Origin: Janibacter limosus NBRC 16128
Lineage (GTDB): Bacteria; Actinomycetota; Actinomycetes; Actinomycetales; Dermatophilaceae
Length of the DNA stretch: 64,000 bases
Direction of reading: 5' to 3'
Assembly: GCF_001570985.1 (NCBI RefSeq)
Contig: NZ_BCSS01000009.1
Coordinates: 1 to 64,000, forward strand
Below are positions 1 to 64,000 of the stretch, piece by piece. The notes under the pieces are model-generated. The model was not told the origin of the DNA, ran no database searches, and saw nothing but the letters and a program-made list of their open reading frames with translations. Both the position numbers and the translations under genes were made by a program. The number at the start of each line of letters is the position of its first letter. Position 1 is the first letter of the stretch.

Positions 1-2
1 CC

Positions 3-755
3 CACACGCCACAGCGGCGCCCGGCCGCCCGGAGCCGCTACGGCGGCCGACCGAGGCTGGGCCGCGCCACCCTCCCGCAGCGCAGCGGGCCTCCCCGCGT
101 CGCTGGTCGGTGGTCGGCGCTCCCCCGTGCCGAGACCGACCCCACCGTCCGCCTCCACGCCACGGCAGAGGGACTGCTCGACCGCCACGGCGTCGTCACG
201 CGAGGAGCGGTCGTCGCCGAAGAGGTCCAGGGCGGCTTCGCCGTCGTCCACCGGGTGCTCGGCGCCGCCGAGGAGGCGGGCCAGGTGCGACGCGGATACT
301 TCATCGAGGGTCTGGGTGCCTCGCAGTTCGCTGTCCCCGGGGCCGTCGACGAGGTGCGCTCCTCCCGGGCACCCGAGGGGGCGGTGGTCCTGGCGGCCAC
401 CGACCCGGCCAGCCCATGGGGCGCCGCGCTGCGCTGGCCCGAGCGCGACGCGGGACACCAGCCCGGGCGCAAGGCTGGCGCGCTCGTCGTCGCCGTCGAC
501 GGGCAGCTCGTCCTCTATGTCGAGCGGGGTGGACGCACTCTGCTCTCCTGGGACACCGGCGAGGACTCGCTCGCCATGGCTGCCCGCGGGCTCGCCGATG
601 CCGTGCACCGAGGGGCGCTCGGACGTCTGACCGTGCAACGAGCGGACGGTGCCCCCGTGCTCGGGTCTGCCGACCCGCTCGCCCAGGCCCTGACCAATGC
701 CGGCTTCACGATGACCCCGCGCGGCCTGCGGCTACGCCCCCGCGGGCGGGGCTGA
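3..755 (+). CDS. lhr: Lhr-type DEAD/DEAH helicase, C-terminal part (5' end cut by window)
   Basis: The frame is open from the left edge to TGA at 753-755, about 250 residues, so the start and helicase core lie outside the window. The visible piece matches the C-terminal region of large helicase-related (Lhr) proteins. The stretch RRGYFIEGLG followed by SQFA, then AVDEVR, is a recognisable Lhr signature, as are the later LVVAVDGQLVLYVERGG and the terminal segment TPRGLRLRPRG. Lhr enzymes are superfamily 2 ATP-dependent 3'-5' translocases tied to DNA damage tolerance. A Nei-type glycosylase starts 3 bp downstream, the same lhr-nei2 pairing known from mycobacteria, which supports a repair role. 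The first ~35 visible residues are Arg/Pro-rich and poorly conserved. Only the C-terminal domain can be judged here; motor motifs are not in view. Confidence 0.88.
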   Translation, partial: HTPQRRPAARSRYGGRPRLGRATLPQRSGPPRVAGRWSALPRAETDPTVRLHATAEGLLDRHGVVTRGAVVAEEVQGGFAVVHRVLGAAEEAGQVRRGYFIEGLGASQFAVPGAVDEVRSSRAPEGAVVLAATDPASPWGAALRWPERDAGHQPGRKAGALVVAVDGQLVLYVERGGRTLLSWDTGEDSLAMAARGLADAVHRGALGRLTVQRADGAPVLGSADPLAQALTNAGFTMTPRGLRLRPRGRG

Positions 756-758
756 CCC

Positions 759-1616
759 GTGCCCGAGGGCGACACCGTCTGGCGCACCGCGCAGCGCCTC
801 CATGCGGCGCTGTCCGGACGACCGGCGACCCTCGTCGACATCAGGTGGGGCGAGGTCGGCGAAGGGCCCCTGCGAGACGCGAGCATCGATGAGGTGGTGC
901 CCAGGGGCAAGCACCTGCTCCACCGATTCGACTCCGGGTGGACGCTGCACACGCACCTGCGCATGGAGGGGTCGTGGCGGGTCGAGGCCGCCGGGTCCGA
1001 GGCAGCCGCGCGCGGCCTACGACGACCTGACCTGCGGGCTGGGGTCGGCAATGCCGCCTGGACCACCCTCGGACTGCGACTGGGCGAGCTCGACCTCGTG
1101 CGCCGCAGTGACGAGCACCTGCTCGTCGGGCACCTCGGACCTGATGTGCTGGGCACCGACTGGGACCCCGGCCTCGTGGCACGACGCATCGTCGGGTCGA
1201 GCACCGGCACCTCGATCGCTGCGGCCCTGCTCGACCAGCAGGTGCTGGCGGGGGTCGGGACCTTTTGGGCGAGCGAGGTCCTCTTCGCCCAGCGGCTGCA
1301 CCCGTGGCACGAGGCAGCCAGCCTGTCACCCGAGCAGGTGGACACCCTCGTCGCGCGGGTCCACGAGCTCATGGTGCGCGGGCGGGAGCACGCGATCCAG
1401 TCCTCGACGGGCATCCTGCGAGCTGATGCGCGCTCATGGGTCCACGGGCGCTCCGGTCGCCCATGCCGCCGCTGCGGCCAGGCGGTGCGAGTGGCACCGC
1501 TCGGTCGGCAAGGAGCTGATCGAGTCTTTTTTTACTGCCCGGCGTGCCAGGGCGGGATCTCGCCCACCGATGACGGGCGGCCGCAGGGACCGTTGGGGGC
1601 ACGCAGACCCCGGTAG
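759..1616 (+). CDS. nei2: Fpg/Nei-family DNA glycosylase (endonuclease VIII-like, Nei2 type)
   Basis: This 285-residue base-excision repair enzyme should remove oxidised bases and nick the abasic site. After the GTG-encoded initiator Met it starts PEGDTVWR. In this family the residue after Met is the N-terminal Pro nucleophile, followed by the catalytic Glu. PEGDTVW, rather than PELPEVE, is typical of actinobacterial Nei2 as opposed to Fpg. The helix-two-turn-helix region lies mid-protein (LLDQQVLAGVGTFWASEVLF). The C-terminal zinc finger is intact: CRRC near residue 234 and CPAC near residue 261. The gene begins 3 bp after the lhr stop, so the two are almost certainly co-transcribed. Length is normal for the family. 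Substrate choice (pyrimidine versus purine lesions) cannot be read from sequence. Confidence 0.93.
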   Translation: MPEGDTVWRTAQRLHAALSGRPATLVDIRWGEVGEGPLRDASIDEVVPRGKHLLHRFDSGWTLHTHLRMEGSWRVEAAGSEAAARGLRRPDLRAGVGNAAWTTLGLRLGELDLVRRSDEHLLVGHLGPDVLGTDWDPGLVARRIVGSSTGTSIAAALLDQQVLAGVGTFWASEVLFAQRLHPWHEAASLSPEQVDTLVARVHELMVRGREHAIQSSTGILRADARSWVHGRSGRPCRRCGQAVRVAPLGRQGADRVFFYCPACQGGISPTDDGRPQGPLGARRPR

Positions 1617-1623
1617 AGCACCA

Positions 1624-1923
1624 TCAGGCTGCGGAGACGACGTCCTCGGAGTGAGTGGCCACCGGCAGGGTGACCGGAGCACTGACGCGCTCGGCGCGAC
1701 GGGCTCGCTGGGCGACCTCGGTGAAGACGATCGAGAGCGGCATCTCGAGGGCCGTGCAGATCGAGGCGAGCAGCTCCGAGCTGGCTTCCTTTTCGCCGCG
1801 CTCGATCTCGCTGAGGTATCCCAAGGAGACGGAGGCAGTGGCCGAGATGTCGCGCAGGGTGCGCCCCTGGGCCCGGCGCGCGTCACGGAGCACATCTCCG
1901 AGCTCCTCACGCAGCAACACCAT
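1624..1923 (-). CDS. clgR: XRE-family regulator ClgR (Clp protease gene regulator)
   Basis: A 99-residue helix-turn-helix activator. In actinobacteria ClgR controls clpP/clpC and other proteostasis genes and is itself degraded by Clp. The sequence holds the diagnostic [20 protein letters not shown], then [16 protein letters not shown] in the recognition helix, then [13 protein letters not shown]. The start chosen is the ATG at 1923 (MVLLREELG). It is preceded by a strong GGAGGAGG Shine-Dalgarno at about 7 nt, whereas the longer frame starting at 1941 has none. The C-terminus ends in Ala-Ala, matching the degron-like ends reported for ClgR proteins. It is the last gene of the rimO-pgsA-cinA-clgR run, a standard actinobacterial order, with 61 bp between it and cinA. 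Confidence 0.92.
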
Positions 1924-1984
1924 CAGGTCCACCTCCTCCACGTCGTCATCTTGGGACCACGGTACAACGCGCCACCGTCAAGGG

Positions 1985-2461
1985 TCAGGACGAGTCCCGG
2001 ACGACCTCGTGACCGAGGTCGATCGCGGCAGCGACGGCGCCGGCACGCACAGCGGCGCGCTCCCCCGTCAACGCCAGGCACCGGGTCGATAGTCCCGACG
2101 GGGTCGAGCAGGCGAGCCAGACCGTCCCGGCCGGGTGACCCTCGCTCGGTCCGGGGCCGGCGACCCCGGTCGTGGCGATGGCGACGTCCACACCGAGGCG
2201 ACGCCGCGCTCCCTGCGCCATCTGGGTGACGACCTGCTCGTCAACGGTCCCGACCCGGGCGACGAGGTCAGGGTCGACCTCCAGGAGAGAGATCTTGACC
2301 GCGGGATCGTAGGCGACCACCGAGCCGACGAAGACCCGCGAGGCACCGGGCACCTCGACGACCGTCGCAGCGACGAGGCCACCGGTGAGGGACTCCGCGG
2401 TCCCGAGGGTCCACCCCCGCTCGGCGAGGACCGCCAGGAGGTCTGCGACGTCAGCGGCCAC
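1985..2461 (-). CDS. cinA: CinA C-terminal-domain protein (nicotinamide-nucleotide amidohydrolase type)
   Basis: This 158-residue protein consists only of the CinA C-terminal domain, which in other bacteria deamidates nicotinamide mononucleotide (PncC activity) in NAD recycling. Visible motifs are TAESLTGGLVAA (active-site Ser/Thr region), GSVVAYDPAVK, and ATTGVAGPGPSEGHPAGTVW. The molybdopterin-binding-like N-terminal domain of full CinA is absent, which is usual in actinobacteria. The start overlaps the end of pgsA by 11 bp, so the two are translationally coupled. The position between pgsA and clgR matches the classic actinobacterial cluster. Enzymatic function is inferred from the family; the old name 'competence/damage-inducible' should not be read as a competence role. 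Confidence 0.9.
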   Translation of the reverse strand: MAADVADLLAVLAERGWTLGTAESLTGGLVAATVVEVPGASRVFVGSVVAYDPAVKISLLEVDPDLVARVGTVDEQVVTQMAQGARRRLGVDVAIATTGVAGPGPSEGHPAGTVWLACSTPSGLSTRCLALTGERAAVRAGAVAAAIDLGHEVVRDSS

Positions 2462-3101
2462 GCGCGGCCTTGCGCTCCTGCTTCAGCCGAGCACGCTCGC
2501 TCGTCGAGCGGAGGGTCATCGCCTTCATGACGTAGTCGACAGCCGTGGCGATCGTGACCACGAGGGCGGCGATCAGGATGGCCCAGGCCAGCCCGCGCCA
2601 CAGCCACTCGACCGGCAGGGTGCTCAGCGGCATGACGAAGAGGCCGATGGCCAGGGCCTGGAGGAAGGTCTTGACCTTGCCACCGCGGCTCGCGGGCATC
2701 ACGCCATGGCGGATCACCCAGAAGCGCATGGCGGTGATGCCCAGCTCGCGGGCGATGATCACGACGGTGATCCACCACGGGATCTCGCCGATCATCGACA
2801 GCGTGATCAGGCCCGCGCCGGTCAGCGCCTTGTCGGCGATGGGGTCGGCGACCTTGCCGAAGGTGGTCACCAGGCCCTTGGCCCGCGCGAGATCACCGTC
2901 GATGCGGTCGGTGACGATGGCGACGGCGAAGACGCCCCAGGCCCACCACCGCATCGCCGTGTCCTCGCCGCCGTGCTGCAGCAGGAGCCACACGAAGACG
3001 GGTACGAGCAGGATGCGCAAGACCGTCAGCGCGTTGGGGAGGTTCCACGGACTCGGCTCGGGGATCGGCATCGAGATGCCGTCGGTCCGCTCGGTGCTCA
3101 C
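2451..3101 (-). CDS. pgsA: CDP-diacylglycerol-glycerol-3-phosphate 3-phosphatidyltransferase
   Basis: An integral-membrane CDP-alcohol phosphatidyltransferase of 216 residues that commits CDP-diacylglycerol to phosphatidylglycerol phosphate. The N-terminus reads [17 protein letters not shown], the usual start of the family. The family catalytic motif D-x2-D-G-x2-A-R-x7-8-G-x3-D-x3-D is seen as [19 protein letters not shown] continuing into VADPIADK. Five to six hydrophobic segments follow (for example [15 protein letters not shown]). The start is GTG at 3101, inside a 4-bp GTGA overlap with the rimO stop. This indicates coupled translation in the rimO-pgsA-cinA operon. Other CDP-alcohol transferases share the core motif, but the N-terminal sequence and gene order favour pgsA. 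Confidence 0.94.
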
Positions 3102-4504
3102 GATCGCACCTCCGCGACGAGGTCGATGCCCTCGGTGCCAACCACCTCAGCCGTGACGATCTGGCCGACCTCGAGCGTCTCGACGTCGCCGCTCAGCATG
3201 GTCATCCCGTCGACATCCGGGCCCTGGTGAGCAGCTCGGCCGCTCACCTCACCCGTCTCCCCGTCGATCTCCTCGACGAGGACCTGCACGATCTCGCCGA
3301 CGCGCTCCTCTGCGCGCTGGGCGGTCAGCTCCTCGATGAGGGAGCGGATGCGCTCGACGCGTTCGAGGATCACGTCCGCGTCGACCTTGTCATCAAGGAG
3401 CTCGCCCTCGGTGCCGTCCTCGTCGGAGTACCCGAAGACCCCGACGACGTCGAGGCGGGCCGCGAGGAGGAAGCGCTCGAGCTCGGCCACGTCGTCCTCG
3501 GTCTCCCCCGGGAACCCGAGGATGACATTGGAGCGGATGCCGGCGTCCGGCTGCCGCTCTCGGATGCCCTCGATGAGCGCGAGGAAGGAGTCGGTGTCAC
3601 CGAAGCGGCGCATCCGACGCAGCAGCGGCCCCGAGGCGTGCTGGAAGGAGATGTCGTACCAGGGCACGACCCCGGGGGTGCTCGCCATGGCCCGCAGCAA
3701 CCCTGGACGGATCTCGGCCGGCTGCAGGTAGGACACCCGCACCCGCTCGACCCCGTCGATCGCCACGAGCTCGGGCAGCAGCGCCTCCATGAGGTCCAGG
3801 TCACCGAGGTCCTTGCCGTAGGACGTGGAGTTCTCGCTCACCAGGAAGAGCTCACGCACCCCCTGGGAGGCGAGCCATCTCCCCTCGGCCACGACATCGT
3901 GGGGGCGGCGCGAGACGAAGGCCCCACGGAAGGTCGGGATGGCACAGAAGGAGCAGCGCCGGTCGCAGCCCGAGGCGATCTTGAGCGGCGCCCACGGACG
4001 GTCGTCGAGCCGGGCACGCGGCAGGTCGCCACCGGTGTTGTGACCCGGGAGTGCGACATCGCTCGCATCGCGGTCGACCGGGGAGATCGGTAGCAGCTTG
4101 CGACGGTCACCGGGCGTGTGCGCCTCGGGCGCATGCCCGTCGAGGACGGCCCGCAGGTGACTGGACATGTCGGCGTAGGAGTCGAAGCCGAGCACGGCGT
4201 CGGCCTCGGGCAGCTCGTCAGCAAGCTCCTTGCCGTAGCGCTCCGCGAGACAACCGACCGCCACCACCTTTTGGGTCTTGCCGTGCTCCCGCAGGTCGTT
4301 GGCCTCGAGGATGGCGTCGATCGAGTCCTTCTTGGCCTGCTCGATGAAGCCGCAGGTGTTGACGACCGCGACATCGGCCTGCGCCGCGTCGTCGACGAGG
4401 GTCCAGCCCTCGGCGGACAGGCGACCGGCGAGCTCCTCGGAGTCCACGTCGTTACGGGTACAGCCCAGGGTGACGAGGGCAACGCTGCGGGAGGGGACGG
4501 ACAT
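3098..4504 (-). CDS. rimO: Ribosomal protein S12 methylthiotransferase RimO
   Basis: A radical-SAM methylthiotransferase of 468 residues that adds a methylthio group to an Asp of ribosomal protein S12. The N-terminal UPF0004 domain starts [20 protein letters not shown], giving the first cluster cysteine. Further conserved cysteines are in [17 protein letters not shown] and [10 protein letters not shown]. The radical-SAM CxxxCxxC motif is [12 protein letters not shown], and a C-terminal TRAM-like domain ends the protein. FIEQAK after the second cysteine, rather than the MiaB pattern, supports RimO. The start at 4504 has a TAGAGT hexamer 6 nt upstream and no Shine-Dalgarno, predicting a leaderless mRNA. 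It heads the rimO-pgsA-cinA-clgR run. Confidence 0.95.
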
Positions 4505-4510
4505 GTGCCC

Positions 4511-4516
4511 ACTCTA
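4511..4516 (-). promoter_or_regulatory. -10 element of leaderless rimO promoter
   Basis: On the minus strand this hexamer reads TAGAGT and lies 6 nt before the rimO ATG. It matches TANNNT at the spacing needed for transcription to begin at the start codon. No purine-rich ribosome-binding site lies between. No clear -35 was identified. Confidence 0.5.
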
Positions 4517-4555
4517 GGCGGCCTGCGTGGGTGCAGCCGCCACCGGCGGGCCGGG

Positions 4556-5260
4556 TCAGTTGCGAGCGCGCATCACGGTCAGCGCCACGAGCCGCGAGAT
4601 GACCATGGCGACGTACAGGACGCCGGTGAGCTGCTCGATGGTCACGGCGGCTCGCGCGTGGGACTTGACGGGCACGATGTCCGACAGGCCCACGCTCGTG
4701 AGGTTGGCTCCCGAGAAGTACAACAGCTCGAGGAAGGTCAGACGCTCACCCGTGGTCTGCCCGACGAAGGATCCGGGCGCGAGAGTCTGGATGGCGACGA
4801 AGAGATAGGCAAAGGCGAAGAGCAGGACGGTGAAGGCCGAGGCGACGGCAAACATCTCGTCCTTGGTCACCCACGTGTCGGCAAACATGTAGGACACGAG
4901 CCCATACGCCACATAGAGGTAGAAGAACCCCAGGAGCAGGTGTGCGGTGAAGGTCACCGCGACATTGCTGTCGTCCAGGACCGACCACACCTCCAGCACG
5001 AAGGCAGGGAAGCCGATCAGCAGGGCCAGCCAGGTCAGTGCCGGCGTGGACCGCACGACCCACACGCCGAAGGTGACCGCCACCAACGACAGGCCGGTGA
5101 TGACCGCCCGGCCCCAGCTCTCCGACTCCACCCACGGCAGCAGCACGATCGCCAGGAGCTGGATGCTCACGAGGATCGCCGACGGTTGCTTGCGCACCAC
5201 CGCTGCCCAGTACCGGGCCCCTGTCGGTCGGCTGTCGAGCTCGTACCAGGCCTTCGTCAT
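4556..5260 (-). CDS. Potassium-channel-like membrane protein with a non-canonical pore loop
   Basis: A 234-residue polytopic protein with about five hydrophobic segments ahead of a C-terminal pore module. The last ~100 residues look like an Ion_trans_2 unit: outer helix (MFAVASAFTVLLFAFAYLFVAIQTL), re-entrant pore helix (FLELLYFSGANLT), filter position, then an inner helix (GVLYVAMVISRLVALTVM). At residues 187-194, where K+ channels have TVGYGD, this protein has LTSVGLSD, so both signature glycines are not kept in register. It could be a less selective channel, a related non-channel protein, or a diverged K+ channel. There is no cytoplasmic RCK/TrkA domain. It is divergent from the next gene across only 22 bp, and a TAGGGT -10 sits 6 nt before its ATG. 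Confidence 0.7.
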   Translation of the reverse strand: MTKAWYELDSRPTGARYWAAVVRKQPSAILVSIQLLAIVLLPWVESESWGRAVITGLSLVAVTFGVWVVRSTPALTWLALLIGFPAFVLEVWSVLDDSNVAVTFTAHLLLGFFYLYVAYGLVSYMFADTWVTKDEMFAVASAFTVLLFAFAYLFVAIQTLAPGSFVGQTTGERLTFLELLYFSGANLTSVGLSDIVPVKSHARAAVTIEQLTGVLYVAMVISRLVALTVMRARN

Positions 5261-5266
5261 GAGGCA

Positions 5267-5276
5267 ACCCTAGACT
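5267..5276. promoter_or_regulatory. Two overlapping divergent -10 elements
   Basis: The 22-bp gap between the divergent genes at 5260 and 5283 contains TAGGGT on the minus strand (5267-5272), 6 nt from the channel ATG. It also contains TAGACT on the plus strand (5271-5276), 6 nt from the GTG of the redox fusion gene. The two hexamers share the central TA, so polymerase can open only one promoter at a time. Both transcripts would be leaderless. Confidence 0.55.
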
Positions 5277-5282
5277 CGCAGC

Positions 5283-6308
5283 GTGCATGCCAGCCCCCTC
5301 CTGCTCCCTCCGCTCCTGCTCGCGGCCCTCCTGATCGTCAGCGGAGTCGCCAAGGTGCGCCATGCCGAGGAGACCCGCAGCGCCTTCAGCCAGCTGCGGC
5401 TGCCCCGTCTGCTCACCGACTCGCCCGCCCCGCGGGTCCTGCCGTGGGCCGAGATCGCCCTGGCGCTTGCGCTGCTGGTGGCTCCGGCCCCCTTCGCCGT
5501 GGTGGTCGCGATGGTGGCCCTGCTGCTCTTCGTCGCCTACCTCGCGGTGATCGTGCGGGCCCTGGGCTTCGGATATCCGGTGACCTGCAGCTGCTTCGGC
5601 AGGCTCGGTCTGGGTGAGGTCACCCGCCGCACGGCCGTGCGCAATGTCCTGCTCGTGGTCGTCGCCGCGCTGACCGTGTGGTCGGCCACCGCGCAGGACA
5701 GCGTGGTCGTCCGGCTCGCCGAGGCTTCCGCGACGACCTGGGTGTGGTTGGCCCTGGTCGTCCTGACCCTCGCCGTGGTCATCGCGACCTTCGGTGGGTC
5801 GAAGGGGGAGCCCCTCGCCTCGTCCCTCGGTACCGACGTCGAGTCCGAGGGCGACCAGGAGCTGGACTACTCGCGCCAGCCGCTCCCCTTCGCCGCGCTC
5901 GAGGACCAGTCCGGCCGGTCGCTGCCACTCACCTCGCTCATCAGCGAGGGCGCCGTCCTGCTCGTCTTCGTCTCCCCCGGCTGTGGGCCGTGCGTCACAC
6001 CGATCGAGCAGATCCCCGCGTGGGACGAGCTGCTCGGTCCGGTGAAGGTGCGAGCCGTCGTCTCACTGCCCCTCGAGACAGCACTGGGATCCGTTCCGCA
6101 CCTGGCCGAGCGCATCCTGCACGACCCGCAGGGAACGCTGGCCCGGATCTTCGGCGTCGGCACCCCCGGCGCGGTCCTCCTGGGCGGCGACGGCCTGCTG
6201 GCCGGTGGCCCGGTGCAGGGGCGCGAGGCCGTGATGGACTTCATCGAGGACGTGCGCGCCGAGCTCGAGGAGGCCGGCGCGCTGGAGGTCCTCAGCCCCG
6301 GTCAGTGA
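5283..6308 (+). CDS. MauE/DoxX-like membrane domain fused to a thioredoxin-like domain
   Basis: A 341-residue two-domain envelope redox protein. Residues 1 to about 170 are hydrophobic, with four or five membrane segments. They carry the MauE-type features LIVSGVAKVRH near the start and TCSCFGRLGLGEV near residue 100. After a linker, residues ~190-330 form a thioredoxin-like fold with CGPC at 234-237 (VFVSPGCGPCVTPIEQIP) and the cis-Pro region GTPGAVLL. MauE-type proteins pass reducing equivalents across the membrane for disulfide chemistry, so the fusion plausibly delivers them to an extracytoplasmic thioredoxin. The start is GTG with a TAGACT -10 only 6 nt upstream. The end overlaps the convergent ftsK by 17 bp. 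The substrate is unknown. Confidence 0.8.
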   Translation: MHASPLLLPPLLLAALLIVSGVAKVRHAEETRSAFSQLRLPRLLTDSPAPRVLPWAEIALALALLVAPAPFAVVVAMVALLLFVAYLAVIVRALGFGYPVTCSCFGRLGLGEVTRRTAVRNVLLVVVAALTVWSATAQDSVVVRLAEASATTWVWLALVVLTLAVVIATFGGSKGEPLASSLGTDVESEGDQELDYSRQPLPFAALEDQSGRSLPLTSLISEGAVLLVFVSPGCGPCVTPIEQIPAWDELLGPVKVRAVVSLPLETALGSVPHLAERILHDPQGTLARIFGVGTPGAVLLGGDGLLAGGPVQGREAVMDFIEDVRAELEEAGALEVLSPGQ

Positions 6309-9144
6309 GCGACCAGGCGTCCTCGTCGTCCTCCTCGGTCCACTCCTCCACGACCTCGGTCCCGATCGGGTCCTCGGGGTAACGGTTGTACGGCTGCGCC
6401 GGTGAGCCCGTGCGCACGTCGATGACATCGGTGTCGTCGGTCACCGCCACCGGGGGCGCGGCGTCGACCGACTCGATCGGCTCGTCATCCTCGTCAGCCG
6501 CTGCGGGCTCCTCGAGCGGCGGCGGGTCCTCTCCCTTCATCAGGGCGAGAGTGGTGGGCAGGTCCTCGGGCGTGATGAGCACATCGCGCGCCTTGGACCC
6601 CTCGGAGGGCCCGACGACGCCGCGCGACTCGAGCAGGTCCATGAGGCGTCCGGCCTTGGCGAAGCCGACGCGCAGTTTGCGCTGGAGCATCGACGTCGAG
6701 CCGAACTGTGTCGTGACGACGAGCTCGGTCGCCTGCAGCAGCACGTCGAGGTCGTCGCCGATGTCCTCGTCGATGTGCTTCTTGGGGGCCTCGGCCGGGG
6801 CTACGTCCTCGCGGTAGACCGGCTTGAGCTGGCCGGTCACGTGCGCGACGACGTCATCGATCTCCGACTCGGTGACCCAGGCGCCCTGGACACGCATCGG
6901 CTTGGACTTGCCCATCGGCAGGAAGAGGGCGTCACCCTGACCGAGCAGCTTCTCCGCACCGGGCTGGTCGAGGACGACCCGGGAGTCGGCGAGCGAGGAG
7001 GTTGCAAAGGCCATGCGCGAGGGCACATTGGCCTTGATCAGACCGGTGACGACGTCCACGGAGGGACGCTGCGTCGCGAGCACCAGGTGGATGCCGGCGG
7101 CACGGGCCAGCTGGGTGATGCGCACGATCGAGTCCTCGACATCGCGCGGAGCGACCATCATCAGGTCGGCGAGCTCGTCGACGATGACGAGCAGGTACGG
7201 GTACGGCTGGATGACCCGCTCGCTGCCGGGGATCGGCTGCACCTTGCCCGCCCGGACGGCCTTGTTGTAGTCGTCGACGTGCTTGTAGCCGGAGCTGGCG
7301 AGGTCGTCGTAGCGCATGTCCATCTCGCGCACGACCCACTGCAGGGCCTCTGCTGCCTTCTTGGCATTGGTGATGATCGGCGTGATCAGGTGCGGGATGC
7401 CCTCGTAGGCCGTCAGCTCCACCCGCTTGGGGTCGACGAGCACCATGCGCACCTCGTCGGGCGTGGACCGCATGAGGATCGAGGTGATCATCGAGTTGAC
7501 GAAGGAGGACTTGCCCGAGCCGGTGGCACCGGCGACGAGGAGGTGGGGCATCTTGGCCAGGTTGGCGATGACATAGCCACCCTCGACGTCCTTGCCGACA
7601 CCCATCACCATCGGGTGCTCGTTGTTGCGCGAGACGTCCGAGCGCAGCACGTCGCCGAGGCAGACCATCTCCTTGTCGGCATTGGGGATCTCGATGCCGA
7701 TGGCGGACTTGCCCGGGATCGGGCTGAGGATGCGCACGTCCGCCGAGGCGACGGCGTAGGCGATGTTCTTGGACAGTGCCGTGACCCGCTCGACCTTGAC
7801 ACCCGGACCGAGCTCGACGACATAGCGGGTGACCGTCGGGCCACGGTGGAAGCCGGTGACATGGGCGTCGATGCCGAACTCGTCGAGCGTGGTGGTCAGG
7901 GCCTCGACGACCTTGTCGTTGGCCGCGGAGCGCTCCTTGTGCGGGGCGCCCGGCTTGAGGTGGCTGCTGTCCGGGAGGGTGTAGGTGACATCGCCGGCCA
8001 GCGCGAGCTGCTCGACGCGCTGGGGCAGCTGCGTCGTGGGCGGGGCCTCGAGGACCGTCTTGTCGGCGGGCTTGATCGGGGCGACGACGGGGTTCTTGGT
8101 CGGCCGCTTCTCACCCGGGCGGGGGCCACCGGTCTCGGCCTGCGGAGTCTCGGCGCTCTCGTCTGCGTCGACGGTGGCAGCAGGCTCACCGGTCGAGGCG
8201 GACCGACGCTTGCGTCCCTTGCCGGCCGGCTGCACGACGGCCGCCTGCTCGAAGGCGGTGTCGCCGTCGCGCTCGCCCGAGAGCTCGTCGTCCGCGGGGT
8301 CGATGGTCCGGCGGCGGGCACGAGTGACCGCAGCCTTGGGCGCGTCGTGACGCGTCTGGACGTCGGTGGTCGTGACATGGCTCGGGACCTCGCCGGTGAA
8401 GGCGGCCCGGATGTAGGCCAGACGCTCCGGGACCTCGTTGAGAGGTGTCCCCGTGAGCAGCAGCAGGCTGAAGAGTCCCAGCAGGACGAGCAGGATGGTG
8501 GCCGGCCAGGGCGTGACCGCCGTGGCCAGGGGGTCGGACGCGAGGAAGCCGAAGATGCCACCGGCATCACGCATCGGGCCCGCTCCGTCGGGTGGCTGCG
8601 GGATGTCCTTGGCGATGTGGGTGAGCCCTGAGGCGGCGAAGAGGCCCATGACCGCGCCGAAGCCCAGCCGCGCGTCAGCCGCGGAGTTGCCCTGCGAGCG
8701 CAGGAGACGCACGCCGAGCAGGAGCAGGACGATGGGCAGGGCATAGGCAACGCGACCGAAGGTGCCGGCGAAGACGGCGTGCACGATGTCACCGAAGGTG
8801 CCCGACAGGCCCCACCACTCCCGCACGGCAACGACGAGGGCCAGCGCCAGCGCCAGGAAGCCCCACCCGTCGCGGCGGTGCTCCGGCTCGATCTCGCTGG
8901 CGCTCTGACCGATGCGTCGCACTCCCGACCCGGTCGCGTGCGCGACGCCCATCCAGGTCTTGTGCACCGCGGCGATGGGCAGCGGCAGGCCCCCTCCGGA
9001 CGCGGATGTGGTGCGGGAGGAGGAGGTCTTCCCCTTGGCAGCGGTCTTGGCAGGAGCCTTGCGACCCGCTGGGCGGGTGCTGCCCTTGGGGCGCGTGGAC
9101 GCGCCCTTGGTGCTGCGCGAGGTGGTCGACGGACGAGTGGCCAT
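6292..9144 (-). CDS. ftsK: DNA translocase FtsK/SpoIIIE
   Basis: A 950-residue septal DNA pump that moves chromosome termini through the closing septum and activates dimer resolution. It has a basic low-complexity N-terminal tail and four transmembrane segments at residues ~80-240. A Pro/Ala/acidic linker follows, then the RecA-like motor with Walker A VAGATGSGKSSF and Walker B PYLLVIVDELADL. The motor also shows the conserved ATQRPSVDVVTGLIKANVPSRMAF. The C-terminal winged-helix gamma domain is visible (TTQFGSTSMLQRKLRVGFAKAGRLMDLLESRGVVG). The ATG at 9144 was chosen because TAGTCT lies 7 nt upstream; the frame extends to 9180 but without support. A short acidic tail follows the gamma domain. 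Confidence 0.96.
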   Translation of the reverse strand: MATRPSTTSRSTKGASTRPKGSTRPAGRKAPAKTAAKGKTSSSRTTSASGGGLPLPIAAVHKTWMGVAHATGSGVRRIGQSASEIEPEHRRDGWGFLALALALVVAVREWWGLSGTFGDIVHAVFAGTFGRVAYALPIVLLLLGVRLLRSQGNSAADARLGFGAVMGLFAASGLTHIAKDIPQPPDGAGPMRDAGGIFGFLASDPLATAVTPWPATILLVLLGLFSLLLLTGTPLNEVPERLAYIRAAFTGEVPSHVTTTDVQTRHDAPKAAVTRARRRTIDPADDELSGERDGDTAFEQAAVVQPAGKGRKRRSASTGEPAATVDADESAETPQAETGGPRPGEKRPTKNPVVAPIKPADKTVLEAPPTTQLPQRVEQLALAGDVTYTLPDSSHLKPGAPHKERSAANDKVVEALTTTLDEFGIDAHVTGFHRGPTVTRYVVELGPGVKVERVTALSKNIAYAVASADVRILSPIPGKSAIGIEIPNADKEMVCLGDVLRSDVSRNNEHPMVMGVGKDVEGGYVIANLAKMPHLLVAGATGSGKSSFVNSMITSILMRSTPDEVRMVLVDPKRVELTAYEGIPHLITPIITNAKKAAEALQWVVREMDMRYDDLASSGYKHVDDYNKAVRAGKVQPIPGSERVIQPYPYLLVIVDELADLMMVAPRDVEDSIVRITQLARAAGIHLVLATQRPSVDVVTGLIKANVPSRMAFATSSLADSRVVLDQPGAEKLLGQGDALFLPMGKSKPMRVQGAWVTESEIDDVVAHVTGQLKPVYREDVAPAEAPKKHIDEDIGDDLDVLLQATELVVTTQFGSTSMLQRKLRVGFAKAGRLMDLLESRGVVGPSEGSKARDVLITPEDLPTTLALMKGEDPPPLEEPAAADEDDEPIESVDAAPPVAVTDDTDVIDVRTGSPAQPYNRYPEDPIGTEVVEEWTEEDDEDAWSLTDRG

Positions 9145-9151
9145 GCTTCGC

Positions 9152-9157
9152 AGACTA
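9152..9157 (-). promoter_or_regulatory. -10 element of leaderless ftsK promoter
   Basis: The minus strand reads TAGTCT, ending 7 nt before the ftsK ATG at 9144. There is no Shine-Dalgarno between them. This supports both a leaderless transcript and the choice of the internal Met as the true start. Confidence 0.5.
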
Positions 9158-9252
9158 GGCGAAAGCCACCCGTGACACACGTGTCACACGCGCACCAGCG
9201 GCCACAGATCCCACCGTCCACAGGCGCGGGCCCACGGTCGACCCCGGCCCGA

Positions 9253-9258
9253 TAGCCT
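9253..9258 (+). promoter_or_regulatory. -10 element of leaderless prepilin-peptidase promoter
   Basis: TAGCCT lies 7 nt before the GTG at 9266, with no Shine-Dalgarno in between. It is one of a family of identically spaced TANNNT hexamers in this window. Confidence 0.48.
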
Positions 9259-9265
9259 CGCCGTC

Positions 9266-9910
9266 GTGGACCCACGGACCCTCGTCGTCATGCTCGCGGC
9301 GCTCGCGTGCGGCGTCCTCGGGTGGTCCTGGCTGCGCACCGGCAGCTACCGACGCCCCGACGAGGACGGCGCCCTCCCCCGCAACCTCTGGGTCCCGGCG
9401 GTCGCTCCCTTCGTCGGGGTGGTCCTGGAGCGCTCCCTCGCGGACCGCTCGTGGCCGGTCCTCCTTGCCCCGCTGCTCCTCGCCATGGTCGGTCTGGTCC
9501 TCGCGGCGGTCGACGCCGACGTGCACCGCCTGCCCAATGCCCTCACCGTGCCGCTCGTGCCGGCGGTGGTGGGTGTGCTCGCCGTCGCCTCCGCCACCAC
9601 CGGCGACTGGGACGCGTTGCTCCGGACCGCCGTCGCGACCGTGCTCGTCGGTGGCGGCAGCATCGCGATGGCCTTCTTCCTCTACGGCCGATCCATCGGG
9701 ATGGGCGACGCCAAGCTGCTCGTCTCGATCGCCCCGACCCTGGCCTGGTTCGGGTGGAGCCACCTCATCGTTGGGATCTGGCTGGGCTTCGCCCTCGGCG
9801 GAATCGTCGCTCTCGCACTGCTGCTCGCTCGCAGGGCGACCCGCTCGACACATCTGGCCTTCGGCCCCTACCTCGTCGCCGGGGCGGTCCTGGCCATCGC
9901 CTTCGTCTGA
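9266..9910 (+). CDS. Prepilin peptidase (A24 family type IV leader peptidase)
   Basis: A 214-residue integral-membrane aspartyl protease with about six hydrophobic helices. The two catalytic aspartates of the A24 family are visible: the first in LAAVDADVHRLPNAL (the family pattern has D followed by the R-x-P-N segment), the second in SIGMGDAKLL (G-x-GD motif). It lacks the N-terminal methyltransferase domain of proteobacterial PilD, as is usual for short actinobacterial enzymes that process Flp/Tad pilins or pseudopilins. No pilin genes are in the window, so its substrates are encoded elsewhere. The start is GTG, predicted leaderless. It ends 74 bp before the SAM riboswitch RNA and is not part of that operon. 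Confidence 0.88.
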   Translation: MDPRTLVVMLAALACGVLGWSWLRTGSYRRPDEDGALPRNLWVPAVAPFVGVVLERSLADRSWPVLLAPLLLAMVGLVLAAVDADVHRLPNALTVPLVPAVVGVLAVASATTGDWDALLRTAVATVLVGGGSIAMAFFLYGRSIGMGDAKLLVSIAPTLAWFGWSHLIVGIWLGFALGGIVALALLLARRATRSTHLAFGPYLVAGAVLAIAFV

Positions 9911-9968
9911 CGTCCCAGGTGGCGAGACATAACTGGTGAGCACTCGACAACGACCCGCCCCGGTGCGC

Positions 9969-9974
9969 TACTGT
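9969..9974 (+). promoter_or_regulatory. Candidate -10 for the SAM riboswitch transcript
   Basis: TACTGT lies about 10 nt before the riboswitch's first paired base at 9985. A TCGACA at 9944-9949 could be the -35, with a rather long 19-bp spacer. The placement fits transcription starting just upstream of the aptamer. Confidence 0.4.
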
Positions 9975-9984
9975 CCTGACCCAA

Positions 9985-10119
9985 GGTCACGAGTACCAGC
10001 GACAAGCCCCGGCTAGCTGGTCGGCAACCCTCCTTCCGCGGTGGGGTGCTCCGGGTGACGACCTGGCCGGCGACGACCAGTTGCCCGGCAAGCGCGGACC
10101 CGTGGCGACGCTCGGGTCC
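9985..10119 (+). ncRNA. SAM-IV riboswitch
   Basis: This leader matches the actinobacterial SAM-IV aptamer almost word for word. P1 arms are GGTCAC (9985-9990) and GTGACGACC (10055-10063). The SAM-I-like core AAGCCCCGGC with GGCAACCCTCC then CGCGGTGGGGTGC lies between, and the SAM-IV-specific distal GGCAAGCGCGGACC (10087-10100) follows. The tail offers two exclusive stems. GGACCC at 10096-10101 can pair with GGGTCC at 10114-10119. That same GGGTCC can instead pair with GGACCC at 10123-10128, directly beside the AGGAG ribosome-binding site (10129-10133). This suggests SAM-dependent translational repression of the gene starting at 10141. Aptamer identity is from memory of the family; the switch mechanism is inference. 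Confidence 0.9.
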
Positions 10120-10140
10120 ACAGGACCCAGGAGCACTGTC

Positions 10141-11355
10141 ATGACCGTTTCCGATGTGCACACCACCACCCTCCTGCCCGAGCTGGTCTCCGCCGGCCTG
10201 AGCTACCGCGACGAGGACGGCTCGGTCATCGACTACGCCCACCTCGACCACGGCGCCACGACTCCTGCCTTCGCCGCCGTCGCCCAGGAGGTCGCCGCCG
10301 CCGCCGTGACCTACTCCTCCGTGCACCGCGGCGCCGGCTTCGCCTCCCGGGTGACGAGCTCGCGCTACGAGCAGGCTCGCGAGAGCGTCGCCGACTTCGT
10401 CGGTGCGCGCGAGGAGGACCAGGTCATCTTCACTCGCAACACGACCGACTCCTTCAACCTGCTGGCGCGGGCGCTGCCTGCGGACACCACGGTCTTCGTC
10501 TTCGCCTCCGAGCACCACGCGGCCCTCCTCCCGTGGGGCGACGCCGTGCGCCTGCCCGTGCCGCACAGCCACGACGAGGCGATCGACCTCCTCGACCAGG
10601 CCCTGCGCAACCACCCCGCCGAGCACCGCCTCGTCGTGGCGACCGGCGCCTCCAATGTCACGGGCGAGCACTGGCCGATCGAGCGGCTGGCTGCCGTGGC
10701 GCACCAGCACGGCGCCCGGTTCGCTCTCGACGCCGCCCAGGTCGCGCCGCACCGTCGCGTCGACATCGGCGCTCTCGGCATCGACTGGGTCGCCTTCAGC
10801 GGCCACAAGATCTACGCACCCTTCGGCGCCGGCGTCCTCGTCGGCCGCAGCGACTGGCTCGACGCGGCCGACCCGTATCTCGCCGGCGGCGGCGCCACGG
10901 CCCGCGTCGGGCTCGACGAGACCGAGTGGACCTGCGGTCCGGCCCGGCACGAGGCCGGCTCCCCCAATGTCCTGGGTGCCGTCGCCCTCGCGACCGCCTG
11001 CGAGATCATCGCCGAGCACGAGCGAGCGATCATCGACCACGAGCAGGCGCTGCGCATCCGCCTCCTCGCCGGCCTCGCCGACATCGACGGCGTGCACGTG
11101 CACACGCTCTTCGGTGGGGGCGATGGCGCACCGGTCGCGACGATCACCGTCGACGGCCACGACAGCGCAGAGGTCGCGCGTGTCCTCGGCGACGACCACG
11201 GCATCGGGGTGCGCGACGGCAAGTTCTGCGCCCACCTGCTCGTCGACGACCTGCTGTCGGAGCACGAGCAGGACACCGCCCTGCGGATCAGCGCCGGCCT
11301 GGGCAGCACGCCCGAGCACATCGACCGACTCCTGGGCGCCCTGCGCTCCCTCTGA
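10141..11355 (+). CDS. Class V aminotransferase, cysteine-desulfurase-like (SufS/Csd type)
   Basis: A 404-residue PLP enzyme of the aminotransferase class V/cysteine desulfurase group. HLDHGATTP near the N-terminus, SSVHRGAGFAS, FTRNTTDSFNLLA and the PLP-lysine region FSGHKIYAPFGAGVLVG are all in order. A candidate active-site Cys sits in VRDGKFCAHLL, where desulfurases carry the persulfide cysteine. The start is the ATG at 10141, 7 nt after an AGGAG; the frame is open further upstream but that is riboswitch RNA. Control by a SAM-IV riboswitch links the enzyme to sulfur or methionine metabolism, for example cysteine/methionine interconversion or sulfur transfer when SAM is scarce. No met genes flank it. 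Desulfurase versus lyase activity cannot be settled from sequence. Confidence 0.85.
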   Translation: MTVSDVHTTTLLPELVSAGLSYRDEDGSVIDYAHLDHGATTPAFAAVAQEVAAAAVTYSSVHRGAGFASRVTSSRYEQARESVADFVGAREEDQVIFTRNTTDSFNLLARALPADTTVFVFASEHHAALLPWGDAVRLPVPHSHDEAIDLLDQALRNHPAEHRLVVATGASNVTGEHWPIERLAAVAHQHGARFALDAAQVAPHRRVDIGALGIDWVAFSGHKIYAPFGAGVLVGRSDWLDAADPYLAGGGATARVGLDETEWTCGPARHEAGSPNVLGAVALATACEIIAEHERAIIDHEQALRIRLLAGLADIDGVHVHTLFGGGDGAPVATITVDGHDSAEVARVLGDDHGIGVRDGKFCAHLLVDDLLSEHEQDTALRISAGLGSTPEHIDRLLGALRSL

Positions 11356-11375
11356 CCGGGCCACCCTCCTCGGGC

Positions 11376-11412
11376 AGGGCGAAGGGAGATCCCGGCAGGC
11401 TCCCTTCGCCCT
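11376..11412. terminator. Bidirectional hairpin between convergent genes
   Basis: A 13-bp perfect stem (AGGGCGAAGGGAG at 11376-11388 and its complement at 11400-11412) has an 11-nt loop. It sits between the convergent aminotransferase and rnj genes. No long T-tract follows on either side, as often seen in high-GC actinobacteria. Confidence 0.65.
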
Positions 11413-11447
11413 CGACCCGAGAATCGAGTGGCGGGTGACGTGCCCGC

Positions 11448-13133
11448 TCAGGCCTCGATGACGACCGGAATGATCATGGGGCGACGACGGATCTTGCCGC
11501 CGACCCAGCCACCGACCGCACGGCGCACGACCTGCTGCAGCTGGTGGGTGTCGGTCGTGCCCTTGCGGGCGGCCTCGTCGAGTGCCGCGATGATCTTGGG
11601 CTTGACCTGGGTGAAGATCTCGTCGCCCTCGGCGAAACCGCGGGCGGTGATCTCGGGGCCGGCGATGATCTTGCCGGTCGAGGAGTCGACGACGATGATC
11701 ACCGAGATGAAGCCCTCGTCGCGCAGGATGCGGCGGTCCTTGAGCAGGTCCTCCGTGGCCTCGCCGACGCTCGACCCGTCGACGTAGACATAGCCGCACG
11801 GCACGGCGCCGACGATCCGGGCCCGACCGTCGATCAGGTCGATGACGACACCGTCCTCGGCCAGCACGACATGGTCGGGGTCGACGCCGGTCTGGATCGC
11901 CAGGTCGGCATTGGCCACGAGGTGACGCCACTCGCCATGGACCGGCATGACATTGCGCGGCTTGACGATGTTGTAGCAGTAGAGCAGCTCACCGGCACTC
12001 GCGTGGCCCGAGACGTGCACCGTGGCATTGCCCTTGTGGACGACGTCGGCGCCCAGTCGCATCAGACCGTTGATGATGCGGTAGACGGCATTTTCGTTGC
12101 CGGGGATCAGGCTGGAGGCGAGCAGCACGGTGTCGCCGTCGCCCACGTCGATGCGGTGGTCACGGTTGGCCATCCGAGACAGTGCCGCCATCGGCTCGCC
12201 TTGACTGCCGGTGCAGATGAGCACGACCTCGTTGTCGGGGTACTGGTCGAGCTTCTTGACGTCGACGAGCACCCGGTCGGGGACATGGAGATACCCCAGG
12301 TCCGCGGCGATGCCCATGTTGCGGACCATCGACCGGCCGACCATCGCCACCTTGCGCCCATTGCGCTCCGCGGCGTCGAGCACCTGCTGGACGCGATGCA
12401 CGTGGCTGGAGAAGCACGCGACGATGATCCGACGCTGCGCGTTGCGGAAGACCGTGTCGATCGCTGGTCCGATGTCACGCTCGGGGGTGGTGAAGCCGGG
12501 CACCTCGGCGTTGGTGGAGTCGGTGAGGAAGAGGTCGACCCCCTCCTCGCCGACCCGCGCGAAGGCGCGCAGGTCGGTCAGCCGCTTGTCCAGGGGCAGC
12601 TGGTCCATCTTGAAGTCACCGGTGTGCAGCAGCGTGCCGCCCGCGGTGCGCACGAAGACGGCCAGCGCGTCGGGGATCGAGTGGTTGACCGCGATGAACT
12701 CGCAGTCGAAGACGCCGAAGGACTCGCGCCCGCCCTCCTTGACCCCGAGGGTGAAGGGCTTGATGCGGTGCTCCTTGAGCTTGGCCTCGATGAGCGCCAG
12801 CGTGAGCATCGAGCCGACGAGCGGGATGTCGGGCTTGTGGCGCAGCAGGTACGGCACGGCGCCGATGTGATCCTCGTGACCGTGCGTGAGGATGATCGCC
12901 TGGACGTCGTCGAGACGATCGAGGATGTACTCGAAGTCCGGCAGGATCAGGTCGACGCCGGGCTGGTGGTCCTCCGGGAAGAGGACGCCGCAGTCGACGA
13001 TGAGCAGCTGCCCCTCGTGCTCGATGACGGTCATGTTGCGCCCGACCTCGCCCAGGCCGCCGAGCGCGACCACGCGCACCGCGCCGGCCTCCAGCGGCGC
13101 TGGCAGGGCGAGGTCCGGGTGGGGGTGACTCAT
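11448..13133 (-). CDS. rnj: Ribonuclease J
   Basis: A 561-residue metallo-beta-lactamase-fold ribonuclease with endo- and 5'-3' exonuclease activity, acting in mRNA decay and rRNA maturation. The metal-binding motif is THGHEDHIGAVPYLL, with further ligands in LHTGDFKMD and VSGHAS. The beta-CASP segment (DSTNAEVPGFTTPERDIG, then FSSHVHRVQQVLDAAERNGRKVA) and the C-terminal dimerisation domain are present. The protein begins with a short extension before VRVVALGGLGEVGRNM, typical of the family. Its start overlaps the dapA stop by 4 bp (ATGA), so the two are translationally coupled, a common actinobacterial dapA-rnj arrangement. Confidence 0.96.
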   Translation of the reverse strand: MSHPHPDLALPAPLEAGAVRVVALGGLGEVGRNMTVIEHEGQLLIVDCGVLFPEDHQPGVDLILPDFEYILDRLDDVQAIILTHGHEDHIGAVPYLLRHKPDIPLVGSMLTLALIEAKLKEHRIKPFTLGVKEGGRESFGVFDCEFIAVNHSIPDALAVFVRTAGGTLLHTGDFKMDQLPLDKRLTDLRAFARVGEEGVDLFLTDSTNAEVPGFTTPERDIGPAIDTVFRNAQRRIIVACFSSHVHRVQQVLDAAERNGRKVAMVGRSMVRNMGIAADLGYLHVPDRVLVDVKKLDQYPDNEVVLICTGSQGEPMAALSRMANRDHRIDVGDGDTVLLASSLIPGNENAVYRIINGLMRLGADVVHKGNATVHVSGHASAGELLYCYNIVKPRNVMPVHGEWRHLVANADLAIQTGVDPDHVVLAEDGVVIDLIDGRARIVGAVPCGYVYVDGSSVGEATEDLLKDRRILRDEGFISVIIVVDSSTGKIIAGPEITARGFAEGDEIFTQVKPKIIAALDEAARKGTTDTHQLQQVVRRAVGGWVGGKIRRRPMIIPVVIEA

Positions 13134-14026
13134 GCAGTGGCTCCTATCCGGGAGGCCGAGAGGCCAGCGCGCAGGATCTCGAGGTGCTCCTGCGGCCCCT
13201 CGACGTAGGGCAGCCGGACGGTCGCGTGCGTGATCACCCCGAGCTCGACCAGCGCGGCCTTGGCCATGATCGCGCCTTGGGAGGTCGTCATCAGGGCGTT
13301 GACCACCGGGATGAGGCGGTGGTGGATCGCCCGAGCGGTCGCCAGGTCACCCGCGTCGACCGCGGCGATCATGTCGGCGTACTGGCGCCCGGCCACGTGG
13401 CCGACGACGGAGACGACACCGTAGGCACCCTGGGCGAGGTGGGCGAGGTTGTACTCGTCCGCGCCGGAGTACCAGAGCAGGTCGGTCGCGGCCATCACCT
13501 GCGAGGAGGCCCACAGGTCCCCCTTGGCGTCCTTGACCGCGAGGATGCGCTCGTGCTCGGCGAGCGCGATGAGCGTGTCCACGGCGAAGGGGGTGGCAGT
13601 GCGCCCCGGGATGTCGTAGAGCATGACGGGCAGCTCGGCCGCGTCCGCGATGGCGCGGGTGTGCGCGAGCAGGCCCGGCTGGGTCGGCTTGTTGTAGTAC
13701 GGGGAGACGACGAGGAGGCCGTCCGCGCCCGCCCGGGTGGCCTCGCCGGCCATCTGGATGGCATGGGCGGTGTTGTTGGAGCCGACGCCGGCGGTGACGG
13801 CGAGACGGTCGCCGGCCGCGGCCTTGACGGCCTCGACCATCGCGATGCTCTCGGCCGAGCTCAGCGTCGGGGACTCACCGGTCGTGCCGTTGACGACGAC
13901 TCCGTCGTGACCGGTCGCGACGAGGTGCTCGACGACAGCGGCCACGCCCGTGGTGTCCACCGCGCCGTCAGGAGTCATGGGGGTCACCATCGCGGTGATG
14001 ACCCGTCCGAAGGGGGAAGTCGTCAT
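13130..14026 (-). CDS. dapA: 4-hydroxy-tetrahydrodipicolinate synthase
   Basis: A 298-residue class I aldolase that condenses pyruvate with aspartate semialdehyde, the first committed step to lysine and diaminopimelate. The N-terminus [16 protein letters not shown] and the motif [16 protein letters not shown] (Thr-Thr of the proton relay) are intact. [14 protein letters not shown] follows, then the Tyr of [12 protein letters not shown]. The Schiff-base Lys is in [12 protein letters not shown]. The ATG at 14026 is 7 nt downstream of TACGCT, so the transcript is predicted leaderless. The gene is divergent from thyA across 43 bp and coupled to rnj. The partner enzyme dapB is about 7 kb away at 20695-21435. 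Confidence 0.96.
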
Positions 14027-14033
14027 GCGGCTC

Positions 14034-14063
14034 AGCGTAGCCGTCAGTGGCGCCGTCTATCGT
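14034..14063. promoter_or_regulatory. Divergent dapA/thyA leaderless promoter pair
   Basis: The 43-bp gap between dapA and thyA holds TACGCT on the minus strand (14034-14039), 7 nt from the dapA ATG. It also holds TATCGT on the plus strand (14058-14063), 6 nt from the thyA ATG. Each promoter's -35 region must overlap the other gene's -10 or coding start. Confidence 0.5.
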
Positions 14064-14069
14064 GGCGCC

Positions 14070-14879
14070 ATGCGCCAGTACCTCGACCTCCTCGAGCACG
14101 TCCGTGACCACGGCGTCGACAAGTCCGACCGCACCGGCACGGGCACCCGCAGCGTCTTCGGGCACCAGATGCGATTCGACCTCTCGCAGGGCTTCCCGGT
14201 CCTGACGACCAAGAAGCTGCACCTGCGCTCGATCATCGGCGAGCTGCTGTGGTTCCTGCGCGGCGACACCAATGTCCGGTGGCTGCAGGAGCGCGGGATC
14301 TCCATCTGGGACGAGTGGGCCGACGAGCACGGCGAGCTCGGGCCCGTCTACGGACACCAGTGGCGCTCCTGGCCCGCGCCCGACGGGTCGACGATCGACC
14401 AGATCAGCCAGGTGATCCAGGCCCTGCGAACCAACCCCGACAGCCGACGCCACATCGTCTCCGCGTGGAATGTCGCGGAGGTCGGCGAGATGGCGCTGCC
14501 GCCGTGCCACACGATGTTCCAGTTCTACGTGACGCCCGCGCAGGACGGCCGCCGGGCGACGCTGTCCTGCCAGCTCTACCAGCGCAGCGCCGACATCTTC
14601 CTCGGGGTGCCCTTCAACATCGCCTCCTATGCCCTGCTGACGATGATGGTCGCCCAGCAGGTCGACATGGATCCGGGCGAGTTCGTGCACACGCTCGGGG
14701 ACGCGCACCTCTACAGCAACCACCTGGAGCAGGCTGATCTGCAGCTGACCCGCTCCCCCGGCCCGCTGCCCACGATGCAGATCACCCCGCGTGACTCGAT
14801 CGACGCCTACGAGCTCGACGACTTCACCCTCGTGGGCTACGAGGCCGCGCCGAGCATCAAGGCACCGATCGCCGTATGA
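14070..14879 (+). CDS. thyA: Thymidylate synthase (ThyA type)
   Basis: A 269-residue folate-dependent enzyme converting dUMP to dTMP with oxidation of methylene-tetrahydrofolate to dihydrofolate. Conserved blocks are [38 protein letters not shown], and the catalytic Cys in [13 protein letters not shown]. The nucleotide/folate-binding region follows as [26 protein letters not shown] and [12 protein letters not shown]. The ATG at 14070 was chosen over upstream frame extension because homology begins at MRQYLDLL and a TATCGT hexamer lies 6 nt before it. The stop overlaps the start of the Nudix-DHFR gene by 4 bp, coupling dihydrofolate production to its reduction. Confidence 0.97.
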
Positions 14880-15835
14880 GCGTGCCTCGCCCCGCGCCCG
14901 AGGGCCTGCGTGGCCGGGTCCCGTTGCTCGCCGCGTCCTATGCCGTGATGACCCGTGAGGGCGTCGACGGCCGTGAGGTCCTGCTCCAGCTGCGCCAGGG
15001 CACCGGATTCATGGACGGCTGGTGGGCCTGCGGGGCCGCCGGTCACGTCGAGGACGCCGGTTCGCCCACCGAGGCCCTGCACCGCGAGGTCGAGGAGGAG
15101 CTCGGGGTGCGCGTCGAGGTGTGCGCCCCGCTGACGACGGTCCAGCGCTCCACCCTGGCCGGCCCGCGGGAGCAACGCGCCGACTTCTTCTTCCACGTCA
15201 CGCAGTGGTCCGGGGAGCCCACGCTGCTCGAGCCGGACAAGGCGGCGGAGCTGCGCTGGTGGCCGCTGGCCGAGCTGCCCGAGCGGGTCGTGCCGCACGA
15301 GCGCCTCGTCCTGGAGGGTCTGCACTCAGGGGACCTTCCCCCCTTCGTCGAGATGGGTCATGACCAGCGACTCGTGCTCGTCGCCGCGCTCGGGGCCAAC
15401 CGGGCCATCGGGGTGGACGGTGGCATGCCGTGGCACCTGCCCGAGGACCTCAAGCACTTCAAGGCGCTGACGATGGGCGGGGTGATGATCATGGGGCGGC
15501 GCACCTGGGACTCGATCGGCCGGGCCCTGCCCGGTCGGACGACGGTCGTCATCACCTCCGACCACGACTGGAGCGCTCCGGGGGCGATCGCCGTGCACTC
15601 CCTGGCGGAGGCCCTCGTCGTCGGCGGACCCGGTGAGGTCTTCATCGTCGGCGGCGGGGAGATCTACCGCCAGACCATCGAGCTGGCCTCGCGACTGGAG
15701 CTGACCGAGATCGACGCCTCGCCCGAGGCCGAGGTCTTCTTCCCCGAGGTGGACGCGCAGCACTGGCACGAGACCCGACGCGACCCGCGTGAGGGGTTCG
15801 ACTTCGTCACCTATGAACGCAACCTCACAGGTTGA
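14876..15835 (+). CDS. folA: Nudix hydrolase-dihydrofolate reductase fusion
   Basis: One uninterrupted 319-residue frame contains two enzymes. Residues ~15-155 form a Nudix domain whose box spans residues 56-78, from GHVEDAG to [10 protein letters not shown]. The REVEEELG core is intact, but the first conserved Glu is replaced by Gly. Residues 160-319 are a complete DHFR, with [30 protein letters not shown] cut here as [20 protein letters not shown], then [10 protein letters not shown] and [11 protein letters not shown]. The stop of thyA overlaps its ATG (ATGA). DHFR regenerates tetrahydrofolate used by ThyA. A Nudix enzyme also acts in folate biosynthesis on dihydroneopterin triphosphate in some bacteria, so the Nudix half may serve the pathway or clean nucleotide pools. 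Met160 could allow internal initiation of free DHFR, but I see no good ribosome-binding site there. Confidence 0.9.
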
Positions 15836-15882
15836 TCCTTGCTCACATTGACCACATAGGTTTATTTCGCCCTCGATCAGGC

Positions 15883-15888
15883 TATGGT
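15883..15888 (+). promoter_or_regulatory. -10 element of leaderless satD promoter
   Basis: TATGGT lies 6 nt before the ATG at 15895, in an AT-richer stretch (15841-15894) than its surroundings. No ribosome-binding site is present. A TTGACC at 15848 is too far away (29 bp) to be its -35. Confidence 0.5.
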
Positions 15889-15894
15889 GTTCAG

Positions 15895-16524
15895 ATGACT
15901 CTGGTGGCCACCCTCATCGGCGACGTCGTCGGCTCACGCAGCGCGAGCGACCGGGCGCTGCTGCACGCCCGCCTCGAGGATGTCCTCGCCCACGTCAACA
16001 CGGCCACGGATCCCGTGCACCCGGTGCGGATCACGGTCGGCGACGAGTTCCAGGGCGCGTGGGAGCGACGGGGCCAGGCCACGCATGCCGCCCTGCTCCT
16101 GCGCACGGGCCTACTCCCCGAGGTCGAGACCCGCTACGGCCTCTCCTACGGCGAGGTCACCTCGCTCAGCGAGGACGGGAGCGTGCAGGACGGTCCCGGA
16201 TGGTGGCAGGCACGGGAGGCCATCACGCTGGCGAAGGGGGCCGAGGGCTCGACCCGCGCGGACGGTCGGGTCGTGCGCACCCGCTGGCACGAGGACTCCC
16301 CCACCGGTCTGGCGCTCGACGTCGCCCTGCAGCACCGTGACCTGCTCATCGACGACCTCGACGACCGGTCCCGACGCCTGCTGCGCGGTCTGATCGCCGG
16401 CGCCACCCAGAAGGACCTGGCCCAGACCGAGGACATCTCACCCACCGCGATCTCCCGACGCGTCCACCGCGACGCCCTCGACCACCTCGTCACTCTCGAC
16501 GCCCAGCTGGAGGCCCTGCCGTGA
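15895..16524 (+). CDS. SatD-family protein
   Basis: A 209-residue protein of the SatD family, named from a streptococcal stress locus and of unknown biochemical role. It opens with TLVATLIGDVVGSRSASDRALLHARLEDVL, the usual SatD N-terminus. RITVGDEFQGAW is the family's most conserved block. The C-terminal ~60 residues (LLRGLIAGATQKDLAQTEDISPTAISRRVHRDAL) look like a helix-turn-helix, so the protein may bind DNA. The ATG at 15895 was chosen because homology begins there and a TATGGT -10 lies 6 nt upstream. Its stop overlaps the start of the downstream membrane-protein gene by 4 bp (GTGA). The pair is a recurrent unit in many genomes; function is unknown. Confidence 0.85.
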   Translation: MTLVATLIGDVVGSRSASDRALLHARLEDVLAHVNTATDPVHPVRITVGDEFQGAWERRGQATHAALLLRTGLLPEVETRYGLSYGEVTSLSEDGSVQDGPGWWQAREAITLAKGAEGSTRADGRVVRTRWHEDSPTGLALDVALQHRDLLIDDLDDRSRRLLRGLIAGATQKDLAQTEDISPTAISRRVHRDALDHLVTLDAQLEALP

Positions 16525-17285
16525 CCGTCCTGTCAGCCCTCCTCATCGCCATCGGTCTCGCCGACCTGCTGCGCAGCCTGGCCCCGCAGCCCTCCGAGTC
16601 CCCGCGCGAGACCCGCGGCCTCCCGGCCATCGGCGTGCTCGTGCTCGTCGTCGTCGCGGCCAGCGCCGGACTGCTCGCCACCTGGGGTGGGGTGCTGCTC
16701 ACCGCCCTCGCGGTCATCGGGCTGGCAGCGTGGCTGGTCTGCGCCGAGCACGCCGACCGAGGCACCGGCCACGGGCGGGCACTGGCGGTCTTCGCCGGGG
16801 CGCTGCTCGTCCAGCTCCTCGGGTCGGGCTGGGCGCCGCCGGTCACCGGGTGGCTCGCGGACTGGCTCGCGTGGAGCCGCCTGCCCTGGCAGCCGGAGCC
16901 TGACCGCGCCCTGCTCCTGGTCGGACTGGTCCTCGTCCAGCTCGCGACAGGCAACCGGGTCGTGCGCCTCGTGCTCGTCACCACAGGCGCGCTCCCCGCG
17001 CAGCCCGTGGTCGGAGCAGTGGACGGCGAGCTGCGTGGTGGGCGCCTGCTGGGGCCGCTCGAGCGCCTCTTCATCCTCGGTCTCGGCCTGGCCGGCGAGC
17101 TCACCGCCGCCGGGCTGGTCATCGCGGCCAAGGGACTGATCCGCTGGCCCGAGCTGAAGTCCCACTCCCGGACCGACGAGACCGGTCGACGCCGCTCGGA
17201 CATCGACAAGGTGACCGAGTACTTCCTCGTCGGCAGCTTCGTCAGCTGGTTGGTCGCGATGACCGCCCTCGTGCTCGCCGCCTGA
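16521..17285 (+). CDS. Polytopic membrane protein, SatD partner (DUF3307-like C-terminus)
   Basis: A 254-residue membrane protein with about seven hydrophobic segments. The C-terminal block, LGPLERLFILGLGLAGEL followed by VIAAKGLIRWPELK and later KVTEYFLVGSFVSWLVAM, resembles the C-terminal half of the DUF3307-type proteins commonly encoded next to satD. The N-terminal half does not look like a canonical DUF3307 domain to me. A charged linker (residues ~210-235) separates the last two membrane segments. The GTG start overlaps the satD stop by 4 bp, so expression is coupled. The likely role is a membrane partner or effector of SatD; nothing in the sequence gives a substrate. It ends 6 bp before the convergent SMP-30-like gene. 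Confidence 0.65.
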   Translation: MTVLSALLIAIGLADLLRSLAPQPSESPRETRGLPAIGVLVLVVVAASAGLLATWGGVLLTALAVIGLAAWLVCAEHADRGTGHGRALAVFAGALLVQLLGSGWAPPVTGWLADWLAWSRLPWQPEPDRALLLVGLVLVQLATGNRVVRLVLVTTGALPAQPVVGAVDGELRGGRLLGPLERLFILGLGLAGELTAAGLVIAAKGLIRWPELKSHSRTDETGRRRSDIDKVTEYFLVGSFVSWLVAMTALVLAA

Positions 17286-17291
17286 CCGGCG

Positions 17292-18293
17292 TCATCCGGG
17301 CAGGTCGATGTGGGCGAGGGCTGGCTGGACCAGACTGCCCAGCCACACCCGCCCGTCCTGCTCGCGCACGCCCGTGACCATGTGCCAGCCACTCGCGTCC
17401 GCCGTCAGGTCGTGCACGAGGACGCCGCCGTCGTCGTGCGCGGTCACCCGCACCGTGTGCTTCGGCGCGGGCTTGAGCGCGTCCGGGAGCCGCAGCGCGA
17501 GGTCGCGCACCCGCTGCGGACTCCGCTGGAGCAGACCGAGCACCGGATCCGGGGGCGAGGCGATCGCCGACCAGATCAGCCCGTCGGAGCCGCGCGAGAT
17601 GTTGTCCGGGTAGCCTGGCAGAGCGGCGACGAAGAGTTGGTCCGCCGTCGGCTCGGCATCGGCCCCTGCCGTCCCCACGACGTGCCCGTCGAGGGGCCTG
17701 CCCCCGCTCAGTGCCACCCGGCGGATCCGACCGACCCCGCACTCGGCGACAAGCACGGCACTCTCGTCGGTGAGCAACGCCACCCCGTTGGCGAAGGCCA
17801 GCCCATCGAGGACCGTCGTCACGGACCCGTCCACGTCGCGTCGCAGGAGGCGCCCGCTGCGGGTGTGCTCGATGAGGTCGGACTTCCACACGTCGACGCC
17901 CCACCGCCGGGACGAGTCGCTGAACCAGATCGTCCCGTCCGCGGACACCGCGGCGTTGTTGGTGAAGACGAGCGGGACCCCGTCGACCTCGGTGACGAGC
18001 TCTTCCACCGTGCCGGATCCCTGCACGTCGACGGCCAGCAGCCCGCGGACGGCGTCGCACACGAGCAGCCGCCCGTCGGGCAACCACTCCAGTCCCAGTG
18101 GCCGTCCCCCGGTGTCGACGACGCGCTCGCTGTGGCGTCCGTCAGGCGTCATGGCGATGACTGCACCGTCCGAGGTGCCGGTCCACACTCTCCCGTCCGT
18201 CCCGACGAGGACGTCCTCGGCCCCCGGGCCCGGGACCGGGAGGACCCTGAGGAGCAAGGTCGTGGGGGCGGCGGCCGGCGCGTGGTCCGTCAT
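17292..18293 (-). CDS. SMP-30/strictosidine-synthase-like beta-propeller protein
   Basis: A 333-residue six-bladed propeller related to SMP-30/gluconolactonase and strictosidine-synthase-like hydrolases. Typical blocks are GAEDVLVGTDGRVWTGTSDG, GGRPLGLEWLPDGRLLVCD, FTNNAAVSADGTIWFSDSS, and FANGVALLTDESAVLVAECG. ALPGYPDNISRGSDGLIW follows; its PDNI motif is typical of strictosidine-synthase-like proteins. No signal peptide is evident. The ATG at 18293 was chosen over upstream GTGs at 18302 and 18311 because TACGGT (18301-18306 on the minus strand) lies exactly 7 nt before it, which would place those GTGs inside the promoter. The substrate, probably a lactone or ester, is unknown. It is divergent from the enoyl-CoA hydratase gene. 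Confidence 0.78.
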   Translation of the reverse strand: MTDHAPAAAPTTLLLRVLPVPGPGAEDVLVGTDGRVWTGTSDGAVIAMTPDGRHSERVVDTGGRPLGLEWLPDGRLLVCDAVRGLLAVDVQGSGTVEELVTEVDGVPLVFTNNAAVSADGTIWFSDSSRRWGVDVWKSDLIEHTRSGRLLRRDVDGSVTTVLDGLAFANGVALLTDESAVLVAECGVGRIRRVALSGGRPLDGHVVGTAGADAEPTADQLFVAALPGYPDNISRGSDGLIWSAIASPPDPVLGLLQRSPQRVRDLALRLPDALKPAPKHTVRVTAHDDGGVLVHDLTADASGWHMVTGVREQDGRVWLGSLVQPALAHIDLPG

Positions 18294-18300
18294 CTGGCTC

Positions 18301-18363
18301 ACCGTAGCCACCGGCGAGCGCGAAGGGAGCCCTGCGGCTGCTCCCTTCGCCCCTCCGTATGCT
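18301..18363. promoter_or_regulatory. Divergent promoter region with embedded hairpin
   Basis: TACGGT on the minus strand (18301-18306) is 7 nt before the SMP-30-like ATG. TATGCT on the plus strand (18358-18363) is 7 nt before the GTG at 18371. Between them lies an 11-bp perfect inverted repeat, 18320-18330 (GCGAAGGGAGC) with 18340-18350, that covers the expected -35 zones of both promoters. It could be an operator or a bidirectional hairpin. Its stem resembles the terminator at 11376-11412. Confidence 0.5.
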
Positions 18364-18370
18364 GGCGGGC

Positions 18371-19093
18371 GTGCCGATCCTCAGCGAGACCACCGATGGC
18401 GTCACGACCCTGACCATCGACCGCACCCACCGCCGCAATGCCCTCGACCTGACCTCGCTCGAGGAGCTCCACGCGGCCGTCGTCGCCGCCGTCGACGGCG
18501 GCTCCCGAGCCCTCGTGCTCACGGGGGCTGAGGGGCACTTCTGCGCCGGGGCGGACCTGACGGAGCTCGAGGACGTCTCCTTCACCGAGCGGCTCGCCGA
18601 GGTCCTGCAGCACCTCGCCGCGGTCCCGATCACGACGATCGCCGCGATCTCCGGGTCGTGCATGGGTCTGGGCATGCAGCTCGCTGTGGCCTGCGACCTG
18701 CGCGTCGTCGACGCGCCCGCCCGCTTCGCGGTCCCGGTGTCCAAGCTCGGACTCATGGTCGACAAGTGGACGCTCGACCGCGTCACCCGATTCTGGGGCG
18801 AGGGCGCCGCCCGCCACATGGTCCTGACAGCCGCCGTGCTCACCGACGACGATGCCTGGCGCCTGGGCTTCGCCCAGGAGCGCGGCGACCTCGACGCGGC
18901 TCTCGACCTGGCTCGACGGGCGGTGCCATTGGCCCCGCTGTCGCAGTCAGGATCGAAGCTCGGCATGGGAGCGGTCCCAGAGGCGGACGCCGCATACTCC
19001 GCCGCCTTCGCCCGCGCCTGGGCCAGCGAGGACCTCGTCGAGGGTCAACGCGCCTTCGGCGAGCGACGCACCCCCTCCTTCGCGGGGCGCTGA
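18371..19093 (+). CDS. Enoyl-CoA hydratase/isomerase family protein
   Basis: A 240-residue crotonase-fold protein. The oxyanion-hole segments are visible: HRRNALDL near the start, GAEGHFCAGADLTEL, and ISGSCMGLGMQLAVACDLRV. The Glu pair used by true hydratases is not clearly conserved in the second segment (residues after MGLGMQLAVACD), so the reaction could be isomerase, hydrolase or hydratase. The GTG at 18371 is favoured over the ATG at 18359 because that ATG lies inside the TATGCT -10. The next gene begins on the last base of its stop codon (TGATG), so it heads a four-gene run: hydratase, GNAT, AzlC, AzlD. The run mixes unrelated functions, and a shared pathway is not obvious. Confidence 0.78.
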   Translation: MPILSETTDGVTTLTIDRTHRRNALDLTSLEELHAAVVAAVDGGSRALVLTGAEGHFCAGADLTELEDVSFTERLAEVLQHLAAVPITTIAAISGSCMGLGMQLAVACDLRVVDAPARFAVPVSKLGLMVDKWTLDRVTRFWGEGAARHMVLTAAVLTDDDAWRLGFAQERGDLDAALDLARRAVPLAPLSQSGSKLGMGAVPEADAAYSAAFARAWASEDLVEGQRAFGERRTPSFAGR

Positions 19094-19647
19094 TGACCTC
19101 CGCCGACGCGAGCGTCCGCTCCGCCACCGTCAACGACGCGCCCGCCGTCGGTCAGACCCAGGCCCTGGTCTGGCAAGAGGCCTACGACGGCATCGTCTCC
19201 CCCCAGGTCCATGCGGCCTTCGACCCGCAGGCCTTCGCCGCGGGCTGGCGCGACTCCCTGCGCACCCCACCCGAGGGAGTCCACCGCCTCCTCGTCGCCT
19301 GCGCCGGGGATGCGGTCATCGGGTTCGTCGCCATCGGGCCCAGCCAGGACCCTGACGCCGGCCAGACGACCGGCGAGATCACCGCACTCGGTGTGCACCC
19401 GATGCACCGCCAGCAGGGCCACGGCTCACGCCTGGTCAACGCGGCCGTCGACATCCTGCGCGAGGCAGGAGCCGAGCACGTGTCGACCTGGTGCCTCGTC
19501 GAGCACGAGGGCCTGCGCGCCTTCCTCACCGGCTCCGGGCTCACCCCTGACGGTGCCTTCCGCGATCGCATCATCTCCCCCGACGACGACACCGCCCGCG
19601 AGGTGCGGCTCGTGGCCACCCTCGTGGAGGAGCCTGGTGACGGCTGA
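19093..19647 (+). CDS. GNAT-family N-acetyltransferase
   Basis: A 184-residue acetyltransferase. The N-terminus (VRSATVNDAPAVGQTQALVWQEAY) is typical of GNAT proteins. The acetyl-CoA-binding motif A is visible as ITALGVHPMHRQQGHGSRLVNAAVDIL, with the Q/R-x-x-G-x-G/S signature. Motif B follows (AEHVSTWCLVEHEGLRAFLTGSGL). The substrate is unknown. The ATG shares one base with the upstream stop (TGATG), and the 3' end overlaps the azlC start by 11 bp, so it lies in a tight translationally coupled operon. Confidence 0.82.
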   Translation: MTSADASVRSATVNDAPAVGQTQALVWQEAYDGIVSPQVHAAFDPQAFAAGWRDSLRTPPEGVHRLLVACAGDAVIGFVAIGPSQDPDAGQTTGEITALGVHPMHRQQGHGSRLVNAAVDILREAGAEHVSTWCLVEHEGLRAFLTGSGLTPDGAFRDRIISPDDDTAREVRLVATLVEEPGDG

Positions 19648-20359
19648 GCCGCTGGCAGCCGAGCACGCGGCAGCACGACGACAGGGGCTCTCCGTCGGCC
19701 TGGCGACCGGGGTCTACGGGGTCAGCTTCGGCGCCCTCGGCGTCGCGGCCGGACTCGACACCTGGCAGACGGTGGCCCTGTCCCTCCTGCTCTTCACCGG
19801 CGGCTCGCAATTCGCCTTCGTCGGGATCATGGCCTCGGGCGGCAACCCGATCACCGCCGTCGCCACGTCGACGCTCCTCGGGATCCGCAACGGTCTCTAC
19901 GGCCTCCAGCTCGCGCGCGTCCTGCGCCTGCGCGGCTGGCGCCGCGCCGCCGCCGCCCAGGTGACGATCGATGAGTCCACGGCCGTCGCGCTCGCCCAGG
20001 ACGAGCCCGAGGTCCAGGCCACCGGCTTCTGGGCAGCGGGCCTGGGCGTGTACGCCTTCTGGAACCTCTCGACACTCGTCGGGGCGATCGCGGGCAATGC
20101 CATGGGCGACCCGCGGGCGTGGGGTCTCGACGCCGCTGCGGCCGCTGCCTTCGTGGCACTCATCTGGCCCCGGCTGCGCGATCGCACCGGCCGCATCACC
20201 GCAGGACTGGCTGCGGCCATCGCGCTGATCAGCTTCGCCCCGATGCCGGCCGGGGTGCCGGTGCTGCTCGCCGCCATCGCGGCGGTCGTCGTCGGACTGG
20301 TCACGGCCGGCCCCAGCCGCGCCCGGGACATCGAGCAGCCGGAGGGTGATCTGCTGTGA
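19637..20359 (+). CDS. azlC: AzlC-family branched-chain amino acid exporter, large subunit
   Basis: A 240-residue inner-membrane protein that with AzlD exports branched-chain amino acids or analogues. GVSFGALGVAAGLDTWQTVALSLLLFTGGSQFAFVG is the family signature (cut here: FGALGVAAGL, then LLFTGGSQFAFVG). STLLGIRNGLYGLQLARVL and VTIDESTAVALAQ follow, and about seven membrane helices are visible. The GTG at 19637 overlaps the GNAT gene by 11 bp; an extended frame upstream is a shadow of that gene. The stop overlaps azlD by 4 bp. No Lrp-type azlB regulator is adjacent. Confidence 0.9.
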   Translation: MTAEPLAAEHAAARRQGLSVGLATGVYGVSFGALGVAAGLDTWQTVALSLLLFTGGSQFAFVGIMASGGNPITAVATSTLLGIRNGLYGLQLARVLRLRGWRRAAAAQVTIDESTAVALAQDEPEVQATGFWAAGLGVYAFWNLSTLVGAIAGNAMGDPRAWGLDAAAAAAFVALIWPRLRDRTGRITAGLAAAIALISFAPMPAGVPVLLAAIAAVVVGLVTAGPSRARDIEQPEGDLL

Positions 20360-20676
20360 GCACCACCACGCTGTGGATCGCCGTCCTCGCCGCGTGCGCC
20401 CTCGGGTTCGCCGCCAAGTACGCCGGTTATCTCGTACCCGAGTCCCTCGTCGACGGACGTCGCCGCTCACGGATCATCGGGCTGCTCCCGGTGGCGCTCC
20501 TCGCCGGGCTCCTCGTCACGCAGACGGTCGGCGGAGACCACGGCATCGTGCTCGACGCGCGACTGGCTGCCGTGGCCCTGGCCGTGGTCCTGCTGTGGCT
20601 CCGGGCCAACTTCGTCCTGGTGGTCTTCGCCGCGGCCGCCCTCGCGGCCGGCCTGCGAGCGCTCGGCTGGGGCTGA
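20356..20676 (+). CDS. azlD: AzlD-family branched-chain amino acid exporter, small subunit
   Basis: A 106-residue membrane protein with four hydrophobic segments and the AzlD pattern: an N-terminal helix, KYAGYLVPESLVDGRRRSRIIGLLPVALLAGLL (shown in part: YLVPESLVDG, then LLPVALLAGLL), and a closing VVLLWLRANFVLVVFAAA. It is the obligate partner of AzlC in valine/isoleucine export. The GTG start is inside the GTGA overlap with azlC. It is the last gene of its operon and ends 18 bp before the convergent dapB. Confidence 0.88.
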   Translation: MSTTTLWIAVLAACALGFAAKYAGYLVPESLVDGRRRSRIIGLLPVALLAGLLVTQTVGGDHGIVLDARLAAVALAVVLLWLRANFVLVVFAAAALAAGLRALGWG

Positions 20677-20694
20677 GCCGCGGCCGGCCGGGTC

Positions 20695-21447
<753 letters not shown>

Positions 21448-21482
21448 CGAAGGGGGCGGCCCGCCGACAGCACCGACGTGTC

Positions 21483-21536
21483 GTTCACCTTCTGTTCACC
21501 TTCGTGCTAATGTTGTAAGTGAACAGAACATGAACA
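21483..21536 (+). promoter_or_regulatory. GTTC/GAAC repeat array upstream of a small gene
   Basis: Two direct copies of GTTCACCTTC start at 21483 and 21494, 11 bp or one helical turn apart. They are followed by GAACA at 21521, 21526 and 21532. TGTTCAC (21493-21499) and GTGAACA (21519-21525) form an inverted repeat around an AT-rich centre that contains TAATGT and TAAGT-like -10 candidates. The array ends against the AGGAGG ribosome-binding site. It looks like a multi-site operator. The orientation (GTTC outside, GAAC inside) is opposite to an actinobacterial LexA box. Confidence 0.55.
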
Positions 21537-21549
21537 GGAGGTGTCCACA

Positions 21550-21702
21550 ATGACCGTGACGACACTGAAGACGGCCGAGACCACTCGCCCCGCTCCGAAG
21601 CTGACCTGCACCTGGGTCGCCGTGCGCGGCGACGACGGCCGGACCCGCATGGAGATGCGGTGGGTCGACCAGACCCAGCGCACCGCACGCCACGCGGCCT
21701 GA
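21550..21702 (+). CDS. Small conserved-looking protein, 50 residues
   Basis: ATG to TGA encodes 50 residues: MTVTTLKTAETTRPAPK, then LTCTWVAVRGDDGRTRMEMR, then WVDQTQRTARHAA. An AGGAGG ribosome-binding site (21536-21541) is 8 nt upstream, one of the strongest in the window. Codon third positions are overwhelmingly G/C, consistent with real coding. The middle (a Thr-Cys-Thr-Trp-Val strand, a GDDGR turn, then MEMRWV) suggests a short beta-hairpin. There is no signal peptide or membrane segment. The multi-repeat promoter ahead and a strong terminator behind show it is an independent transcription unit. I do not recognise an assigned function. Confidence 0.75.
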   Translation: MTVTTLKTAETTRPAPKLTCTWVAVRGDDGRTRMEMRWVDQTQRTARHAA

Positions 21703-21724
21703 CCACAGCACCGCCCTCCAGCCA

Positions 21725-21762
21725 GTGAGACCCCCGACACCGCATGGCGTCGGGGGTCTCAC
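21725..21762. terminator. Strong bidirectional terminator hairpin
   Basis: Arms GTGAGACCCCCGAC (21725-21738) and its exact complement GTCGGGGGTCTCAC (21749-21762) enclose a short inner stem and a GCAT loop. It lies between the small gene (plus) and the convergent AMP-binding gene (minus). Its core is nearly identical to the hairpin at 32739-32776. Confidence 0.85.
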
Positions 21763-21773
21763 TCATGCCGCGG

Positions 21774-23648
21774 TCACTGCCCCGCGGCTGCGAGAACCTG
21801 CGACCACGTGACCTCGCGAGGTGCGCCGACCCGATCCGGGGTGGCCAGGGTGGCGATCGCCCGCGCCCGCTCGAGGCGACCGAGCTCGTCACCGAAACGG
21901 TCGATGACCAGCAGTGACCGCGGACGGGCCAGACCACCCATGATCTCGCGGACGGCATTCATCAGGCCGACACCGACCTCGTCCAGGTCCGGGTCGAGAC
22001 CGGCCTGCGGGTCGAGCACGACAGCGGCGACGAGCGCGCGACCCAGCTCCGGGTCCTTGCGCCAGGTGACCTCGGCAGCCGACACATAGGGGTGGTCCTC
22101 CAGGACCTCGCGGACCTCACGCAAGGAGACGAGCTGGCCGGAGATCGAGACCACACCGTCGGTGCGGCCCAGGAAGGCGATGTGACCATCCTCGTCCCGC
22201 AGCGCAAGATCCCCGGTCGCATAACACCCCGCGTGCCGCGTCCAGTGGGACTCCGCGACAGCCGCCTGATCGCCCTCGACATCGACGAAGGTCCCGGCCC
22301 ACGGAAGCCGGAGCACGGCCTCCCCCGCCAGCCCCGCACCCGCGGCGACACCCGCCGCATCGACGATGTCCAGAGCACAGTCCGGGAGGGCGGTGCCGTC
22401 CGCGGCGCCGCCGGCGTGCGACCCGGCGTCAGACGTGTCCATCACGCGCACGATCCCACCGAGCTCGAGCTGGCCCCAGGCGTCGAACACCTCGAGGTCC
22501 TTGGCCCCGAAGGCCTGCGTCAGCCACTCGGCGAGGTCATCCTCCACAGGCTCACCGGCCGTGGTCACCCGCAGGAGGGAGGGGATCCGTGAGACCTCGG
22601 GCAGCTCCCGCGCCCAACCCCGCACGGTCCGCATGACCGATGGCGTGGACACCATGCTCTCCACGCCGTACCTGGCGATGATCTCCCACGCGCGGGTCGG
22701 CGCCGGCTGGTCGAGAGTGCCCTCGTACATCACCGCCGTGTCGCCATGGGCGAGCGGTCCGTAGATGCCATGGAACTGCGTGACCGTCCAGGAGATGTCC
22801 CCGGCGCACCAGAAGACGCCTCCCGTCCGCAACCTCCGGTGCACGGCGAGCGCTCCCGCCAGCATCGTCGCGGTCCCATGGAGGACGGACACCGGCTGAC
22901 CGCCCTTGGTGGCCAGCGGGACGATGGCGATGGGGTGATCGGGCGGGAGGTGGACAGGTACTGCGAGGTCGTCCTCCTCGTCACGCGACCCTGCCGGAGC
23001 ACGTCGGGTCGGCCCGACGATGTCGTGGTACCATCGGTCCCCCTCGAACCACGCCACGTCCATGCCCGTGCGTCGCACCACGATGGTGTGCTCGACGGAC
23101 CCGCTCGCCAGCAGGGCCTCGTCGGCACGGGCCTTGGTCGGCAGCACCGTCCCGTGCCGCCACGCTCCGTCCTGGGTGAAGAGCACCTTGAGGTCGAGTG
23201 CGCTCAACCGATCGGCCAGCGGCTCGGTCGGCAGCGGAGCGGGCAGGACTGCGTGGACGGCTCCGACACGGGCACAGGCGAGCATCGCGACGACGGTCTC
23301 GGGCAGCCACCCCAGGTGCAGGCCGACTCGGTCCCCCTCCCCCACACCCATCACGCGCAGGGCCCGCGCCAGGGCGGTGACCTGCTGGTGCAGATCGCGA
23401 TAGGTGAGCGATCTCCGGTCACCCGGCTCGCCCTCCCAGTGCAGCGCCACCTGGTCGGCACGCTCGGAGAGGTGGCGGTCGACGCAGTTTGTCGACAGGT
23501 TGACCGTCGCACCGGGGAACCAGCGCCCCGACCGGGGCCCCGGTGTCCACAGCTCGGAGTACGGGTGGTCGAAGTCGATGAGTCCTGCGATGTCGACCCA
23601 GGCCGGGTCCGGAGGCGTGCTGCTGTGCTGCGGCTCACGATCAGGCAT
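21774..23648 (-). CDS. Acetyl-CoA-synthetase-like protein with degenerate catalytic motifs
   Basis: A 624-residue member of the acetyl/propionyl-CoA synthetase branch of adenylate-forming enzymes. The N-terminal fold is well kept (FDHPYSELWTPGP, WFPGATVNLSTNCVDRHL, RSLTYRDLHQQVTALARAL, VGLHLGWLPETVVAMLACARVGAVHA). The signature motifs are not. The glycine-rich P-loop, normally YTSGTTGKPKG, reads VPLATKGGQPVS. The TETG-type motif reads DAWGQLELGG, and the C-terminal catalytic-lysine region reads ELGRLERARAI, lacking the usual GK. The A7-like ATGDLALRDEDGHIAFLGRTDG is normal. It may be a non-catalytic or altered-reaction homologue. The start at 23648 overlaps the end of the IclR gene by 8 bp, so the two are co-expressed. 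Confidence 0.8.
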   Translation of the reverse strand: MPDREPQHSSTPPDPAWVDIAGLIDFDHPYSELWTPGPRSGRWFPGATVNLSTNCVDRHLSERADQVALHWEGEPGDRRSLTYRDLHQQVTALARALRVMGVGEGDRVGLHLGWLPETVVAMLACARVGAVHAVLPAPLPTEPLADRLSALDLKVLFTQDGAWRHGTVLPTKARADEALLASGSVEHTIVVRRTGMDVAWFEGDRWYHDIVGPTRRAPAGSRDEEDDLAVPVHLPPDHPIAIVPLATKGGQPVSVLHGTATMLAGALAVHRRLRTGGVFWCAGDISWTVTQFHGIYGPLAHGDTAVMYEGTLDQPAPTRAWEIIARYGVESMVSTPSVMRTVRGWARELPEVSRIPSLLRVTTAGEPVEDDLAEWLTQAFGAKDLEVFDAWGQLELGGIVRVMDTSDAGSHAGGAADGTALPDCALDIVDAAGVAAGAGLAGEAVLRLPWAGTFVDVEGDQAAVAESHWTRHAGCYATGDLALRDEDGHIAFLGRTDGVVSISGQLVSLREVREVLEDHPYVSAAEVTWRKDPELGRALVAAVVLDPQAGLDPDLDEVGVGLMNAVREIMGGLARPRSLLVIDRFGDELGRLERARAIATLATPDRVGAPREVTWSQVLAAAGQ

Positions 23649-24405
23649 GTCCCAGCGTCCTCCCTGCTGCGCGAGCAGCTCGGCCCAGATGGATGGCCGT
23701 CTCGGCGACGCCCTCGGCGTCCGCCGCATCAGGGACCGTCGCGGCCAACGCCGCAACCGTGACGCCTTGGCCGTCCACGAGCCCCACGGCGACCTCCGCC
23801 GGGAAGGCCGGGTCCACGGGCGCCAGGGCGAGGTGCTCCACGCCCGCCCACCGGGCGCGTTCAGCATCCGTCGCCACCACGCGGTCCTCCTGCGTCGCCC
23901 TCTCCAGCGCCTGCCGCCACTCGTCATCGGTGGCGCGGGACGCGAGGATGCGACCCCCCGCGCACGAGAGCGCCGGACCCACCCGATGCGTCTCGCGGTA
24001 GGGACCCCGCTCGGCTCCGTCGACACGGTCGACGTAGATGACCTCACCGTGCACGAGGATCTGGACGTGCACCGTGTGACCCAGCTGGTCGCGCAGCTGG
24101 GAGAGGTAGGGACTCAGCGCCCCGAGCAGGGGCAGCCGCGACAGGTAGTGGTTGGACAGCCGGGTCAGCTCCGGCCCGAGCCCGTAGCGCGATGACTGGG
24201 GGTCCTGCACGACGAGATCGGCCAGGACGAGTGAGCGCAGGAGGCGGTGCACCGTCGGGATCGACATCTGCGAGCGCTCTGCCAGGTCGGTGAGGTGCTG
24301 CAGGGCCGGACCCTCGCCGAGCAGGTCCAACATGATGACCGCATTGCGGACGGTCCCGAGCCCGCCTCGCCCGACGCTGCCCTCGCTCGCTCGACCGCCT
24401 GCCAT
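23641..24405 (-). CDS. IclR-family transcriptional regulator
   Basis: A 254-residue regulator with an N-terminal winged helix-turn-helix (RNAVIMLDLLGEGPALQHLTDLAERSQMSIPTVHRLLRSL, seen as LTDLAERSQMSIPTVHRLL). A C-terminal IclR effector domain follows (SPYLSQLRDQLGHTVHVQILVHGEVIYVDRVDG, then GPALSCAGGRILAS). IclR regulators usually bind small organic acids and control their catabolic or transport genes. The ATG at 24405 follows a GGGAGGTCAC ribosome-binding site; the frame is open to 24507 but that part lies in the divergent promoter. The gene is divergent from the Liv-type carboxylate transport/ligase operon and coupled to the degenerate synthetase. This makes the operon its likely target. 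Confidence 0.9.
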   Translation of the reverse strand: MAGGRASEGSVGRGGLGTVRNAVIMLDLLGEGPALQHLTDLAERSQMSIPTVHRLLRSLVLADLVVQDPQSSRYGLGPELTRLSNHYLSRLPLLGALSPYLSQLRDQLGHTVHVQILVHGEVIYVDRVDGAERGPYRETHRVGPALSCAGGRILASRATDDEWRQALERATQEDRVVATDAERARWAGVEHLALAPVDPAFPAEVAVGLVDGQGVTVAALAATVPDAADAEGVAETAIHLGRAARAAGRTLGHA

Positions 24406-24493
24406 GTGACCTCCCTGCCCTTGTCGCCCCGAAAAGTTTCCAGTTCCGCGAGGCAAGTCAACCACAGGGCGAAGGATATTTCCGAAGAAGGTC

Positions 24494-24526
24494 TTGCGCT
24501 TACACATAGTGAAAACGTATTCTCAC
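24494..24526 (+). promoter_or_regulatory. Promoter of the Liv/ligase operon with a dyad over the -10
   Basis: TTGCGC (24494-24499) and TATTCT (24518-24523) are separated by 18 bp and form a good sigma-70-type promoter reading toward the gene at 24569. An imperfect palindrome, GTGAAAACGTATTCTCAC (24509-24526, six of nine pairs), is centred on the -10. That is a plausible site for the divergent IclR regulator, which would repress by occluding polymerase. Confidence 0.55.
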
Positions 24527-24568
24527 ACCGTTCCGGTTTCACTGTCGAAGCGGCAAACAGGAGGGTCA

Positions 24569-25450
24569 GTGCTGACCAGGTCCTACAAGCACTCCTTGCG
24601 AGGAGGTCACCTGCCTGCGGGCGAGGTGCTCCTCGAGATCGAGGAGGCAACCCTGAGGTTCGGGGGCGTCACCGCCTTGAGCGAGGTCTCCTTCCGTGTG
24701 ACCGAGGGGCACATCCACTCCGTGATCGGACCCAACGGTGCCGGCAAGTCTTCTCTCCTGAACTGCATCAGCGGGTTGTACCACCCGCAGGAGGGGCGTA
24801 TCCGACTGCACACCGCGGAGGAGCCCCGCGCCGCAGAGGACGTCGGCGCTCGGCACGAGCACGAGCTGACCAAGCTCCCGCCGCACCGGATCGCCCGGCT
24901 CGGGGTGGCCCGCTCCTTCCAGAACATCGAGCTCTTCCACGCCATGAGCGTCCTGGACAACCTGATGCTCGGTCGCCACATCCACATGCGCCACGGCGTC
25001 CTGCAGTCGATGCTCTGGTTCGGGCCCGCCCGGCGACAGGAGATCGCCCACCGCCAGCTCGTCGAGGAGGTCATCGACCTCCTGCAGCTGCAGGCTGTGC
25101 GGACCAAGCCGGTCGGCTCCTTGGCCTATGGCGTACAAAAGCGGGTCGAGCTCGGCCGCGCGCTGTGCCTGCAGCCCTCGCTCCTGCTGCTCGACGAGCC
25201 GATGGCCGGCATGAATGCCGAAGAAAAGGAGGACATGGCCCGCTACATCCTTGACGTCAACGAGCTGGCCAAGGTCTCCGTCGTGCTCATCGAGCACGAC
25301 ATGAACGTCGTCATGGACATCTCCCACCGAGTGAGCGTCCTCGACTTCGGCGTCCTCATCGCTGACGGGACGCCTCAAGAGGTGATGGCCGAGCCGGCCG
25401 TCATCGAGGCCTACCTCGGTGCCGAGGGAGAGGGCGGCGCTCATGTCTGA
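24569..25450 (+). CDS. Branched-chain-amino-acid-type ABC transporter ATPase (LivG-like)
   Basis: A 293-residue ATPase of the HAAT (LivG) class. Walker A is IGPNGAGKSSLLNCISGLY and the Q-loop region is LGVARSFQNIELF. The signature is LAYGVQKRVELGRAL, the LivG variant of LSGGQ, and Walker B is LLLLDEPMAGM with the catalytic region IEHDMNVVMDIS. An insertion of about 25 residues (TAEEPRAAEDVGARHEHELTK, shown in part as EEPRAAEDVGARHEHE) after Walker A is longer than in typical LivG. The GTG at 24569 follows AGGAGG with a short 4-nt spacer; an alternative GTG at 24623 is possible but lacks a site. First gene of a seven-gene operon with two acid-CoA ligases, so the cargo is probably a carboxylic acid rather than an amino acid. 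Confidence 0.88.
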   Translation: MLTRSYKHSLRGGHLPAGEVLLEIEEATLRFGGVTALSEVSFRVTEGHIHSVIGPNGAGKSSLLNCISGLYHPQEGRIRLHTAEEPRAAEDVGARHEHELTKLPPHRIARLGVARSFQNIELFHAMSVLDNLMLGRHIHMRHGVLQSMLWFGPARRQEIAHRQLVEEVIDLLQLQAVRTKPVGSLAYGVQKRVELGRALCLQPSLLLLDEPMAGMNAEEKEDMARYILDVNELAKVSVVLIEHDMNVVMDISHRVSVLDFGVLIADGTPQEVMAEPAVIEAYLGAEGEGGAHV

Positions 25451-27431
25451 CCTGTCCACGGACACCTTCCCCCGACTGCTCGCCGGACTCGCTGCGACCC
25501 GCCCTGACGGTGTCGCCATGCAGGAGAAGCTCTACGGCATCTGGCAACCCCTCACGTGGTCCGAGTACGCACAGCGGGTCCACGCGACGGCCCACGGACT
25601 CGCGGGCCTCGGCGTCGAGCGCGGTCAGGTCATGGCCGTCCTCGGCGACAACCGGCCGGAGTGGCTCATCGCCGAGCTGGCCGCGCAGAGCATCGGCGCA
25701 GCAGTGGTCGGCATCTATCCCACCTCGATCGGCGAAGAGCTGCGTCACATCCTGACCACCTCCCGTGCTCGAGTGGTCGTCGCGGAGGACCAGGAGCAGG
25801 TCGACAAGCTGCTGAAGCTGATCTCGGAGGACAGCTCACCCGAGGATGCGCCGCTGCACATCGAGCGCATCGTCTACTACGACCCGCACGGCCTGGAGCA
25901 GTACACCGATCCTGTGCTGATGGACTTCACCGACCTCGAGGCGATGGGCCTGGAGCGCGCCGCCGAGCTGCCCCACTGGCTGGACGCACAGGTCGAGGCC
26001 GGGCAGGCCGACGACATCGCGATCATCTGCACCACGTCCGGCACGACGTCCAAGCCCAAGCTCGCCGAGCTCTCCCACCGCAACCTGCTCGCCATGGCTG
26101 AGCACCTGACGAGCGTCGACCCGGTCTCCACCAAGGACCGCTATGTCTCCTTCCTCCCCTTCGCGTGGATCGGCGAGCAGATGCTCGCGGTCGCCTGCGG
26201 CCTTTCCCACGGACTGACGGTCTCCTTCCCCGAGGACGCCTCGACCCAGCGCAGCGACATGCGGGAGATCGGGCCGGACCTGATGTTTTCCCCGCCACGG
26301 ATCTGGGAGTCGATGCTCTCCGAGGTCCAGGTACGCATCGACGAGTCGGACTGGTTCAAGCGACGCGTGTTCGGTTGGGGCTACACCATCGGCGACAAGG
26401 TGGCCGAGATGCGGGTCAGTGGCCGCAAGCCCGGACCGCTCCTCGCGATGACCCACCGAGTGGCCGATGCCGTCGCCACCCGGCCGGTCCGGGACCAGCT
26501 CGGTCTCGCCCGGATCCAGCGCTGCTACACCGGTGGCGCGCCGCTGGGCCCGGACGTCTTCCGCTTCTTCCATGCGATCGGTGTCAATCTCAAGCAGATC
26601 TACGGGCAGACCGAGATCTGCGGCATCGCGGTCCTCCACCGCGATGACGATGTCCCCTTCAACACCGTCGGTACGCCGATCCCCGGCACCGAGCTGCGGA
26701 TCACCGAGGCGGGCGAGGTCCTCCTGCGCTCCGCATCCGTCTTCCGTGGTTACCACCGACAGCCGGAGGAGACCGCCAAGGTCGTCGACGCCGAGGGGTG
26801 GCTCAGCACCGGAGATGCCGGGTACCTCGACGACGCCGGTCACCTCGTCATCATCGACCGGGCCAAGGACGTCCTGACCGCCCCGGACGGCACCCGGTAC
26901 TCCAGTGCCTTCATCGAGAACAAGCTGAAGTTCTCCCCGTACATCGAGGAGGCCGTCGTCTTCGCGCCCACCGACGACTCCGGCGGGGGGATGACGGCGA
27001 TGCTCATCATCGACCCGGCGACCGTGGGCTCCTGGGCCGAGCACGAGCGCCTGAGCTACACGACCTTCACCGACCTGACCGCCAAGCCCGAGGTCCAGGA
27101 GCTCGTCGCCGAGGAGACCTCCCGGGCCAACGAGGACCTCCCCGAAGGGATCCGGGTCCAGCGCTTCGTCCTCCTGCACAAACAGCTGGATCCTGACGAC
27201 GACGAGATCACTCGCACCCGCAAGGTGCGCCGCTCGGTGATCGCCGATCGATACGGCGACATCATCGCCGCCCTCGGTCGCGGTGACGAGCGGGTCTCGG
27301 TGAGCAGCCGGGTGACCTACCAGGACGGCTCGAGCATCGACCGTGAGCTGGACCTGACCATCTTCGACCTGACCACCTACTCGGTCCCGCCAGGCCGGGG
27401 CCGCCGACCCGTCTGGAGTGGTCGCCGATGA
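25443..27431 (+). CDS. Long-chain-type acyl-CoA synthetase (AMP-forming)
   Basis: A 662-residue adenylate-forming ligase of the long-chain fatty-acid/aromatic-acid CoA ligase group. Motifs are intact: IICTTSGTTSKPKLAELSHRN (P-loop, shown in part as TTSGTTSKPKLAELS), FLPFAWIGEQML, YTGGAPLGPDVFRFF, IYGQTEICG, and LSTGDAGYLDDAGHLVIIDRAKD. C-terminal blocks are present, ending TRTRKVRRSVIADRY, with Lys in the position of the catalytic residue. SSAFIENKLKFSPYIEEAVVF is characteristic of the FACL group. The ATG at 25443 overlaps the ATPase gene by 8 bp. It sits inside a Liv-type transporter operon, so it most likely activates the imported acid to its CoA ester directly after uptake. The acid itself is unknown. 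Confidence 0.9.
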   Translation: MSDLSTDTFPRLLAGLAATRPDGVAMQEKLYGIWQPLTWSEYAQRVHATAHGLAGLGVERGQVMAVLGDNRPEWLIAELAAQSIGAAVVGIYPTSIGEELRHILTTSRARVVVAEDQEQVDKLLKLISEDSSPEDAPLHIERIVYYDPHGLEQYTDPVLMDFTDLEAMGLERAAELPHWLDAQVEAGQADDIAIICTTSGTTSKPKLAELSHRNLLAMAEHLTSVDPVSTKDRYVSFLPFAWIGEQMLAVACGLSHGLTVSFPEDASTQRSDMREIGPDLMFSPPRIWESMLSEVQVRIDESDWFKRRVFGWGYTIGDKVAEMRVSGRKPGPLLAMTHRVADAVATRPVRDQLGLARIQRCYTGGAPLGPDVFRFFHAIGVNLKQIYGQTEICGIAVLHRDDDVPFNTVGTPIPGTELRITEAGEVLLRSASVFRGYHRQPEETAKVVDAEGWLSTGDAGYLDDAGHLVIIDRAKDVLTAPDGTRYSSAFIENKLKFSPYIEEAVVFAPTDDSGGGMTAMLIIDPATVGSWAEHERLSYTTFTDLTAKPEVQELVAEETSRANEDLPEGIRVQRFVLLHKQLDPDDDEITRTRKVRRSVIADRYGDIIAALGRGDERVSVSSRVTYQDGSSIDRELDLTIFDLTTYSVPPGRGRRPVWSGRR

Positions 27432-28300
27432 GCACCTTCCTCAACCAGTTGATCTACGGGCTGGCCGATGGATCCATCCTCGCCCTCGCCGCCTTGGGCT
27501 TCGTCCTGATCTACAAGGCCACGGGAGTCATCAACTTCGCGCAGGGCGAGTTCCTCCTCGTCGGCGCCTACACCTTCTACACAGCCTTCGTCGTGCTCCA
27601 GCTGCCGCTCATCGCGGCCGCCCTCATCGGGGTCCTCGTTGCAATCCTGATCGGGGTCGTCGTCGAGCGCTTCATCCTGCGGCCGATGGTCGGCGAGAAC
27701 CCGATCAGCATCATCATGGTGACGATCGGGCTCTCCGCGCTGCTCAACGCCCTGGTCCAGGCCTTCTACGGCACGTCACCCAAGAGCCAGCCGAAGATCC
27801 TGCCCACCGGATCGCTCAACCTGCTCGGGGCCACGGTGCCGATCAACCGGCTCCTGGCCATCCTCATCGCGGCCGTGGTCCTGACCGCCTTCACCATCTT
27901 CTTCCGCCGCTCACGTCACGGCATCGCCATGCGCGCCGTGGCCGACGACCAGCAGGCGGCCATGACGATGGGGATCTCGGTTCGCCGGATCTTCGCCCTC
28001 GCGTGGGCCCTGGCTGCCGTGAGCGCCCTGATCGCCGGAGTGCTCGTCGGTGACATCTCCGCGGTCGACCAGAACATCGCCGCCTTCGGTCTTCTCGTCT
28101 TCCCCGTCGTCATCCTCGGCGGGCTCGACTCCGTGCCCGGGACCATCGTCGGCGGGCTCGTCATCGGCCTCCTGCAGCAGTTCACCGGCGGGTACCTGGA
28201 CCCGGGTCTTGCCACCGTCATCCCGTACATCGCTCTCGTCCTGATCCTGCTCGTACGTCCGTACGGGATCTTCGGCGAGACCCGCATCGAGAGGGTGTGA
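27428..28300 (+). CDS. Branched-chain-type ABC permease (LivH-like)
   Basis: A 290-residue inner-membrane permease with eight or so hydrophobic helices. The LivH pattern is clear: LNQLIYGLADGSILALAALGFVLIYKATGVINFAQGEF in pieces (YGLADGSILALAALG, then GVINFAQGEF). GISVRRIFALAWALAAVSALIAGVLVG and VVILGGLDSVPGTIVGGLVIG form the EAA-like loop region. The ATG start overlaps the upstream ligase stop by 4 bp. It pairs with the LivM-like protein to form the translocation channel. Confidence 0.92.
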   Translation: MSTFLNQLIYGLADGSILALAALGFVLIYKATGVINFAQGEFLLVGAYTFYTAFVVLQLPLIAAALIGVLVAILIGVVVERFILRPMVGENPISIIMVTIGLSALLNALVQAFYGTSPKSQPKILPTGSLNLLGATVPINRLLAILIAAVVLTAFTIFFRRSRHGIAMRAVADDQQAAMTMGISVRRIFALAWALAAVSALIAGVLVGDISAVDQNIAAFGLLVFPVVILGGLDSVPGTIVGGLVIGLLQQFTGGYLDPGLATVIPYIALVLILLVRPYGIFGETRIERV

Positions 28301-28306
28301 CCGACG

Positions 28307-29371
28307 ATGGCAGCCACCGCCACGGGTATCCACCACCGCACCTACGTCTCCGAGCTGCGCCTGCGGGCCACGCGCGCCGAGTACTTCCGCCTCGGCCTGC
28401 TCACGGTCCTTCTGCTCGTCCTGCCCTTCGTCCTCGACAACTACTGGCTCTCGCAGGTCAACCTGATCCTCATCGCCGTCATCGGCGCCGTGGGCCTGAA
28501 CATCCTCGTCGGATACACGGGCCAGATCTCCCTCGGTCAGGGCGGGTTCATGGCCGTCGGTGCCTACAGCTCGGCGATCTTCTCGGACCGCATCGGGCTC
28601 CCGACACCACTGGCGATCATCGGGGCCGTCCTGCTGTCCGCTGCCGTCGGCACCTTCTTCGGGCTCCCGGGCCTGCGGCTGAAGGGCCTCTACCTGGCGA
28701 TCGCCACGCTCGCCAGCCAGATGATCATCGAGTTCGTCATCCGTCGTTGGTCGTGGCTGACGGAGGGACACGGATACCTCAACGTCGACCGCTTCGAGGT
28801 CTTCGGCTTCAAGGTCGGCGCACGTGCCGTCTTCGAGCAGCAGTGGTACTGGATCCTGCTCATCCTGGCCGCCCTGACGGTGATCTCTGCTCGCAACCTC
28901 TTCCGGACCGGATTGGGCCGCTCCTTCATGGCGGTGCGCGACCAGGACATCGCCGCCGAGGCGATCGGCGTCAACGTGGCACGGGTGAAGCTCACTGCCT
29001 TCGCCATCTCGTCCGGGTTCGTCGGTCTCGCCGGCGCCCTCACCGCGCACTACAGCGAGGTCGTCTCCTGGGAGAAGTTCACCCTCGACGTCTCCATCCT
29101 CTATCTCGCGATGATCATCGTCGGTGGGCTGGGGAGCATCGCCGGGGCCGTCTACGGCGCGATCTTCATGACGCTGCTGCCCGAGGTCATCCGCCAGGTC
29201 GCCAACGCGATGAGCTCGTCCATGCCCTTCCTCACCGACCAGCTGCCCGCCGTGCGCAATGCCACCTTCGGCCTGGTCATCATCCTCTTCCTCATCATCG
29301 AGCCACGTGGTCTCGACCGCATCTGGCAACGGATGAAGGAGTACATCAGGTTCTGGCCCTTCCGCTACTGA
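28307..29371 (+). CDS. Branched-chain-type ABC permease (LivM-like)
   Basis: A 354-residue permease with a short cytosolic N-terminal extension and about nine membrane helices. LivM features include VIGAVGLNILVGYTGQISLGQGGFMAVGAYSSA (read as GLNILVGYTGQISLGQGGFM). RTGLGRSFMAVRDQDIAAEAIGVNVARVKLTAFAISS and IIVGGLGSIAGAVYGAIFM also match. Its ATG is 6 bp after the LivH-like stop with GTGTGACCGACG between, so it is probably translated by coupling. It forms the membrane channel with the gene upstream. Confidence 0.92.
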   Translation: MAATATGIHHRTYVSELRLRATRAEYFRLGLLTVLLLVLPFVLDNYWLSQVNLILIAVIGAVGLNILVGYTGQISLGQGGFMAVGAYSSAIFSDRIGLPTPLAIIGAVLLSAAVGTFFGLPGLRLKGLYLAIATLASQMIIEFVIRRWSWLTEGHGYLNVDRFEVFGFKVGARAVFEQQWYWILLILAALTVISARNLFRTGLGRSFMAVRDQDIAAEAIGVNVARVKLTAFAISSGFVGLAGALTAHYSEVVSWEKFTLDVSILYLAMIIVGGLGSIAGAVYGAIFMTLLPEVIRQVANAMSSSMPFLTDQLPAVRNATFGLVIILFLIIEPRGLDRIWQRMKEYIRFWPFRY

Positions 29372-29424
29372 CCACCCCGACCACACCCCTTTCGATCTGT
29401 GCCCCACCCATGAAGGAGACAACG

Positions 29425-30621
29425 ATGTCTGCACGAACCCGCTCACTGGCCGCCATGGCCGCCGCATCGGCCCTGCTGCTGACCGCCTGCGGCGGTGACG
29501 GCGCGGACGGCGCCGACTCGGACGAGCCCATCAAGATCGGCATCATCGCCGACCTCACCGGCGCCACCGGTGACGTGGGCACTCCCTACAACGAGGGCAT
29601 GAAGGCCTACATCGACTGGCGCAACAGCGACGGGGGCATCGAGGGACGCAAGATCGAGGCCCTCTCCAACGACTACGCCTACGAGGTCCCCAAGGCCGAG
29701 TCCCTGTACAAGCAGTACCTCAACGACGAGGTCGTCGCCATCCAGGGCTGGGGCACCGGCGACACCGAGGCACTGTCCGGCAGCGTCGGCAATGACGAGC
29801 TGCCCTTCATGTCGGGGTCCTTCGCCGAGCCCCTGACCGACCCGGAGACGGCTCCGTACAACTTCGTCGTGGCTCCGACCTACTCCGACCAGATGCGCGT
29901 CGCGCTCAACTGGATCGCCGAGGACGCCGGCGGCAAGAGCGAGGTGGCCGTCTTCCACAACGACAGCCCCTTCGGCACCGCCCCGGTCGAGGACGGCAAG
30001 AAGTGGGTCAGCGAGAAGAAGCTGGACCTCGGCTACAAGGCCTACGCCATGCCTGGCGGTCAGCAGAACTACGTGGGGCTGCTCTCCCAGGCGAAGAAGC
30101 AGGGCGCCGAGTACATCGTCATCCAGAACGTCGCCTCGCCCGCTGCCCTCGTGGCCAAGGACATCGCAGCCCAGAAGCTGGACATGAAGATCGTCTGCCT
30201 CAACTGGTGCGCCAACGAGCTCTTCATCGAGTCCGCCGGGTCCAAGGTGGCTGAGGGACACATGCTCGTCCAGCCCTTCGCCCCGATGTCTGCCGACAAG
30301 GACGGCCACAAGGTCATCAAGGACTACATCAAGGACAAGGGCATCGACGAGAAGGAGGTCGGCACCTCCTGGGTCCAGGGCTGGTACGCCATGGACGTCA
30401 TGGCCGGAGGCATCGAGAAGACGCTCAAGGACGGTGACGACCTGACCGGCGCCAACATCCGCAAGGCCCTGGAGACCATGGGTGGCCAGGACACCGGAGG
30501 TGTCGTCGGTGACGGCACCGTGGAGTTCACCGCGGAGAGCCACCGCGGCTCGTCGGCCACCGGCATCTACGAGGCCAAGGCCGGCAAGATGGTCGAGGTC
30601 AAGGCAGGCGCGACTCCGTGA
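29425..30621 (+). CDS. Periplasmic-binding-type lipoprotein of the Liv-like transporter
   Basis: A 398-residue solute-binding lipoprotein. A signal peptide of ~22 residues ends in the lipobox LLLTAC, placing the lipidated Cys near residue 23. The mature protein has the type I fold of leucine/amide-binding proteins: IKIGIIADLTGATGDVGTPYNEGMKAYIDW, shown as GIIADLTGATGDVG, then GIEGRKIEALSND and PYNFVVAPTYSDQM. The ATG at 29425 follows AAGGAGA at 6 nt; an in-frame ATG at 29410 would embed that site. The ligand is not deducible. The operon's two CoA ligases argue for an aromatic, branched or medium-chain carboxylate. The last four bases overlap the next ATPase gene. Confidence 0.9.
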   Translation: MSARTRSLAAMAAASALLLTACGGDGADGADSDEPIKIGIIADLTGATGDVGTPYNEGMKAYIDWRNSDGGIEGRKIEALSNDYAYEVPKAESLYKQYLNDEVVAIQGWGTGDTEALSGSVGNDELPFMSGSFAEPLTDPETAPYNFVVAPTYSDQMRVALNWIAEDAGGKSEVAVFHNDSPFGTAPVEDGKKWVSEKKLDLGYKAYAMPGGQQNYVGLLSQAKKQGAEYIVIQNVASPAALVAKDIAAQKLDMKIVCLNWCANELFIESAGSKVAEGHMLVQPFAPMSADKDGHKVIKDYIKDKGIDEKEVGTSWVQGWYAMDVMAGGIEKTLKDGDDLTGANIRKALETMGGQDTGGVVGDGTVEFTAESHRGSSATGIYEAKAGKMVEVKAGATP

Positions 30622-31460
30622 ACCAGCTCGCCACGCCGTCTCTCTCGGGGGCGTCCTCGGACGCCCCCGCGGGGGGCCTGCTCACCCTGAACAATGTCGA
30701 AGTCATCTACGACGACGTCATCCTGGTGCTGCGCGGACTCTCCCTGTCGGTGCCGGAGGGCCAGATCGTGGCCCTCCTCGGCTCCAACGGCGCCGGCAAG
30801 TCCACGACCCTCAAGGCCGTGTCCGGTCTGCTCCCGAGCGAGCGCGGCGAGGTCACCGACGGCTCGGTCACCTTCGCGGGCGAGGACATCACCACGATGG
30901 ATGCGGCGGAGCGGGTGCGTCGCGGGATGAGCCTGTGCATGGAGGGCCGTCACGTCTTCTCGCACCTGACCATCGCCGACAACCTGGTGGCCGGTGCGTA
31001 CACGCGCAAGGACAGCAAGGACGACCTCGAGCTCGTCTACGAGTTCTTCCCGAAGCTCGCCGACATGCGCAACCGCATCGCCGGCTACCTCTCGGGTGGT
31101 GAGCAGCAGATGCTCGCGATCGGTCGCGCGCTCATGGCCCGACCCAAGCTGCTGATGCTCGACGAGCCCTCCTTGGGGCTCGCCCCGCTGCTCGTCCAGG
31201 AGATCTTCGGGTACATCAAGCGTCTCAATGTCGAGCAAGGACTGACCGTCCTGGTCATCGAGCAGAACGCCCGACGAGCCCTCGAGATCGCCGACCACGG
31301 CTTCATCATGGAGCAGGGACGCATCGTGCTGGAGGGGCCCGCGGCCGAGCTGAGCGAAAACCCCGACGTCAAGGAGTTCTACCTCGGCCTCGGCGAAGAG
31401 GGCGGGCGCAAGAGCTACCGGGACGTCAAGCACTACAAGCGCCGCAAGCGCTGGCTCTGA
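30618..31460 (+). CDS. Branched-chain-type ABC transporter ATPase (LivF-like)
   Basis: A 280-residue ATPase, the second nucleotide-binding subunit of the system. Walker A is LLGSNGAGKSTTLKAVSGLL, signature is LSGGEQQMLAIGRALMARP, Walker B is LLMLDEPSLGLAP, and VIEQNARRALEIADHGFIMEQG gives the H-loop region and LivF identity. The C-terminus carries a basic tail (YKRRKRWL) longer than in typical LivF. A 20-residue low-complexity leader precedes the first strand. The GTG start overlaps the binding-protein stop by 4 bp. It forms a heterodimer with the LivG-like subunit encoded 5 kb upstream in the same operon. Confidence 0.92.
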   Translation: MNQLATPSLSGASSDAPAGGLLTLNNVEVIYDDVILVLRGLSLSVPEGQIVALLGSNGAGKSTTLKAVSGLLPSERGEVTDGSVTFAGEDITTMDAAERVRRGMSLCMEGRHVFSHLTIADNLVAGAYTRKDSKDDLELVYEFFPKLADMRNRIAGYLSGGEQQMLAIGRALMARPKLLMLDEPSLGLAPLLVQEIFGYIKRLNVEQGLTVLVIEQNARRALEIADHGFIMEQGRIVLEGPAAELSENPDVKEFYLGLGEEGGRKSYRDVKHYKRRKRWL

Positions 31461-31498
31461 GTCACTCATCCCCATCCGGACCTCCACGAGGAGCTGTC

Positions 31499-32716
31499 AT
31501 GTCCATCCACGCTGCGCTCGGTGAGCATCTCGCCCACCGTGCGATGGATCAGGCCGTCACCGACCTGATCGCGCGGGCCGCCGCTGTCCCCGGGCTGGCC
31601 TCACGACTGGAGCGAGCAGGGATCGACCCTGCCTCGGTCCGCTCGGTCGCCGACCTGAGCGCTCTGCCCGTGCTGTCGAAAGACGACCTCGTCGCCGAGC
31701 AGGCGAGCGCACCCCCCTTCGGCGGTCTGCTCGCTCCTGACGCCGACGTCCAACGGGTCTTCCAGTCGCCGGGTCCGCTGTACGAGCCCCAGCTGGAGTC
31801 CCCGGACTACTGGCGCTGGGGTCAGGTCTTCCGCCATCTCGGTGTCGGGTCGCAGGACACGGCCATCAACTGCTTCGGGTACCACCTCTCCCCCGCGGGC
31901 GCGATGATGGAGGAGGGTCTGCGGTCCACCGGGGCGGCGGTGCTCCCGGCCGGGATCGGCAACCAAGATCTGCAGGCGCGGGCCATCGCAGACCTGGGAG
32001 TGAGCGCCTACAGCGGTCTGCCGAGCTATCTCAAGGCGCTCATCGATCGCTTCGACGAGCTGGGTCTGCCGTCGCAGGCTTGGCAGCTCACGCGCGCCAT
32101 GGTCACGGCAGAGCCCCTCCCCGATTCGCTCCGCGAGGCGCTCACTGCGCGGGTGCCCTCGGTGTGCATGGCCTACGGGACCGGCGAGACCGGCCTGCTC
32201 GCGCACGAGGTGGGCGACGGTTCCGGGCTGGTCCTGGCCGAAGGGGTCCTGGTCCAGGTCTGCGAGATCGGCACCGGGACGCCGATCGAGGACGAGACCG
32301 AGGGTGAGGTCGTCGTCACCGTGCTGCGTCCCGACTATCCGTTGGTCCGCTTCGGGACCGGGGACCTGTCCGGCTGGATGCTGGGACCCGACGGCTCCCT
32401 GCGTCTGCGGGGTGTGCTCGGCCGCACGGGGTCAGCCGTGAAGGTCAAGGGCATGTTCCTCCACCCGGCGCAGATCGCGTCCGTGATGTCCCGGATCAGC
32501 ACGGTCGCGGACCATCGCTTCGTCATCGGGCGCACCGACCACCTGGACACCCTGCGGTGCGAGGTCATCCCTGCCCCGGGCAGCGACACCGATGCCGTCG
32601 TGCGCGAGGTGAGCGAGCGCGTCCGGGAGGGCCTGCGGTTCAAGGCCGAGGTCGTCGCGGTCGAGCAGCTGACAGCCGGTGACGGACCGATCATCGACAC
32701 CCGGGTCTGGGACTGA
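31499..32716 (+). CDS. Phenylacetate-CoA-ligase-like (PaaK-type) AMP-dependent ligase
   Basis: A 405-residue adenylate-forming enzyme of the PaaK group. SVADLSALPVLSKDDLVAEQ near the start is the PaaK-like entry. The expected Ser/Thr-rich P-loop is not evident: the segment reads RVFQSPGPLYEPQLES, with SSGTTG missing. NCFGYHLSPAGAMMEEGLRSTGAAVLPAG, AYGTGETGLLAHEV, and the C-terminal LGRTGSAVKVKGMFLHPAQI are well conserved, the last being diagnostic. The final catalytic lysine is not obvious. It may be a true ligase with a variant loop. It follows the transporter operon by 38 bp with its own GAGGAG site. Together with the upstream FACL-type ligase it suggests uptake and CoA activation of aromatic acids. 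Confidence 0.8.
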   Translation: MSIHAALGEHLAHRAMDQAVTDLIARAAAVPGLASRLERAGIDPASVRSVADLSALPVLSKDDLVAEQASAPPFGGLLAPDADVQRVFQSPGPLYEPQLESPDYWRWGQVFRHLGVGSQDTAINCFGYHLSPAGAMMEEGLRSTGAAVLPAGIGNQDLQARAIADLGVSAYSGLPSYLKALIDRFDELGLPSQAWQLTRAMVTAEPLPDSLREALTARVPSVCMAYGTGETGLLAHEVGDGSGLVLAEGVLVQVCEIGTGTPIEDETEGEVVVTVLRPDYPLVRFGTGDLSGWMLGPDGSLRLRGVLGRTGSAVKVKGMFLHPAQIASVMSRISTVADHRFVIGRTDHLDTLRCEVIPAPGSDTDAVVREVSERVREGLRFKAEVVAVEQLTAGDGPIIDTRVWD

Positions 32717-32738
32717 CGCGGGACAGCGCCGCCCCGTG

Positions 32739-32776
32739 AGCAAGCCCCCGACACCACATGGTGTCGGGGGCTTGCT
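32739..32776. terminator. Strong bidirectional terminator hairpin
   Basis: A perfect 17-bp stem: AGCAAGCCCCCGACACC at 32739-32755 with its complement at 32760-32776, and an ACAT loop. It closes the transport/ligase operon and the convergent envelope-protein gene. The inner CCCCCGACACC part is shared with the hairpin at 21725-21762. Confidence 0.88.
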
Positions 32777-32803
32777 GCTGCAGTCATCAGAGGGTCCAGC
32801 TGG

Positions 32804-34417
32804 TCAGCGGGGGAAGTCCACGACCCAATCGACGGAGGACCCGAGGACACGCGCTGTGCCGGTATCCGGCACGAGCGTCGCCACGACGAGGGAGCAGTGT
32901 CGGGTGGAGACATTGCCATTGGCCCGGCTCCCGTAGATCGCCGTCTCCCTCTTCGACGGGTTCCACGTCCAGTTGGGCTTGAGATAGCGGCGGTTCTCCC
33001 ACTCGAGCTCGCTCAGCACGAGGAGCCCTTCTTCGACGCGGATCGCCCGTACCGCGGCGCCGTCGCCGTCCCGGAGCGAACCACCCCAGGTCTCGGCCGA
33101 GTCGGCAACGCGCTCGACGCCCTTGGCCTTCTTGTGCAACTCCGAACGAGCGTCCTTCATCCCGTCGTCGATGACCAGTCCACCGGACTTCCCCTTCTCC
33201 ACCCAGGACTCCAGTTGTCCGTCGACCTTCTCTGCGCGGGCCAGGTCCTCCGACGACGGCTTGGCCTCCTCGGCTGTCAGCGCTGTCGGCAGCCCCTCGT
33301 CGAGCCACACGGAGGAGCTGGCCTTCCACGGATCGGCGGCGTGCGCCTTTTCGTAGACGTAGAGCAGCTCCGCGCCGTCCCTGTCCGGCTTCGACGGCTT
33401 GACCTCGACCGCGGACCACAGCGGGTACTCCTGCTGGACCGACGCGTAGACCCGTCCGCCCTCATGGGTGAAGCTCTCAGTCCCACCCTTGGGCTTCTCG
33501 AAGGCGTTTTCTCGGGCGGAGAGCTCGTCCTGCGCCAGGAACGGACCCGTGTCCGCCGTGCTCCAGAGCGTTCCGTCGCCGGTGCGCGACTTCTTGAGCG
33601 CAGCATTGTTGCGCACGTCGTAGTCGTCGAGCATCGTCTGGACGTCGTCCTGCTCGAGTGGCACCACCCCGTGGGTGTCACCGTGATCGACCTGCTGCGG
33701 GATCGTGCAGCCGGCGGCGAGCACGGCGACCGTGCCGACGACCGCGACCCGGGAGACGCCGCGAGATGTCGTGGGCGCCGGCTCCTCGGCAGGCGATGTC
33801 ACCTCTGCCGTCCGCCTGCCCGCCGTCTGCTTGGCGCGACGGCCCCAGCCGATCGTGCCGACGAGCAGCAGCAGGCCGAGGAGCGCAGTGACGACGCCCG
33901 CGACGAAGGCACCGGGCAGCAGGTAGCCGATACCGACCTGCGGGGTCGTCCCCTGCTCAGTGGAGGGCAGCACGGCGATCTGGACCGGAGCGTCCAGCGT
34001 GAGCTGGACCTCGAGGTGGGCCTCACTCCCCTGCGCCTGCTGATCCCAGACGTCGAGCTCTGAGGGAGGAGCCGCCGGGTAGGGCTGCTTCTCCGTCAGC
34101 TGTTGCGAGTCACCGATGCCATCGGCTGAGAGCCCGGTGATCTCGGTATGTGTCACCTCAGCGAGGTAGTCCTGCACGTGCACGGGGTGGGCGGATCCGG
34201 CGAAGACCTCGCCCTCCCCTGCCGCGGCATTGACCACCAGAGTGACCCCGGCGACGTTGAGCAGCTGCGGCGCCGTCGCGACGATCGGGGCGCCCTCGGA
34301 CAGCGCCTGGGGCTCACCACCCCAGGTGTCGTCGGGACCGAGCAGGATCGCGACGGCGCCTCCGACGACGATGAGTGCTAGTGCGACGAGTCCGGTGAGG
34401 AAGCGCACGATCTTCAT
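32804..34417 (-). CDS. Two-part envelope protein: membrane-anchored N-domain joined to a lipoprotein-like C-domain
   Basis: A 537-residue frame with an unusual layout. Residues 1-35 form a signal anchor (KIVRFLTGLVALALIVVGGAVAILLG). An extracytoplasmic domain of ~130 residues follows, then a second membrane helix (LLPGAFVAGVVTALLGLLLLVGTIGWG) and a basic linker. After that comes a third hydrophobic stretch that looks like a free lipoprotein signal, RVAVVGTVAVLAAGCTIPQQ near residue 245. The remaining ~290 residues are hydrophilic and globular, with regular Trp/Tyr. It looks like a membrane protein fused end to end with a lipoprotein, although the internal Cys may no longer be lipidated. The ATG at 34417 follows AGGGGACAG. 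I recognise no family. It is bounded by strong hairpins on both sides, so it is monocistronic. Confidence 0.7.
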   Translation of the reverse strand: MKIVRFLTGLVALALIVVGGAVAILLGPDDTWGGEPQALSEGAPIVATAPQLLNVAGVTLVVNAAAGEGEVFAGSAHPVHVQDYLAEVTHTEITGLSADGIGDSQQLTEKQPYPAAPPSELDVWDQQAQGSEAHLEVQLTLDAPVQIAVLPSTEQGTTPQVGIGYLLPGAFVAGVVTALLGLLLLVGTIGWGRRAKQTAGRRTAEVTSPAEEPAPTTSRGVSRVAVVGTVAVLAAGCTIPQQVDHGDTHGVVPLEQDDVQTMLDDYDVRNNAALKKSRTGDGTLWSTADTGPFLAQDELSARENAFEKPKGGTESFTHEGGRVYASVQQEYPLWSAVEVKPSKPDRDGAELLYVYEKAHAADPWKASSSVWLDEGLPTALTAEEAKPSSEDLARAEKVDGQLESWVEKGKSGGLVIDDGMKDARSELHKKAKGVERVADSAETWGGSLRDGDGAAVRAIRVEEGLLVLSELEWENRRYLKPNWTWNPSKRETAIYGSRANGNVSTRHCSLVVATLVPDTGTARVLGSSVDWVVDFPR

Positions 34418-34537
34418 ACAGCTGTCCCCTGTCTGTGGCGTGATTTCCGCACCGCCCCAACGGTGCGAGACCACGCTAGGCCGGATCGGGCGGCCTCGCC
34501 CGGCGAGTGTCCACAGGCAGGCTCCGCCTGACCACGA

Positions 34538-34579
34538 CGAAGGGGGCCGACCCTCCGTGAGGAGAGTCGGCCCCCTTCG
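34538..34579. terminator. Terminator hairpin downstream of pnp
   Basis: A near-perfect 19-bp stem (CGAAGGGGGCCGACCCTCC, 34538-34556, with its partner at 34561-34579, one mismatch) has a GTGA loop. It lies just beyond the pnp stop on the minus strand and ahead of the envelope-protein gene. Confidence 0.85.
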
Positions 34580-34593
34580 GGGAACCCTGTGGG

Positions 34594-36999
34594 TCAGTCG
34601 TCCTGGGAGTCGTTGGACTCGGAGGACTCGTTGGTGTCGGAGCCCGAGTCGTTGGACTCGTCGTCGCCACGGCGACGACGACGGCGACCGCCGTCGCGGC
34701 CACCCTCACGACCGCCATCGCGACCGCCCTCACGGCGACCGCCACGACCACCCTCGTCGTCACCCTTCGCGCCAGAAGCCATCTCGGCCTCCTGCTCGGG
34801 GGTGAGGACCGCGGCCAGGCTCAGCTTGCCGCGCGGGTCGATCTCCTTGAGCTCGACCTGGACGGTCTGGCCCACGCCGAGGATGTCCTCGACCGCGTCG
34901 ATCCGCTTGCCACCGACGAGCTTGCGCACCTCGGAGATGTGCAGCAGGCCGTCCTTGCCCGGCGTCAGGGAGACGAACGCACCAAAGGTGGTCGTCTTGA
35001 CGACGGTGCCGAGGAAGCGCTCGCCGACCTCGGGCATCTGCGGGTTGGCGATCGCGTTGATCGCGTTGCGCGCGGCATCGGCAGAGGGGCCGTCGACCGC
35101 ACCGATGAAGACGGTGCCGTCGTCCTCGATGCTGATGTCGGCGCCGGTGTCCTCCTGGATCTGCTTGATCATCTTGCCCTTCGGGCCGATGACCTCACCG
35201 ATCTTGTCGACAGGAACGTTGACCGTGATGATCCGCGGCGCGGTGGGCGCCATCTCGTCGGGAGCATCGATGGCCTCGTTCATGACGTCGAGGATGTGCA
35301 GGCGCGCATCGCGGGCCTGGGTCAGCGCGCCACCGAGCACCGAGGCGGGGATGCCGTCGAGCTTGGTGTCGAGCTGGATCGCGGTGACGAACTCGCGGGT
35401 ACCGGCGACCTTGAAGTCCATGTCGCCGAACGCGTCCTCGGCGCCGAGGATGTCGGTCATCGCGGCGTAGCGGGTCTCACCGTCGACCTGGTCGGAGACC
35501 AGACCCATGGCGATACCGGCAACAGCGGCGCGCAGCGGCACACCGGCGTTGAGCAGCGACATCGTGGACGCGCAGACGGAGCCCATCGAGGTCGAGCCGT
35601 TGGAGCCGAGGGCCTCGGAGACCTGACGGATCGCATACGGGAACTCCTCGCGGGACGGCAGCACCGGCAGGAGCGCGCGCTCGGCGAGCGCTCCGTGGCC
35701 GATCTCGCGGCGCTTCGGGCTGCCCACACGGCCGGTCTCACCGGTCGAGTAGGGCGGGAAGTTGTAGTTGTGCATGTAGCGCTTCTTGGTGACCGGGCTC
35801 AGCGAGTCGATCTGCTGCTCCATCTTGAGCATGTTGAGCGTGGTGACACCCATGATCTGGGTCTCGCCGCGCTCGAAGAGCGCCGAACCGTGCACGCGGG
35901 GCAGGACCTCGACCTCGGCGCCCAGGGCGCGGATGTCGGCGAGGCCACGGCCGTCGATGCGGACCTTGTCACGCAGGATGCGCTGGCGGACCTGCGCCTT
36001 CTGCGCGGAGCGGAAGGCTGCGGAGAGCTCCTTGTCGCGGCCGAAGAACTCGCCGGGCGCCTCCTCGGTGCCCGCGAGGGAGGCCTTCATGGCGGCCTTG
36101 ATCTCGTCCAGACGGCTCTCGCGCTCCTGCTTGCCCGCGATCGTGAGCGCGGTCGACAGGTCAGCGGAGGTCGCGGCCTCGACGGCGGCGTACACGTCGT
36201 CCTGGTAGTCCAGGAAGATCGGGAAGTCCTCGACCGGCTTGGCGGCCTTGGCAGCCAGCTCGGCCTGGGTGTCGCACAGCTGCTTGATGAACTTCTTGGA
36301 CGCGTCCAGACCCTCGGCGACGACCTCTTCGGTCGGGGCGGTCTTGCCCTGGTTCTTCACCAGGTCCCACGTCGACTCGGTGGACTCGGCCTCGACCATC
36401 ATGATCGCGACGTCGTCACCGTCGACGACACGGCCGGCGACGACCATGTCGAAGGTCGAGCGCTCGATGTCGCTGAAGTTGGGGAAGGCGACCCACTGGC
36501 CGTCGATGAGCGAGACACGCACGGCGCCGATCGGGCCCGAGAAGGGCAGGCCGGAGATCTGCGTCGAGAGCGACGCGGCGTTGATCGCGAGGACGTCGTA
36601 TTGGTGGTCCGGGTGGACCGACAGGACGGAGATGACGACCTGGACCTCGTTGCGCAGACCCTTCTTGAAGGTCGGGCGCAGCGGGCGGTCGATGAGGCGG
36701 CAGGTGAGGATGGCGTCCGTACCGGGACGACCCTCGCGGCGGAAGAAGCTTCCGGGGATGCGACCGGCGGCGTACATCCGCTCCTCGACGTCCACCGTCA
36801 GGGGGAAGAAGTCGAAGTGGTCCTTGGGGGTCTTGCCGGCCGTCGTGGTCGACAGGAGCATGGTCTCGCCGTCGAGGTAGGCGGCGATGGCGCCACCGGC
36901 CTGCTGTGCGAGCCGGCCGGTCTCGAACCGGATGGTGCGGGTGCCGAACTGACCGTTGTCGATCGTGGCTTCGGCGAATGTGATCTCAGGACCCTCCAT
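34594..36999 (-). CDS. pnp: Polynucleotide phosphorylase
   Basis: An 801-residue phosphorolytic 3'-5' exoribonuclease and degradosome component. Two RNase PH repeats are visible ([18 protein letters not shown] and later [32 protein letters not shown]; pieces [11 protein letters not shown] and [12 protein letters not shown]). A helical linker separates them. A KH domain ([20 protein letters not shown]) and S1 domain ([28 protein letters not shown]) follow. The C-terminal ~60 residues form an Arg/Gly repeat tail ending in a Ser/Asp/Glu-rich stretch, an RGG-like extension that may bind RNA or partners. The start is ATG with AGGAGG 6 nt upstream. It follows rpsO in the conserved rpsO-pnp order. 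Confidence 0.97.
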
Positions 37000-37127
37000 C
37001 GGGTCCTCCTTTTCTCTCTGCGTACCGGGCGCATCGTCGTTGTGCCCCGGTCTTGTCTTCGGTGGTGACGATCTTCAGTTGTCCTACTGTTTGCCGGCGG
37101 TGTGGTCCACCCCCGGATACGCGAAGA

Positions 37128-37153
37128 AGCGGCCCCCATGGTTGGGAACCGCT
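37128..37153 (-). terminator. Hairpin between rpsO and pnp
   Basis: On the minus strand, AGCGG and CCGCT (37153-37149 and 37132-37128) plus an inner CCC/GGG form a stem followed by TTCTTC. This could be an attenuator after rpsO or a processing site in the pnp leader, analogous to the well-known rpsO-pnp intergenic RNA elements. The rest of the 37000-37166 leader shows nothing else I can name. Confidence 0.45.
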
Positions 37154-37166
37154 CTCCACGACGTAC

Positions 37167-37436
37167 TTATCGGCGAAGGCCGAGGCGCTTGATCAGCGCA
37201 CGGTAGCGCTCGATGTCGGTGCTCTCCAGGTAACGCAGGAGGCGGCGACGCTTACCCACGAGGAGCAGCAGACCACGACGGCTGTGGTGGTCGTGCTTGT
37301 GCTCACGCGAGTGCTCGGTGAGGTCCAGGATGCGCTGCGTGAGCATCGCGACCTGCACCTCGGGGGAGCCGGTGTCGCCCTCGACGGTGCCGTAATCGGC
37401 CATGATCTGCTTCTTGACTTCAGCGGTCAGCGGCAT
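37167..37436 (-). CDS. rpsO: Ribosomal protein S15
   Basis: An 89-residue 30S subunit primary binder of 16S rRNA. The sequence shows the complete conserved body: [14 protein letters not shown], then [48 protein letters not shown] (shown in part as [17 protein letters not shown]), and [13 protein letters not shown]. The ATG at 37436 was chosen (MPLTAEVKK) with GGAG about 10 nt upstream; a longer frame to 37454 is not supported by homology. It lies upstream of pnp on the same strand. The 148 bp between it and lpdA hold its promoter region. Confidence 0.98.
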
Positions 37437-37584
37437 GCGGTGACACTGCTCCATTTCTTGGTTGTTGCGCGGCGCGCCCGGGCTGGTTCACCGGGGCTCT
37501 GTGGATCCGCGGCCGATCTAACGGCAACTTGAGCAGGCTACCAGCGTCCTCGCGGACTCCCCTAATCAGGACGAAGGGAAGGGA

Positions 37585-38982
37585 TCACAGGTTGATCATG
37601 TGCCCCGCGATGCCCTCGACGGCCTCCTTGACCGCCTCGGACAGCGTCGGGTGTGCGAAGACATTGCGGGCGACCTCGTCGGCCGTCAGGTCCCACTTCT
37701 GCGCGAGGGTGAGGACCGGCAGCAGCTCGGTGACGTCGGGGCCGATCATGTGGGCGCCGAGGATCTCGTTGTGCTCGGCATCCGCGACGATCTTGACGAA
37801 ACCGACCGCGTCGCCCAGGCCCATCGCCTTGCCGTTGGCGGTGAAGGGGAAGGTCGCCGTCTTGACGTCGTAGCCCTTGTCCTTCGCCTGCTCCTCGGAG
37901 TAACCGAAGGACCCGATCTGCGGGTGGCAGTAGGTCGCGCGCGGGATGAAGTCGTACTCGACCGGCATCGTCTCGGCGCCGTTCATGTGCTCGGCGGCGA
38001 CGACCCCCTGGGCTTCGGCGACGTGGGCGAGCATGAGCTTGGCCGTGCAGTCACCGATGGCGTACACGTTGTCGACATTGGTGCGGCAGTACTCGTCGAT
38101 GGCGATGGCGCCGCGCTCGGTGAGCTCGACCCCGATCGCGTCCAGGCCGAAGCCTTCGGTGCGGGGTGCGAAGCCGATCGCGGAGAGCAGCTTGTCCGCC
38201 TCGAGGACCTGGGCGTCGCCCCCCTTCGCCGGGGTGACGGTGACCTTGACGCCCGAGCCGGTGTCCTCGACGGAGTCGACCTTGGTGCTGAGCATGACCT
38301 TGACGCCCAGCTTCTTGTAGTGCTTGGCCAGCTCCTTGGACACGGCCGCGTCCTCGGTCGGGACCATGCGGTCGAGGAACTCGACGATCGTGACGTCGAC
38401 ACCGAAGTTCTTGAGCACGTAGGCGAACTCGACGCCGATGGCGCCCGAGCCGGCGATGATCATCGAGCCGGGGAGGTCCGCGTCGAGGATCTGCTCCTCG
38501 TAGGTGACGACGTTGTCGCTCACCTCGACACCGGGGAGCATGCGGGTGGTCGCACCCGTGGCGATGATCAGCTTGTCGAAGGAGACCGTCCGGGTCTCGC
38601 CGTCGTTGAGGGCGACATCGACGGTGTTGCCGGAGGTGATGGTGCCCCAGCCGTCGATCTCGGTGATCTTGTTCTTCTTCATCAGGAAGTGGACGCCCTT
38701 GACGATGCCGTCGCTCACCTGGCGGGAGCGGGCGTGCGTCGGGCCGAAGGACATCGTGGCGTCGCCCTCGATGCCGAACTTCTTCTTGTCATGGGCCAGC
38801 GTGTGTGCGAGCTCGGCGTTCTTGATCAGCGCCTTGCTGGGGATGCAGCCCACGTTGAGGCAGACACCGCCCCAATACTTCTTCTCGATCACCGCGACCG
38901 TGTTTCCGAGCTGCGCCGCGCGGATCGCCGCGACGTAACCACCAGGTCCTGCACCGAGCACTACGAGGTCAAAGTCAGCCAT
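37585..38982 (-). CDS. lpdA: Dihydrolipoyl dehydrogenase (E3)
   Basis: A 465-residue FAD-dependent disulfide oxidoreductase, the E3 component of pyruvate and 2-oxoglutarate dehydrogenase complexes. The FAD-binding start [22 protein letters not shown] and the redox-active disulfide [16 protein letters not shown] are intact. So are the NAD-binding [20 protein letters not shown], the second FAD site VYAIGDCT, and the catalytic His-Glu dyad region [16 protein letters not shown]. The ATG at 38982 has TACGCT ending 7 nt upstream, so it is probably leaderless; the long upstream continuation of this frame is antisense to cstA. It is divergent from cstA. No E1 or E2 gene lies in the window. Confidence 0.97.
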
Positions 38983-38989
38983 GTCCGAC

Positions 38990-38995
38990 AGCGTA
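38990..38995 (-). promoter_or_regulatory. -10 element of leaderless lpdA promoter
   Basis: The minus strand reads TACGCT, ending 7 nt before the lpdA ATG at 38982, the same hexamer and spacing as dapA and ndk. The remaining ~60 bp to cstA must hold both upstream regions. Confidence 0.5.
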
Positions 38996-39057
38996 GTCGG
39001 GACTGCGTTACGTTCGACACACAGGCCGAAGACACGACGACGTGGTGGAGGATCCGC

Positions 39058-41355
39058 ATGGCGCAGCAGTCGCCCTCGCAGACCGTGATCGACGAGCGCG
39101 ACGGGGTGGAGGTCGTGCGTACCGATCCGGGGCGGCCCCCCGTCGCCGTGCGCTCCCCGCACCTCGTGACCGGAAGGGAGAAGCTCGTCTTCGCCCTGAT
39201 CGGCCTGCTCGGGGCGGTCGGCTGGGCGATGATCGCGGTGGTCCGCGGCGAGCACGTCAACGCCGTCTGGTTCGTCTTCGCCGCCGTGAGCACCTACATC
39301 ATCGGCTTCCGCTTCTACGCCCGGCTCATCGAGTACAAGGTGCTCAAGCCGCGCGACGAGCGCGCCACTCCTGCCGAGGAGTTCGAGAACGGCAAGGACT
39401 TCATGCCGACCGATCGGCGGGTGCTCTTCGGACACCACTTCGCCGCGATCGCCGGCGCCGGTCCCCTCGTCGGACCCGTCCTCGCCGCCCAGATGGGGTA
39501 CCTGCCCGGCACCTTGTGGATCGTCTTCGGCGTGGTCTTCGCCGGGGCCGTGCAGGACTACATGGTCCTGCACCTGTCCATCCGTCGTGGTGGGCGCAGC
39601 CTGGGTCAGATGGCCCGTGACGAGCTCGGGCGGGTCGGCGGCATCGCCGCGATCGTCGGCGTGCTCGCGATCATGCTCATCCTCATCGCGGTCCTGGGCA
39701 TCGTCGTCATCGGCGCCCTGGCCAACTCCCCCTGGGGCGTCTTCTCCATCGCGATGACCATCCCGATCGCGCTCTTCATGGGCCTGTACCTGCGCTTCCT
39801 GCGCCCCGGCGCCATCGGCGAGATCTCGCTCATCGGGGTCGTGCTGCTCGTCCTCGCGATCGTCGGGGGCGGCTGGGTGTCGGACCACCCGACCCTCGCC
39901 GACACCTTCACCCTCGAGCCGATCACCCTGGCCTGGCTGCTCATCGGTTACGGCTTCGCAGCCTCGGTCCTGCCCGTGTGGCTCCTCCTGGCTCCCCGCG
40001 ACTACCTGTCGACGTACATGAAGGTCGGCACCATCGGCCTGCTCGCCATCGGCATCCTGGTCGCCCGCCCCGAGGTCAAGATGCCGGCGGTCACGGAGTT
40101 CGCCTCCACGGGCGAGGGGCCGGCCTTCGCCGGGTCCCTCTTCCCCTTCCTCTTCATCACCGTCGCCTGCGGTGCCCTCTCCGGATTCCACGCACTGATC
40201 TCCTCCGGCACCACCCCCAAGCTGATCGAGAAGGAGAGCCAGGCGCGCTTCATCGGCTACGGCTCGATGCTCACCGAGTCCTTCGTCGCGATCATGGCGA
40301 TGGTCGCCGCGGTGAGCATCGACCAGCACATCTACTTCGCGATGAATGCCCCCGGCGCGCTGACCGGAGGCACGCCCGCCGACGCCGCCGACTACGTCAA
40401 CGGCCTCCCGCTCGTCACGCCCTCGGGCGGGGCGGTCCCCCCGGTGGATGCCGCCACCCTCCAGCAGGCGGCCGACAGCGTCGGCGAGGAGACGATCATC
40501 TCCCGCACCGGTGGCGCACCAACGCTGGCCTTCGGCATGAGCGAGGTCATGAGCGTCTTCGGCGGGGACTCGCTGAAGAGCTTCTGGTACCACTTCGCGG
40601 TGATGTTCGAGGCACTCTTCATCCTCACCACGGTCGACGCCGGCACCCGCGTCGCGCGCTTCATGTTCTCCGACGCCCTCGGCAACGTGCCCGGTCTGCA
40701 CCGCTTCAAGGACCCGTCCTGGCGCCCCGGTGCCTGGTTGTGCAGCATCGTCGTCGTCGCCGGCTGGGGCTCGATCCTGGTCATGGGCATCCTCGACCCG
40801 CTCGGCGGGATCTACACGCTCTTCCCCCTCTTCGGCATCGCCAACCAGCTGCTCGCAGCGATCGCCCTCGCGGTGGTGACGGCGGTCGTCGTCAAGCAGG
40901 GCAACCTGCGCTGGGCCTGGATCCCGGGCATCGCCCTGGTGTGGGACCTGCTCATCACCCTGTGGGCCTCGTGGCTGAAGATCTTCAGCAGCGACCCCAA
41001 GATCGGCTTCTTCGCCCAGCGTTCGCGCTTCGTCGAGGCCCGGGACAAGGGCGAGCTGCTCACCGGGGCCTCATCGACGGCGGACATGGACAAGATCATC
41101 TTCAACTCCGGCGTCCAGGGCACCCTGTCGATCATCTTCGCCGTGCTGGTGATCATCGTCGTCGCCGCATCGGTCGTCGTGATGGTCCGGGCTGCCCGTG
41201 CCGGAGGCCTGCCGACGAGCGAGGACGAGGGGGTGCCCTCGCGGATCTTCGCCCCGACCGGGCCGATCGCGACACCTGCCGAGAAGGCGGTGCTCCAAGA
41301 GTGGAAGGACGCCGGCCTGGATCCCTCGCCGGCCGCCTCCCGGGGGCACGGATGA
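39058..41355 (+). CDS. cstA: CstA-family carbon starvation protein (peptide/pyruvate transporter)
   Basis: A 765-residue polytopic transporter with roughly sixteen membrane helices. The family signature is unmistakable: [37 protein letters not shown] in parts ([20 protein letters not shown], then [13 protein letters not shown]), GAVQDYMVL, and [35 protein letters not shown] follows. CstA was named for peptide uptake under carbon starvation in E. coli, and relatives import pyruvate. The ATG at 39058 follows GGAGG at 6 nt. The stop overlaps ybdD by 4 bp. It is divergent from lpdA, which fits a link to pyruvate metabolism. Confidence 0.95.
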
Positions 41356-41555
41356 CCACGGTCACCGGATCTCCCTTCGAGCTGGTGCGGCGGGTCGGAC
41401 GCTTCGTCAGCGGGGTGACCGGCGGTGACCGCTACGAGCGGTACGTCGAGCACCTGCGACGCGTCCACCCGCAGGACCCGGTGCCGACCCGGGCGCAGTT
41501 CTGGCGCTCGCACTACGAGGAGCAGGAGCGCGACCCCGGCACCCGCTGCTGCTGA
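41352..41555 (+). CDS. YbdD/YjiX-family small protein, CstA partner
   Basis: A 67-residue protein of the YbdD/YjiX family, encoded immediately after cstA/btsT-type transporters and needed for transport in E. coli. The conserved core is VGGDRYERYVEHLRRVHPQ-like (here VTGGDRYERYVEHLRRVHP), and it ends SHYEEQERDPGTRCC. The ATG start overlaps the cstA stop (ATGA), so it is coupled. Its own stop abuts the convergent mrdA stop: TGA and the reverse-strand TGA form TGATCA with no bases between, so no terminator separates the two operons. Confidence 0.88.
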   Translation: MTTVTGSPFELVRRVGRFVSGVTGGDRYERYVEHLRRVHPQDPVPTRAQFWRSHYEEQERDPGTRCC

Positions 41556-43556
41556 TCAGTCCCCGAGGTCCGCGAGCTCCTCGTGGATCTGTCGGGCGAT
41601 CGGCGCGGCGGTGGCGCCACCGGTCCCACCCTGGGACACGACGACGGCCACGACATAGCGTGGCTTGGTGGTCGGTGCGTAGGAGACGAACCACGCCGTG
41701 TCCTGCTTGCCGTAGACCTCCGCGGTACCGGTCTTGCCCGCGACCGGCCACTCCTTCAGCGGAAAGCCGGCGAAGGCCGAGTGCGCGGTCCCGCCCCGCT
41801 CGGCCACCACGTCCTTGAGCGCTCCACGCAGCAGGCGGCCCGAGCGACCGGGCAGGTCGACCTGCTGTGCGGTGGGGACATCGAGGGAGGTGCGGACGCC
41901 GTCGGGCGAGATGCTCGCCCGGCCCAGGTGAGGGCTCGGCTGCGCGCCCTCCTGGGCGATGGTGCCGAAGACACGGGCCATCTGCAGCAGCGTCGCGGTG
42001 ACATCGCCCTGACCGATCGACAGGTTGGCCTCGTCGCCCGGGCGGAACTGGTAGCCGGTCTCGCAGTTTTCCTTCGCGACCGCGGTGAGGTACGCGCGTC
42101 GGGTGCGGTCCGTGATCTCCGGGTGGCCGCGGCGGGCGTCCCTGCACGATGCGACCTTGGTGCTCTGCCACCAGTCGCGCTTCCACGCACGGTCGGGGAT
42201 GCGTCCGGCGGACTCCGACGGGAGGTCGATGCCGGTCTGCTCGCCGAGCCCCAGGTCCCGGGCGGTGTCGATGAGCGGGTCCCCGGCGTCGTCGCCGGCA
42301 GACAGCCCACCCTGGTCGCGCCAGACCTGCTCGGCGACCCGGTAGAAGACGGTGTCGCAGGAGACCTTGATCGCCTCGCTCCAGGTGATCCTCCCGAAGG
42401 CACGCGACTCGTAGTTGTTGAAGGTCCGGTCCCCGATCCGGTGAGACGAGGTGCAGTTGACCACGTCGTCGAGGTCGGTCCCCGCAGCCACCGCCCCGGG
42501 CAGGGTGACGGCCTTGAAGGTCGAGGCGGGCGGCTGGGCCACCCCGGTCACCCGGTCGATGAGCGGACTGCGGTCCCCCTCCGTGAGCTCCTCGTAGCGC
42601 TCCTGCGTCACTCCCTCGGACCAGACGGACGGGTCATAGGTGGGCACGCTCGCGGAGGCGAGGACGCCCCCATCGCGCAGATCGAGGACCACGGCTGCTG
42701 CGCTGTCGGCCCGGTGCCCACGATCACGGGCCCGCTCCACACCGTCGGCGAGCGCCGCCTCACTCGCCCGTTGCACCGGCAGGTCGAGAGTGGTGACGAG
42801 GTCGGCCCCGGCCACCGGCTCGGTGCGGCTCGTCTCCTCGACCGCGACCCCGCGCGCGTCGACGCGCACCTCGCTGTGGCCGGGCGTGCCGCGCAGCAGC
42901 TCGTCGTACTGATGCTCCAGGCCGGCAGCACCGACGAGGTCGGCGTCGGTGATCGTGCCGTCGGAGGCCTCGACGGTCTGGGCGTCGGGGCGGGTGAGGT
43001 AGCCGGTCGTCTGCGGGGCACCGCCCCCCTTCGCTGCGGGGTAGGAGCGCACCGGCTGGCTGGTCACGGCCACACCGGGGTAGCGCTCGGGGCGCTCGGT
43101 CAGGGTGGCGGCAGCGGCCGGGTCCACGTCGACGGCGATGGGCACGGGGACCAGGGCAGAGCCTGCCCAGCAGTCCGGCGGGTCAGCGGCGCCGGGTGCG
43201 CCGCACAGGGTGGTGCGTCCCCACAAGCGGGCGAAGGGGAGGTCCAGTGTCGTGGCGAGGCGGCGCACCGTGGCCCGTCCCCCGTCCTCGGCATCGGCGA
43301 GTGATCGGCGGTCGATGGTGACATCGGTGCGCACGGCGTTGTCCACGAGCGGCCGACCGTCCCGGTCGAGGATGCGCCCCCGCAACGCGGGAAGGGCGAC
43401 GCGCGAGGCACCCGGGAGGGCCACCCGGTCGTCGCCTGCGGGGTGGTCGGTGAGCTGCAGCTGACCCAGACGTCCGACGAGGACGCCGGCGAGCAGCACG
43501 AGGACGACGAGCGAGGCGAGCATGCGCGCCTGCAGCCGCGGGGCCCCGCGCCTCAC
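41556..43556 (-). CDS. mrdA: Penicillin-binding protein 2 (class B transpeptidase, elongasome)
   Basis: A 666-residue class B PBP that cross-links peptidoglycan during wall elongation. An N-terminal anchor (MLASLVVLVLLAGVLVGRLGQLQL) is followed by the PBP dimer domain and the transpeptidase domain. The active-site Ser is in PPASTFKAVTLP (about residue 345). The second motif is SCDTVFYRV, where SCD replaces SxN as in other PBP2s. The third is WPVAGKTGTAEV. The GTG at 43556 was chosen because it overlaps the mreD stop (GTGA). The frame is open to 43751 but that region is mreD antisense. rodA, which usually follows mrdA in actinobacteria, is absent here. Confidence 0.93.
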   Translation of the reverse strand: MRRGAPRLQARMLASLVVLVLLAGVLVGRLGQLQLTDHPAGDDRVALPGASRVALPALRGRILDRDGRPLVDNAVRTDVTIDRRSLADAEDGGRATVRRLATTLDLPFARLWGRTTLCGAPGAADPPDCWAGSALVPVPIAVDVDPAAAATLTERPERYPGVAVTSQPVRSYPAAKGGGAPQTTGYLTRPDAQTVEASDGTITDADLVGAAGLEHQYDELLRGTPGHSEVRVDARGVAVEETSRTEPVAGADLVTTLDLPVQRASEAALADGVERARDRGHRADSAAAVVLDLRDGGVLASASVPTYDPSVWSEGVTQERYEELTEGDRSPLIDRVTGVAQPPASTFKAVTLPGAVAAGTDLDDVVNCTSSHRIGDRTFNNYESRAFGRITWSEAIKVSCDTVFYRVAEQVWRDQGGLSAGDDAGDPLIDTARDLGLGEQTGIDLPSESAGRIPDRAWKRDWWQSTKVASCRDARRGHPEITDRTRRAYLTAVAKENCETGYQFRPGDEANLSIGQGDVTATLLQMARVFGTIAQEGAQPSPHLGRASISPDGVRTSLDVPTAQQVDLPGRSGRLLRGALKDVVAERGGTAHSAFAGFPLKEWPVAGKTGTAEVYGKQDTAWFVSYAPTTKPRYVVAVVVSQGGTGGATAAPIARQIHEELADLGD

Positions 43557-44041
43557 GCCCACCGCCTCCGCACCAGTCCGGCCTCGATCCGCTCGACGAC
43601 CCCGACCAGGACCAGCCCGAGAGTGGCGGTGGCCAGGACCTGCCAGGCCAGAGGTCCCCACGCGACGGGTCGGGCACTGGCCAGGTCGATCAGGATCGGG
43701 GCTGCACGGGTGACGAGAACAGCGGCCGCGACGACGGGGACCGGCCACCACCAGGGGTGACCGGCACGCCGGTGCGCGGTCCCGGCGATCCAGCCGGCCG
43801 CGGCATATCCCAGGGCGGAGAGCCCGAGGGGTACCGCGACCGGTGGCGCGAGGTCGAGGAGCCAGCCGCCCAGGAGACCGGTGAGCGCGCCGGGGCCGGG
43901 CCCGGCTGAGAGCGCGACCCCGACGACGACGATGACGATGAAGTCCGGCGGTGCGAGCACCCCCCGGGTCCCCAGCGCGAGGACCACGACGAGCGCGACC
44001 GCCAGGAGCAGCAGTCGCACGGGCCAGCGCAGACCGGTCAT
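43553..44041 (-). CDS. mreD: Rod-shape-determining protein MreD
   Basis: A 162-residue polytopic membrane protein with five or six helices, the poorly conserved MreD subunit of the elongasome. LALGTRGVLAPPDFIVIVVVGVALSAGPGPGALTGLLGGWLLDLAPP is the recognisable stretch (cut: GALTGLLGGWLLDLAPP). Identification rests as much on position as on sequence: it lies between mreC and mrdA, overlapping both by 4 bp. Confidence 0.88.
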   Translation of the reverse strand: MTGLRWPVRLLLLAVALVVVLALGTRGVLAPPDFIVIVVVGVALSAGPGPGALTGLLGGWLLDLAPPVAVPLGLSALGYAAAGWIAGTAHRRAGHPWWWPVPVVAAAVLVTRAAPILIDLASARPVAWGPLAWQVLATATLGLVLVGVVERIEAGLVRRRWA

Positions 44042-44814
44042 GACGTGCGCTTCGTCGTGCGACCGGGCCCGGTGATCACGGCCACGACGTCGACGGTGGC
44101 CAGGTCCACGGCCGGCTCGACGACCGCAGTGTCGGTGAGCGCCCCGGGGGCCTTGGCGACTCGGCTGATCGTGCCGACGCGGACGCCGGGAGGATAGGGG
44201 CGGGCGCCGGGGCTGCCGAGGGTGGTGACCTCGTCCCCTCTCGCCACGCGGTCCCGGGTCAGCTGGGTGATGACGAGCTCGTCCGCGGCATGGGCAGTCG
44301 TGGGGTCCGACCCCGAGAGGGTGCCGATGACTCCCCGTTCACCCGTGCGCACGCCGACACCGGAATTGCCCGCGCCGATGACCTCGACATCCGCGCTCCA
44401 CTCCCCCACAGAGACGACCCGACCGACGAGACCGCCGGGGGCGATGACGGCGCTGTCGACGCGCACGCCGTCGCGACGTCCGACGTCGAGGGTGATCCGC
44501 TCCGGGCCCGATGCCCCTGCGCGGTCGAGCGCCACGACACGGGCGGTGACGCTCGGGAGGTCGCCGGTGTCGAGGCCGACGGCCTGGCCCTCGGTGTCCT
44601 GTCGGTCCCGCAGCCGCCGCACCTCCTCCGCCAGGGCGATGTTGTCCCGCTTGAGCCGATCGCTCTCATCGCCGCGTGGGGCGACCAGCCGCTCCACCGG
44701 GCCGAGGACCGCGTCCCCGACCCCGCGGACAGGGCCGAGCGGTGCGCCGGCGAGGTCCGCGAGCAGGACGAGCAGGGTGAGTGCCAACAGGACCGGAAGG
44801 ATGCGGCGACGCAT
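44038..44814 (-). CDS. mreC: Rod-shape-determining protein MreC
   Basis: A 258-residue bitopic membrane protein with a single N-terminal anchor (ILPVLLALTLLVLLADLAG), a short coiled coil (RLKRDNIALAEEVRRLRD) and the extracellular MreC beta domain. Family blocks are VTARVVALDRAGASGPERITLDVGRRDGVR (in part: ERITLDVGRRDGV), GGLVGRVVSVG, and GAGNSGVGVRTGERGVIGTLSG. It bridges MreB to the periplasmic synthases. The ATG overlaps the mreB stop by one base (TGATG), and the end overlaps mreD by 4 bp. Confidence 0.93.
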   Translation of the reverse strand: MRRRILPVLLALTLLVLLADLAGAPLGPVRGVGDAVLGPVERLVAPRGDESDRLKRDNIALAEEVRRLRDRQDTEGQAVGLDTGDLPSVTARVVALDRAGASGPERITLDVGRRDGVRVDSAVIAPGGLVGRVVSVGEWSADVEVIGAGNSGVGVRTGERGVIGTLSGSDPTTAHAADELVITQLTRDRVARGDEVTTLGSPGARPYPPGVRVGTISRVAKAPGALTDTAVVEPAVDLATVDVVAVITGPGRTTKRTS

Positions 44815-45854
44815 CAGAACCGGTGCCCGTCGACCAGGACGGGCTGCAGGGCAGCGAAGTCGTCGACGCAGCGGCCGGCACCGCGCACCACGGCACGCAG
44901 CGGGGCTTCGGCCACGCTGACGGGGACCCCGAGCTCGTGCCGCAGCAGCGCATCGAGACCGCGCAGCAGCGCGCCGCCCCCGGTGAGGGTGATGCCTCGC
45001 TCGAGGACATCACCAGCCAGCTCCGGCGGGCACCGGTCGAGGACATCGCGCACGAGCCCGACGATCTCCCCGACGGGTCGAGAGATCGCCCGACGGATCT
45101 CGGCGGAGCCCACGTCGACGGTCTTGGGCAGACCGGTCACGAGATCACGGCCACGCACCCTGGTGGTCGCCTCCTTCGCGAGGGGGAAGGCGGAGCCCAC
45201 CTCGACCTTGATGTGCTCGGCGCTGCGCTCCCCCAGCAGCAGCGAGAGGTTGCGCCGCACGTGCTCGGCGATCGCGTCGTCGACCGCGTCGCCCGCGGTG
45301 CGGGTGCTGCGTGAGGCGACGATCCCGCCGAGGGCGATGACGGCGACATCGGTCGAGCCGCCGCCGATGTCGACGACCATCGAGGCCTGGGTGTCCGTCA
45401 CGGGCAGCCCGGCGCCGATGGCGGCGACCATGGGCTCCTCGACGAGGTACACGCGGCGGGCGCCGACCCGCAGGGCAGCCTCCTCGACGGCGCGGCGCTC
45501 GACGCCCGTGATGTCGCTCGGGATGCACACGACGACCCGCGGTCGAAAGACGCTCGAGATCCCGACGCGGTCGGTGAACCACCGCAGCATCTGCTCGGTG
45601 GCATCAGGCTCGTTGATGACCCCGGCCCGCAGCGGACGCACCGCCCGCAGGGCACCCGGGGTGCGCCCGAGCATCTCCTTGGCCCGCGTGCCGGCGGCCA
45701 CGAGCTCACCGGTCTCGACGCTCAGCGCGACGACGCTCGGCTCGTCGAGGACGACGCCGCGGCCCTGCTGGTGGATCAGGGTGTTGGCCGTGCCCAGGTC
45801 GATGGCCAGGTCGCGCGAGAAGCGCGCACGCGCTCCCCGCGCTCCTGTCACCAC
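44814..45854 (-). CDS. mreB: Actin-like rod-shape protein MreB
   Basis: A 346-residue bacterial actin that positions wall synthesis. Phosphate-1 motif DLAIDLGTANTLIHQQGRG, MLGRTPGALRAVRPLRAGVI (a hallmark MreB segment, with TPG), VVCIPSDITGVERRAVEEAA, phosphate-2 MVVDIGGGSTDVAVIALGG, and the adenosine motif LTGGGALLRGLDALL are all present. The start is GTG at 45854 (VVTGARGARARF), immediately after the ndk stop (45856-45858). Its presence with mreCD and mrdA predicts lateral wall growth and a rod or short-rod phase, noteworthy because many Micrococcales have lost mre genes. Confidence 0.94.
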   Translation of the reverse strand: MVTGARGARARFSRDLAIDLGTANTLIHQQGRGVVLDEPSVVALSVETGELVAAGTRAKEMLGRTPGALRAVRPLRAGVINEPDATEQMLRWFTDRVGISSVFRPRVVVCIPSDITGVERRAVEEAALRVGARRVYLVEEPMVAAIGAGLPVTDTQASMVVDIGGGSTDVAVIALGGIVASRSTRTAGDAVDDAIAEHVRRNLSLLLGERSAEHIKVEVGSAFPLAKEATTRVRGRDLVTGLPKTVDVGSAEIRRAISRPVGEIVGLVRDVLDRCPPELAGDVLERGITLTGGGALLRGLDALLRHELGVPVSVAEAPLRAVVRGAGRCVDDFAALQPVLVDGHRF

Positions 45855-45855
45855 G

Positions 45856-46290
45856 TCAGAGGCTCGGGAACCAGATGCCGATCTCGCGGGCAGCGGACTC
45901 CGGGGAGTCAGAGCCGTGGACGATGTTTTCGTCCACGGTGCCGGCCCACTTGCGCCCGAGGTCACCACGGATGGTGCCCGGGGCGGCCTCGGTCGGCTTG
46001 GTCGCGCCGGCGAGGGAGCGGAAGCCCTTGATGCACTCCTGGCCCTCGATGACGACGGCCGCGACGGGGCCGGAGGCCATGAAGTCCAGGAGCGGCTCGT
46101 AGAAGGGCTTGCCCTCGTGCTCGGCGTAGTGCGCTGCCAGCTGCTCACGGGTCGGGGTGAGGACGGACAGTGCGGCGAGGGTGTACCCCTTCGCCTCGAT
46201 GCGGCGGATCACCTCGCCGGTGAGCCCACGACGGAAGCCGTCGGGCTTGACGAGGATGAGGGAACGTTCGGTCTGCGCAGTCTCGGTCAC
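45856..46290 (-). CDS. ndk: Nucleoside diphosphate kinase
   Basis: A 144-residue kinase balancing NTP and dNTP pools through a phosphohistidine. RSLILVKPDGFRRGLTGEVIRRIEAKGY is the N-terminal signature (shown as LILVKPDGFRRGLTGEVI). The active-site His is in NIVHGSDSPESAAREIGIWF. The start is GTG at 46290, with TACGCT ending 7 nt upstream, so it is probably leaderless. It is followed directly by mreB, so the whole shape-gene cluster may be transcribed from the ndk promoter. Confidence 0.97.
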   Translation of the reverse strand: MTETAQTERSLILVKPDGFRRGLTGEVIRRIEAKGYTLAALSVLTPTREQLAAHYAEHEGKPFYEPLLDFMASGPVAAVVIEGQECIKGFRSLAGATKPTEAAPGTIRGDLGRKWAGTVDENIVHGSDSPESAAREIGIWFPSL

Positions 46291-46297
46291 GGTGCCC

Positions 46298-46303
46298 AGC
46301 GTA
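46298..46303 (-). promoter_or_regulatory. -10 element of leaderless ndk(-mreBCD-mrdA) promoter
   Basis: The minus strand reads TACGCT, 7 nt before the ndk GTG at 46290. It lies in the 14-bp gap after uppP, so its -35 must be inside the uppP coding end. Confidence 0.48.
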
Positions 46304-46304
46304 G

Positions 46305-47132
46305 TCACGCCGCGATCGTGCCCGTACCCAGCAGGGCGAAGAGGCCCAGAGCCAGCAGGATCCGGTAGATCATGAAGGGCGTGAAGGTGTGGGTCGTGAT
46401 GTAGCGCATGAACCACGCGATGACCGCGTAACCGACCACGAAGGCGATGACGGTCGCGACGACGATCGGCCCCCAGCCGGTCTCCCCCGTGCCCTCGCCA
46501 CCGGCGATCTTGACGACCTGGAGCCCACCGGACGCGATGACGGCCGGGATGGCGAGCAGGAAGCTGTAGCGGGCGGCCGTCACGCGGGTGTAGCCCATGA
46601 AGAGACCACCGGCGATCGTGCCGCCGCTGCGCGAGACGCCCGGGATGAGGGCCAGGGCCTGCCAGAGGCCGTAGAAGATGCCGTGCTTCCAGGTGAGGTC
46701 GGTCAGCTCGCGGCGTTGCGTGCCCACGCGCTCGGCGACCATGATGACGATCGCGAAGACGAGGAGCATCGTCGCGGTGATCCACAGGCTGCGCAGCGAG
46801 GTCTCGATCTGGTCCTGGAAGAGGATGCCGAGCAGGCCGATGGGGATGGTGCCGATGATGACCAACCAGCCCATGCGCACGTCGGGGTCGTCCTTGGCCA
46901 CCTTGCCCGCGAGCGCGAGGAACCACTTGCGGATGATCGTCGTGATGTCGCGCCAGAAGTAGATGACCACCGCGGCCTCGGTCCCGAGCTGGGTGATGGC
47001 GGTGAAGGCCGCCCCGGGGTCCTCCTGACCGAGGAGCTGCCCGACGATCGAGACGTGTGCGCTGGAGCTCACGGGGAGGAACTCGGTGAGTCCCTGGACG
47101 AGTCCGAGGATCACGGCGGTGAGGAAGTCCAC
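46305..47132 (-). CDS. uppP: Undecaprenyl-diphosphatase (UppP/BacA)
   Basis: A 275-residue integral-membrane phosphatase that recycles undecaprenyl diphosphate after wall-precursor transfer and confers bacitracin tolerance. The two active-site regions are complete: [18 protein letters not shown] near the N-terminus and [20 protein letters not shown] in the second half. About eight helices are visible. It lies next to ndk-mreBCD-mrdA and 2 bp after the DUF4233 gene, so it is probably co-transcribed with folC and DUF4233 and functionally linked to the wall cluster. Confidence 0.96.
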
Positions 47133-47134
47133 GG

Positions 47135-47530
47135 TCAGCTCTCCTGCTGGGTCATGGCCCGTGCGGCCTGTTCACGATCAACGCGCCGACCGACGTGCTG
47201 GCAGTAGCCGTAGAGCAGCGCGAAGACGATGCCGACGACGAACATCATGCCGACGAAGAATCCGGACAGGATGGAAAAAGCCTGAACGGCCCATCCGAGA
47301 GCGGGCCCGAAGGGCCGGCGCATGAGTCCCGCGGCGACGATCGCGAGGACCGCGAGGATGCACATGAGGACGAAGGGGGTCAGGCCGGCGAGCACAGCAC
47401 CCTGGTCCGGGTCGAGGCCCCGGCTGGCGAGCGCACCGAAGAAGATGACCAACCCCTGGCCACCGAGGACGGTGGCGAGCATCCGCCACATGAACTTGCC
47501 CTGCGGGCGCGGGCGATCGTCTGGAGTCAC
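47135..47530 (-). CDS. DUF4233 membrane protein
   Basis: A 131-residue small membrane protein with four hydrophobic segments. [27 protein letters not shown] and the closing [24 protein letters not shown] match DUF4233, a family of unknown function found almost always directly downstream of folC in actinobacteria. The GTG at 47530 ([14 protein letters not shown]) was chosen; it is 17 nt past the folC stop, with TACTCT 8 nt upstream. It ends 2 bp before uppP. No catalytic residues are evident. Confidence 0.85.
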
Positions 47531-47546
47531 GGGGGTCAAGAGTAGG

Positions 47547-48989
47547 TCAGTCCTCGTCCTCGACCTCGATCGGCACCTCGACCGGGCGCCGCGTGGGCTG
47601 CTCGACATCGGTGACGCCCAGGAGCAGGCGCACCTCGGCGACGGTGACGATGGAGCCGGTCGCGACGACGCCGCCGGCGACTCCCCCTTCGTCCGCCAGC
47701 TGGGCCGCGTGGTCGAGCGCGTCGGGCAGCTCGGCGATCACGGTGACGCGGTGGTCGCCGAAGACCTCCGCCGCGATCTCACCGAGCCGGTCCGGGCGCA
47801 TGGCCCGCGGCGAGGTGGAGCGGGTGACGACGATCTCGTCGAGGGCGGGCTCGAGGGCCTCGAGGATCCCGACGACGTCCTTGTCCTTGAAGATCGAGAC
47901 GACGCCCACGAGGTGGGTGAAGGTGAAGGAGTCCTCGAGCGCCTCCGCGAGCACCGCAGCGCCGTGCGGGTTGTGGGCCGCGTCCACGATGACCGTGGGA
48001 CTGCGGCGCACGATCTCCAGGCGGCCCGGCGAGGTGGCCGAGGCCAGCCCGGCGGCGAGGACCTCCTCCGTGAGGGGCTGCTCTCCCCCACCGATGAAGG
48101 CCTCGACGGCAGCGACCGCGAGCGCGGCATTGCTCGCCTGGTGGGCGCCGTGCAGGTTGAGCAGCAGATCCGGGTGCTCGCCGGCGATCCCGCGCAACGA
48201 GACCATCTGACCACCGACCGCGACCTCGCGGGTGAGCACGCCGAAGTCGATCCCCTCGACCTTGAGCTGCGCGCCGACCTCGTCGGCCCGCTCGCGCAGG
48301 ATCGACATGACCTCCTCGTCCTGGGGCGCGCTGACGGTGATGGCGTCGGGGTGGATGATCCCCGACTTCTCCGTGGCGATCTCCTCGATCGAGTTGCCGA
48401 GGAAGTGCTGGTGGTCGATCCCGATCGGGGTGATGACCGCGACGTCCGCCTCGACGACATTGGTCGCGTCCCACGAGCCGCCCATGCCGACCTCGACGAT
48501 CGCGACGTCGACGGGGGCGTCGGCGAAGGCGGCATAGGCCAGCGCGACGAGGACCTCGAAGTAGGTCATCCGCGGCCCCTCCTCCGAGACCGAGCGGGTG
48601 TCGACCGCGTCGACGAAGGGGGCGATGTCCGCCCACGCGGCGAGGAAGGCCTCGCGGGTGATCAGCTCGCCGCCGATGGTGATCCGCTCGCGGATGTCCT
48701 GCAGGTGCGGGGAGGTGAAGCGCCCGGTCTTCAGACCCGACTCGCGCAGGATCGACTCGATGATCCGCGCCGTGGACGTCTTGCCGTTGGTCCCCGTGAC
48801 GTGGATGACCGGGAAGGTGCGCTGCGGCTCACCGAGCAGGTCCATGACCGCACGGATGCGGTCGAGGCTGGGCTCGAGGTCGTGCTCGGGCGCGCGCTCG
48901 AGGATGCTGTCCTCGACCTGGCGCATCCGCTTGCGCAGCTCGAGATCGGCGGTGGCCTGGCGCTGGGCGGCATCGGGGGCGGGACTCAT
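47547..48989 (-). CDS. folC: Bifunctional folylpolyglutamate/dihydrofolate synthase
   Basis: A 480-residue Mur-ligase-fold enzyme that adds glutamate to dihydropteroate or folates. The ATP-binding P-loop is VIHVTGTNGKTSTARI. The Omega-loop region is GRFTSPHLQDIRERI. VDVAIVEVGMGGSWDATNVV, ITPIGIDHQHFLGNSIEEIATEKSGII (shown in part as IGIDHQHFLG and IATEKSGII) and the C-terminal IVDAAHNPHGA complete the pattern. The ATG at 48989 was chosen; an upstream GACAAT 7 nt away is a weak -10 candidate. It joins thyA and the DHFR fusion as the folate genes of this window. Confidence 0.95.
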   Translation of the reverse strand: MSPAPDAAQRQATADLELRKRMRQVEDSILERAPEHDLEPSLDRIRAVMDLLGEPQRTFPVIHVTGTNGKTSTARIIESILRESGLKTGRFTSPHLQDIRERITIGGELITREAFLAAWADIAPFVDAVDTRSVSEEGPRMTYFEVLVALAYAAFADAPVDVAIVEVGMGGSWDATNVVEADVAVITPIGIDHQHFLGNSIEEIATEKSGIIHPDAITVSAPQDEEVMSILRERADEVGAQLKVEGIDFGVLTREVAVGGQMVSLRGIAGEHPDLLLNLHGAHQASNAALAVAAVEAFIGGGEQPLTEEVLAAGLASATSPGRLEIVRRSPTVIVDAAHNPHGAAVLAEALEDSFTFTHLVGVVSIFKDKDVVGILEALEPALDEIVVTRSTSPRAMRPDRLGEIAAEVFGDHRVTVIAELPDALDHAAQLADEGGVAGGVVATGSIVTVAEVRLLLGVTDVEQPTRRPVEVPIEVEDED

Positions 48990-49008
48990 ACGGGCGATTG
49001 TCCCATCG

Positions 49009-50619
49009 TCAGGCACCGCGTCGCGCATGCAGGACGACGTCGTGCACGTGGTGGGTGGAGACAGCGCCCGCCGGGCGCTCACGACGGTCGTTGACCGCGA
49101 CGGTCCAACCCGGCCGCTCGGCGATGGCGGCCACGAGCTCTTCGGTGTGGACGAAGGCCTTGTGGTCGAAGGGCCGGGTCTGCTCGACGTCGTCCCGGTC
49201 TGCAGCCGCGTCCATGTCCTGCGTGTCGTGGTTGATGACGACGAGGCGACCCCCCGGTGCCACGGCGTCGAGCACATTGGCCACGCCACGCCCGTCCGGG
49301 GTCCGCGGGAAGGACGCGTAGGCCGCGGTGACCAGGTCGTGCTGCCTACCGCCGAAGGGGGTCGACGCGTTGGCGTCGGCCTGCAGCAGCGCGATCTCGA
49401 GCCCGCGGTCGCGAGCGGCTGCGCCGACCCGCTCCAGGGCCAGTGCGGAGATGTCGCTGGCAGTCACCTGCCAGCCCTGCTGTGCCAACCAGATGGCGTC
49501 TCCCCCTTCGCCCGCGCCGACATCGAGAGCGGTGCCGGGTGCCAGGCCCTCGACCTCGGCGACCAGCGACCCGTTGGGGTTGCCGCTCCACTGCAGGTCG
49601 CCGGAGTAGCGCCCGTCCCAGTCCGCGGCGTGCGCGCTGGGTCGGGCGGCTGCCTGCAGGTCCTCGTGAGCGAGGTCGAAGCTGACCATGCTGCCCACCC
49701 GGCTCCCCGCCGCCGCGGTGGGCAGGACCTGCAGCATCGGCTCGGCGAGCGTGCCGGCGACGTAGACGCCCGGGACGGCCGTCGCGCCCGTCATGGCGTC
49801 GGCCTCGACGTAGGTGGCGACCCCGCTCGGGTGCTCGCTGGCGACCAGCCCCACCCCGGCGAAGGGGGCGACCCGGGCATGCAGGCGAGTCCCGATGAGG
49901 ACGGTGTCGGCGTCGATGATGCTGCCGTCCTCTAGCCGGATGCCCCGCAGTGCGCGGGCGTCGTCATCGACCACACCGGCCGCGCGCGCCACGACGACCC
50001 GCACGTCGGCGTCCCGCAGCACCTGGAGCTGGGGCTCGTCGGCGGGCACGCCCTCGTGGACGAGCACCGTGAGGTCGTCGGTGAGCTGGCGCAGCAAGGG
50101 GAGCGGGTGCAGACCCATCGGCGAGGTCACGAGGGAGATGATCCGCTGGTCGCGGGCCTCGTACCCGTGGCAGAAGGGGCAGTGGATCACCGCACCGCCC
50201 CAGTGCTGTGCCAGCCCCGGGACATCGGGCAGCTCGTCGCTCAGCCCGGTGGCGGCGACGACGCGCCGGGCGTGCACGACGTGCCCGCCGGTGAGCTCGA
50301 CACGGAAGCCGGTGTCGTCGCGCGTCACTGCCGTGGCCCGCCCGGTGAGCACCTCCGCACCGTAGGAGCGCACCTCCTCACGGGCGATCCGCAGGAAGTC
50401 GGCCGGCGAGCGACCTTCGTGGCCGAGGTAGCTGTGCATCTGGTCGGCCGGGGCGTTGCGGGGCTCACCCGAGTCGATGACGATGACCGACCGGCGCTGG
50501 CGGGAGAGCTGCAGGGTCGCGGCGAGGCCGGCGGCGGAGCCACCGACGACTGCGACGTCGACGTGGCGCTCGATGAGTTGGGACGCGGGGGTGCTGGAGT
50601 GCTGGTGGGTGGTGTTCAT
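49009..50619 (-). CDS. Thioredoxin-reductase-like flavoprotein fused to a SAM-dependent methyltransferase
   Basis: A 536-residue two-enzyme fusion. Residues ~18-325 form a thioredoxin-reductase-like domain: FAD-binding VDVAVVGGSAAGLAATLQLSR, a C147-x-x-C150 redox pair in IHCPFCHGYE, and GVYVAGTLAEPMLQVLPTAAAGS near the end. Residues ~330-536 are a class I methyltransferase with motif I ALDVGAGEGGDAIWLAQQGW (about residue 363) and VTASDIS. PFCHGYE matches pyridine-nucleotide-disulfide oxidoreductases that act on small or metal substrates rather than thioredoxin itself. A paired oxidoreductase and methyltransferase suggests detoxification of a metalloid or reactive small molecule, but no substrate is visible. 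It is divergent from an XRE-cupin regulator. TACGGT lies 7 nt before the ATG. Confidence 0.87.
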   Translation of the reverse strand: MNTTHQHSSTPASQLIERHVDVAVVGGSAAGLAATLQLSRQRRSVIVIDSGEPRNAPADQMHSYLGHEGRSPADFLRIAREEVRSYGAEVLTGRATAVTRDDTGFRVELTGGHVVHARRVVAATGLSDELPDVPGLAQHWGGAVIHCPFCHGYEARDQRIISLVTSPMGLHPLPLLRQLTDDLTVLVHEGVPADEPQLQVLRDADVRVVVARAAGVVDDDARALRGIRLEDGSIIDADTVLIGTRLHARVAPFAGVGLVASEHPSGVATYVEADAMTGATAVPGVYVAGTLAEPMLQVLPTAAAGSRVGSMVSFDLAHEDLQAAARPSAHAADWDGRYSGDLQWSGNPNGSLVAEVEGLAPGTALDVGAGEGGDAIWLAQQGWQVTASDISALALERVGAAARDRGLEIALLQADANASTPFGGRQHDLVTAAYASFPRTPDGRGVANVLDAVAPGGRLVVINHDTQDMDAAADRDDVEQTRPFDHKAFVHTEELVAAIAERPGWTVAVNDRRERPAGAVSTHHVHDVVLHARRGA

Positions 50620-50626
50620 GCCATTC

Positions 50627-50632
50627 ACCGTA
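50627..50632 (-). promoter_or_regulatory. -10 element of the flavoprotein-methyltransferase gene
   Basis: The minus strand reads TACGGT, 7 nt before the ATG at 50619, predicting a leaderless transcript. Confidence 0.48.
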
Positions 50633-50660
50633 GGCCTGCCTGGCGTATAGTGCATAGTTG

Positions 50661-50677
50661 CTTGCAGTATTCGCAAG
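50661..50677. promoter_or_regulatory. Inverted repeat in the divergent regulator/oxidoreductase promoter
   Basis: CTTGC (50661-50665) and GCAAG (50673-50677) flank a 7-nt AT-rich centre. The preceding bases carry TATAGT and CATAGT hexamers. It lies midway between the two divergent genes and is a reasonable site for the XRE-cupin regulator. Confidence 0.45.
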
Positions 50678-50709
50678 AGCCGCCTGGCCAGGACGTCCGA
50701 GGAGGACCC

Positions 50710-51258
50710 ATGAGTGAGATCGAGCAGACCGTCCGCACGCGACTGCGTGGCCTGCGCCGGGCACAAGCCCTCTCGCTCGACGACCTGGCCGAGCGCTCGC
50801 ACCTCAGCCCCTCGACGATCAGTCGCATCGAGACGGGCAAGCGGGCGATCAGCCTGGACGTGCTCCTCCCCCTGGCCCGCGCCCTGCGCACGGACGTCGA
50901 GACCCTGCTCGCCGAGGACATCGACGAGGACGTCGTCATCCGTCCGACACCGACGCGTGAGGACGGCCGCACGACGTGGATGCTCACCAAGGCGACTGGC
51001 ACGACGACGGCGATGAAGGTGCGCCTCGAGCCGAGCACCCGCAGACCCGAGCAGCAGGTCCACCCCGGGCACGACTGGTTCTTCGTCCTCGAGGGACGAG
51101 TCCAGCTCTTCCTCGGCGAGCGGACCATCATCGTGGAGTCGGGCGAGGCCGCCGAGTTCGAGACGATGACCCCCCATTCCTTCATCGCCGTCGGGGGCCC
51201 GGCCGAGGTGATCATGATCTTCGACCGGGACGGGCACCGGGTGCACCGCCACGACTGA
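50710..51258 (+). CDS. XRE-family regulator with C-terminal cupin sensor domain
   Basis: A 182-residue regulator: helix-turn-helix at residues ~8-62 (LRGLRRAQALSLDDLAERSHLSPSTISRIETGKRAIS; core LAERSHLSPSTISRIETGKR), then a cupin barrel with HPGHDWFFVLEGRVQLFLGERT and TPHSFIAVGGPAEVIMIF. The two His positions expected for a metal site are partly present. This architecture senses a small molecule in the cupin. The ATG follows GAGGAGGACCC. The divergent layout with the flavoprotein-methyltransferase gene is a recurrent actinobacterial pair and makes that gene the probable target. Confidence 0.88.
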   Translation: MSEIEQTVRTRLRGLRRAQALSLDDLAERSHLSPSTISRIETGKRAISLDVLLPLARALRTDVETLLAEDIDEDVVIRPTPTREDGRTTWMLTKATGTTTAMKVRLEPSTRRPEQQVHPGHDWFFVLEGRVQLFLGERTIIVESGEAAEFETMTPHSFIAVGGPAEVIMIFDRDGHRVHRHD

Positions 51259-51260
51259 CT

Positions 51261-51279
51261 GTAGGTTAGCCTCTCCTAA
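51261..51279. promoter_or_regulatory. DtxR/IdeR-type iron box
   Basis: GTAGGTTAGCCTCTCCTAA matches 16 of 19 positions of the iron box consensus TTAGGTTAGCCTAACCTAA. It lies 27 bp ahead of the siderophore-binding lipoprotein ATG at 51307, where it would overlap the promoter. Iron-loaded DtxR/IdeR should repress the four-gene transporter operon. Confidence 0.88.
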
Positions 51280-51306
51280 CCATTCATCGACTTCAGAGGT
51301 CCGACC

Positions 51307-52332
51307 ATGCCCTTGCCCCGCCTGCGCACCACCGCTGCCGCCACCCTGATGACCGCCGCGCTCGCCCTGAGCGCTTGCGGGAGCTCCGGCTCCTCCGACG
51401 CCGACTCGACGTCGGGCGACTCCGACTTCAACGTGAGCATCAAGTCCTCCCTCGGCACCGCCGAGATCACGCAGAAGCCGGAGAAGGTCGTCACGCTCGG
51501 TCAGGGCTCCACCGAGACCTCGATTGCCCTGGGCACCATCCCGGTCGGCATGGAGGAGTACGCGTGGGCGGCGGACGAGAGCGGGTACACCCCGTGGGTC
51601 AACGAGGCCGTCACGGACGAAGGGGGCACCCTCCCCGCGTTCGTCGGTGCCGGTGAGGAGCTCGACCTGGAAAAGATCGTCGAGCTCGAGCCCGATGTCA
51701 TCCTCGCCCCGTGGTCCGGCATCACCCAGGAGCAGTTCGACGAGCTGAACAAGATCGCGCCGACGGTCGCCTACCCGGACAAGGCGTGGAGCATCGACTG
51801 GGACGAGCAGATCGAGATCATCGGCAAGGCGCTCGGCGAGGAGGAGGCGGCCAAGGGCCTGATCGCCGACCTCGACAAGCAGCTGGCCGACGAGGCGAAG
51901 AAGCACCCCGAGTGGGCCGACTACACCTTCTCCTACATCTACACCACGCCCGACACCCTCGGGGTCTTCCTCCCGACCGAGCAGCGCGCCGACATCGTGC
52001 GCAAGCTGGGTCTGAAGAGCGACCCGGCCGTGGACACGATGAAGGAGACCGAGGGCACCGACTCCGCGGTCATCGGGTACGAAAACGCTGACAAGCTCAA
52101 CAACAGCGACCTGATCTTCACCTTCTACAGCGACCCCAAGGCCAAGAAGCAGGCCCTGGACAACGAGCTCTACGCCTCGATCCCGGCGATCAAGAAGGGC
52201 GCCGTCGTCTCCAGCGACGACAACCCCTTCGTCACCGCCTCCTCGATGATCAACCCGCTCACCGTGCCCTACACGCTCGAGCGCTACCCCGAGATGATCG
52301 ACCAGGCCATCGCCAAGGCCGACAAGAAGTGA
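51307..52332 (+). CDS. Iron-siderophore ABC transporter substrate-binding lipoprotein
   Basis: A 341-residue FecB/FhuD-type lipoprotein. The signal peptide ends at the lipobox ALALSAC (Cys near residue 23), followed by a Ser/Asp-rich linker. The class III binding fold is recognisable: EITQKPEKVVTLGQGSTETSIALGTIPVGM in pieces (KPEKVVTLGQGSTETSIALG), EELDLEKIVELEPDVILAPWSG, and LNKIAPTVAYPDKAW. The ATG has AGAGGT 6 nt upstream. It is the first gene of an operon preceded by an iron box, so it is induced by iron starvation. The siderophore type is not predictable; no siderophore biosynthesis genes are nearby, so it probably takes up scavenged siderophores. Confidence 0.92.
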   Translation: MPLPRLRTTAAATLMTAALALSACGSSGSSDADSTSGDSDFNVSIKSSLGTAEITQKPEKVVTLGQGSTETSIALGTIPVGMEEYAWAADESGYTPWVNEAVTDEGGTLPAFVGAGEELDLEKIVELEPDVILAPWSGITQEQFDELNKIAPTVAYPDKAWSIDWDEQIEIIGKALGEEEAAKGLIADLDKQLADEAKKHPEWADYTFSYIYTTPDTLGVFLPTEQRADIVRKLGLKSDPAVDTMKETEGTDSAVIGYENADKLNNSDLIFTFYSDPKAKKQALDNELYASIPAIKKGAVVSSDDNPFVTASSMINPLTVPYTLERYPEMIDQAIAKADKK

Positions 52333-52342
52333 CCCTGCGCTG

Positions 52343-53362
52343 GTGACGAGCAGTACCACCGCCCGACGCACCCCACGGACCGCCCTGGTCCTCGTGGGGT
52401 GCGTCGCGGTGCTCGCGCTCGTCTGCCTGCTCTCCCTCGCCGTCGGATCGAAGGCCACCTCGCTGCCGGAGGTGATCGGTGCCCTCACCGGACGACCCGA
52501 CACCTATCTGGCGACGGTCCTCGACTCGCGCATCGAGCGCACGCTCCTCGCCCTCGGGGTGGGGGCCGCGCTCGCCCTGTCCGGGGCCCTGATGCAAGGG
52601 GTGACCTCCAACCCGCTCGCCGACCCCGGCCTGCTGGGCATCAACGCCGGCGCGGCTGCCGCGATGGTCACTGCCAGCGCCTTCTTCGGGGTCGCCACGG
52701 GCTCGACCGCCTCGGCCTGGGTGGCCCTGCTCGGCGGCGGGATCGCCGCCCTGGTCGTCCACACGATCGGCACCGTGGGGGGTGGAGGTGCGAGCCTGGT
52801 GCGCCTCGTCCTGGCCGGCGCGGTCGTCGCGGCCGTCCTCAATGCCTATGTGCAGGGACTCGCGCTGTCGATGCCCCAGTACTTCGACAACTACCGCTTC
52901 TGGGTCGTCGGCTCCCTGGGCGACGGCGGCCTCGACCACCTGAGGTCGGTGGCCCCCTTCCTCCTCGTGGGCCTGGTCCTCGCGCTCCTCTCGGCCAGCG
53001 GCCTGAACGCCCTCGCCCTGGGGTCGGACACCGCGACCGGGCTGGGCGTCAACACGACCCTGCTGCGCGTCACCGCACTTGGTGCGGCGACCATGCTCTG
53101 TGCGGCGGCCACGGCCGCGGTCGGACCGATCGCCTTCGTCGGTCTGGCCGTGCCCCACATCGTGCGCTCCCTCGTCGGCCTCGACGTGCGCCGTCAGCTC
53201 ATCACCTGCCTGCTCGTCGGACCGATCGTCCTGCTCGGGGCGGACATCATCGGTCGGGTCGTGCTGCGGCCCCAGGAGCTGATGGTGGGCGTGGTGACCG
53301 CCTTCGTCGGCGCACCCGTGCTCCTGCTGGCCGTCCGACGCCTCGGGAAGCGGGCCGCATGA
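52343..53362 (+). CDS. FecCD-family iron-siderophore permease
   Basis: A 339-residue permease with about nine or ten membrane helices. Family marks are DSRIERTLLALGVGAALALSGALMQGVTSNPLADPGLLGINAGAAAAM in parts (ALALSGALMQGVTSNPLADP, then LLGINAGAA). FWVVGSLGDGGLDHL, ALGSDTATGLGVNTTLLRV and GPIAFVGLAVPHIVRSLVG follow. The GTG start is 10 bp after the binding-protein stop. The C-terminus overlaps the second permease by 4 bp. The two permeases form the heterodimeric channel. Confidence 0.93.
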   Translation: MTSSTTARRTPRTALVLVGCVAVLALVCLLSLAVGSKATSLPEVIGALTGRPDTYLATVLDSRIERTLLALGVGAALALSGALMQGVTSNPLADPGLLGINAGAAAAMVTASAFFGVATGSTASAWVALLGGGIAALVVHTIGTVGGGGASLVRLVLAGAVVAAVLNAYVQGLALSMPQYFDNYRFWVVGSLGDGGLDHLRSVAPFLLVGLVLALLSASGLNALALGSDTATGLGVNTTLLRVTALGAATMLCAAATAAVGPIAFVGLAVPHIVRSLVGLDVRRQLITCLLVGPIVLLGADIIGRVVLRPQELMVGVVTAFVGAPVLLLAVRRLGKRAA

Positions 53363-54414
53363 GTGCCCCGTGGACCATCTCCGAGCCGGTCGTGCGCCTG
53401 GGCCGGCATGTGCGAGTACCGGTGCGACGCAGGGCGGCCCTCCTGGGCCTCGTCCTGCTGGTCCTCGTCATCGGCGCGATCCTCGCCACGTTGTCCTTGG
53501 GCCGCTTGGGCATCCCTGTCGCCGAGCTCCCGGCGGGCATCGCCGATGTCCTCGGCGGCGACGCCCACGGCAAGGCCACCTTCGTGCTGGGCAACCTCCG
53601 GGGGCCGCGACTAGCTGTCGCGCTCGGTGCGGGCGCGGCCCTGGGAGCCTCCGGCGCGCTCTTCCAGTCGGTGACGCGCAACCCCCTCGGCAGCCCCGAT
53701 GTCATCGGGGTGAGTGCCGGAGCCGGGGCCGGAGCCGCCTTCGTCGGGCTGCTCATGCCGAGCGCCACGTCGATCGTCCTCGGCTCGGTGGCCGGCGCCG
53801 CGCTCGCCGTCGGCCTCGTCGCCGTGAGCACCGGGACCGGCCTGTCCAACCCCATGCGGATGATCCTCGCCGGCATCGGCGTCTCCGCGATGGCCTATGC
53901 CTTCACCCAGTACGTCGTCTACGTCGTCGCCCGGGACAAGGCCTCGGTACTCGCGGCCTACATCAACGGCAGCCTCAATGCCCGTGGCTGGGACCAGGCA
54001 GCGACGATCTGGGTCATCCTCGCCGTGACGGCCGTGCCGTTGACGCTGCTCTCGGTGCCGCTCGGGATGACCGAGATGGGCGACGAGGTCGCGGCCTCGC
54101 TCGGCGTGGAGTCAGGCGCCGTCCGGCGTCGGGCGGTACTCCTCTCGGTCCTGCTGGCCGGCGGCGCCGTCGCGGTCGCCGGACCCATCTCCTTCGTCGC
54201 CCTGACCGCACCACACATCACCCGCAGGCTGGCGCGCAGCGCCCGCCCACTGCTCGGCCTGTCAGCCGTGATGGGAGCACTGCTGCTCGTCCTGGCCGAC
54301 CTGGCCACCCAGCAGGTCCCGCTCTTCGACGGGCTGCCCGTCGGCATCCTCACGCTCGCGATCGGCGGCGTCTACCTCGGCGTCCTGCTGGTCGGTGAAT
54401 GGAGAAAGTCATGA
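53359..54414 (+). CDS. FecCD-family iron-siderophore permease (second subunit)
   Basis: A 351-residue permease, paralogous to the upstream one. It shows LRGPRLAVALGAGAALGASGALFQSVTRNPLGSPDVIGVSAGAGAGAA in parts (ALGASGALFQSVTRNPLGSP, then DVIGVSAGAGAG), NGSLNARGWDQ, and GPISFVALTAPHITRRLAR. It has a basic ~25-residue N-terminal extension before the first helix. The ATG overlaps the first permease stop, and its own stop overlaps the ATPase start (both ATGA), so all three are translated in a coupled row. Confidence 0.93.
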   Translation: MSAPWTISEPVVRLGRHVRVPVRRRAALLGLVLLVLVIGAILATLSLGRLGIPVAELPAGIADVLGGDAHGKATFVLGNLRGPRLAVALGAGAALGASGALFQSVTRNPLGSPDVIGVSAGAGAGAAFVGLLMPSATSIVLGSVAGAALAVGLVAVSTGTGLSNPMRMILAGIGVSAMAYAFTQYVVYVVARDKASVLAAYINGSLNARGWDQAATIWVILAVTAVPLTLLSVPLGMTEMGDEVAASLGVESGAVRRRAVLLSVLLAGGAVAVAGPISFVALTAPHITRRLARSARPLLGLSAVMGALLLVLADLATQQVPLFDGLPVGILTLAIGGVYLGVLLVGEWRKS

Positions 54415-55208
54415 CACCCCCTTCGCCCCTCGCGGCTGAGCAGATCACCGTCGGCTACGGCGGTGACCCCGTCATCCCCGCTCTCGACCTCGACGTGCAG
54501 CGGGGCGACTTCATGGTCATCGTCGGTCCCAACGGGTGCGGCAAGTCGACGCTGCTGAAGGCCCTCGCGCGGGTCAACCGGCCATCGGCGGGTCACGTGC
54601 GGCTGGACGGGGAGGACGTGCACCGGATGCGCGGTCGCGCCGTCGCGCAGCGGGTCTCGCTGCTGCCGCAGAGCGCCGTCGCACCCGAGGGGATCACGGT
54701 CGCCGAGCTCGTCGCCCGCGGTCGACACCCGCACCACTCCCTGCTGCGCCAGTGGTCGCCCGACGACGAGAGCGCCATCGCCGCGGCGCTGGAACGCACC
54801 CACCTGAGCGACCTCGCGGACACTGCGGTCGACTCCCTCTCCGGGGGGCAGCGCCAGCGTGTCTGGGTCGCCATGATCCTCGCCCAGGACACAGAGGTGA
54901 TCCTGCTCGACGAGCCGACGACCTTCCTCGACATCGCGCACCAGTACGAGCTGCTCGAGCTCTTCGCCGAGCTCAACCGCGAGGGACGCACGATCGTCGC
55001 GGTGCTGCACGACCTCAACCAGGCAGCTCGCTTCGCCTCACGTCTGGTCGTCATGAGCAAGGGGAGGATCTGCGGCGACGGCGATCCGACCACGGTCCTC
55101 ACGGCCCAGCTCGTGCGCGAGGTCTTCGGCCTCGACGCAGATGTCGTCGCCGACCCGCAGGCCGGCACGCCGATGGTCATCCCCCACGTGCGTCCCGCAT
55201 CCGCCTAG
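54411..55208 (+). CDS. Iron-siderophore ABC transporter ATPase (FecE type)
   Basis: A 265-residue ATPase. Walker A is IVGPNGCGKSTLLKALARV, signature is DSLSGGQRQRVWVAMILAQ, Walker B is VILLDEPTTFLDIAHQ, and H-loop is AVLHDLNQAARFA. DEPTTFLDIAHQYELLEL is typical of siderophore/B12-type ATPases. The ATG at 54411 is preferred to the frame start at 54399 because it lies in the ATGA overlap with the permease. The stop codon TAG (55206-55208) sits in a CTAG that also provides the stop of the convergent cupin gene on the other strand. Confidence 0.94.
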   Translation: MTPPSPLAAEQITVGYGGDPVIPALDLDVQRGDFMVIVGPNGCGKSTLLKALARVNRPSAGHVRLDGEDVHRMRGRAVAQRVSLLPQSAVAPEGITVAELVARGRHPHHSLLRQWSPDDESAIAAALERTHLSDLADTAVDSLSGGQRQRVWVAMILAQDTEVILLDEPTTFLDIAHQYELLELFAELNREGRTIVAVLHDLNQAARFASRLVVMSKGRICGDGDPTTVLTAQLVREVFGLDADVVADPQAGTPMVIPHVRPASA

Positions 55209-55552
55209 ACAGATGCGGGTGGGGCGGCCGCAGGGTCGAGCATGACGAGCTGGAAGATCGCGTCGGTGACGCCCCGCACCTCGTGCGGGACGCGGGCGTC
55301 GAGGTTGGCGACGACACCCCGGGTGAGCCTCACCGACTGGTCCCCCGCGACGAACTCGATCTCCCCCTCGAGGCACTGGACGAGGATCGGGAAGGCGGCC
55401 GTGTGCTCGGCGAGCACCTGCCCGGCGGCGAAGCGCATCATCACCACGCGCGCGCCGTGACCGATGAGCGCCTTCTTCACCCCGGGCCGGTCCCCCTTGC
55501 CCTCGGGAGCCAGCTCGAGCAGTCCGTCCGCGGAGTACAGGGTCGTGTCCAT
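55205..55552 (-). CDS. Small cupin-domain protein
   Basis: A 115-residue single-domain cupin. The conserved barrel strands are FAAGQVLAEHTAAFPILVQCLEGEIEFVAGD (metal-ligand region LAEHTAAFPILVQ, then LEGEIEFVAG) and LTRGVVANLDARVPHEVRGV. His in the first motif and His in PHEV are kept. Such proteins often protect against reactive or toxic small molecules or bind metal, but no substrate is evident. The ATG at 55552 has TAGCCT ending 6 nt upstream. It is divergent from the ArsR-family gene, 53 bp apart, and convergent with the iron ATPase, with which it shares CTAG stop bases. Confidence 0.78.
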   Translation of the reverse strand: MDTTLYSADGLLELAPEGKGDRPGVKKALIGHGARVVMMRFAAGQVLAEHTAAFPILVQCLEGEIEFVAGDQSVRLTRGVVANLDARVPHEVRGVTDAIFQLVMLDPAAAPPASV

Positions 55553-55558
55553 ACCCTC

Positions 55559-55598
55559 AGGCTAGTCATTGACAGGTGACCATATGGTCACCTAATGT
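55559..55598. promoter_or_regulatory. Divergent promoters with a 20-bp palindromic operator
   Basis: Plus strand: consensus -35 TTGACA (55569-55574) and TAATGT (55593-55598) with an 18-bp spacer. The -10 ends 7 nt before the GTG at 55606. The spacer is filled by a perfect 20-bp palindrome, AGGTGACCATATGGTCACCT (55574-55593), an obvious autoregulatory operator. Minus strand: TAGCCT (55559-55564), 6 nt before the cupin ATG, so a bound repressor could also affect the cupin promoter. Confidence 0.8.
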
Positions 55599-55605
55599 CG
55601 ATGGC

Positions 55606-55941
55606 GTGAGCGATGACGACCTCGTGTTCAAGGCCCTGGCGGACCCCGTCCGCCGGATCCTGCTGGACGCACTCTTCGAGCAGGACGGGCGCACCCAGTC
55701 CCAGCTCGAGGCGGTCGTGCGCGAGCACGTGGAGATGACGAGGTTCGGCGTGGCCAAGCACCTGCGGCTGCTCGAGGAAGCGAACCTCGTCGTCACCCGC
55801 AAGGAGGGACGGAGCAAGCTGCACCACCTCAACGCCGTCCCCATCAGGGCGATCCACGACCGGTGGATCGGCAAGTACACGGCGGCGCGGGCCTCCGCGC
55901 TGCTCGATCTGAAGCGAGCACTGGAAGAGGACGAGTCATGA
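55606..55941 (+). CDS. ArsR-family transcriptional repressor
   Basis: A 111-residue winged helix-turn-helix protein: DDLVFKALADPVRRILLDALFEQDG, RFGVAKHLRLLEEANLVVTRKEGRSKLHHL, and a C-terminal helix. No metal-binding CVC or similar motif is present. This is the ArsR subtype that accompanies SRPBCC proteins and usually does not sense metals. The GTG at 55606 is the only initiation codon compatible with the promoter; upstream frame extension would include the operator. A perfect palindrome in its own promoter predicts autorepression. The stop overlaps the SRPBCC gene by 4 bp. Confidence 0.9.
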   Translation: MSDDDLVFKALADPVRRILLDALFEQDGRTQSQLEAVVREHVEMTRFGVAKHLRLLEEANLVVTRKEGRSKLHHLNAVPIRAIHDRWIGKYTAARASALLDLKRALEEDES

Positions 55942-56444
55942 GCGAGACCCAGATCCACCGCATCTTCATCAACGCCACCCCGGAGCGCGTGTGGGAGGCG
56001 ATCACGACACCGGAGTTCACCCGGCTCTACGGCTACACCGGCGACGTGGACTACGACCTCTCCCCCGGCGGCCACTACGAGCACCGGGCGAGCGACGAGA
56101 TGAAGTCCATGGGCATGCCCGATGTCGTCGTCACCGGAGAGGTCCTCGAGTCCGACCCGCCTCGCCGGCTCGTCCAGACCTGGGGCCCGGTCTGGATCCA
56201 GGACGAGGAGCCGGGCACCGTCACCTGGGACATCGAGCCCACTGCCGACGGCGCCACCCGGCTCACCCTCACGCACGACCTCACCGGTCGCCCGACGACC
56301 GCGGAGCAGGTGGCCGGCAACCCCGACCCGATGGGTGCTGGTGGCGGCGGCTGGCCGTGGGTCCTCTCCGGGATCAAGTCGGTCCTGGAGACCGGCAAGC
56401 CGATGGAGTCCGGCGTGTGGGAGCGGCAGGCCGACGCCGTCTGA
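55938..56444 (+). CDS. SRPBCC (AHSA1-type) ligand-binding protein
   Basis: A 168-residue START-like protein: IHRIFINATPERVWEAITTPEFTRLYGY is the classic AHSA1/SRPBCC entry (shown as INATPERVWEAITTPEFT). DPPRRLVQTWGPVW and TRLTLTHDLTG follow, and the closing helix is GGGWPWVLSGIKSVLETGKPM. The family binds hydrophobic ligands in a deep cavity. It is coupled to the ArsR gene by an ATGA overlap, a very common ArsR-SRPBCC pair thought to be a small-molecule sensing or tolerance unit. The ligand is unknown. Confidence 0.88.
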   Translation: MSETQIHRIFINATPERVWEAITTPEFTRLYGYTGDVDYDLSPGGHYEHRASDEMKSMGMPDVVVTGEVLESDPPRRLVQTWGPVWIQDEEPGTVTWDIEPTADGATRLTLTHDLTGRPTTAEQVAGNPDPMGAGGGGWPWVLSGIKSVLETGKPMESGVWERQADAV

Positions 56445-56474
56445 CGGGAGGCGAAGGGAGGTCGGTCCCCGCGC

Positions 56475-57179
56475 TCAGAGCAGCGCGACGACCACGGGCA
56501 CGAGGATGCTCGTCAGCAGGGCCGTCAGGCCCATCGCCAGCCCGGCGAAGGCTCCCTCGACGATGCTGTCGTGCAGCGACCTCGAGGTGCCGACACCGTG
56601 CGAGACCGCACCCATCGCGAGGCCACGGACGCGTCGGTCCTGCACCCCGAGCCGGTCGAGCAGCCACGGGCCGAAGACGGCCCCGAGCATCCCGGCGAGC
56701 ATGGTGAAGACTGCGACGAGGGCCGGTACACCGCCGATCCCCTCGGCGATGGCGATCGCCACGGGGGTGGTGGCGGCCTTGGGCGCGATGGTGTTCTGCA
56801 ATGCCTCCCCTCCCCCGAGGGCGCGGACGGTGAGGACCGCCGAGCCGATGGAGACGAGGGCGCCGGCGGGCAGGGCGACGGCCAGGGGCAGGGCCATCTC
56901 GCGCAGGTGGTGCGCCTGACGGTGCAACGGGACCGCGAGCGCGACCGTCGCCGGCCCGAGGACCAGGTGGATGAGCTGCCCGCCGGTCATGTACGTGTCG
57001 TAGTCGATCCCGAGCACGGCGAGCAGGGCGATGATGAGCGCCGCAGCGACAAGCACCGGTTGGGCGAGCGGGTGGCCGTGGGTGCGCGCGCGCACCCACA
57101 GCCCCGCCCGGTAGGCGAGCAGGGTGACGAAGACCCACGTGAGCGGCGAGCCCCTCAGGAAGTCGAGTGCCTCAGTCAT
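56475..57179 (-). CDS. lrgB: LrgB/CidB-family membrane protein
   Basis: A 234-residue polytopic protein with seven or so helices: LGPATVALAVPLHRQAHHLRE, then APKAATTPVAIAIAEGIGGVPALVAVFTMLAGMLGA (in pieces: APKAATTPVAIAIAEGIGG). The closing block is GLAMGAVSHGVGTSRSL. The family is linked to murein hydrolase control and overflow-metabolite or glycolate/pyruvate transport. Its start overlaps the LrgA gene by 8 bp. It ends about 30 bp before the convergent SRPBCC gene. Confidence 0.88.
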   Translation of the reverse strand: MTEALDFLRGSPLTWVFVTLLAYRAGLWVRARTHGHPLAQPVLVAAALIIALLAVLGIDYDTYMTGGQLIHLVLGPATVALAVPLHRQAHHLREMALPLAVALPAGALVSIGSAVLTVRALGGGEALQNTIAPKAATTPVAIAIAEGIGGVPALVAVFTMLAGMLGAVFGPWLLDRLGVQDRRVRGLAMGAVSHGVGTSRSLHDSIVEGAFAGLAMGLTALLTSILVPVVVALL

Positions 57180-57537
57180 CGACCTCGACCCCCGTCTCGC
57201 GTCGTCGGGCCAGCCGCGAGGCCAGCACCGCCACGGTCACCAGGCCCGCGGCCCAGGAGAGCCCGAGACCACCGGCGATCGGCAGCCACTGCTGCCCGAT
57301 CTCGCTGGCGTGGACCATGATCCCCACCGAGACGGGTACGAAGAACAGCTGCAGGTGCCGCAGCAGCCCGTCGGAGAAGCGCAGGGTGCCCGACTCGGGC
57401 CCCGGCCGGCGCAGGGACAGCACCCCGAAGAGGAGCACCATCCCGACGACCGGGCCGGGGATCGAGATGCCGAGCGAGCGCACCAGGACCTCGCCGACGA
57501 GCTGACAACCGAGCACCCACAGGATGCCGTTGATCAT
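57172..57537 (-). CDS. lrgA: LrgA/CidA-family holin-like membrane protein
   Basis: A 121-residue protein with four hydrophobic segments, ILWVLGCQLVGEVLVRSLGISIPGPVVGMVLLF in parts (LVGEVLVRSLGISIPGPVVG), and LQLFFVPVSVGIMVHASEIG, the LrgA/CidA signature. The ATG at 57537 was chosen; the longer frame overlaps ileS. It lies 7 bp after the ileS stop on the same strand, so it may be read through from ileS. With LrgB it forms the usual operon; no LytSR two-component genes are adjacent. Confidence 0.88.
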   Translation of the reverse strand: MINGILWVLGCQLVGEVLVRSLGISIPGPVVGMVLLFGVLSLRRPGPESGTLRFSDGLLRHLQLFFVPVSVGIMVHASEIGQQWLPIAGGLGLSWAAGLVTVAVLASRLARRRETGVEVDD

Positions 57538-57544
57538 CGAGGCG

Positions 57545-60500
57545 TCACAGACGCGTGACCTTGATCCGCACCCGCTCGCTCCCGGAGAGCTCGGTCTCGA
57601 CGACACCATCGCCCAGGGGCAATGCCTCGAGGTTGGGTGCCGAGCCGAACTGACCAGCGAGGGTCTCGTCGACGATCAGGCTCTGGTGGGCGACGGTCGC
57701 CTCCCACACCGGCTGGCTGCCGGTGATCGTCAGGCTGATCCGGTCGGAGACCTCCAGGCCGGCCTGCTTGCGGGCGTCCTGCACGGCGCGGACGACATCG
57801 CGGGCCAGGCCCTCCGCGGCGAGCTCGTCGGTGACCTCGGTGTCGAGGACGATGAAGCCACCCACGGAGCCGGGGAGCATCGCGGTGGCGCGCTGGCTCC
57901 CTTCGTCATCGGCCGCGACGGTCTCGAGCGTGTACTCGCCCTCGACCAGGTCGATGCCGCCAGCGGTCACGGTGCCGTCCTCGGCGACCGACCAGTCCCC
58001 GGACTTGGAGCCCTTGATCGCCACCTGCACCTGCTTGCCCAGTCGCGGGCCGGCGGCGCGGGCGTTGACCGCGAGCTTCTGGCTCACGCCGAACTCCTGC
58101 GCGGCAGAGTCGCCGATGTCGAGCAGGCTCACCTGACGGACGTTGACCTCGTCGGCGATGATCGCGCCGAAGTCGGCGAGCTTCGCCGCGTGGGGCACGA
58201 CGACCGTGAGGTCGCTCAGCGGCAGGCGGTTGCGCAGCTTGTTGGCCTTGCGCAGGCCGCTCGCGGAGCTGCAGACGGCGCGGGCGGTGTCCATCGCCAC
58301 GACGAGGTCGTGGTCGGCGGGCAGCTGCTCGGCCTGCGGCCAGTCGGCGAGGTGCACGGAGCGCTCCCCCGTCAGGCCGCGCCAGATCTCCTCGGTCGTC
58401 AGCGGGAGAAGGGGGGCGGCGACGCGGCAGAGCACCTCGAGCGCCGTGTAGAGAGTGTCGCAGGCGGCCTCCGCGTCAGCGCGGTTGGAGCCCGTGGCCC
58501 AGAAGCGCTCGCGGCTGCGCCGGATGTACCAGTTGGTCAGCACATCGGTGAAGCTGCGGGTCGCGTCGCAGGCACCCGCGATGTCGTAGGCGTCCATGCG
58601 CGCGGTGGCGTCCTCGACGAACTCGCGCAGCTTGGCCAGCAGGTACCGGTCGAGCGGGTCGGTGGAGTCGGTGGACCACTTCGCCTCGTAACCGGACCCG
58701 TCAGCACCCCCGAGCGCGTTGGCGTAGAGGGAGAAGAAGGACCACGAGCTCCACAGCGGGAGCAGGACCTGACGCACGCCCTCGCGGATGCCCTGCTCGG
58801 TGACGACGAGGTTGCCGCCACGCAGGATCGGGCTGGACATGAGGAACCAGCGCATGGCATCGGCGCCGTCGCGGTCGAAGACCTCGGAGACGTCCGGGTA
58901 GTTGCGCAGCGACTTGGACATCTTTTGCCCGTCGTTGCCCAGGACGATCCCGTGGCTGATGACGGAGGAGAAGGCCGGACGGTCGAAGAGCGCGGTGGCC
59001 AGGATGTGCAGCGTGTAGAACCAGCCGCGCGTCTGACCGATGTACTCGACGATGAAGTCGCCCGGGAAGTGGTGCTCGAACCAGTCGGCATTCTCGAAGG
59101 GGTAGTGCACCTGGGCATAGCTCATCGACCCGGAGTCGAACCACACGTCCAGGACGTCCTCGACGCGGCGCATCGTGCTCTTGCCGGTCGGGTCGTCGGG
59201 GTTGGGCCGGGTCAGGTCGTCGACGAAGGGACGGTGCAGGTCGGGCTCACCGTCGGCACCGAGTGGGAGGCGGCCGAAGTCGCGCTCGATCTCCTCGAAG
59301 GAGCCGTAGACGTCCAGACGGGGGTAGGCCGGGTCGTCCGACTTCCACACCGGCACCGGGCTGCCCCAGAAGCGGTTGCGGGTGATCGACCAGTCGCGCG
59401 CATTTTCCAGCCACTTGCCGAACTGACCGTGCTTGACGTGCTCGGGCGTCCAGGTGATCTGCTCGTTGTTGGCGAGCATCTTGTCCTTGATCGCCGTGAC
59501 CTCGACGAACCAGGACTCGACGCCCTTGTAGATCAGCGGCTGGCGGCAGCGCCAGCAGTGCGGGTAGGAGTGCTCGTAGGTCTCGCGGCGCAGCAGGATC
59601 GTGCCGGGGCTGACCGAGTCGGCCTGCTCCCCTCGCGTGGTCGCCTTGAGCGCGTCGATGATCGGGCCATTGGCGTCGAAGACGAGCAGGCCGGCGTAGT
59701 CGGTGACGGGCGCGGTGAAGGTGCCGTCCTTGGCCACCGGCATGACGGCCTCGATGCCCTCACGGTCGGTGACCTCCTTGTCGACCTCACCGAAGGCGCC
59801 GGCGGTGTGGACCATGCCCGTGCCGTCGGTGGTCGTGACGGCGTCGTCCGCGGCGACGACGCGGAAGGCGCCAGCGTGACCGGCGTAGTACGACATCGGC
59901 GGGGTGTAGGTGCGGCCCAGGAGCTGCGCACCGGTGTAGCGGCCGACGATGCTCGGCTCCTCGCCCAGCTCGCGGGCGTAGTGGGTCAGACGGGCCTCGG
60001 CGAGCACGTACTTGGCGGTGCTCCCGTCGACACCGGGGACCGGCGCCTCGACGACGACGTAGTCGATCTCGGAGCCGACCATGACCGCCAGGTGGCTCGG
60101 GAGGGTCCACGGGGTCGTCGTCCAGACGAGCAGGTGGGCGCCGTCGAGCACCGGGTCCTCGCCGGTCGTGTCCATCTGCAGACCGACGGTGACCGCCGGG
60201 TCCTGGCGCTGCTGGTAGACGTCGTCATCCATCCGCAGCTCGTGGTTGGACAGCGGCGTCTCGTCCTGCCAGCAGTACGGCAGCACGCGGAAGCCCTCGT
60301 AGACCAGGCCCTTGTCGTACATCGACTTGAAGGCCCAGATGACCGACTCCATGAAGCCGGGGTTGAGCGTCTTGTAGTCGTTGTCGAAGTCGACCCAGCG
60401 CGCCTGCCGGGTGACGTAGTCACGCCAGTCACCCGTGTACTTCAGCACCGACTCGCGGCAGACCTCGTTGAACTTCTCGATGCCGAGCTCGCGGATCTCG

Positions 60501-60856
60501 TCGGTCGTCTTCAGCCCGAGCTGGCGCATCGCCTCGAGCTCGGCCGGCAGACCGTGGGTGTCCCAGCCGAAGCGCCGCTCGACGCGCTTGCCGCGCATCG
60601 TCTGGTAGCGCGGGACGACGTCCTTGACGTAGCCGGTGAGCAGATGGCCGTAGTGCGGCAGACCGTTGGCGAAGGGGGGTCCGTCGTAGAAGACGAACTC
60701 GTTGGCCCCGTCCTCTCCGGTCTCGCGCGCGTCGATCGAGGCCTGGAAGGTCCCGTCGGCCTCCCAGTAGCTCAGGACCTGCTTCTCGAGGTCGGGAAAG
60801 CTGGGGGACGTGACGACGGTGGTCGCGTCAGTGGTGGAGACCTTGGGGTAGGTCAT
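57545..60856 (-). CDS. ileS: Isoleucyl-tRNA synthetase
   Basis: A class I aminoacyl-tRNA synthetase of about 1103 residues. The HIGH-type motif is [25 protein letters not shown] is [13 protein letters not shown], and the editing domain ([16 protein letters not shown]) and anticodon-binding C-terminal domain are present. It is the long IleS subtype common in actinobacteria. The ATG at 60856 (MTYPKVST) is preferred because GGAG lies 8 nt upstream. Alternative starts are ATG 60889 and GTG 60895, which lack a ribosome-binding site. It is preceded by an Ile-specific T-box riboswitch, so expression should rise when tRNA-Ile is uncharged. Confidence 0.95.
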
Positions 60857-60914
60857 CGCTGCGGCTCCGGGGGTGCTCGGCGTGGTCATTGCCACGAGGA
60901 CGATGGCTGGGCCA

Positions 60915-61087
60915 CCGCGGTACCACCCCGCTTGTCCACCCCCAACGCGAGCGAAGGGGGGAGACCGCTCTTGGTCGATCGGCCGTCACGTGACCATCCG
61001 TCCGGGTCTAGTGAGGATCAACGCCCTGTGTGGGGCCGATCCCGTTCTTCCGGAGGCTCGCCGCTGATGACGGCTCGAGCGCCTGTG
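60915..61087 (-). ncRNA. ileS T-box riboswitch with ultrashort stem I
   Basis: Read on the minus strand. The invariant T-box core GGGGTGGTACCGCGG lies at 60929-60915. About 130 nt upstream, GCTCG (61080-61076) and CGAGC (61060-61056) with an inner CCG/CGG form a short stem whose loop reads TCATCAG. The ATC at 61068-61066 is an isoleucine codon in the specifier position. A stem I that ends at the specifier loop is the actinobacterial ileS type, known to act on translation rather than transcription. A TACACT -10 (61099-61094) would start the RNA near 61087. Which ribosome-binding site is sequestered is unclear; GGGGTG of the T-box can pair with CACCCC just before the ileS GGAG. Confidence 0.85.
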
Positions 61088-61108
61088 GGCCCCAGTGTAG
61101 CCCCGGGG

Positions 61109-61114
61109 TAGCAT
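61109..61114 (+). promoter_or_regulatory. Candidate -10 for the cobalamin riboswitch operon
   Basis: TAGCAT would start transcription near 61121, just before the first riboswitch stem. It is back to back with the minus-strand TACACT of the ileS T-box (61094-61099). I see no convincing -35. Confidence 0.4.
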
Positions 61115-61120
61115 GGGCCT

Positions 61121-61225
61121 CGCACTGCCGAGAGGCAGTCGCGACCCAGACGGGGGAAGCCGGTGTGACTCCGGCGCTGACCCGCAACCGTGAGCCGTCC
61201 GTCGGCGAGCCGGAGCACCCATGGA
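61121..61225 (+). ncRNA. Cobalamin (AdoCbl-type) riboswitch
   Basis: The B12-aptamer core is easily read: GGGGGAAGCCGGTGTGACTC starting at 61152, CCGGCGCTGACCCGCAACCG (61171-61190), and the closing GCGAGCCGGAGCACCC (61205-61220). These match the conserved GGGAA...GGTG...A..TCC...GC.G.CCCGC.AC.GT and the 3' C.GA..ACC region. A 6-bp stem with a GAGA tetraloop (61124-61139) opens the RNA. A further hairpin, ACCCGT/ACGGGT (61243-61262), lies in the linker. The gene's AAAGG site (61315-61319) is followed by TCG and could pair with an upstream CGACC (61294-61298), suggesting translational control. Control of downstream genes by B12 is established for the class; the mechanism here is inferred. Confidence 0.93.
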
Positions 61226-61329
61226 TCGCGAGGCTCCGCCACACCCGTCGAGGACCACGGGTCGAGCCCCAGACGCACTCCGCGCCCGGGTCACGACCAC
61301 CAGGTCCCCGCCCGAAAGGTCGCTCCACG
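61226..61329 (+). other. Expression-platform region between riboswitch and first gene
   Basis: This is the remainder of the 473-bp non-coding gap between ileS and the B12 operon. Apart from the ACCCGT/ACGGGT hairpin (61243-61262) and the possible ribosome-binding-site pairing noted with the riboswitch, I see no gene and no T-tract terminator. Confidence 0.45.
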
Positions 61330-62604
61330 ATGCGTTCGCTCCCTTCGCTCGCCCTCACCGCCACGATCGGCGTCGCCGGTCTGGCCCTGGCACCCGCTGC
61401 CTCGGCGGCCACTCCCGACGACTCCGTCGCCTACCTCGCCGCCCAGCTCGAGGCCGGCGACGACCGACTCGTCGTCGAGTCGGGCGGACAGTCCTATGAC
61501 GACCTCGGGCTGACCATTGACGCGGTCCTGGGCATGTCAGCGGCTGGTACCGGGGGCGACGCCTCCGCGGCGGCCACCGACTACGTCGTCGCCAATGCCG
61601 GCAGCTACTACGGCTTCGGCGAGGAGATCTACTCCGCGGCCAACGGCAAGCTGCTCACCTTCGCCAGCGCCCGTGGCCTGGACCCCCGCTCCCTCGGCGG
61701 TGTCGACCTCGTCGCGCAGCAGCTTTCGCTCGAGGCCGACACCGGCCAGTTCGTCGACCAGTCCCAGTGGGGCGACTACTCCAACACCCTGGGCCAGTCC
61801 TTCGGGATCATCGGCCTGAAGCGGGCCGGCACCAACCCCACGCCCGCATCGATCGACTTCCTCCTCGCGCAGCAGTGCGACGACGGCGGCTTCAGCCTCG
61901 AGTTCAAGGACGGCTGCATCTCCGACCCCGACGCCACCTCGACGGCCGTCCAGGCGCTCGACGTCGTCGGCGGCCACGACGCCGCGGTGCAGGACGCGGC
62001 CGACTACCTCGAGGCTCGCCAGGACAGCAGCGGCGGTGTCGGCGGCGGCTCGACCACCGAGGGCAGCAATGCCAACAGCACCGGGCTCGCCGCGACCGCC
62101 CTGCGCATCGCCGGGCGCGACGACACCCGCGCCCAGGCCCTCGCCTATCTCGACACGCTGACCTTCGGGTGCGACACCCCCGCACTCGCCGGCGCCGTCG
62201 CCTACAACCGGGCCGACTTCGACGCTGCCGTGGCCAAGGGAGCCCAGGCGGCGCCCGACGGCACCATCACCCGCTCCACCACCCAGGCACTGCTCGGCCG
62301 CACCGACCAGTCCTATGCCACCGTCACCTCCGCCGGCCAGGCCGCGGCCACCCCGGACCTCGACTGCGCCGCGCCGGCCCCCGGCGACGACACGGACGCC
62401 GGCTCCGGCGACAGCGACGACACGGGCACGGGCACGGGCACGGGCACGGATGAGCCCGTCGCCCAGCCCGAGATCCCCGCGGTCGTGCAGACCGACGGGG
62501 TCACCTCCACCACCCCCGTCTGGGCCCTGGGTCTGGGCACCGGCCTCCTCGCCGTCGGCGTGACCCTCGCGGCGCGGCGCCGGGCGGTTGCGCGGGTGCG
62601 CTGA
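61330..62604 (+). CDS. Secreted alpha-barrel protein resembling the cobalamin-binding alpha domain of intrinsic factor/transcobalamin
   Basis: A 424-residue exported protein. The signal peptide (MRSLPSLALTATIGVAGLAL, cleavage after ASA near residue 27) is followed by helical repeats of the prenyltransferase/squalene-cyclase type. These are visible as SFGIIGLKRAG, QQCDDGGFSLEF (residues 181-192, the QDGGF-like turn), DATSTAVQALDVVGGHDAA, then SSGGVGGG and NSTGLAATALRIAG. Four cysteines (183, 196, 281, 346) could form disulfides. A Gly/Asp/Thr linker (~350-375) leads to a C-terminal membrane helix (WALGLGTGLLAVGVTLAA) and an Arg-rich tail, so the protein is surface anchored; no LPxTG is seen. 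The same toroid binds B12 in animal carriers, and the gene sits under a B12 riboswitch. It could instead be an unrelated repeat protein; the context argues otherwise. Confidence 0.8.
   Translation: MRSLPSLALTATIGVAGLALAPAASAATPDDSVAYLAAQLEAGDDRLVVESGGQSYDDLGLTIDAVLGMSAAGTGGDASAAATDYVVANAGSYYGFGEEIYSAANGKLLTFASARGLDPRSLGGVDLVAQQLSLEADTGQFVDQSQWGDYSNTLGQSFGIIGLKRAGTNPTPASIDFLLAQQCDDGGFSLEFKDGCISDPDATSTAVQALDVVGGHDAAVQDAADYLEARQDSSGGVGGGSTTEGSNANSTGLAATALRIAGRDDTRAQALAYLDTLTFGCDTPALAGAVAYNRADFDAAVAKGAQAAPDGTITRSTTQALLGRTDQSYATVTSAGQAAATPDLDCAAPAPGDDTDAGSGDSDDTGTGTGTGTDEPVAQPEIPAVVQTDGVTSTTPVWALGLGTGLLAVGVTLAARRRAVARVR
62421..62449 (+). repeat. Short tandem repeat encoding a Thr-Gly linker
   Basis: About five copies of CACGGG in tandem encode alternating Thr-Gly in the linker before the membrane anchor. 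Such slippage-prone DNA could vary linker length between strains. Confidence 0.7.
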
Positions 62605-63527
62605 TGCGGCGACTGCTCGCCGGTCTCGGCGTGACCGCTCTCCTCACGGGGGGCGGTCTCGCCCTGTCCTCCCCCGCCCAGGCGGCTGCCTGCAATGGCA
62701 CGAGCGGCGTGACCGTCGTGGTGCAGAGCGCCACGTCGACCGATGTGCGCTGCGCGGCGGGCGACCCCGCCACGGCCGGTGCGGCCCTGGAGTCCGCCGG
62801 CTTCGCGGTCGAGCGCGTGCAGAACCAGCCCGGCGCCGTCTGCACGATCAACGGACTGCCCAACATCTCCTGCGGTCGCATGCCCCCGGCCGACAACTAC
62901 TGGGCCTTCCACCACGCGAGCGCGGGTGGGCCCTGGCAGTACTCCAGCTCCGGCATCTACCTGCACGACCCGGCACCGGGCAGCGCCGTGGCATTCCGCC
63001 TGGGCACCAATGCGTCCCCGAGCGTGGCGCCGCCCGCGGCAGCCTCGACGTCGACGGCGAAGCCCTCGTCCAGCACCATGGCTGCACCGACGACCTCCGC
63101 ACCGCGGGCGAGCACCGACCCTGCCGGCGGTGGATCCACCGCGGCACCCAGCGGCGGCTCGACACAGGGCCCGGGGCGCACGTCGTCGCAGGGTGCTCCT
63201 GCTGCGTCGTCCACCCAGGGCACGTCAGCCGCCTCCTCGGCGGCCTCGTCGTCGGCCCGGGCCTCCGCGTCCAAGGACAAGGCCTCGAAGAAGGCCGAGG
63301 CGGCAGCCGTCCGGAAGAAGGCCAAGGACAAGAAGTCCTCGACGTCCAGCACCTCCGGCACCGCGACCGCGTCCTCGACGAGCGGCGTCGATGGTGAGAC
63401 CACCAGTGCCGCAGGGGCCGAGTCCGACTCCGGCAGCGGCGCGCTCGTGCCCACCGCCATCGGTGGCGGTTTGCTCGTCGTCCTCGGCGGCGGCGCCCTC
63501 ACCATGGCACGACGCCGGGAACACTGA
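62604..63527 (+). CDS. Secreted, anchored DUF4430-like protein (transcobalamin beta-domain type)
   Basis: A 307-residue exported protein. The signal peptide (MRRLLAGLGVTALLTGGGLA) is cleaved near residue 28. Residues ~30-135 form one compact domain with four cysteines: TVVVQSATSTDVRC, GAALESAGFAVERV, VCTINGLPNISCGRMPP, and the aromatic closing block NYWAFHHASAGGPWQYSSSGI. This pattern fits DUF4430, the domain that caps the cobalamin site in intrinsic factor and transcobalamin. Residues ~140-280 are a Ser/Thr/Ala/Lys-rich stalk, probably spanning the wall. The end is a membrane helix (TAIGGGLLVVLGGGALTM) with ARRREH. The ATG shares a base with the upstream stop (TGATG). Likely role: second half of a B12 receptor with the alpha-barrel protein. 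Confidence 0.78.
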   Translation: MRRLLAGLGVTALLTGGGLALSSPAQAAACNGTSGVTVVVQSATSTDVRCAAGDPATAGAALESAGFAVERVQNQPGAVCTINGLPNISCGRMPPADNYWAFHHASAGGPWQYSSSGIYLHDPAPGSAVAFRLGTNASPSVAPPAAASTSTAKPSSSTMAAPTTSAPRASTDPAGGGSTAAPSGGSTQGPGRTSSQGAPAASSTQGTSAASSAASSSARASASKDKASKKAEAAAVRKKAKDKKSSTSSTSGTATASSTSGVDGETTSAAGAESDSGSGALVPTAIGGGLLVVLGGGALTMARRREH

Positions 63528-63535
63528 CCCCCTTC

Positions 63536-64000
63536 GTGCTCTCCTCGACACCGCGGGCCGTCCACCCCGGGGCCTGGTGGCTCTGGGCCATCGGCCTCGC
63601 GGTGGCGGTCTCGCAGACGACCAACCCGCTCGTGCTGCTGCTCGCGGCGGCGGTGGTGACCTTCGTCGTCATGGCCCGACGGGCCAACACCCCGTGGGCG
63701 CGCGCCTTCACCCTCTATGCCGTGCTCGGCGGCTTCATCATCGTCCTGCGGGTGCTCCTGCACATCCTCGTCGGCCTCAAGTGGGGCGAGATCGTCCTGG
63801 TGCCGCTGCCCGAGATCGAGCTGCCGGGCTGGGCCGCCGGGATCAACCTGCTGGGCGACCTGCGACTCGAGGGACTGCTCGCGGCCCTCTTCGAGGGGAT
63901 GCGGCTGGCCGCGATGATCCTGTGCGTCGGCGCCGCCAATGCCCTGGCCGACCCCAAGCGGCTGCTCGCCGCACTGCCGGGCGCCCTGCAGGAGATCGGG
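63536..64000 (+). CDS. ECF transporter T component (EcfT/CbiQ-like), truncated by window end
   Basis: The frame is open from GTG 63536 to the right edge (155 codons). The product is a membrane protein with at least four helices (WWLWAIGLAVAVSQ, NPLVLLLAAAVVTFVVMARR, FTLYAVLGGFIIVLRVLL, GMRLAAMILCVGAANAL). The last visible segment, NALADPKRLLAALPGALQEIG, is the EcfT/CbiQ coupling-helix region (N-x-L-x-D-P-x-R-L-L-x-x-L-P). The T subunit couples ABC ATPases to a substrate-binding S subunit. Placed after two B12-binder-like proteins and under a B12 riboswitch, it predicts an ECF cobalamin transporter whose ATPases and S subunit lie beyond 64000. It starts 8 bp after the preceding stop. Confidence 0.85.
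   Translation, partial: MLSSTPRAVHPGAWWLWAIGLAVAVSQTTNPLVLLLAAAVVTFVVMARRANTPWARAFTLYAVLGGFIIVLRVLLHILVGLKWGEIVLVPLPEIELPGWAAGINLLGDLRLEGLLAALFEGMRLAAMILCVGAANALADPKRLLAALPGALQEIG

Follow-up and report, generated by a model that had tools for sequence, protein, structure and literature searches.

At the far end of the window, meaning the whole 64,000-nucleotide stretch analysed, a cobalamin riboswitch is followed by the genes for two surface proteins, P1 and P2, and by that of an EcfT subunit; past the window, the contig goes on to encode a double ECF ATPase and then an S-type membrane protein (Table 1), the kinds of partner that the initial annotation had advised looking for beyond position 64000. 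The P1 and P2 genes share one base (TGATG) rather than lying one base apart as first described; the accompanying claim of two exported, C-terminally anchored proteins agrees with hydropathy peaks near both termini of each, consistent with a signal peptide at the start and a membrane segment at the C-terminal end (residues 397-415 in P1, about 281-299 in P2). Between these elements, P1 has an α/α toroid (about residues 26-340) and a Thr/Gly/Asp-rich linker, with an Arg-rich tail after the membrane segment; P2 has a β domain and a Ser/Ala/Thr/Lys stalk, recognized from the start as rich in Ser, Thr and Lys (25, 13 and 7% of residues 141-280, respectively).

Table 1. Features of the riboswitch-headed operon (window coordinates, unless given as contig coordinates)
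Feature	Position	Strand	Basis or remark
Cobalamin riboswitch	61124..61242	+	RF00174 core 61153-61220; full extent from clade model R1
P1 gene	61330..62604	+	ATG at 61330, stop ends 62604, 424 aa
P1 modelled stretch, toroid of 13 helices	61405..62376	+	AlphaFold2, pLDDT 79.7, pTM 0.84
P2 gene	62604..63527	+	ATG at 62604, stop ends 63527, 307 aa
P2 β domain, transcobalamin-like β-grasp, four conserved Cys	62682..63023	+	AlphaFold2, pLDDT 90.4, pTM 0.85
P2 low-complexity stalk	63024..63443	+	composition
EcfT (CbiQ-type)	63536..64000, cut by the window end; gene end at contig 64663	+	GTG start
Two-domain ECF ATPase	contig 64660-66285		ABC_tran in two stretches
S-type membrane protein	contig 66282-67076		position after the ECF ATPase

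Regarding the riboswitch, its place ahead of the operon was confirmed by RF00174, which scored 33.8 bits, above its gathering score of 31.5; the clade model R1, trained on 18 sequences including this very site, gave 106.4 bits. The folding energy of the operon leader was not unusual (z -0.19), and no promoter or terminator consensus was found at the operon. Since 148 of the 149 family genomes carry cobalamin riboswitches somewhere, only the position of a riboswitch counts as evidence, and the survey of co-occurrence found the pair mostly behind one: by R1, a riboswitch precedes 74 of 84 operon heads in the fetched loci (57 of 67 outside the training set), seven of the others having none at all and three none immediately ahead; this count leaves out the duplicates L009, L010 and L088, ignores domains below 50 bits, and sets aside three heads at contig edges. 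In 20 loci hand-picked across the phylum, one apiece from 20 of the 54 genomes matched by P2, a riboswitch occurred at 37 bits or more in 15. With RF00174 at E ≤ 0.1, 27 of 30 loci showed a riboswitch next to P1, and in 18 of the 27 the score was at or above gathering; at that Rfam threshold, a riboswitch was detected in only one of five named loci, and 20 short loci surrounding canonical DUF4430 genes gave no match. Finally, where P1 and P2 lie at separate sites, each of the two is accompanied by a riboswitch in three of the five g28 genomes (L053/L110, L055/L114, L061/L112).

As for P1, its AlphaFold2 model is an α/α toroid, as the initial annotation had proposed, although the models of P1 and P2 rest on 5 and 7 alignment rows only. 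It superposed on the α domains of transcobalamin and intrinsic factor with Z of 21.1-21.6 and rmsd of 2.8-3.5 over 232-250 residues; as far as the model goes, the toroid alone is not specific for transcobalamin, because squalene-hopene cyclases outscored these carriers (Z up to 24.6), and the best profile matches were cyclases as well. A P1 profile of 49 rows (reduced from 78 sequences by dropping those of 170 bits or less and clustering at 65%) was discarded as a route to transcobalamin: it retrieved cyclases and complement C4, and no transcobalamin. The suggested profile check gave no match of Cobalamin_bind (PF01122) in P1, unlike the animal intrinsic factor/transcobalamin family; this profile matched one of the 49 homologues (E 0.0019), and its 0 matches over 296 phylum genomes say little, the controls being silent too. 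P1 also matches the SCO2321 family NF053823, named only as a membrane protein, with 105.9 bits, below the cut-off of 300.

The cyclase matches would suit an exported enzyme, with a toroid of the terpene-cyclase or glycan-hydrolase kind and only an incidental pairing with P2. Such a role for P1 is hardly credible: at the position equivalent to the cyclase DxDD motif, 65 of 75 P1 have D.D.T and none has DxDDT, while ten lack D.D.T altogether; moreover, P1 is exported, it is linked to P2, the riboswitch and the ECF genes, and the toroid is fused to the β domain in nine frames (matches below 80 bits and the same three duplicates were excluded from these counts). Four D.DD strings in the P1 set fall elsewhere in the domain or in the linker; the conserved polar residues are D58, D64, Q156, D199, D201, N249 and Q319. 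N-terminal β domains had been suspected in many long P1 frames, and were detectable ahead of the toroid in four frames only.

P2 contains exactly four Cys, at residues 30, 50, 80 and 90, in agreement with the first description, and over 46 homologues (from 86, after removal of short domains and those of 75 bits or less, and clustering at 70%) three of them are invariant and one is at least 90% conserved; W100 and W111 are invariant too. Its proposed likeness to DUF4430 fared differently by method. Pfam found no family in P2 at E ≤ 1, so that the cut-off of DUF4430 (PF14478) was not reached, and of the 46 homologues one touched DUF4430 at E 0.053 and two matched DUF6777 (best 6.6e-4). Conversely, the P2 profile aligned with a profile of 31 DUF4430 domains passing Pfam's cut-off at a score of 34.6, with a moderate hhalign probability of 74.6; the best of 60 column shuffles reached 16.85, the best of 26 unrelated windows 17.57, and the reversed profile 9.86. 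Homology of P2 to DUF4430 is thus detectable only by profile-profile and fold comparison, and not by Pfam. In turn, the DUF4430 profile reached transcobalamin weakly (E 0.014 and 0.017), under the unrelated SUI1 factor (E 0.0082). Recognition of P2 by sequence alone failed, as a PDB profile search with the 46 domains gave nothing usable.

In the fold comparison, the 15 best VIA-align entries for P2, which are a re-ranking of Foldseek's top 1000 and no independent search, comprised the DUF4430-like 3u7z and 14 structures of transcobalamin, haptocorrin or intrinsic factor, with Z of 9.7-10.6 across 92-95 residues, the next entry being at 6.6; the 14 carrier entries had Z of 9.7-10.5 and rmsd of 2.5-3.0. 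Foldseek alone gave weak matches, such as ubiquitin-like and superantigen-like proteins, with a best E not below 0.28 and no transcobalamin among the best 50 matches listed. The modelled β domain has strands 9-15 and 20-26, helix 32-38, and strands 43-46, 49-56, 74-79, 86-88 and 102-107; this agrees with the pattern of the transcobalamin-like clade of SLBB domains, with a helix after strand 2 and then a β-hairpin insert, and by our own reading of the model residues 43-56 would hold the SLBB-type hairpin. Together, the comparisons of P1 and P2 uphold the claimed likeness to the two halves of transcobalamin, carried here by two anchored proteins.

The gene after P2 was correctly called EcfT: the full protein matches CbiQ (PF02361) at 45.4 bits, where the cut-off is 25. 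The S protein of this genome has no match to PF12822, which was found in 24 of 33 members of its family at E ≤ 0.1. With an EcfT of CbiQ type, and a solved relative of P2 (3u7z) titled 'putative metal binding protein', the operon could be taken for an importer of cobalt or some other metal, with P1 and P2 as metal-binding or cell-wall accessory proteins; this is improbable, since none of the 33 S family members scanned matches CbiM, the CbiM gene of the genome sits elsewhere and adjoins its own riboswitch, and we know of no metal import that uses a toroid and a transcobalamin β fold.

The genome also encodes corrin synthesis (CobN, a nitroreductase/CobT-like fusion, tetrapyrrole methylases and CobO) and, elsewhere, a riboswitch-linked FecCD permease; with these genes and CbiM present, another importer may therefore serve B12, and the permease could be that importer. 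The substrate of the P1/P2 operon might be a precursor of cobalamin or some other cobamide (cobinamide, a lower-ligand base), which would complement the cell's own synthesis. We regard this as a serious, if somewhat doubtful, alternative: Burroughs et al. 2007 had themselves proposed 'B12 or its precursors' (PMC1796856), and the human β domain is reported to bind cobinamide (PMC5599065), although a corrin-sized toroid with a β clamp would be unnecessary for a lone base.

The pair is conserved: in the 149 family genomes, P1 occurs in 62, P2 in 67 and both in 58. Across the phylum, the P2 profile picks out 54 of 296 genomes at E ≤ 0.001, the match being only weak or partial in nine. The asserted link to an ECF importer also held, as most of 86 loci have EcfT, EcfA and S downstream of P2, and EcfT adjoins P2 in 18 of the 20 phylum loci. 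The nine same-frame fusions occur in both orders, five being α-β as in transcobalamin (L069, L105, L175, L176, L191) and four β-α (L011, L065, L080, L120). P1 and P2 could also act independently, as two receptors or as a relay in which P1 captures and P2 passes on, with no closing on one ligand; loci with P2-EcfT-EcfA where an adjoining P1 was not found (L109-L114, L116, L119, L121-L123, L180, L185, L192, L193) would suit such a division. It is nonetheless rather unlikely, because P1 is present elsewhere in the g28 genomes (L110-L114) and in G089 (L109), and both fusion orders argue for joint action.

Among known systems, BtuG and BtuH of Bacteroides are surface lipoproteins that bind B12 for an importer; they are different proteins from P1 and P2 and belong to an outer-membrane system. 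ECF-CbrT is not known to use extracellular transcobalamin-like partners, unlike the P1/P2 operon; the two share EcfT, ECF ATPases, an S component (putative in the P1/P2 operon) and B12 as a likely substrate, but the S profile of the P1/P2 operons found no chain of solved structure at E ≤ 1. ECF-CbrT is described as a vitamin B12 transporter (PMC5997447). Animal intrinsic factor, transcobalamin and haptocorrin consist of an α/α toroid and a β domain, folds that match P1 and P2; these carriers are single, soluble, endocytosed chains (PMC5599065), whereas the window has two ORFs, whose products would be anchored separately and which adjoin the genes of an ECF importer, and the nine fused relatives have both domains in one frame. 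The same source reports that the human transcobalamin domains, expressed separately, assemble on cobalamin (PMC5599065).

The system is not categorically new, since Burroughs et al. 2007 predicted that B12 or its precursors are scavenged by toroid and transcobalamin-like β-grasp domains encoded beside CbiO/CbiQ (PMC1796856). As in their SLBB proteins of Gram-positive bacteria, P2 has a secreted or anchored β-grasp domain of the transcobalamin clade, with a toroid partner in either order and operons with CbiQ/CbiO-like genes; by contrast, the system described here is actinobacterial, its halves are on two proteins, its β domain is too divergent for Pfam DUF4430, and its host has corrin-synthesis genes, key ones of which SLBB hosts, according to that paper, usually lack; a riboswitch heads the operon here, and is not mentioned for SLBB systems in the part of that paper considered here (PMC1796856). 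What is new is the split, separately anchored actinobacterial form, the β domain missed by Pfam, and the riboswitch counts. A protein of Lacticaseibacillus rhamnosus is labelled 'Additional lipoprotein component of putative cobalamin ECF transporter' (PMC9963975). The initial annotation knew of no experimental description of such a Gram-positive system, and none was found in searches of the open-licence PMC literature; in outline, the idea dates from the 2007 prediction.

In conclusion, given the computed gene order, riboswitch, folds, conservation of the pair and natural fusions, P1 and P2 probably each supply one half of a corrinoid receptor of the transcobalamin type, being separately anchored in the membrane and serving an ECF importer. 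At low intracellular cobalamin, the riboswitch would permit expression of the operon, as its family suggests; the P2 β domain and the P1 toroid would then enclose extracellular cobalamin or a related corrinoid, the ligand inducing the clamping; the enclosed corrinoid would be handed over at the membrane and imported by the S-type protein, EcfT and the double ATPase. More tentatively, at somewhat less than even chances, such a cobalamin-induced heterodimer may capture extracellular B12 for a dedicated ECF importer across Actinomycetota, as a split transcobalamin that perhaps resembles the state from which the one-chain carriers originated, and whose halves apparently fused repeatedly in both orders. 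P1 and P2 are two small, purifiable halves, and their putative ligand-driven assembly could be measured directly. The identification of B12 transport systems in human gut genomes 'remains an open problem' (PMC6593275); the P1/P2 operon is a testable candidate for B12 uptake in another large group (54 of 296 phylum genomes by the P2 profile), it connects a bacterial importer with the B12-carrier proteins of animals, and it points to a possible route by which certain bacteria capture the vitamin.

The window ends within an operon in which a cobalamin riboswitch is followed by P1, the toroid protein, by P2, the β-domain protein, and by EcfT; this arrangement, described in the initial annotation, is real and well beyond chance. 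Past the window, the contig continues through EcfT to a two-domain ECF ATPase and then a 264-aa membrane protein. The membrane protein is a candidate S subunit by its relatives: PF12822, the ECF S-component model, is matched by 24 of 33 homologues of the 264-aa protein (E ≤ 0.1) and not by the copy of this genome.

Coordinates of the features discussed (window positions, unless a locus L or a contig C of the own genome G000 is named; R1 is the cobalamin riboswitch model of the clade)
Feature	Position	Strand	Remarks
Cobalamin riboswitch	5′ of P1		heads the operon; RF00174, 33.8 bits (gathering 31.5)
P1	61330-62604		
P2	62604-63527		one-base overlap with P1
EcfT	63536 to contig 64663		CbiQ, 45.4 bits
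Cobalamin riboswitch	G000:C10:50014-50195		near FecCD permease
Cobalamin riboswitches, three	G000:C40		near CobN, CbiM and a chelatase-like AAA protein
T-box-like leader	60893-61049	-	21.2 bits, below gathering 93; has GGUGGUACCGCG box; precedes the divergent ORF of the next row
Divergent ORF	57545-60895		presumably an isoleucyl-tRNA synthetase, as it reads
SAM-IV riboswitch	9985-10100	+	109.6 bits
L011 ORF (Acidimicrobiales MAG)	9365-11578		beta-toroid fusion with a long extra C-terminal region, back to back with P2-EcfT-EcfA-S; R1 finds no riboswitch
L049, double ECF ATPase	5253-6852		over two frames: frameshift or sequencing error
L166, DUF4430 gene	8598-9345	-	R1 match of 77.4 bits directly upstream, a site that Rfam gathering does not call

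Regarding their occurrence, of the 149 genomes of the family 62 contain P1, 67 contain P2 and 58 contain both at E ≤ 0.001 (Fisher p 1.3e-26, kinship ignored); Janibacter anophelis, at 82% identity, is among the named relatives found via P1. Over 86 loci, profiles gave P1-P2-EcfT-EcfA-S as the usual gene order, and some of these loci have P2-EcfT-EcfA-S without P1. P1 stands apart from P2 in five genomes of one genus, with a riboswitch at both pieces in three (L053/L110, L055/L114, L061/L112), at the P2 piece only in one (L054/L111), and at neither, by R1, in L052/L113. The P1 gene of a further locus (L046, genome G132) is broken in two: residues 1-31 and residues 26-424 are encoded ∼1.3 kb apart, with a riboswitch upstream of the gap. 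Across the phylum, the P2 profile matches 54 of 296 genomes and 39 of 199 genera, with partial or weak matches only in 9 of the 54.

As for the riboswitch, only its position is informative, because 148 of the 149 family genomes carry one somewhere. In the 30 best P1 loci, RF00174 (E ≤ 0.1) adjoins the gene 27 times, with 18 of these matches at or over gathering. R1, for which 18 leaders from 17 distinct places served as training set, gave 79 sites above 55 bits over the 86 loci, the next site scoring 17.6 bits; by script, 78 of them stand before P1 or P2, and the remaining one (L123) precedes a P2 match below the 50-bit cut. With R1, 74 of the 84 operon heads having enough upstream sequence carry a riboswitch, or 57 of 67 once the training sites (17 of the 74) are excluded, these relatives not being independent. 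Three of the ten other heads (L059, L117, L118) are not read as true operon starts, and seven lack the element by R1 (L011 twice, L052, L054, L075, L109, L113). Among 20 loci hand-picked from the phylum beyond this family, 15 carry a site scoring 37 bits or more immediately 5′ of the P1/P2 block, which in L184, one of the 15, means 5′ of the DUF4430 gene that leads the block; L179 and L183 have weak sites, and none was found in L192, L193 or L182, the last with only ∼300 bases upstream. Counter to this, RF00174 at gathering level detected the element in just 1 of 5 named loci, and it detected none in 20 short stretches around the canonical DUF4430 genes that other members of the phylum carry; the operon heads there may lie beyond the stretches. 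By the family and phylum counts, the pair occurs mostly behind B12 riboswitches, so that the condition under which the initial annotation would have been refuted, a pair found mostly without them, does not hold.

P1 and P2 had been proposed as transcobalamin-like halves, P2 with a DUF4430-like domain. Pfam assigned no family to P2 at E ≤ 1, and DUF4430 was touched by 1 of 46 P2 homologues (E 0.053); the domain emerged instead from comparison of the P2 profile with 31 DUF4430 domains from other Actinomycetota, all over the Pfam cut-off; this comparison scored 34.6 (probability 74.6) against maxima of 16.85 in 60 column shuffles and 17.57 in 26 unrelated windows. In two class-level relatives, the protein that comes after a P2-EcfT-EcfA-S-P1 run has a DUF4430 domain over the Pfam cut-off. 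The DUF4430 profile weakly matched the β domains of transcobalamin-1 and -2 (E 0.014 and 0.017), outranked by an unrelated SUI1 factor (E 0.0082), and for the likeness of P2 to transcobalamin the fold comparison carries more weight than the sequence comparison.

The AlphaFold2 models, from 5 and 7 input sequences, are a toroid of 13 helices for P1 (pLDDT 79.7, pTM 0.84) and a compact β domain for P2 (pLDDT 90.4, pTM 0.85). Foldseek alone did not reveal the transcobalamin likeness of P2 (best E 0.28); when its top 1000 were re-ranked with VIA-align, the nearest structure was 3u7z (Z 10.6), and 14 transcobalamin, haptocorrin or intrinsic factor entries matched over 92-95 residues with Z 9.7-10.5, the next match having Z 6.6. 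For the P1 model, the best structural matches are squalene-hopene cyclases, with Z values reaching 24.6, ahead of transcobalamin and intrinsic factor (Z 21.1-21.6), so that its fold is compatible with transcobalamin but not specific to it. The cyclase DxDD motif was not observed: of 75 P1 proteins, 65 have D.D.T and none DxDDT, and four D.DD strings in the set are located elsewhere in the domain or in the linker.

Both domains share one frame in transcobalamin order in L069, L105, L175, L176 and L191, and in reversed order in L011, L065, L080 and L120; from these fusions, it is argued that the two halves work together. Processing of the L069 chain is uncertain, because its junction keeps a hydrophobic stretch resembling a relic signal peptide. 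A C-terminal membrane segment occurs in 62 of 75 P1 and 73 of 85 P2, and a sortase-like LP/AxTG string in 28 of the 75 P1 and 3 of the 85 P2. The window proteins look membrane-anchored and lack this string, P2 scoring 18.4 bits with the sortase-tail model (cut-off 27); its stalk has 140 residues and is rich in Ser/Ala/Thr. It is plausible that the proteins are wall-spanning.

Separately expressed human transcobalamin domains assemble in a cobalamin-dependent manner, according to an excerpt of PMC5599065, which makes a split receptor physically reasonable. We infer the ligand and the order of a process in which P2 and P1 would likely enclose a corrinoid, as well as its likely hand-over to the S-type protein. 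Besides corrin-synthesis genes, the genome encodes CbiM and an FecCD permease that is linked to a riboswitch; therefore, cobalt import is probably served elsewhere in it, and B12 may have a second importer. A B12 precursor or another cobamide may instead be the substrate, a reading in line with the same corrin-synthesis genes and permease. Structure and context give the split-receptor interpretation good support, and the function assigned to the pair is a predicted one.

Other DUF4430 genes were noted in the phylum. Giant ORFs of 851-1944 aa lie near such genes in nine loci (L158-L163, L168-L170); in the six that a Pfam scan covered (L159-L163, L168), these ORFs contain 1-3 DUF4430 stretches, and five of the six have mostly weak matches of β-propeller type (best PQQ_2, 60.9 bits, L168). 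ECF ATPase or S matches are near five of the nine (L159-L162, L170). An AdoCbl-II riboswitch (42.3 bits) heads the giant ORF of L161; weaker R1 sites occur in L161, L159, L160, L168 and L170, not supported by Rfam where checked (L159, L160, L170). One may ask whether these giants represent a B12 surface receptor of another architecture. The DUF4430 gene of L166 has no ECF or P1 matches within the 16 kb covered.

A system of this kind has already been predicted, and the present form is a variation on it. The excerpted text of Burroughs et al. 2007 (PMC1796856) defines a transcobalamin-like β-grasp clade, held mainly by low-GC Gram-positives and planctomycetes, with toroids fused on either side of the β-grasp domain and operons with CbiO- and CbiQ-like genes; scavenging of B12 or its precursors was proposed, for bacteria usually without B12 synthesis. 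A lipoprotein in PMC9963975 is labelled in a similar sense, as a putative cobalamin ECF transporter component, and the open-licence literature searched yielded no experimental report of such a system. Unlike the 2007 clade, the present case is a two-protein, anchored form in Actinomycetota, its β domain is hidden from Pfam, and its host makes corrin; these traits, together with the riboswitch counts, are what it adds.
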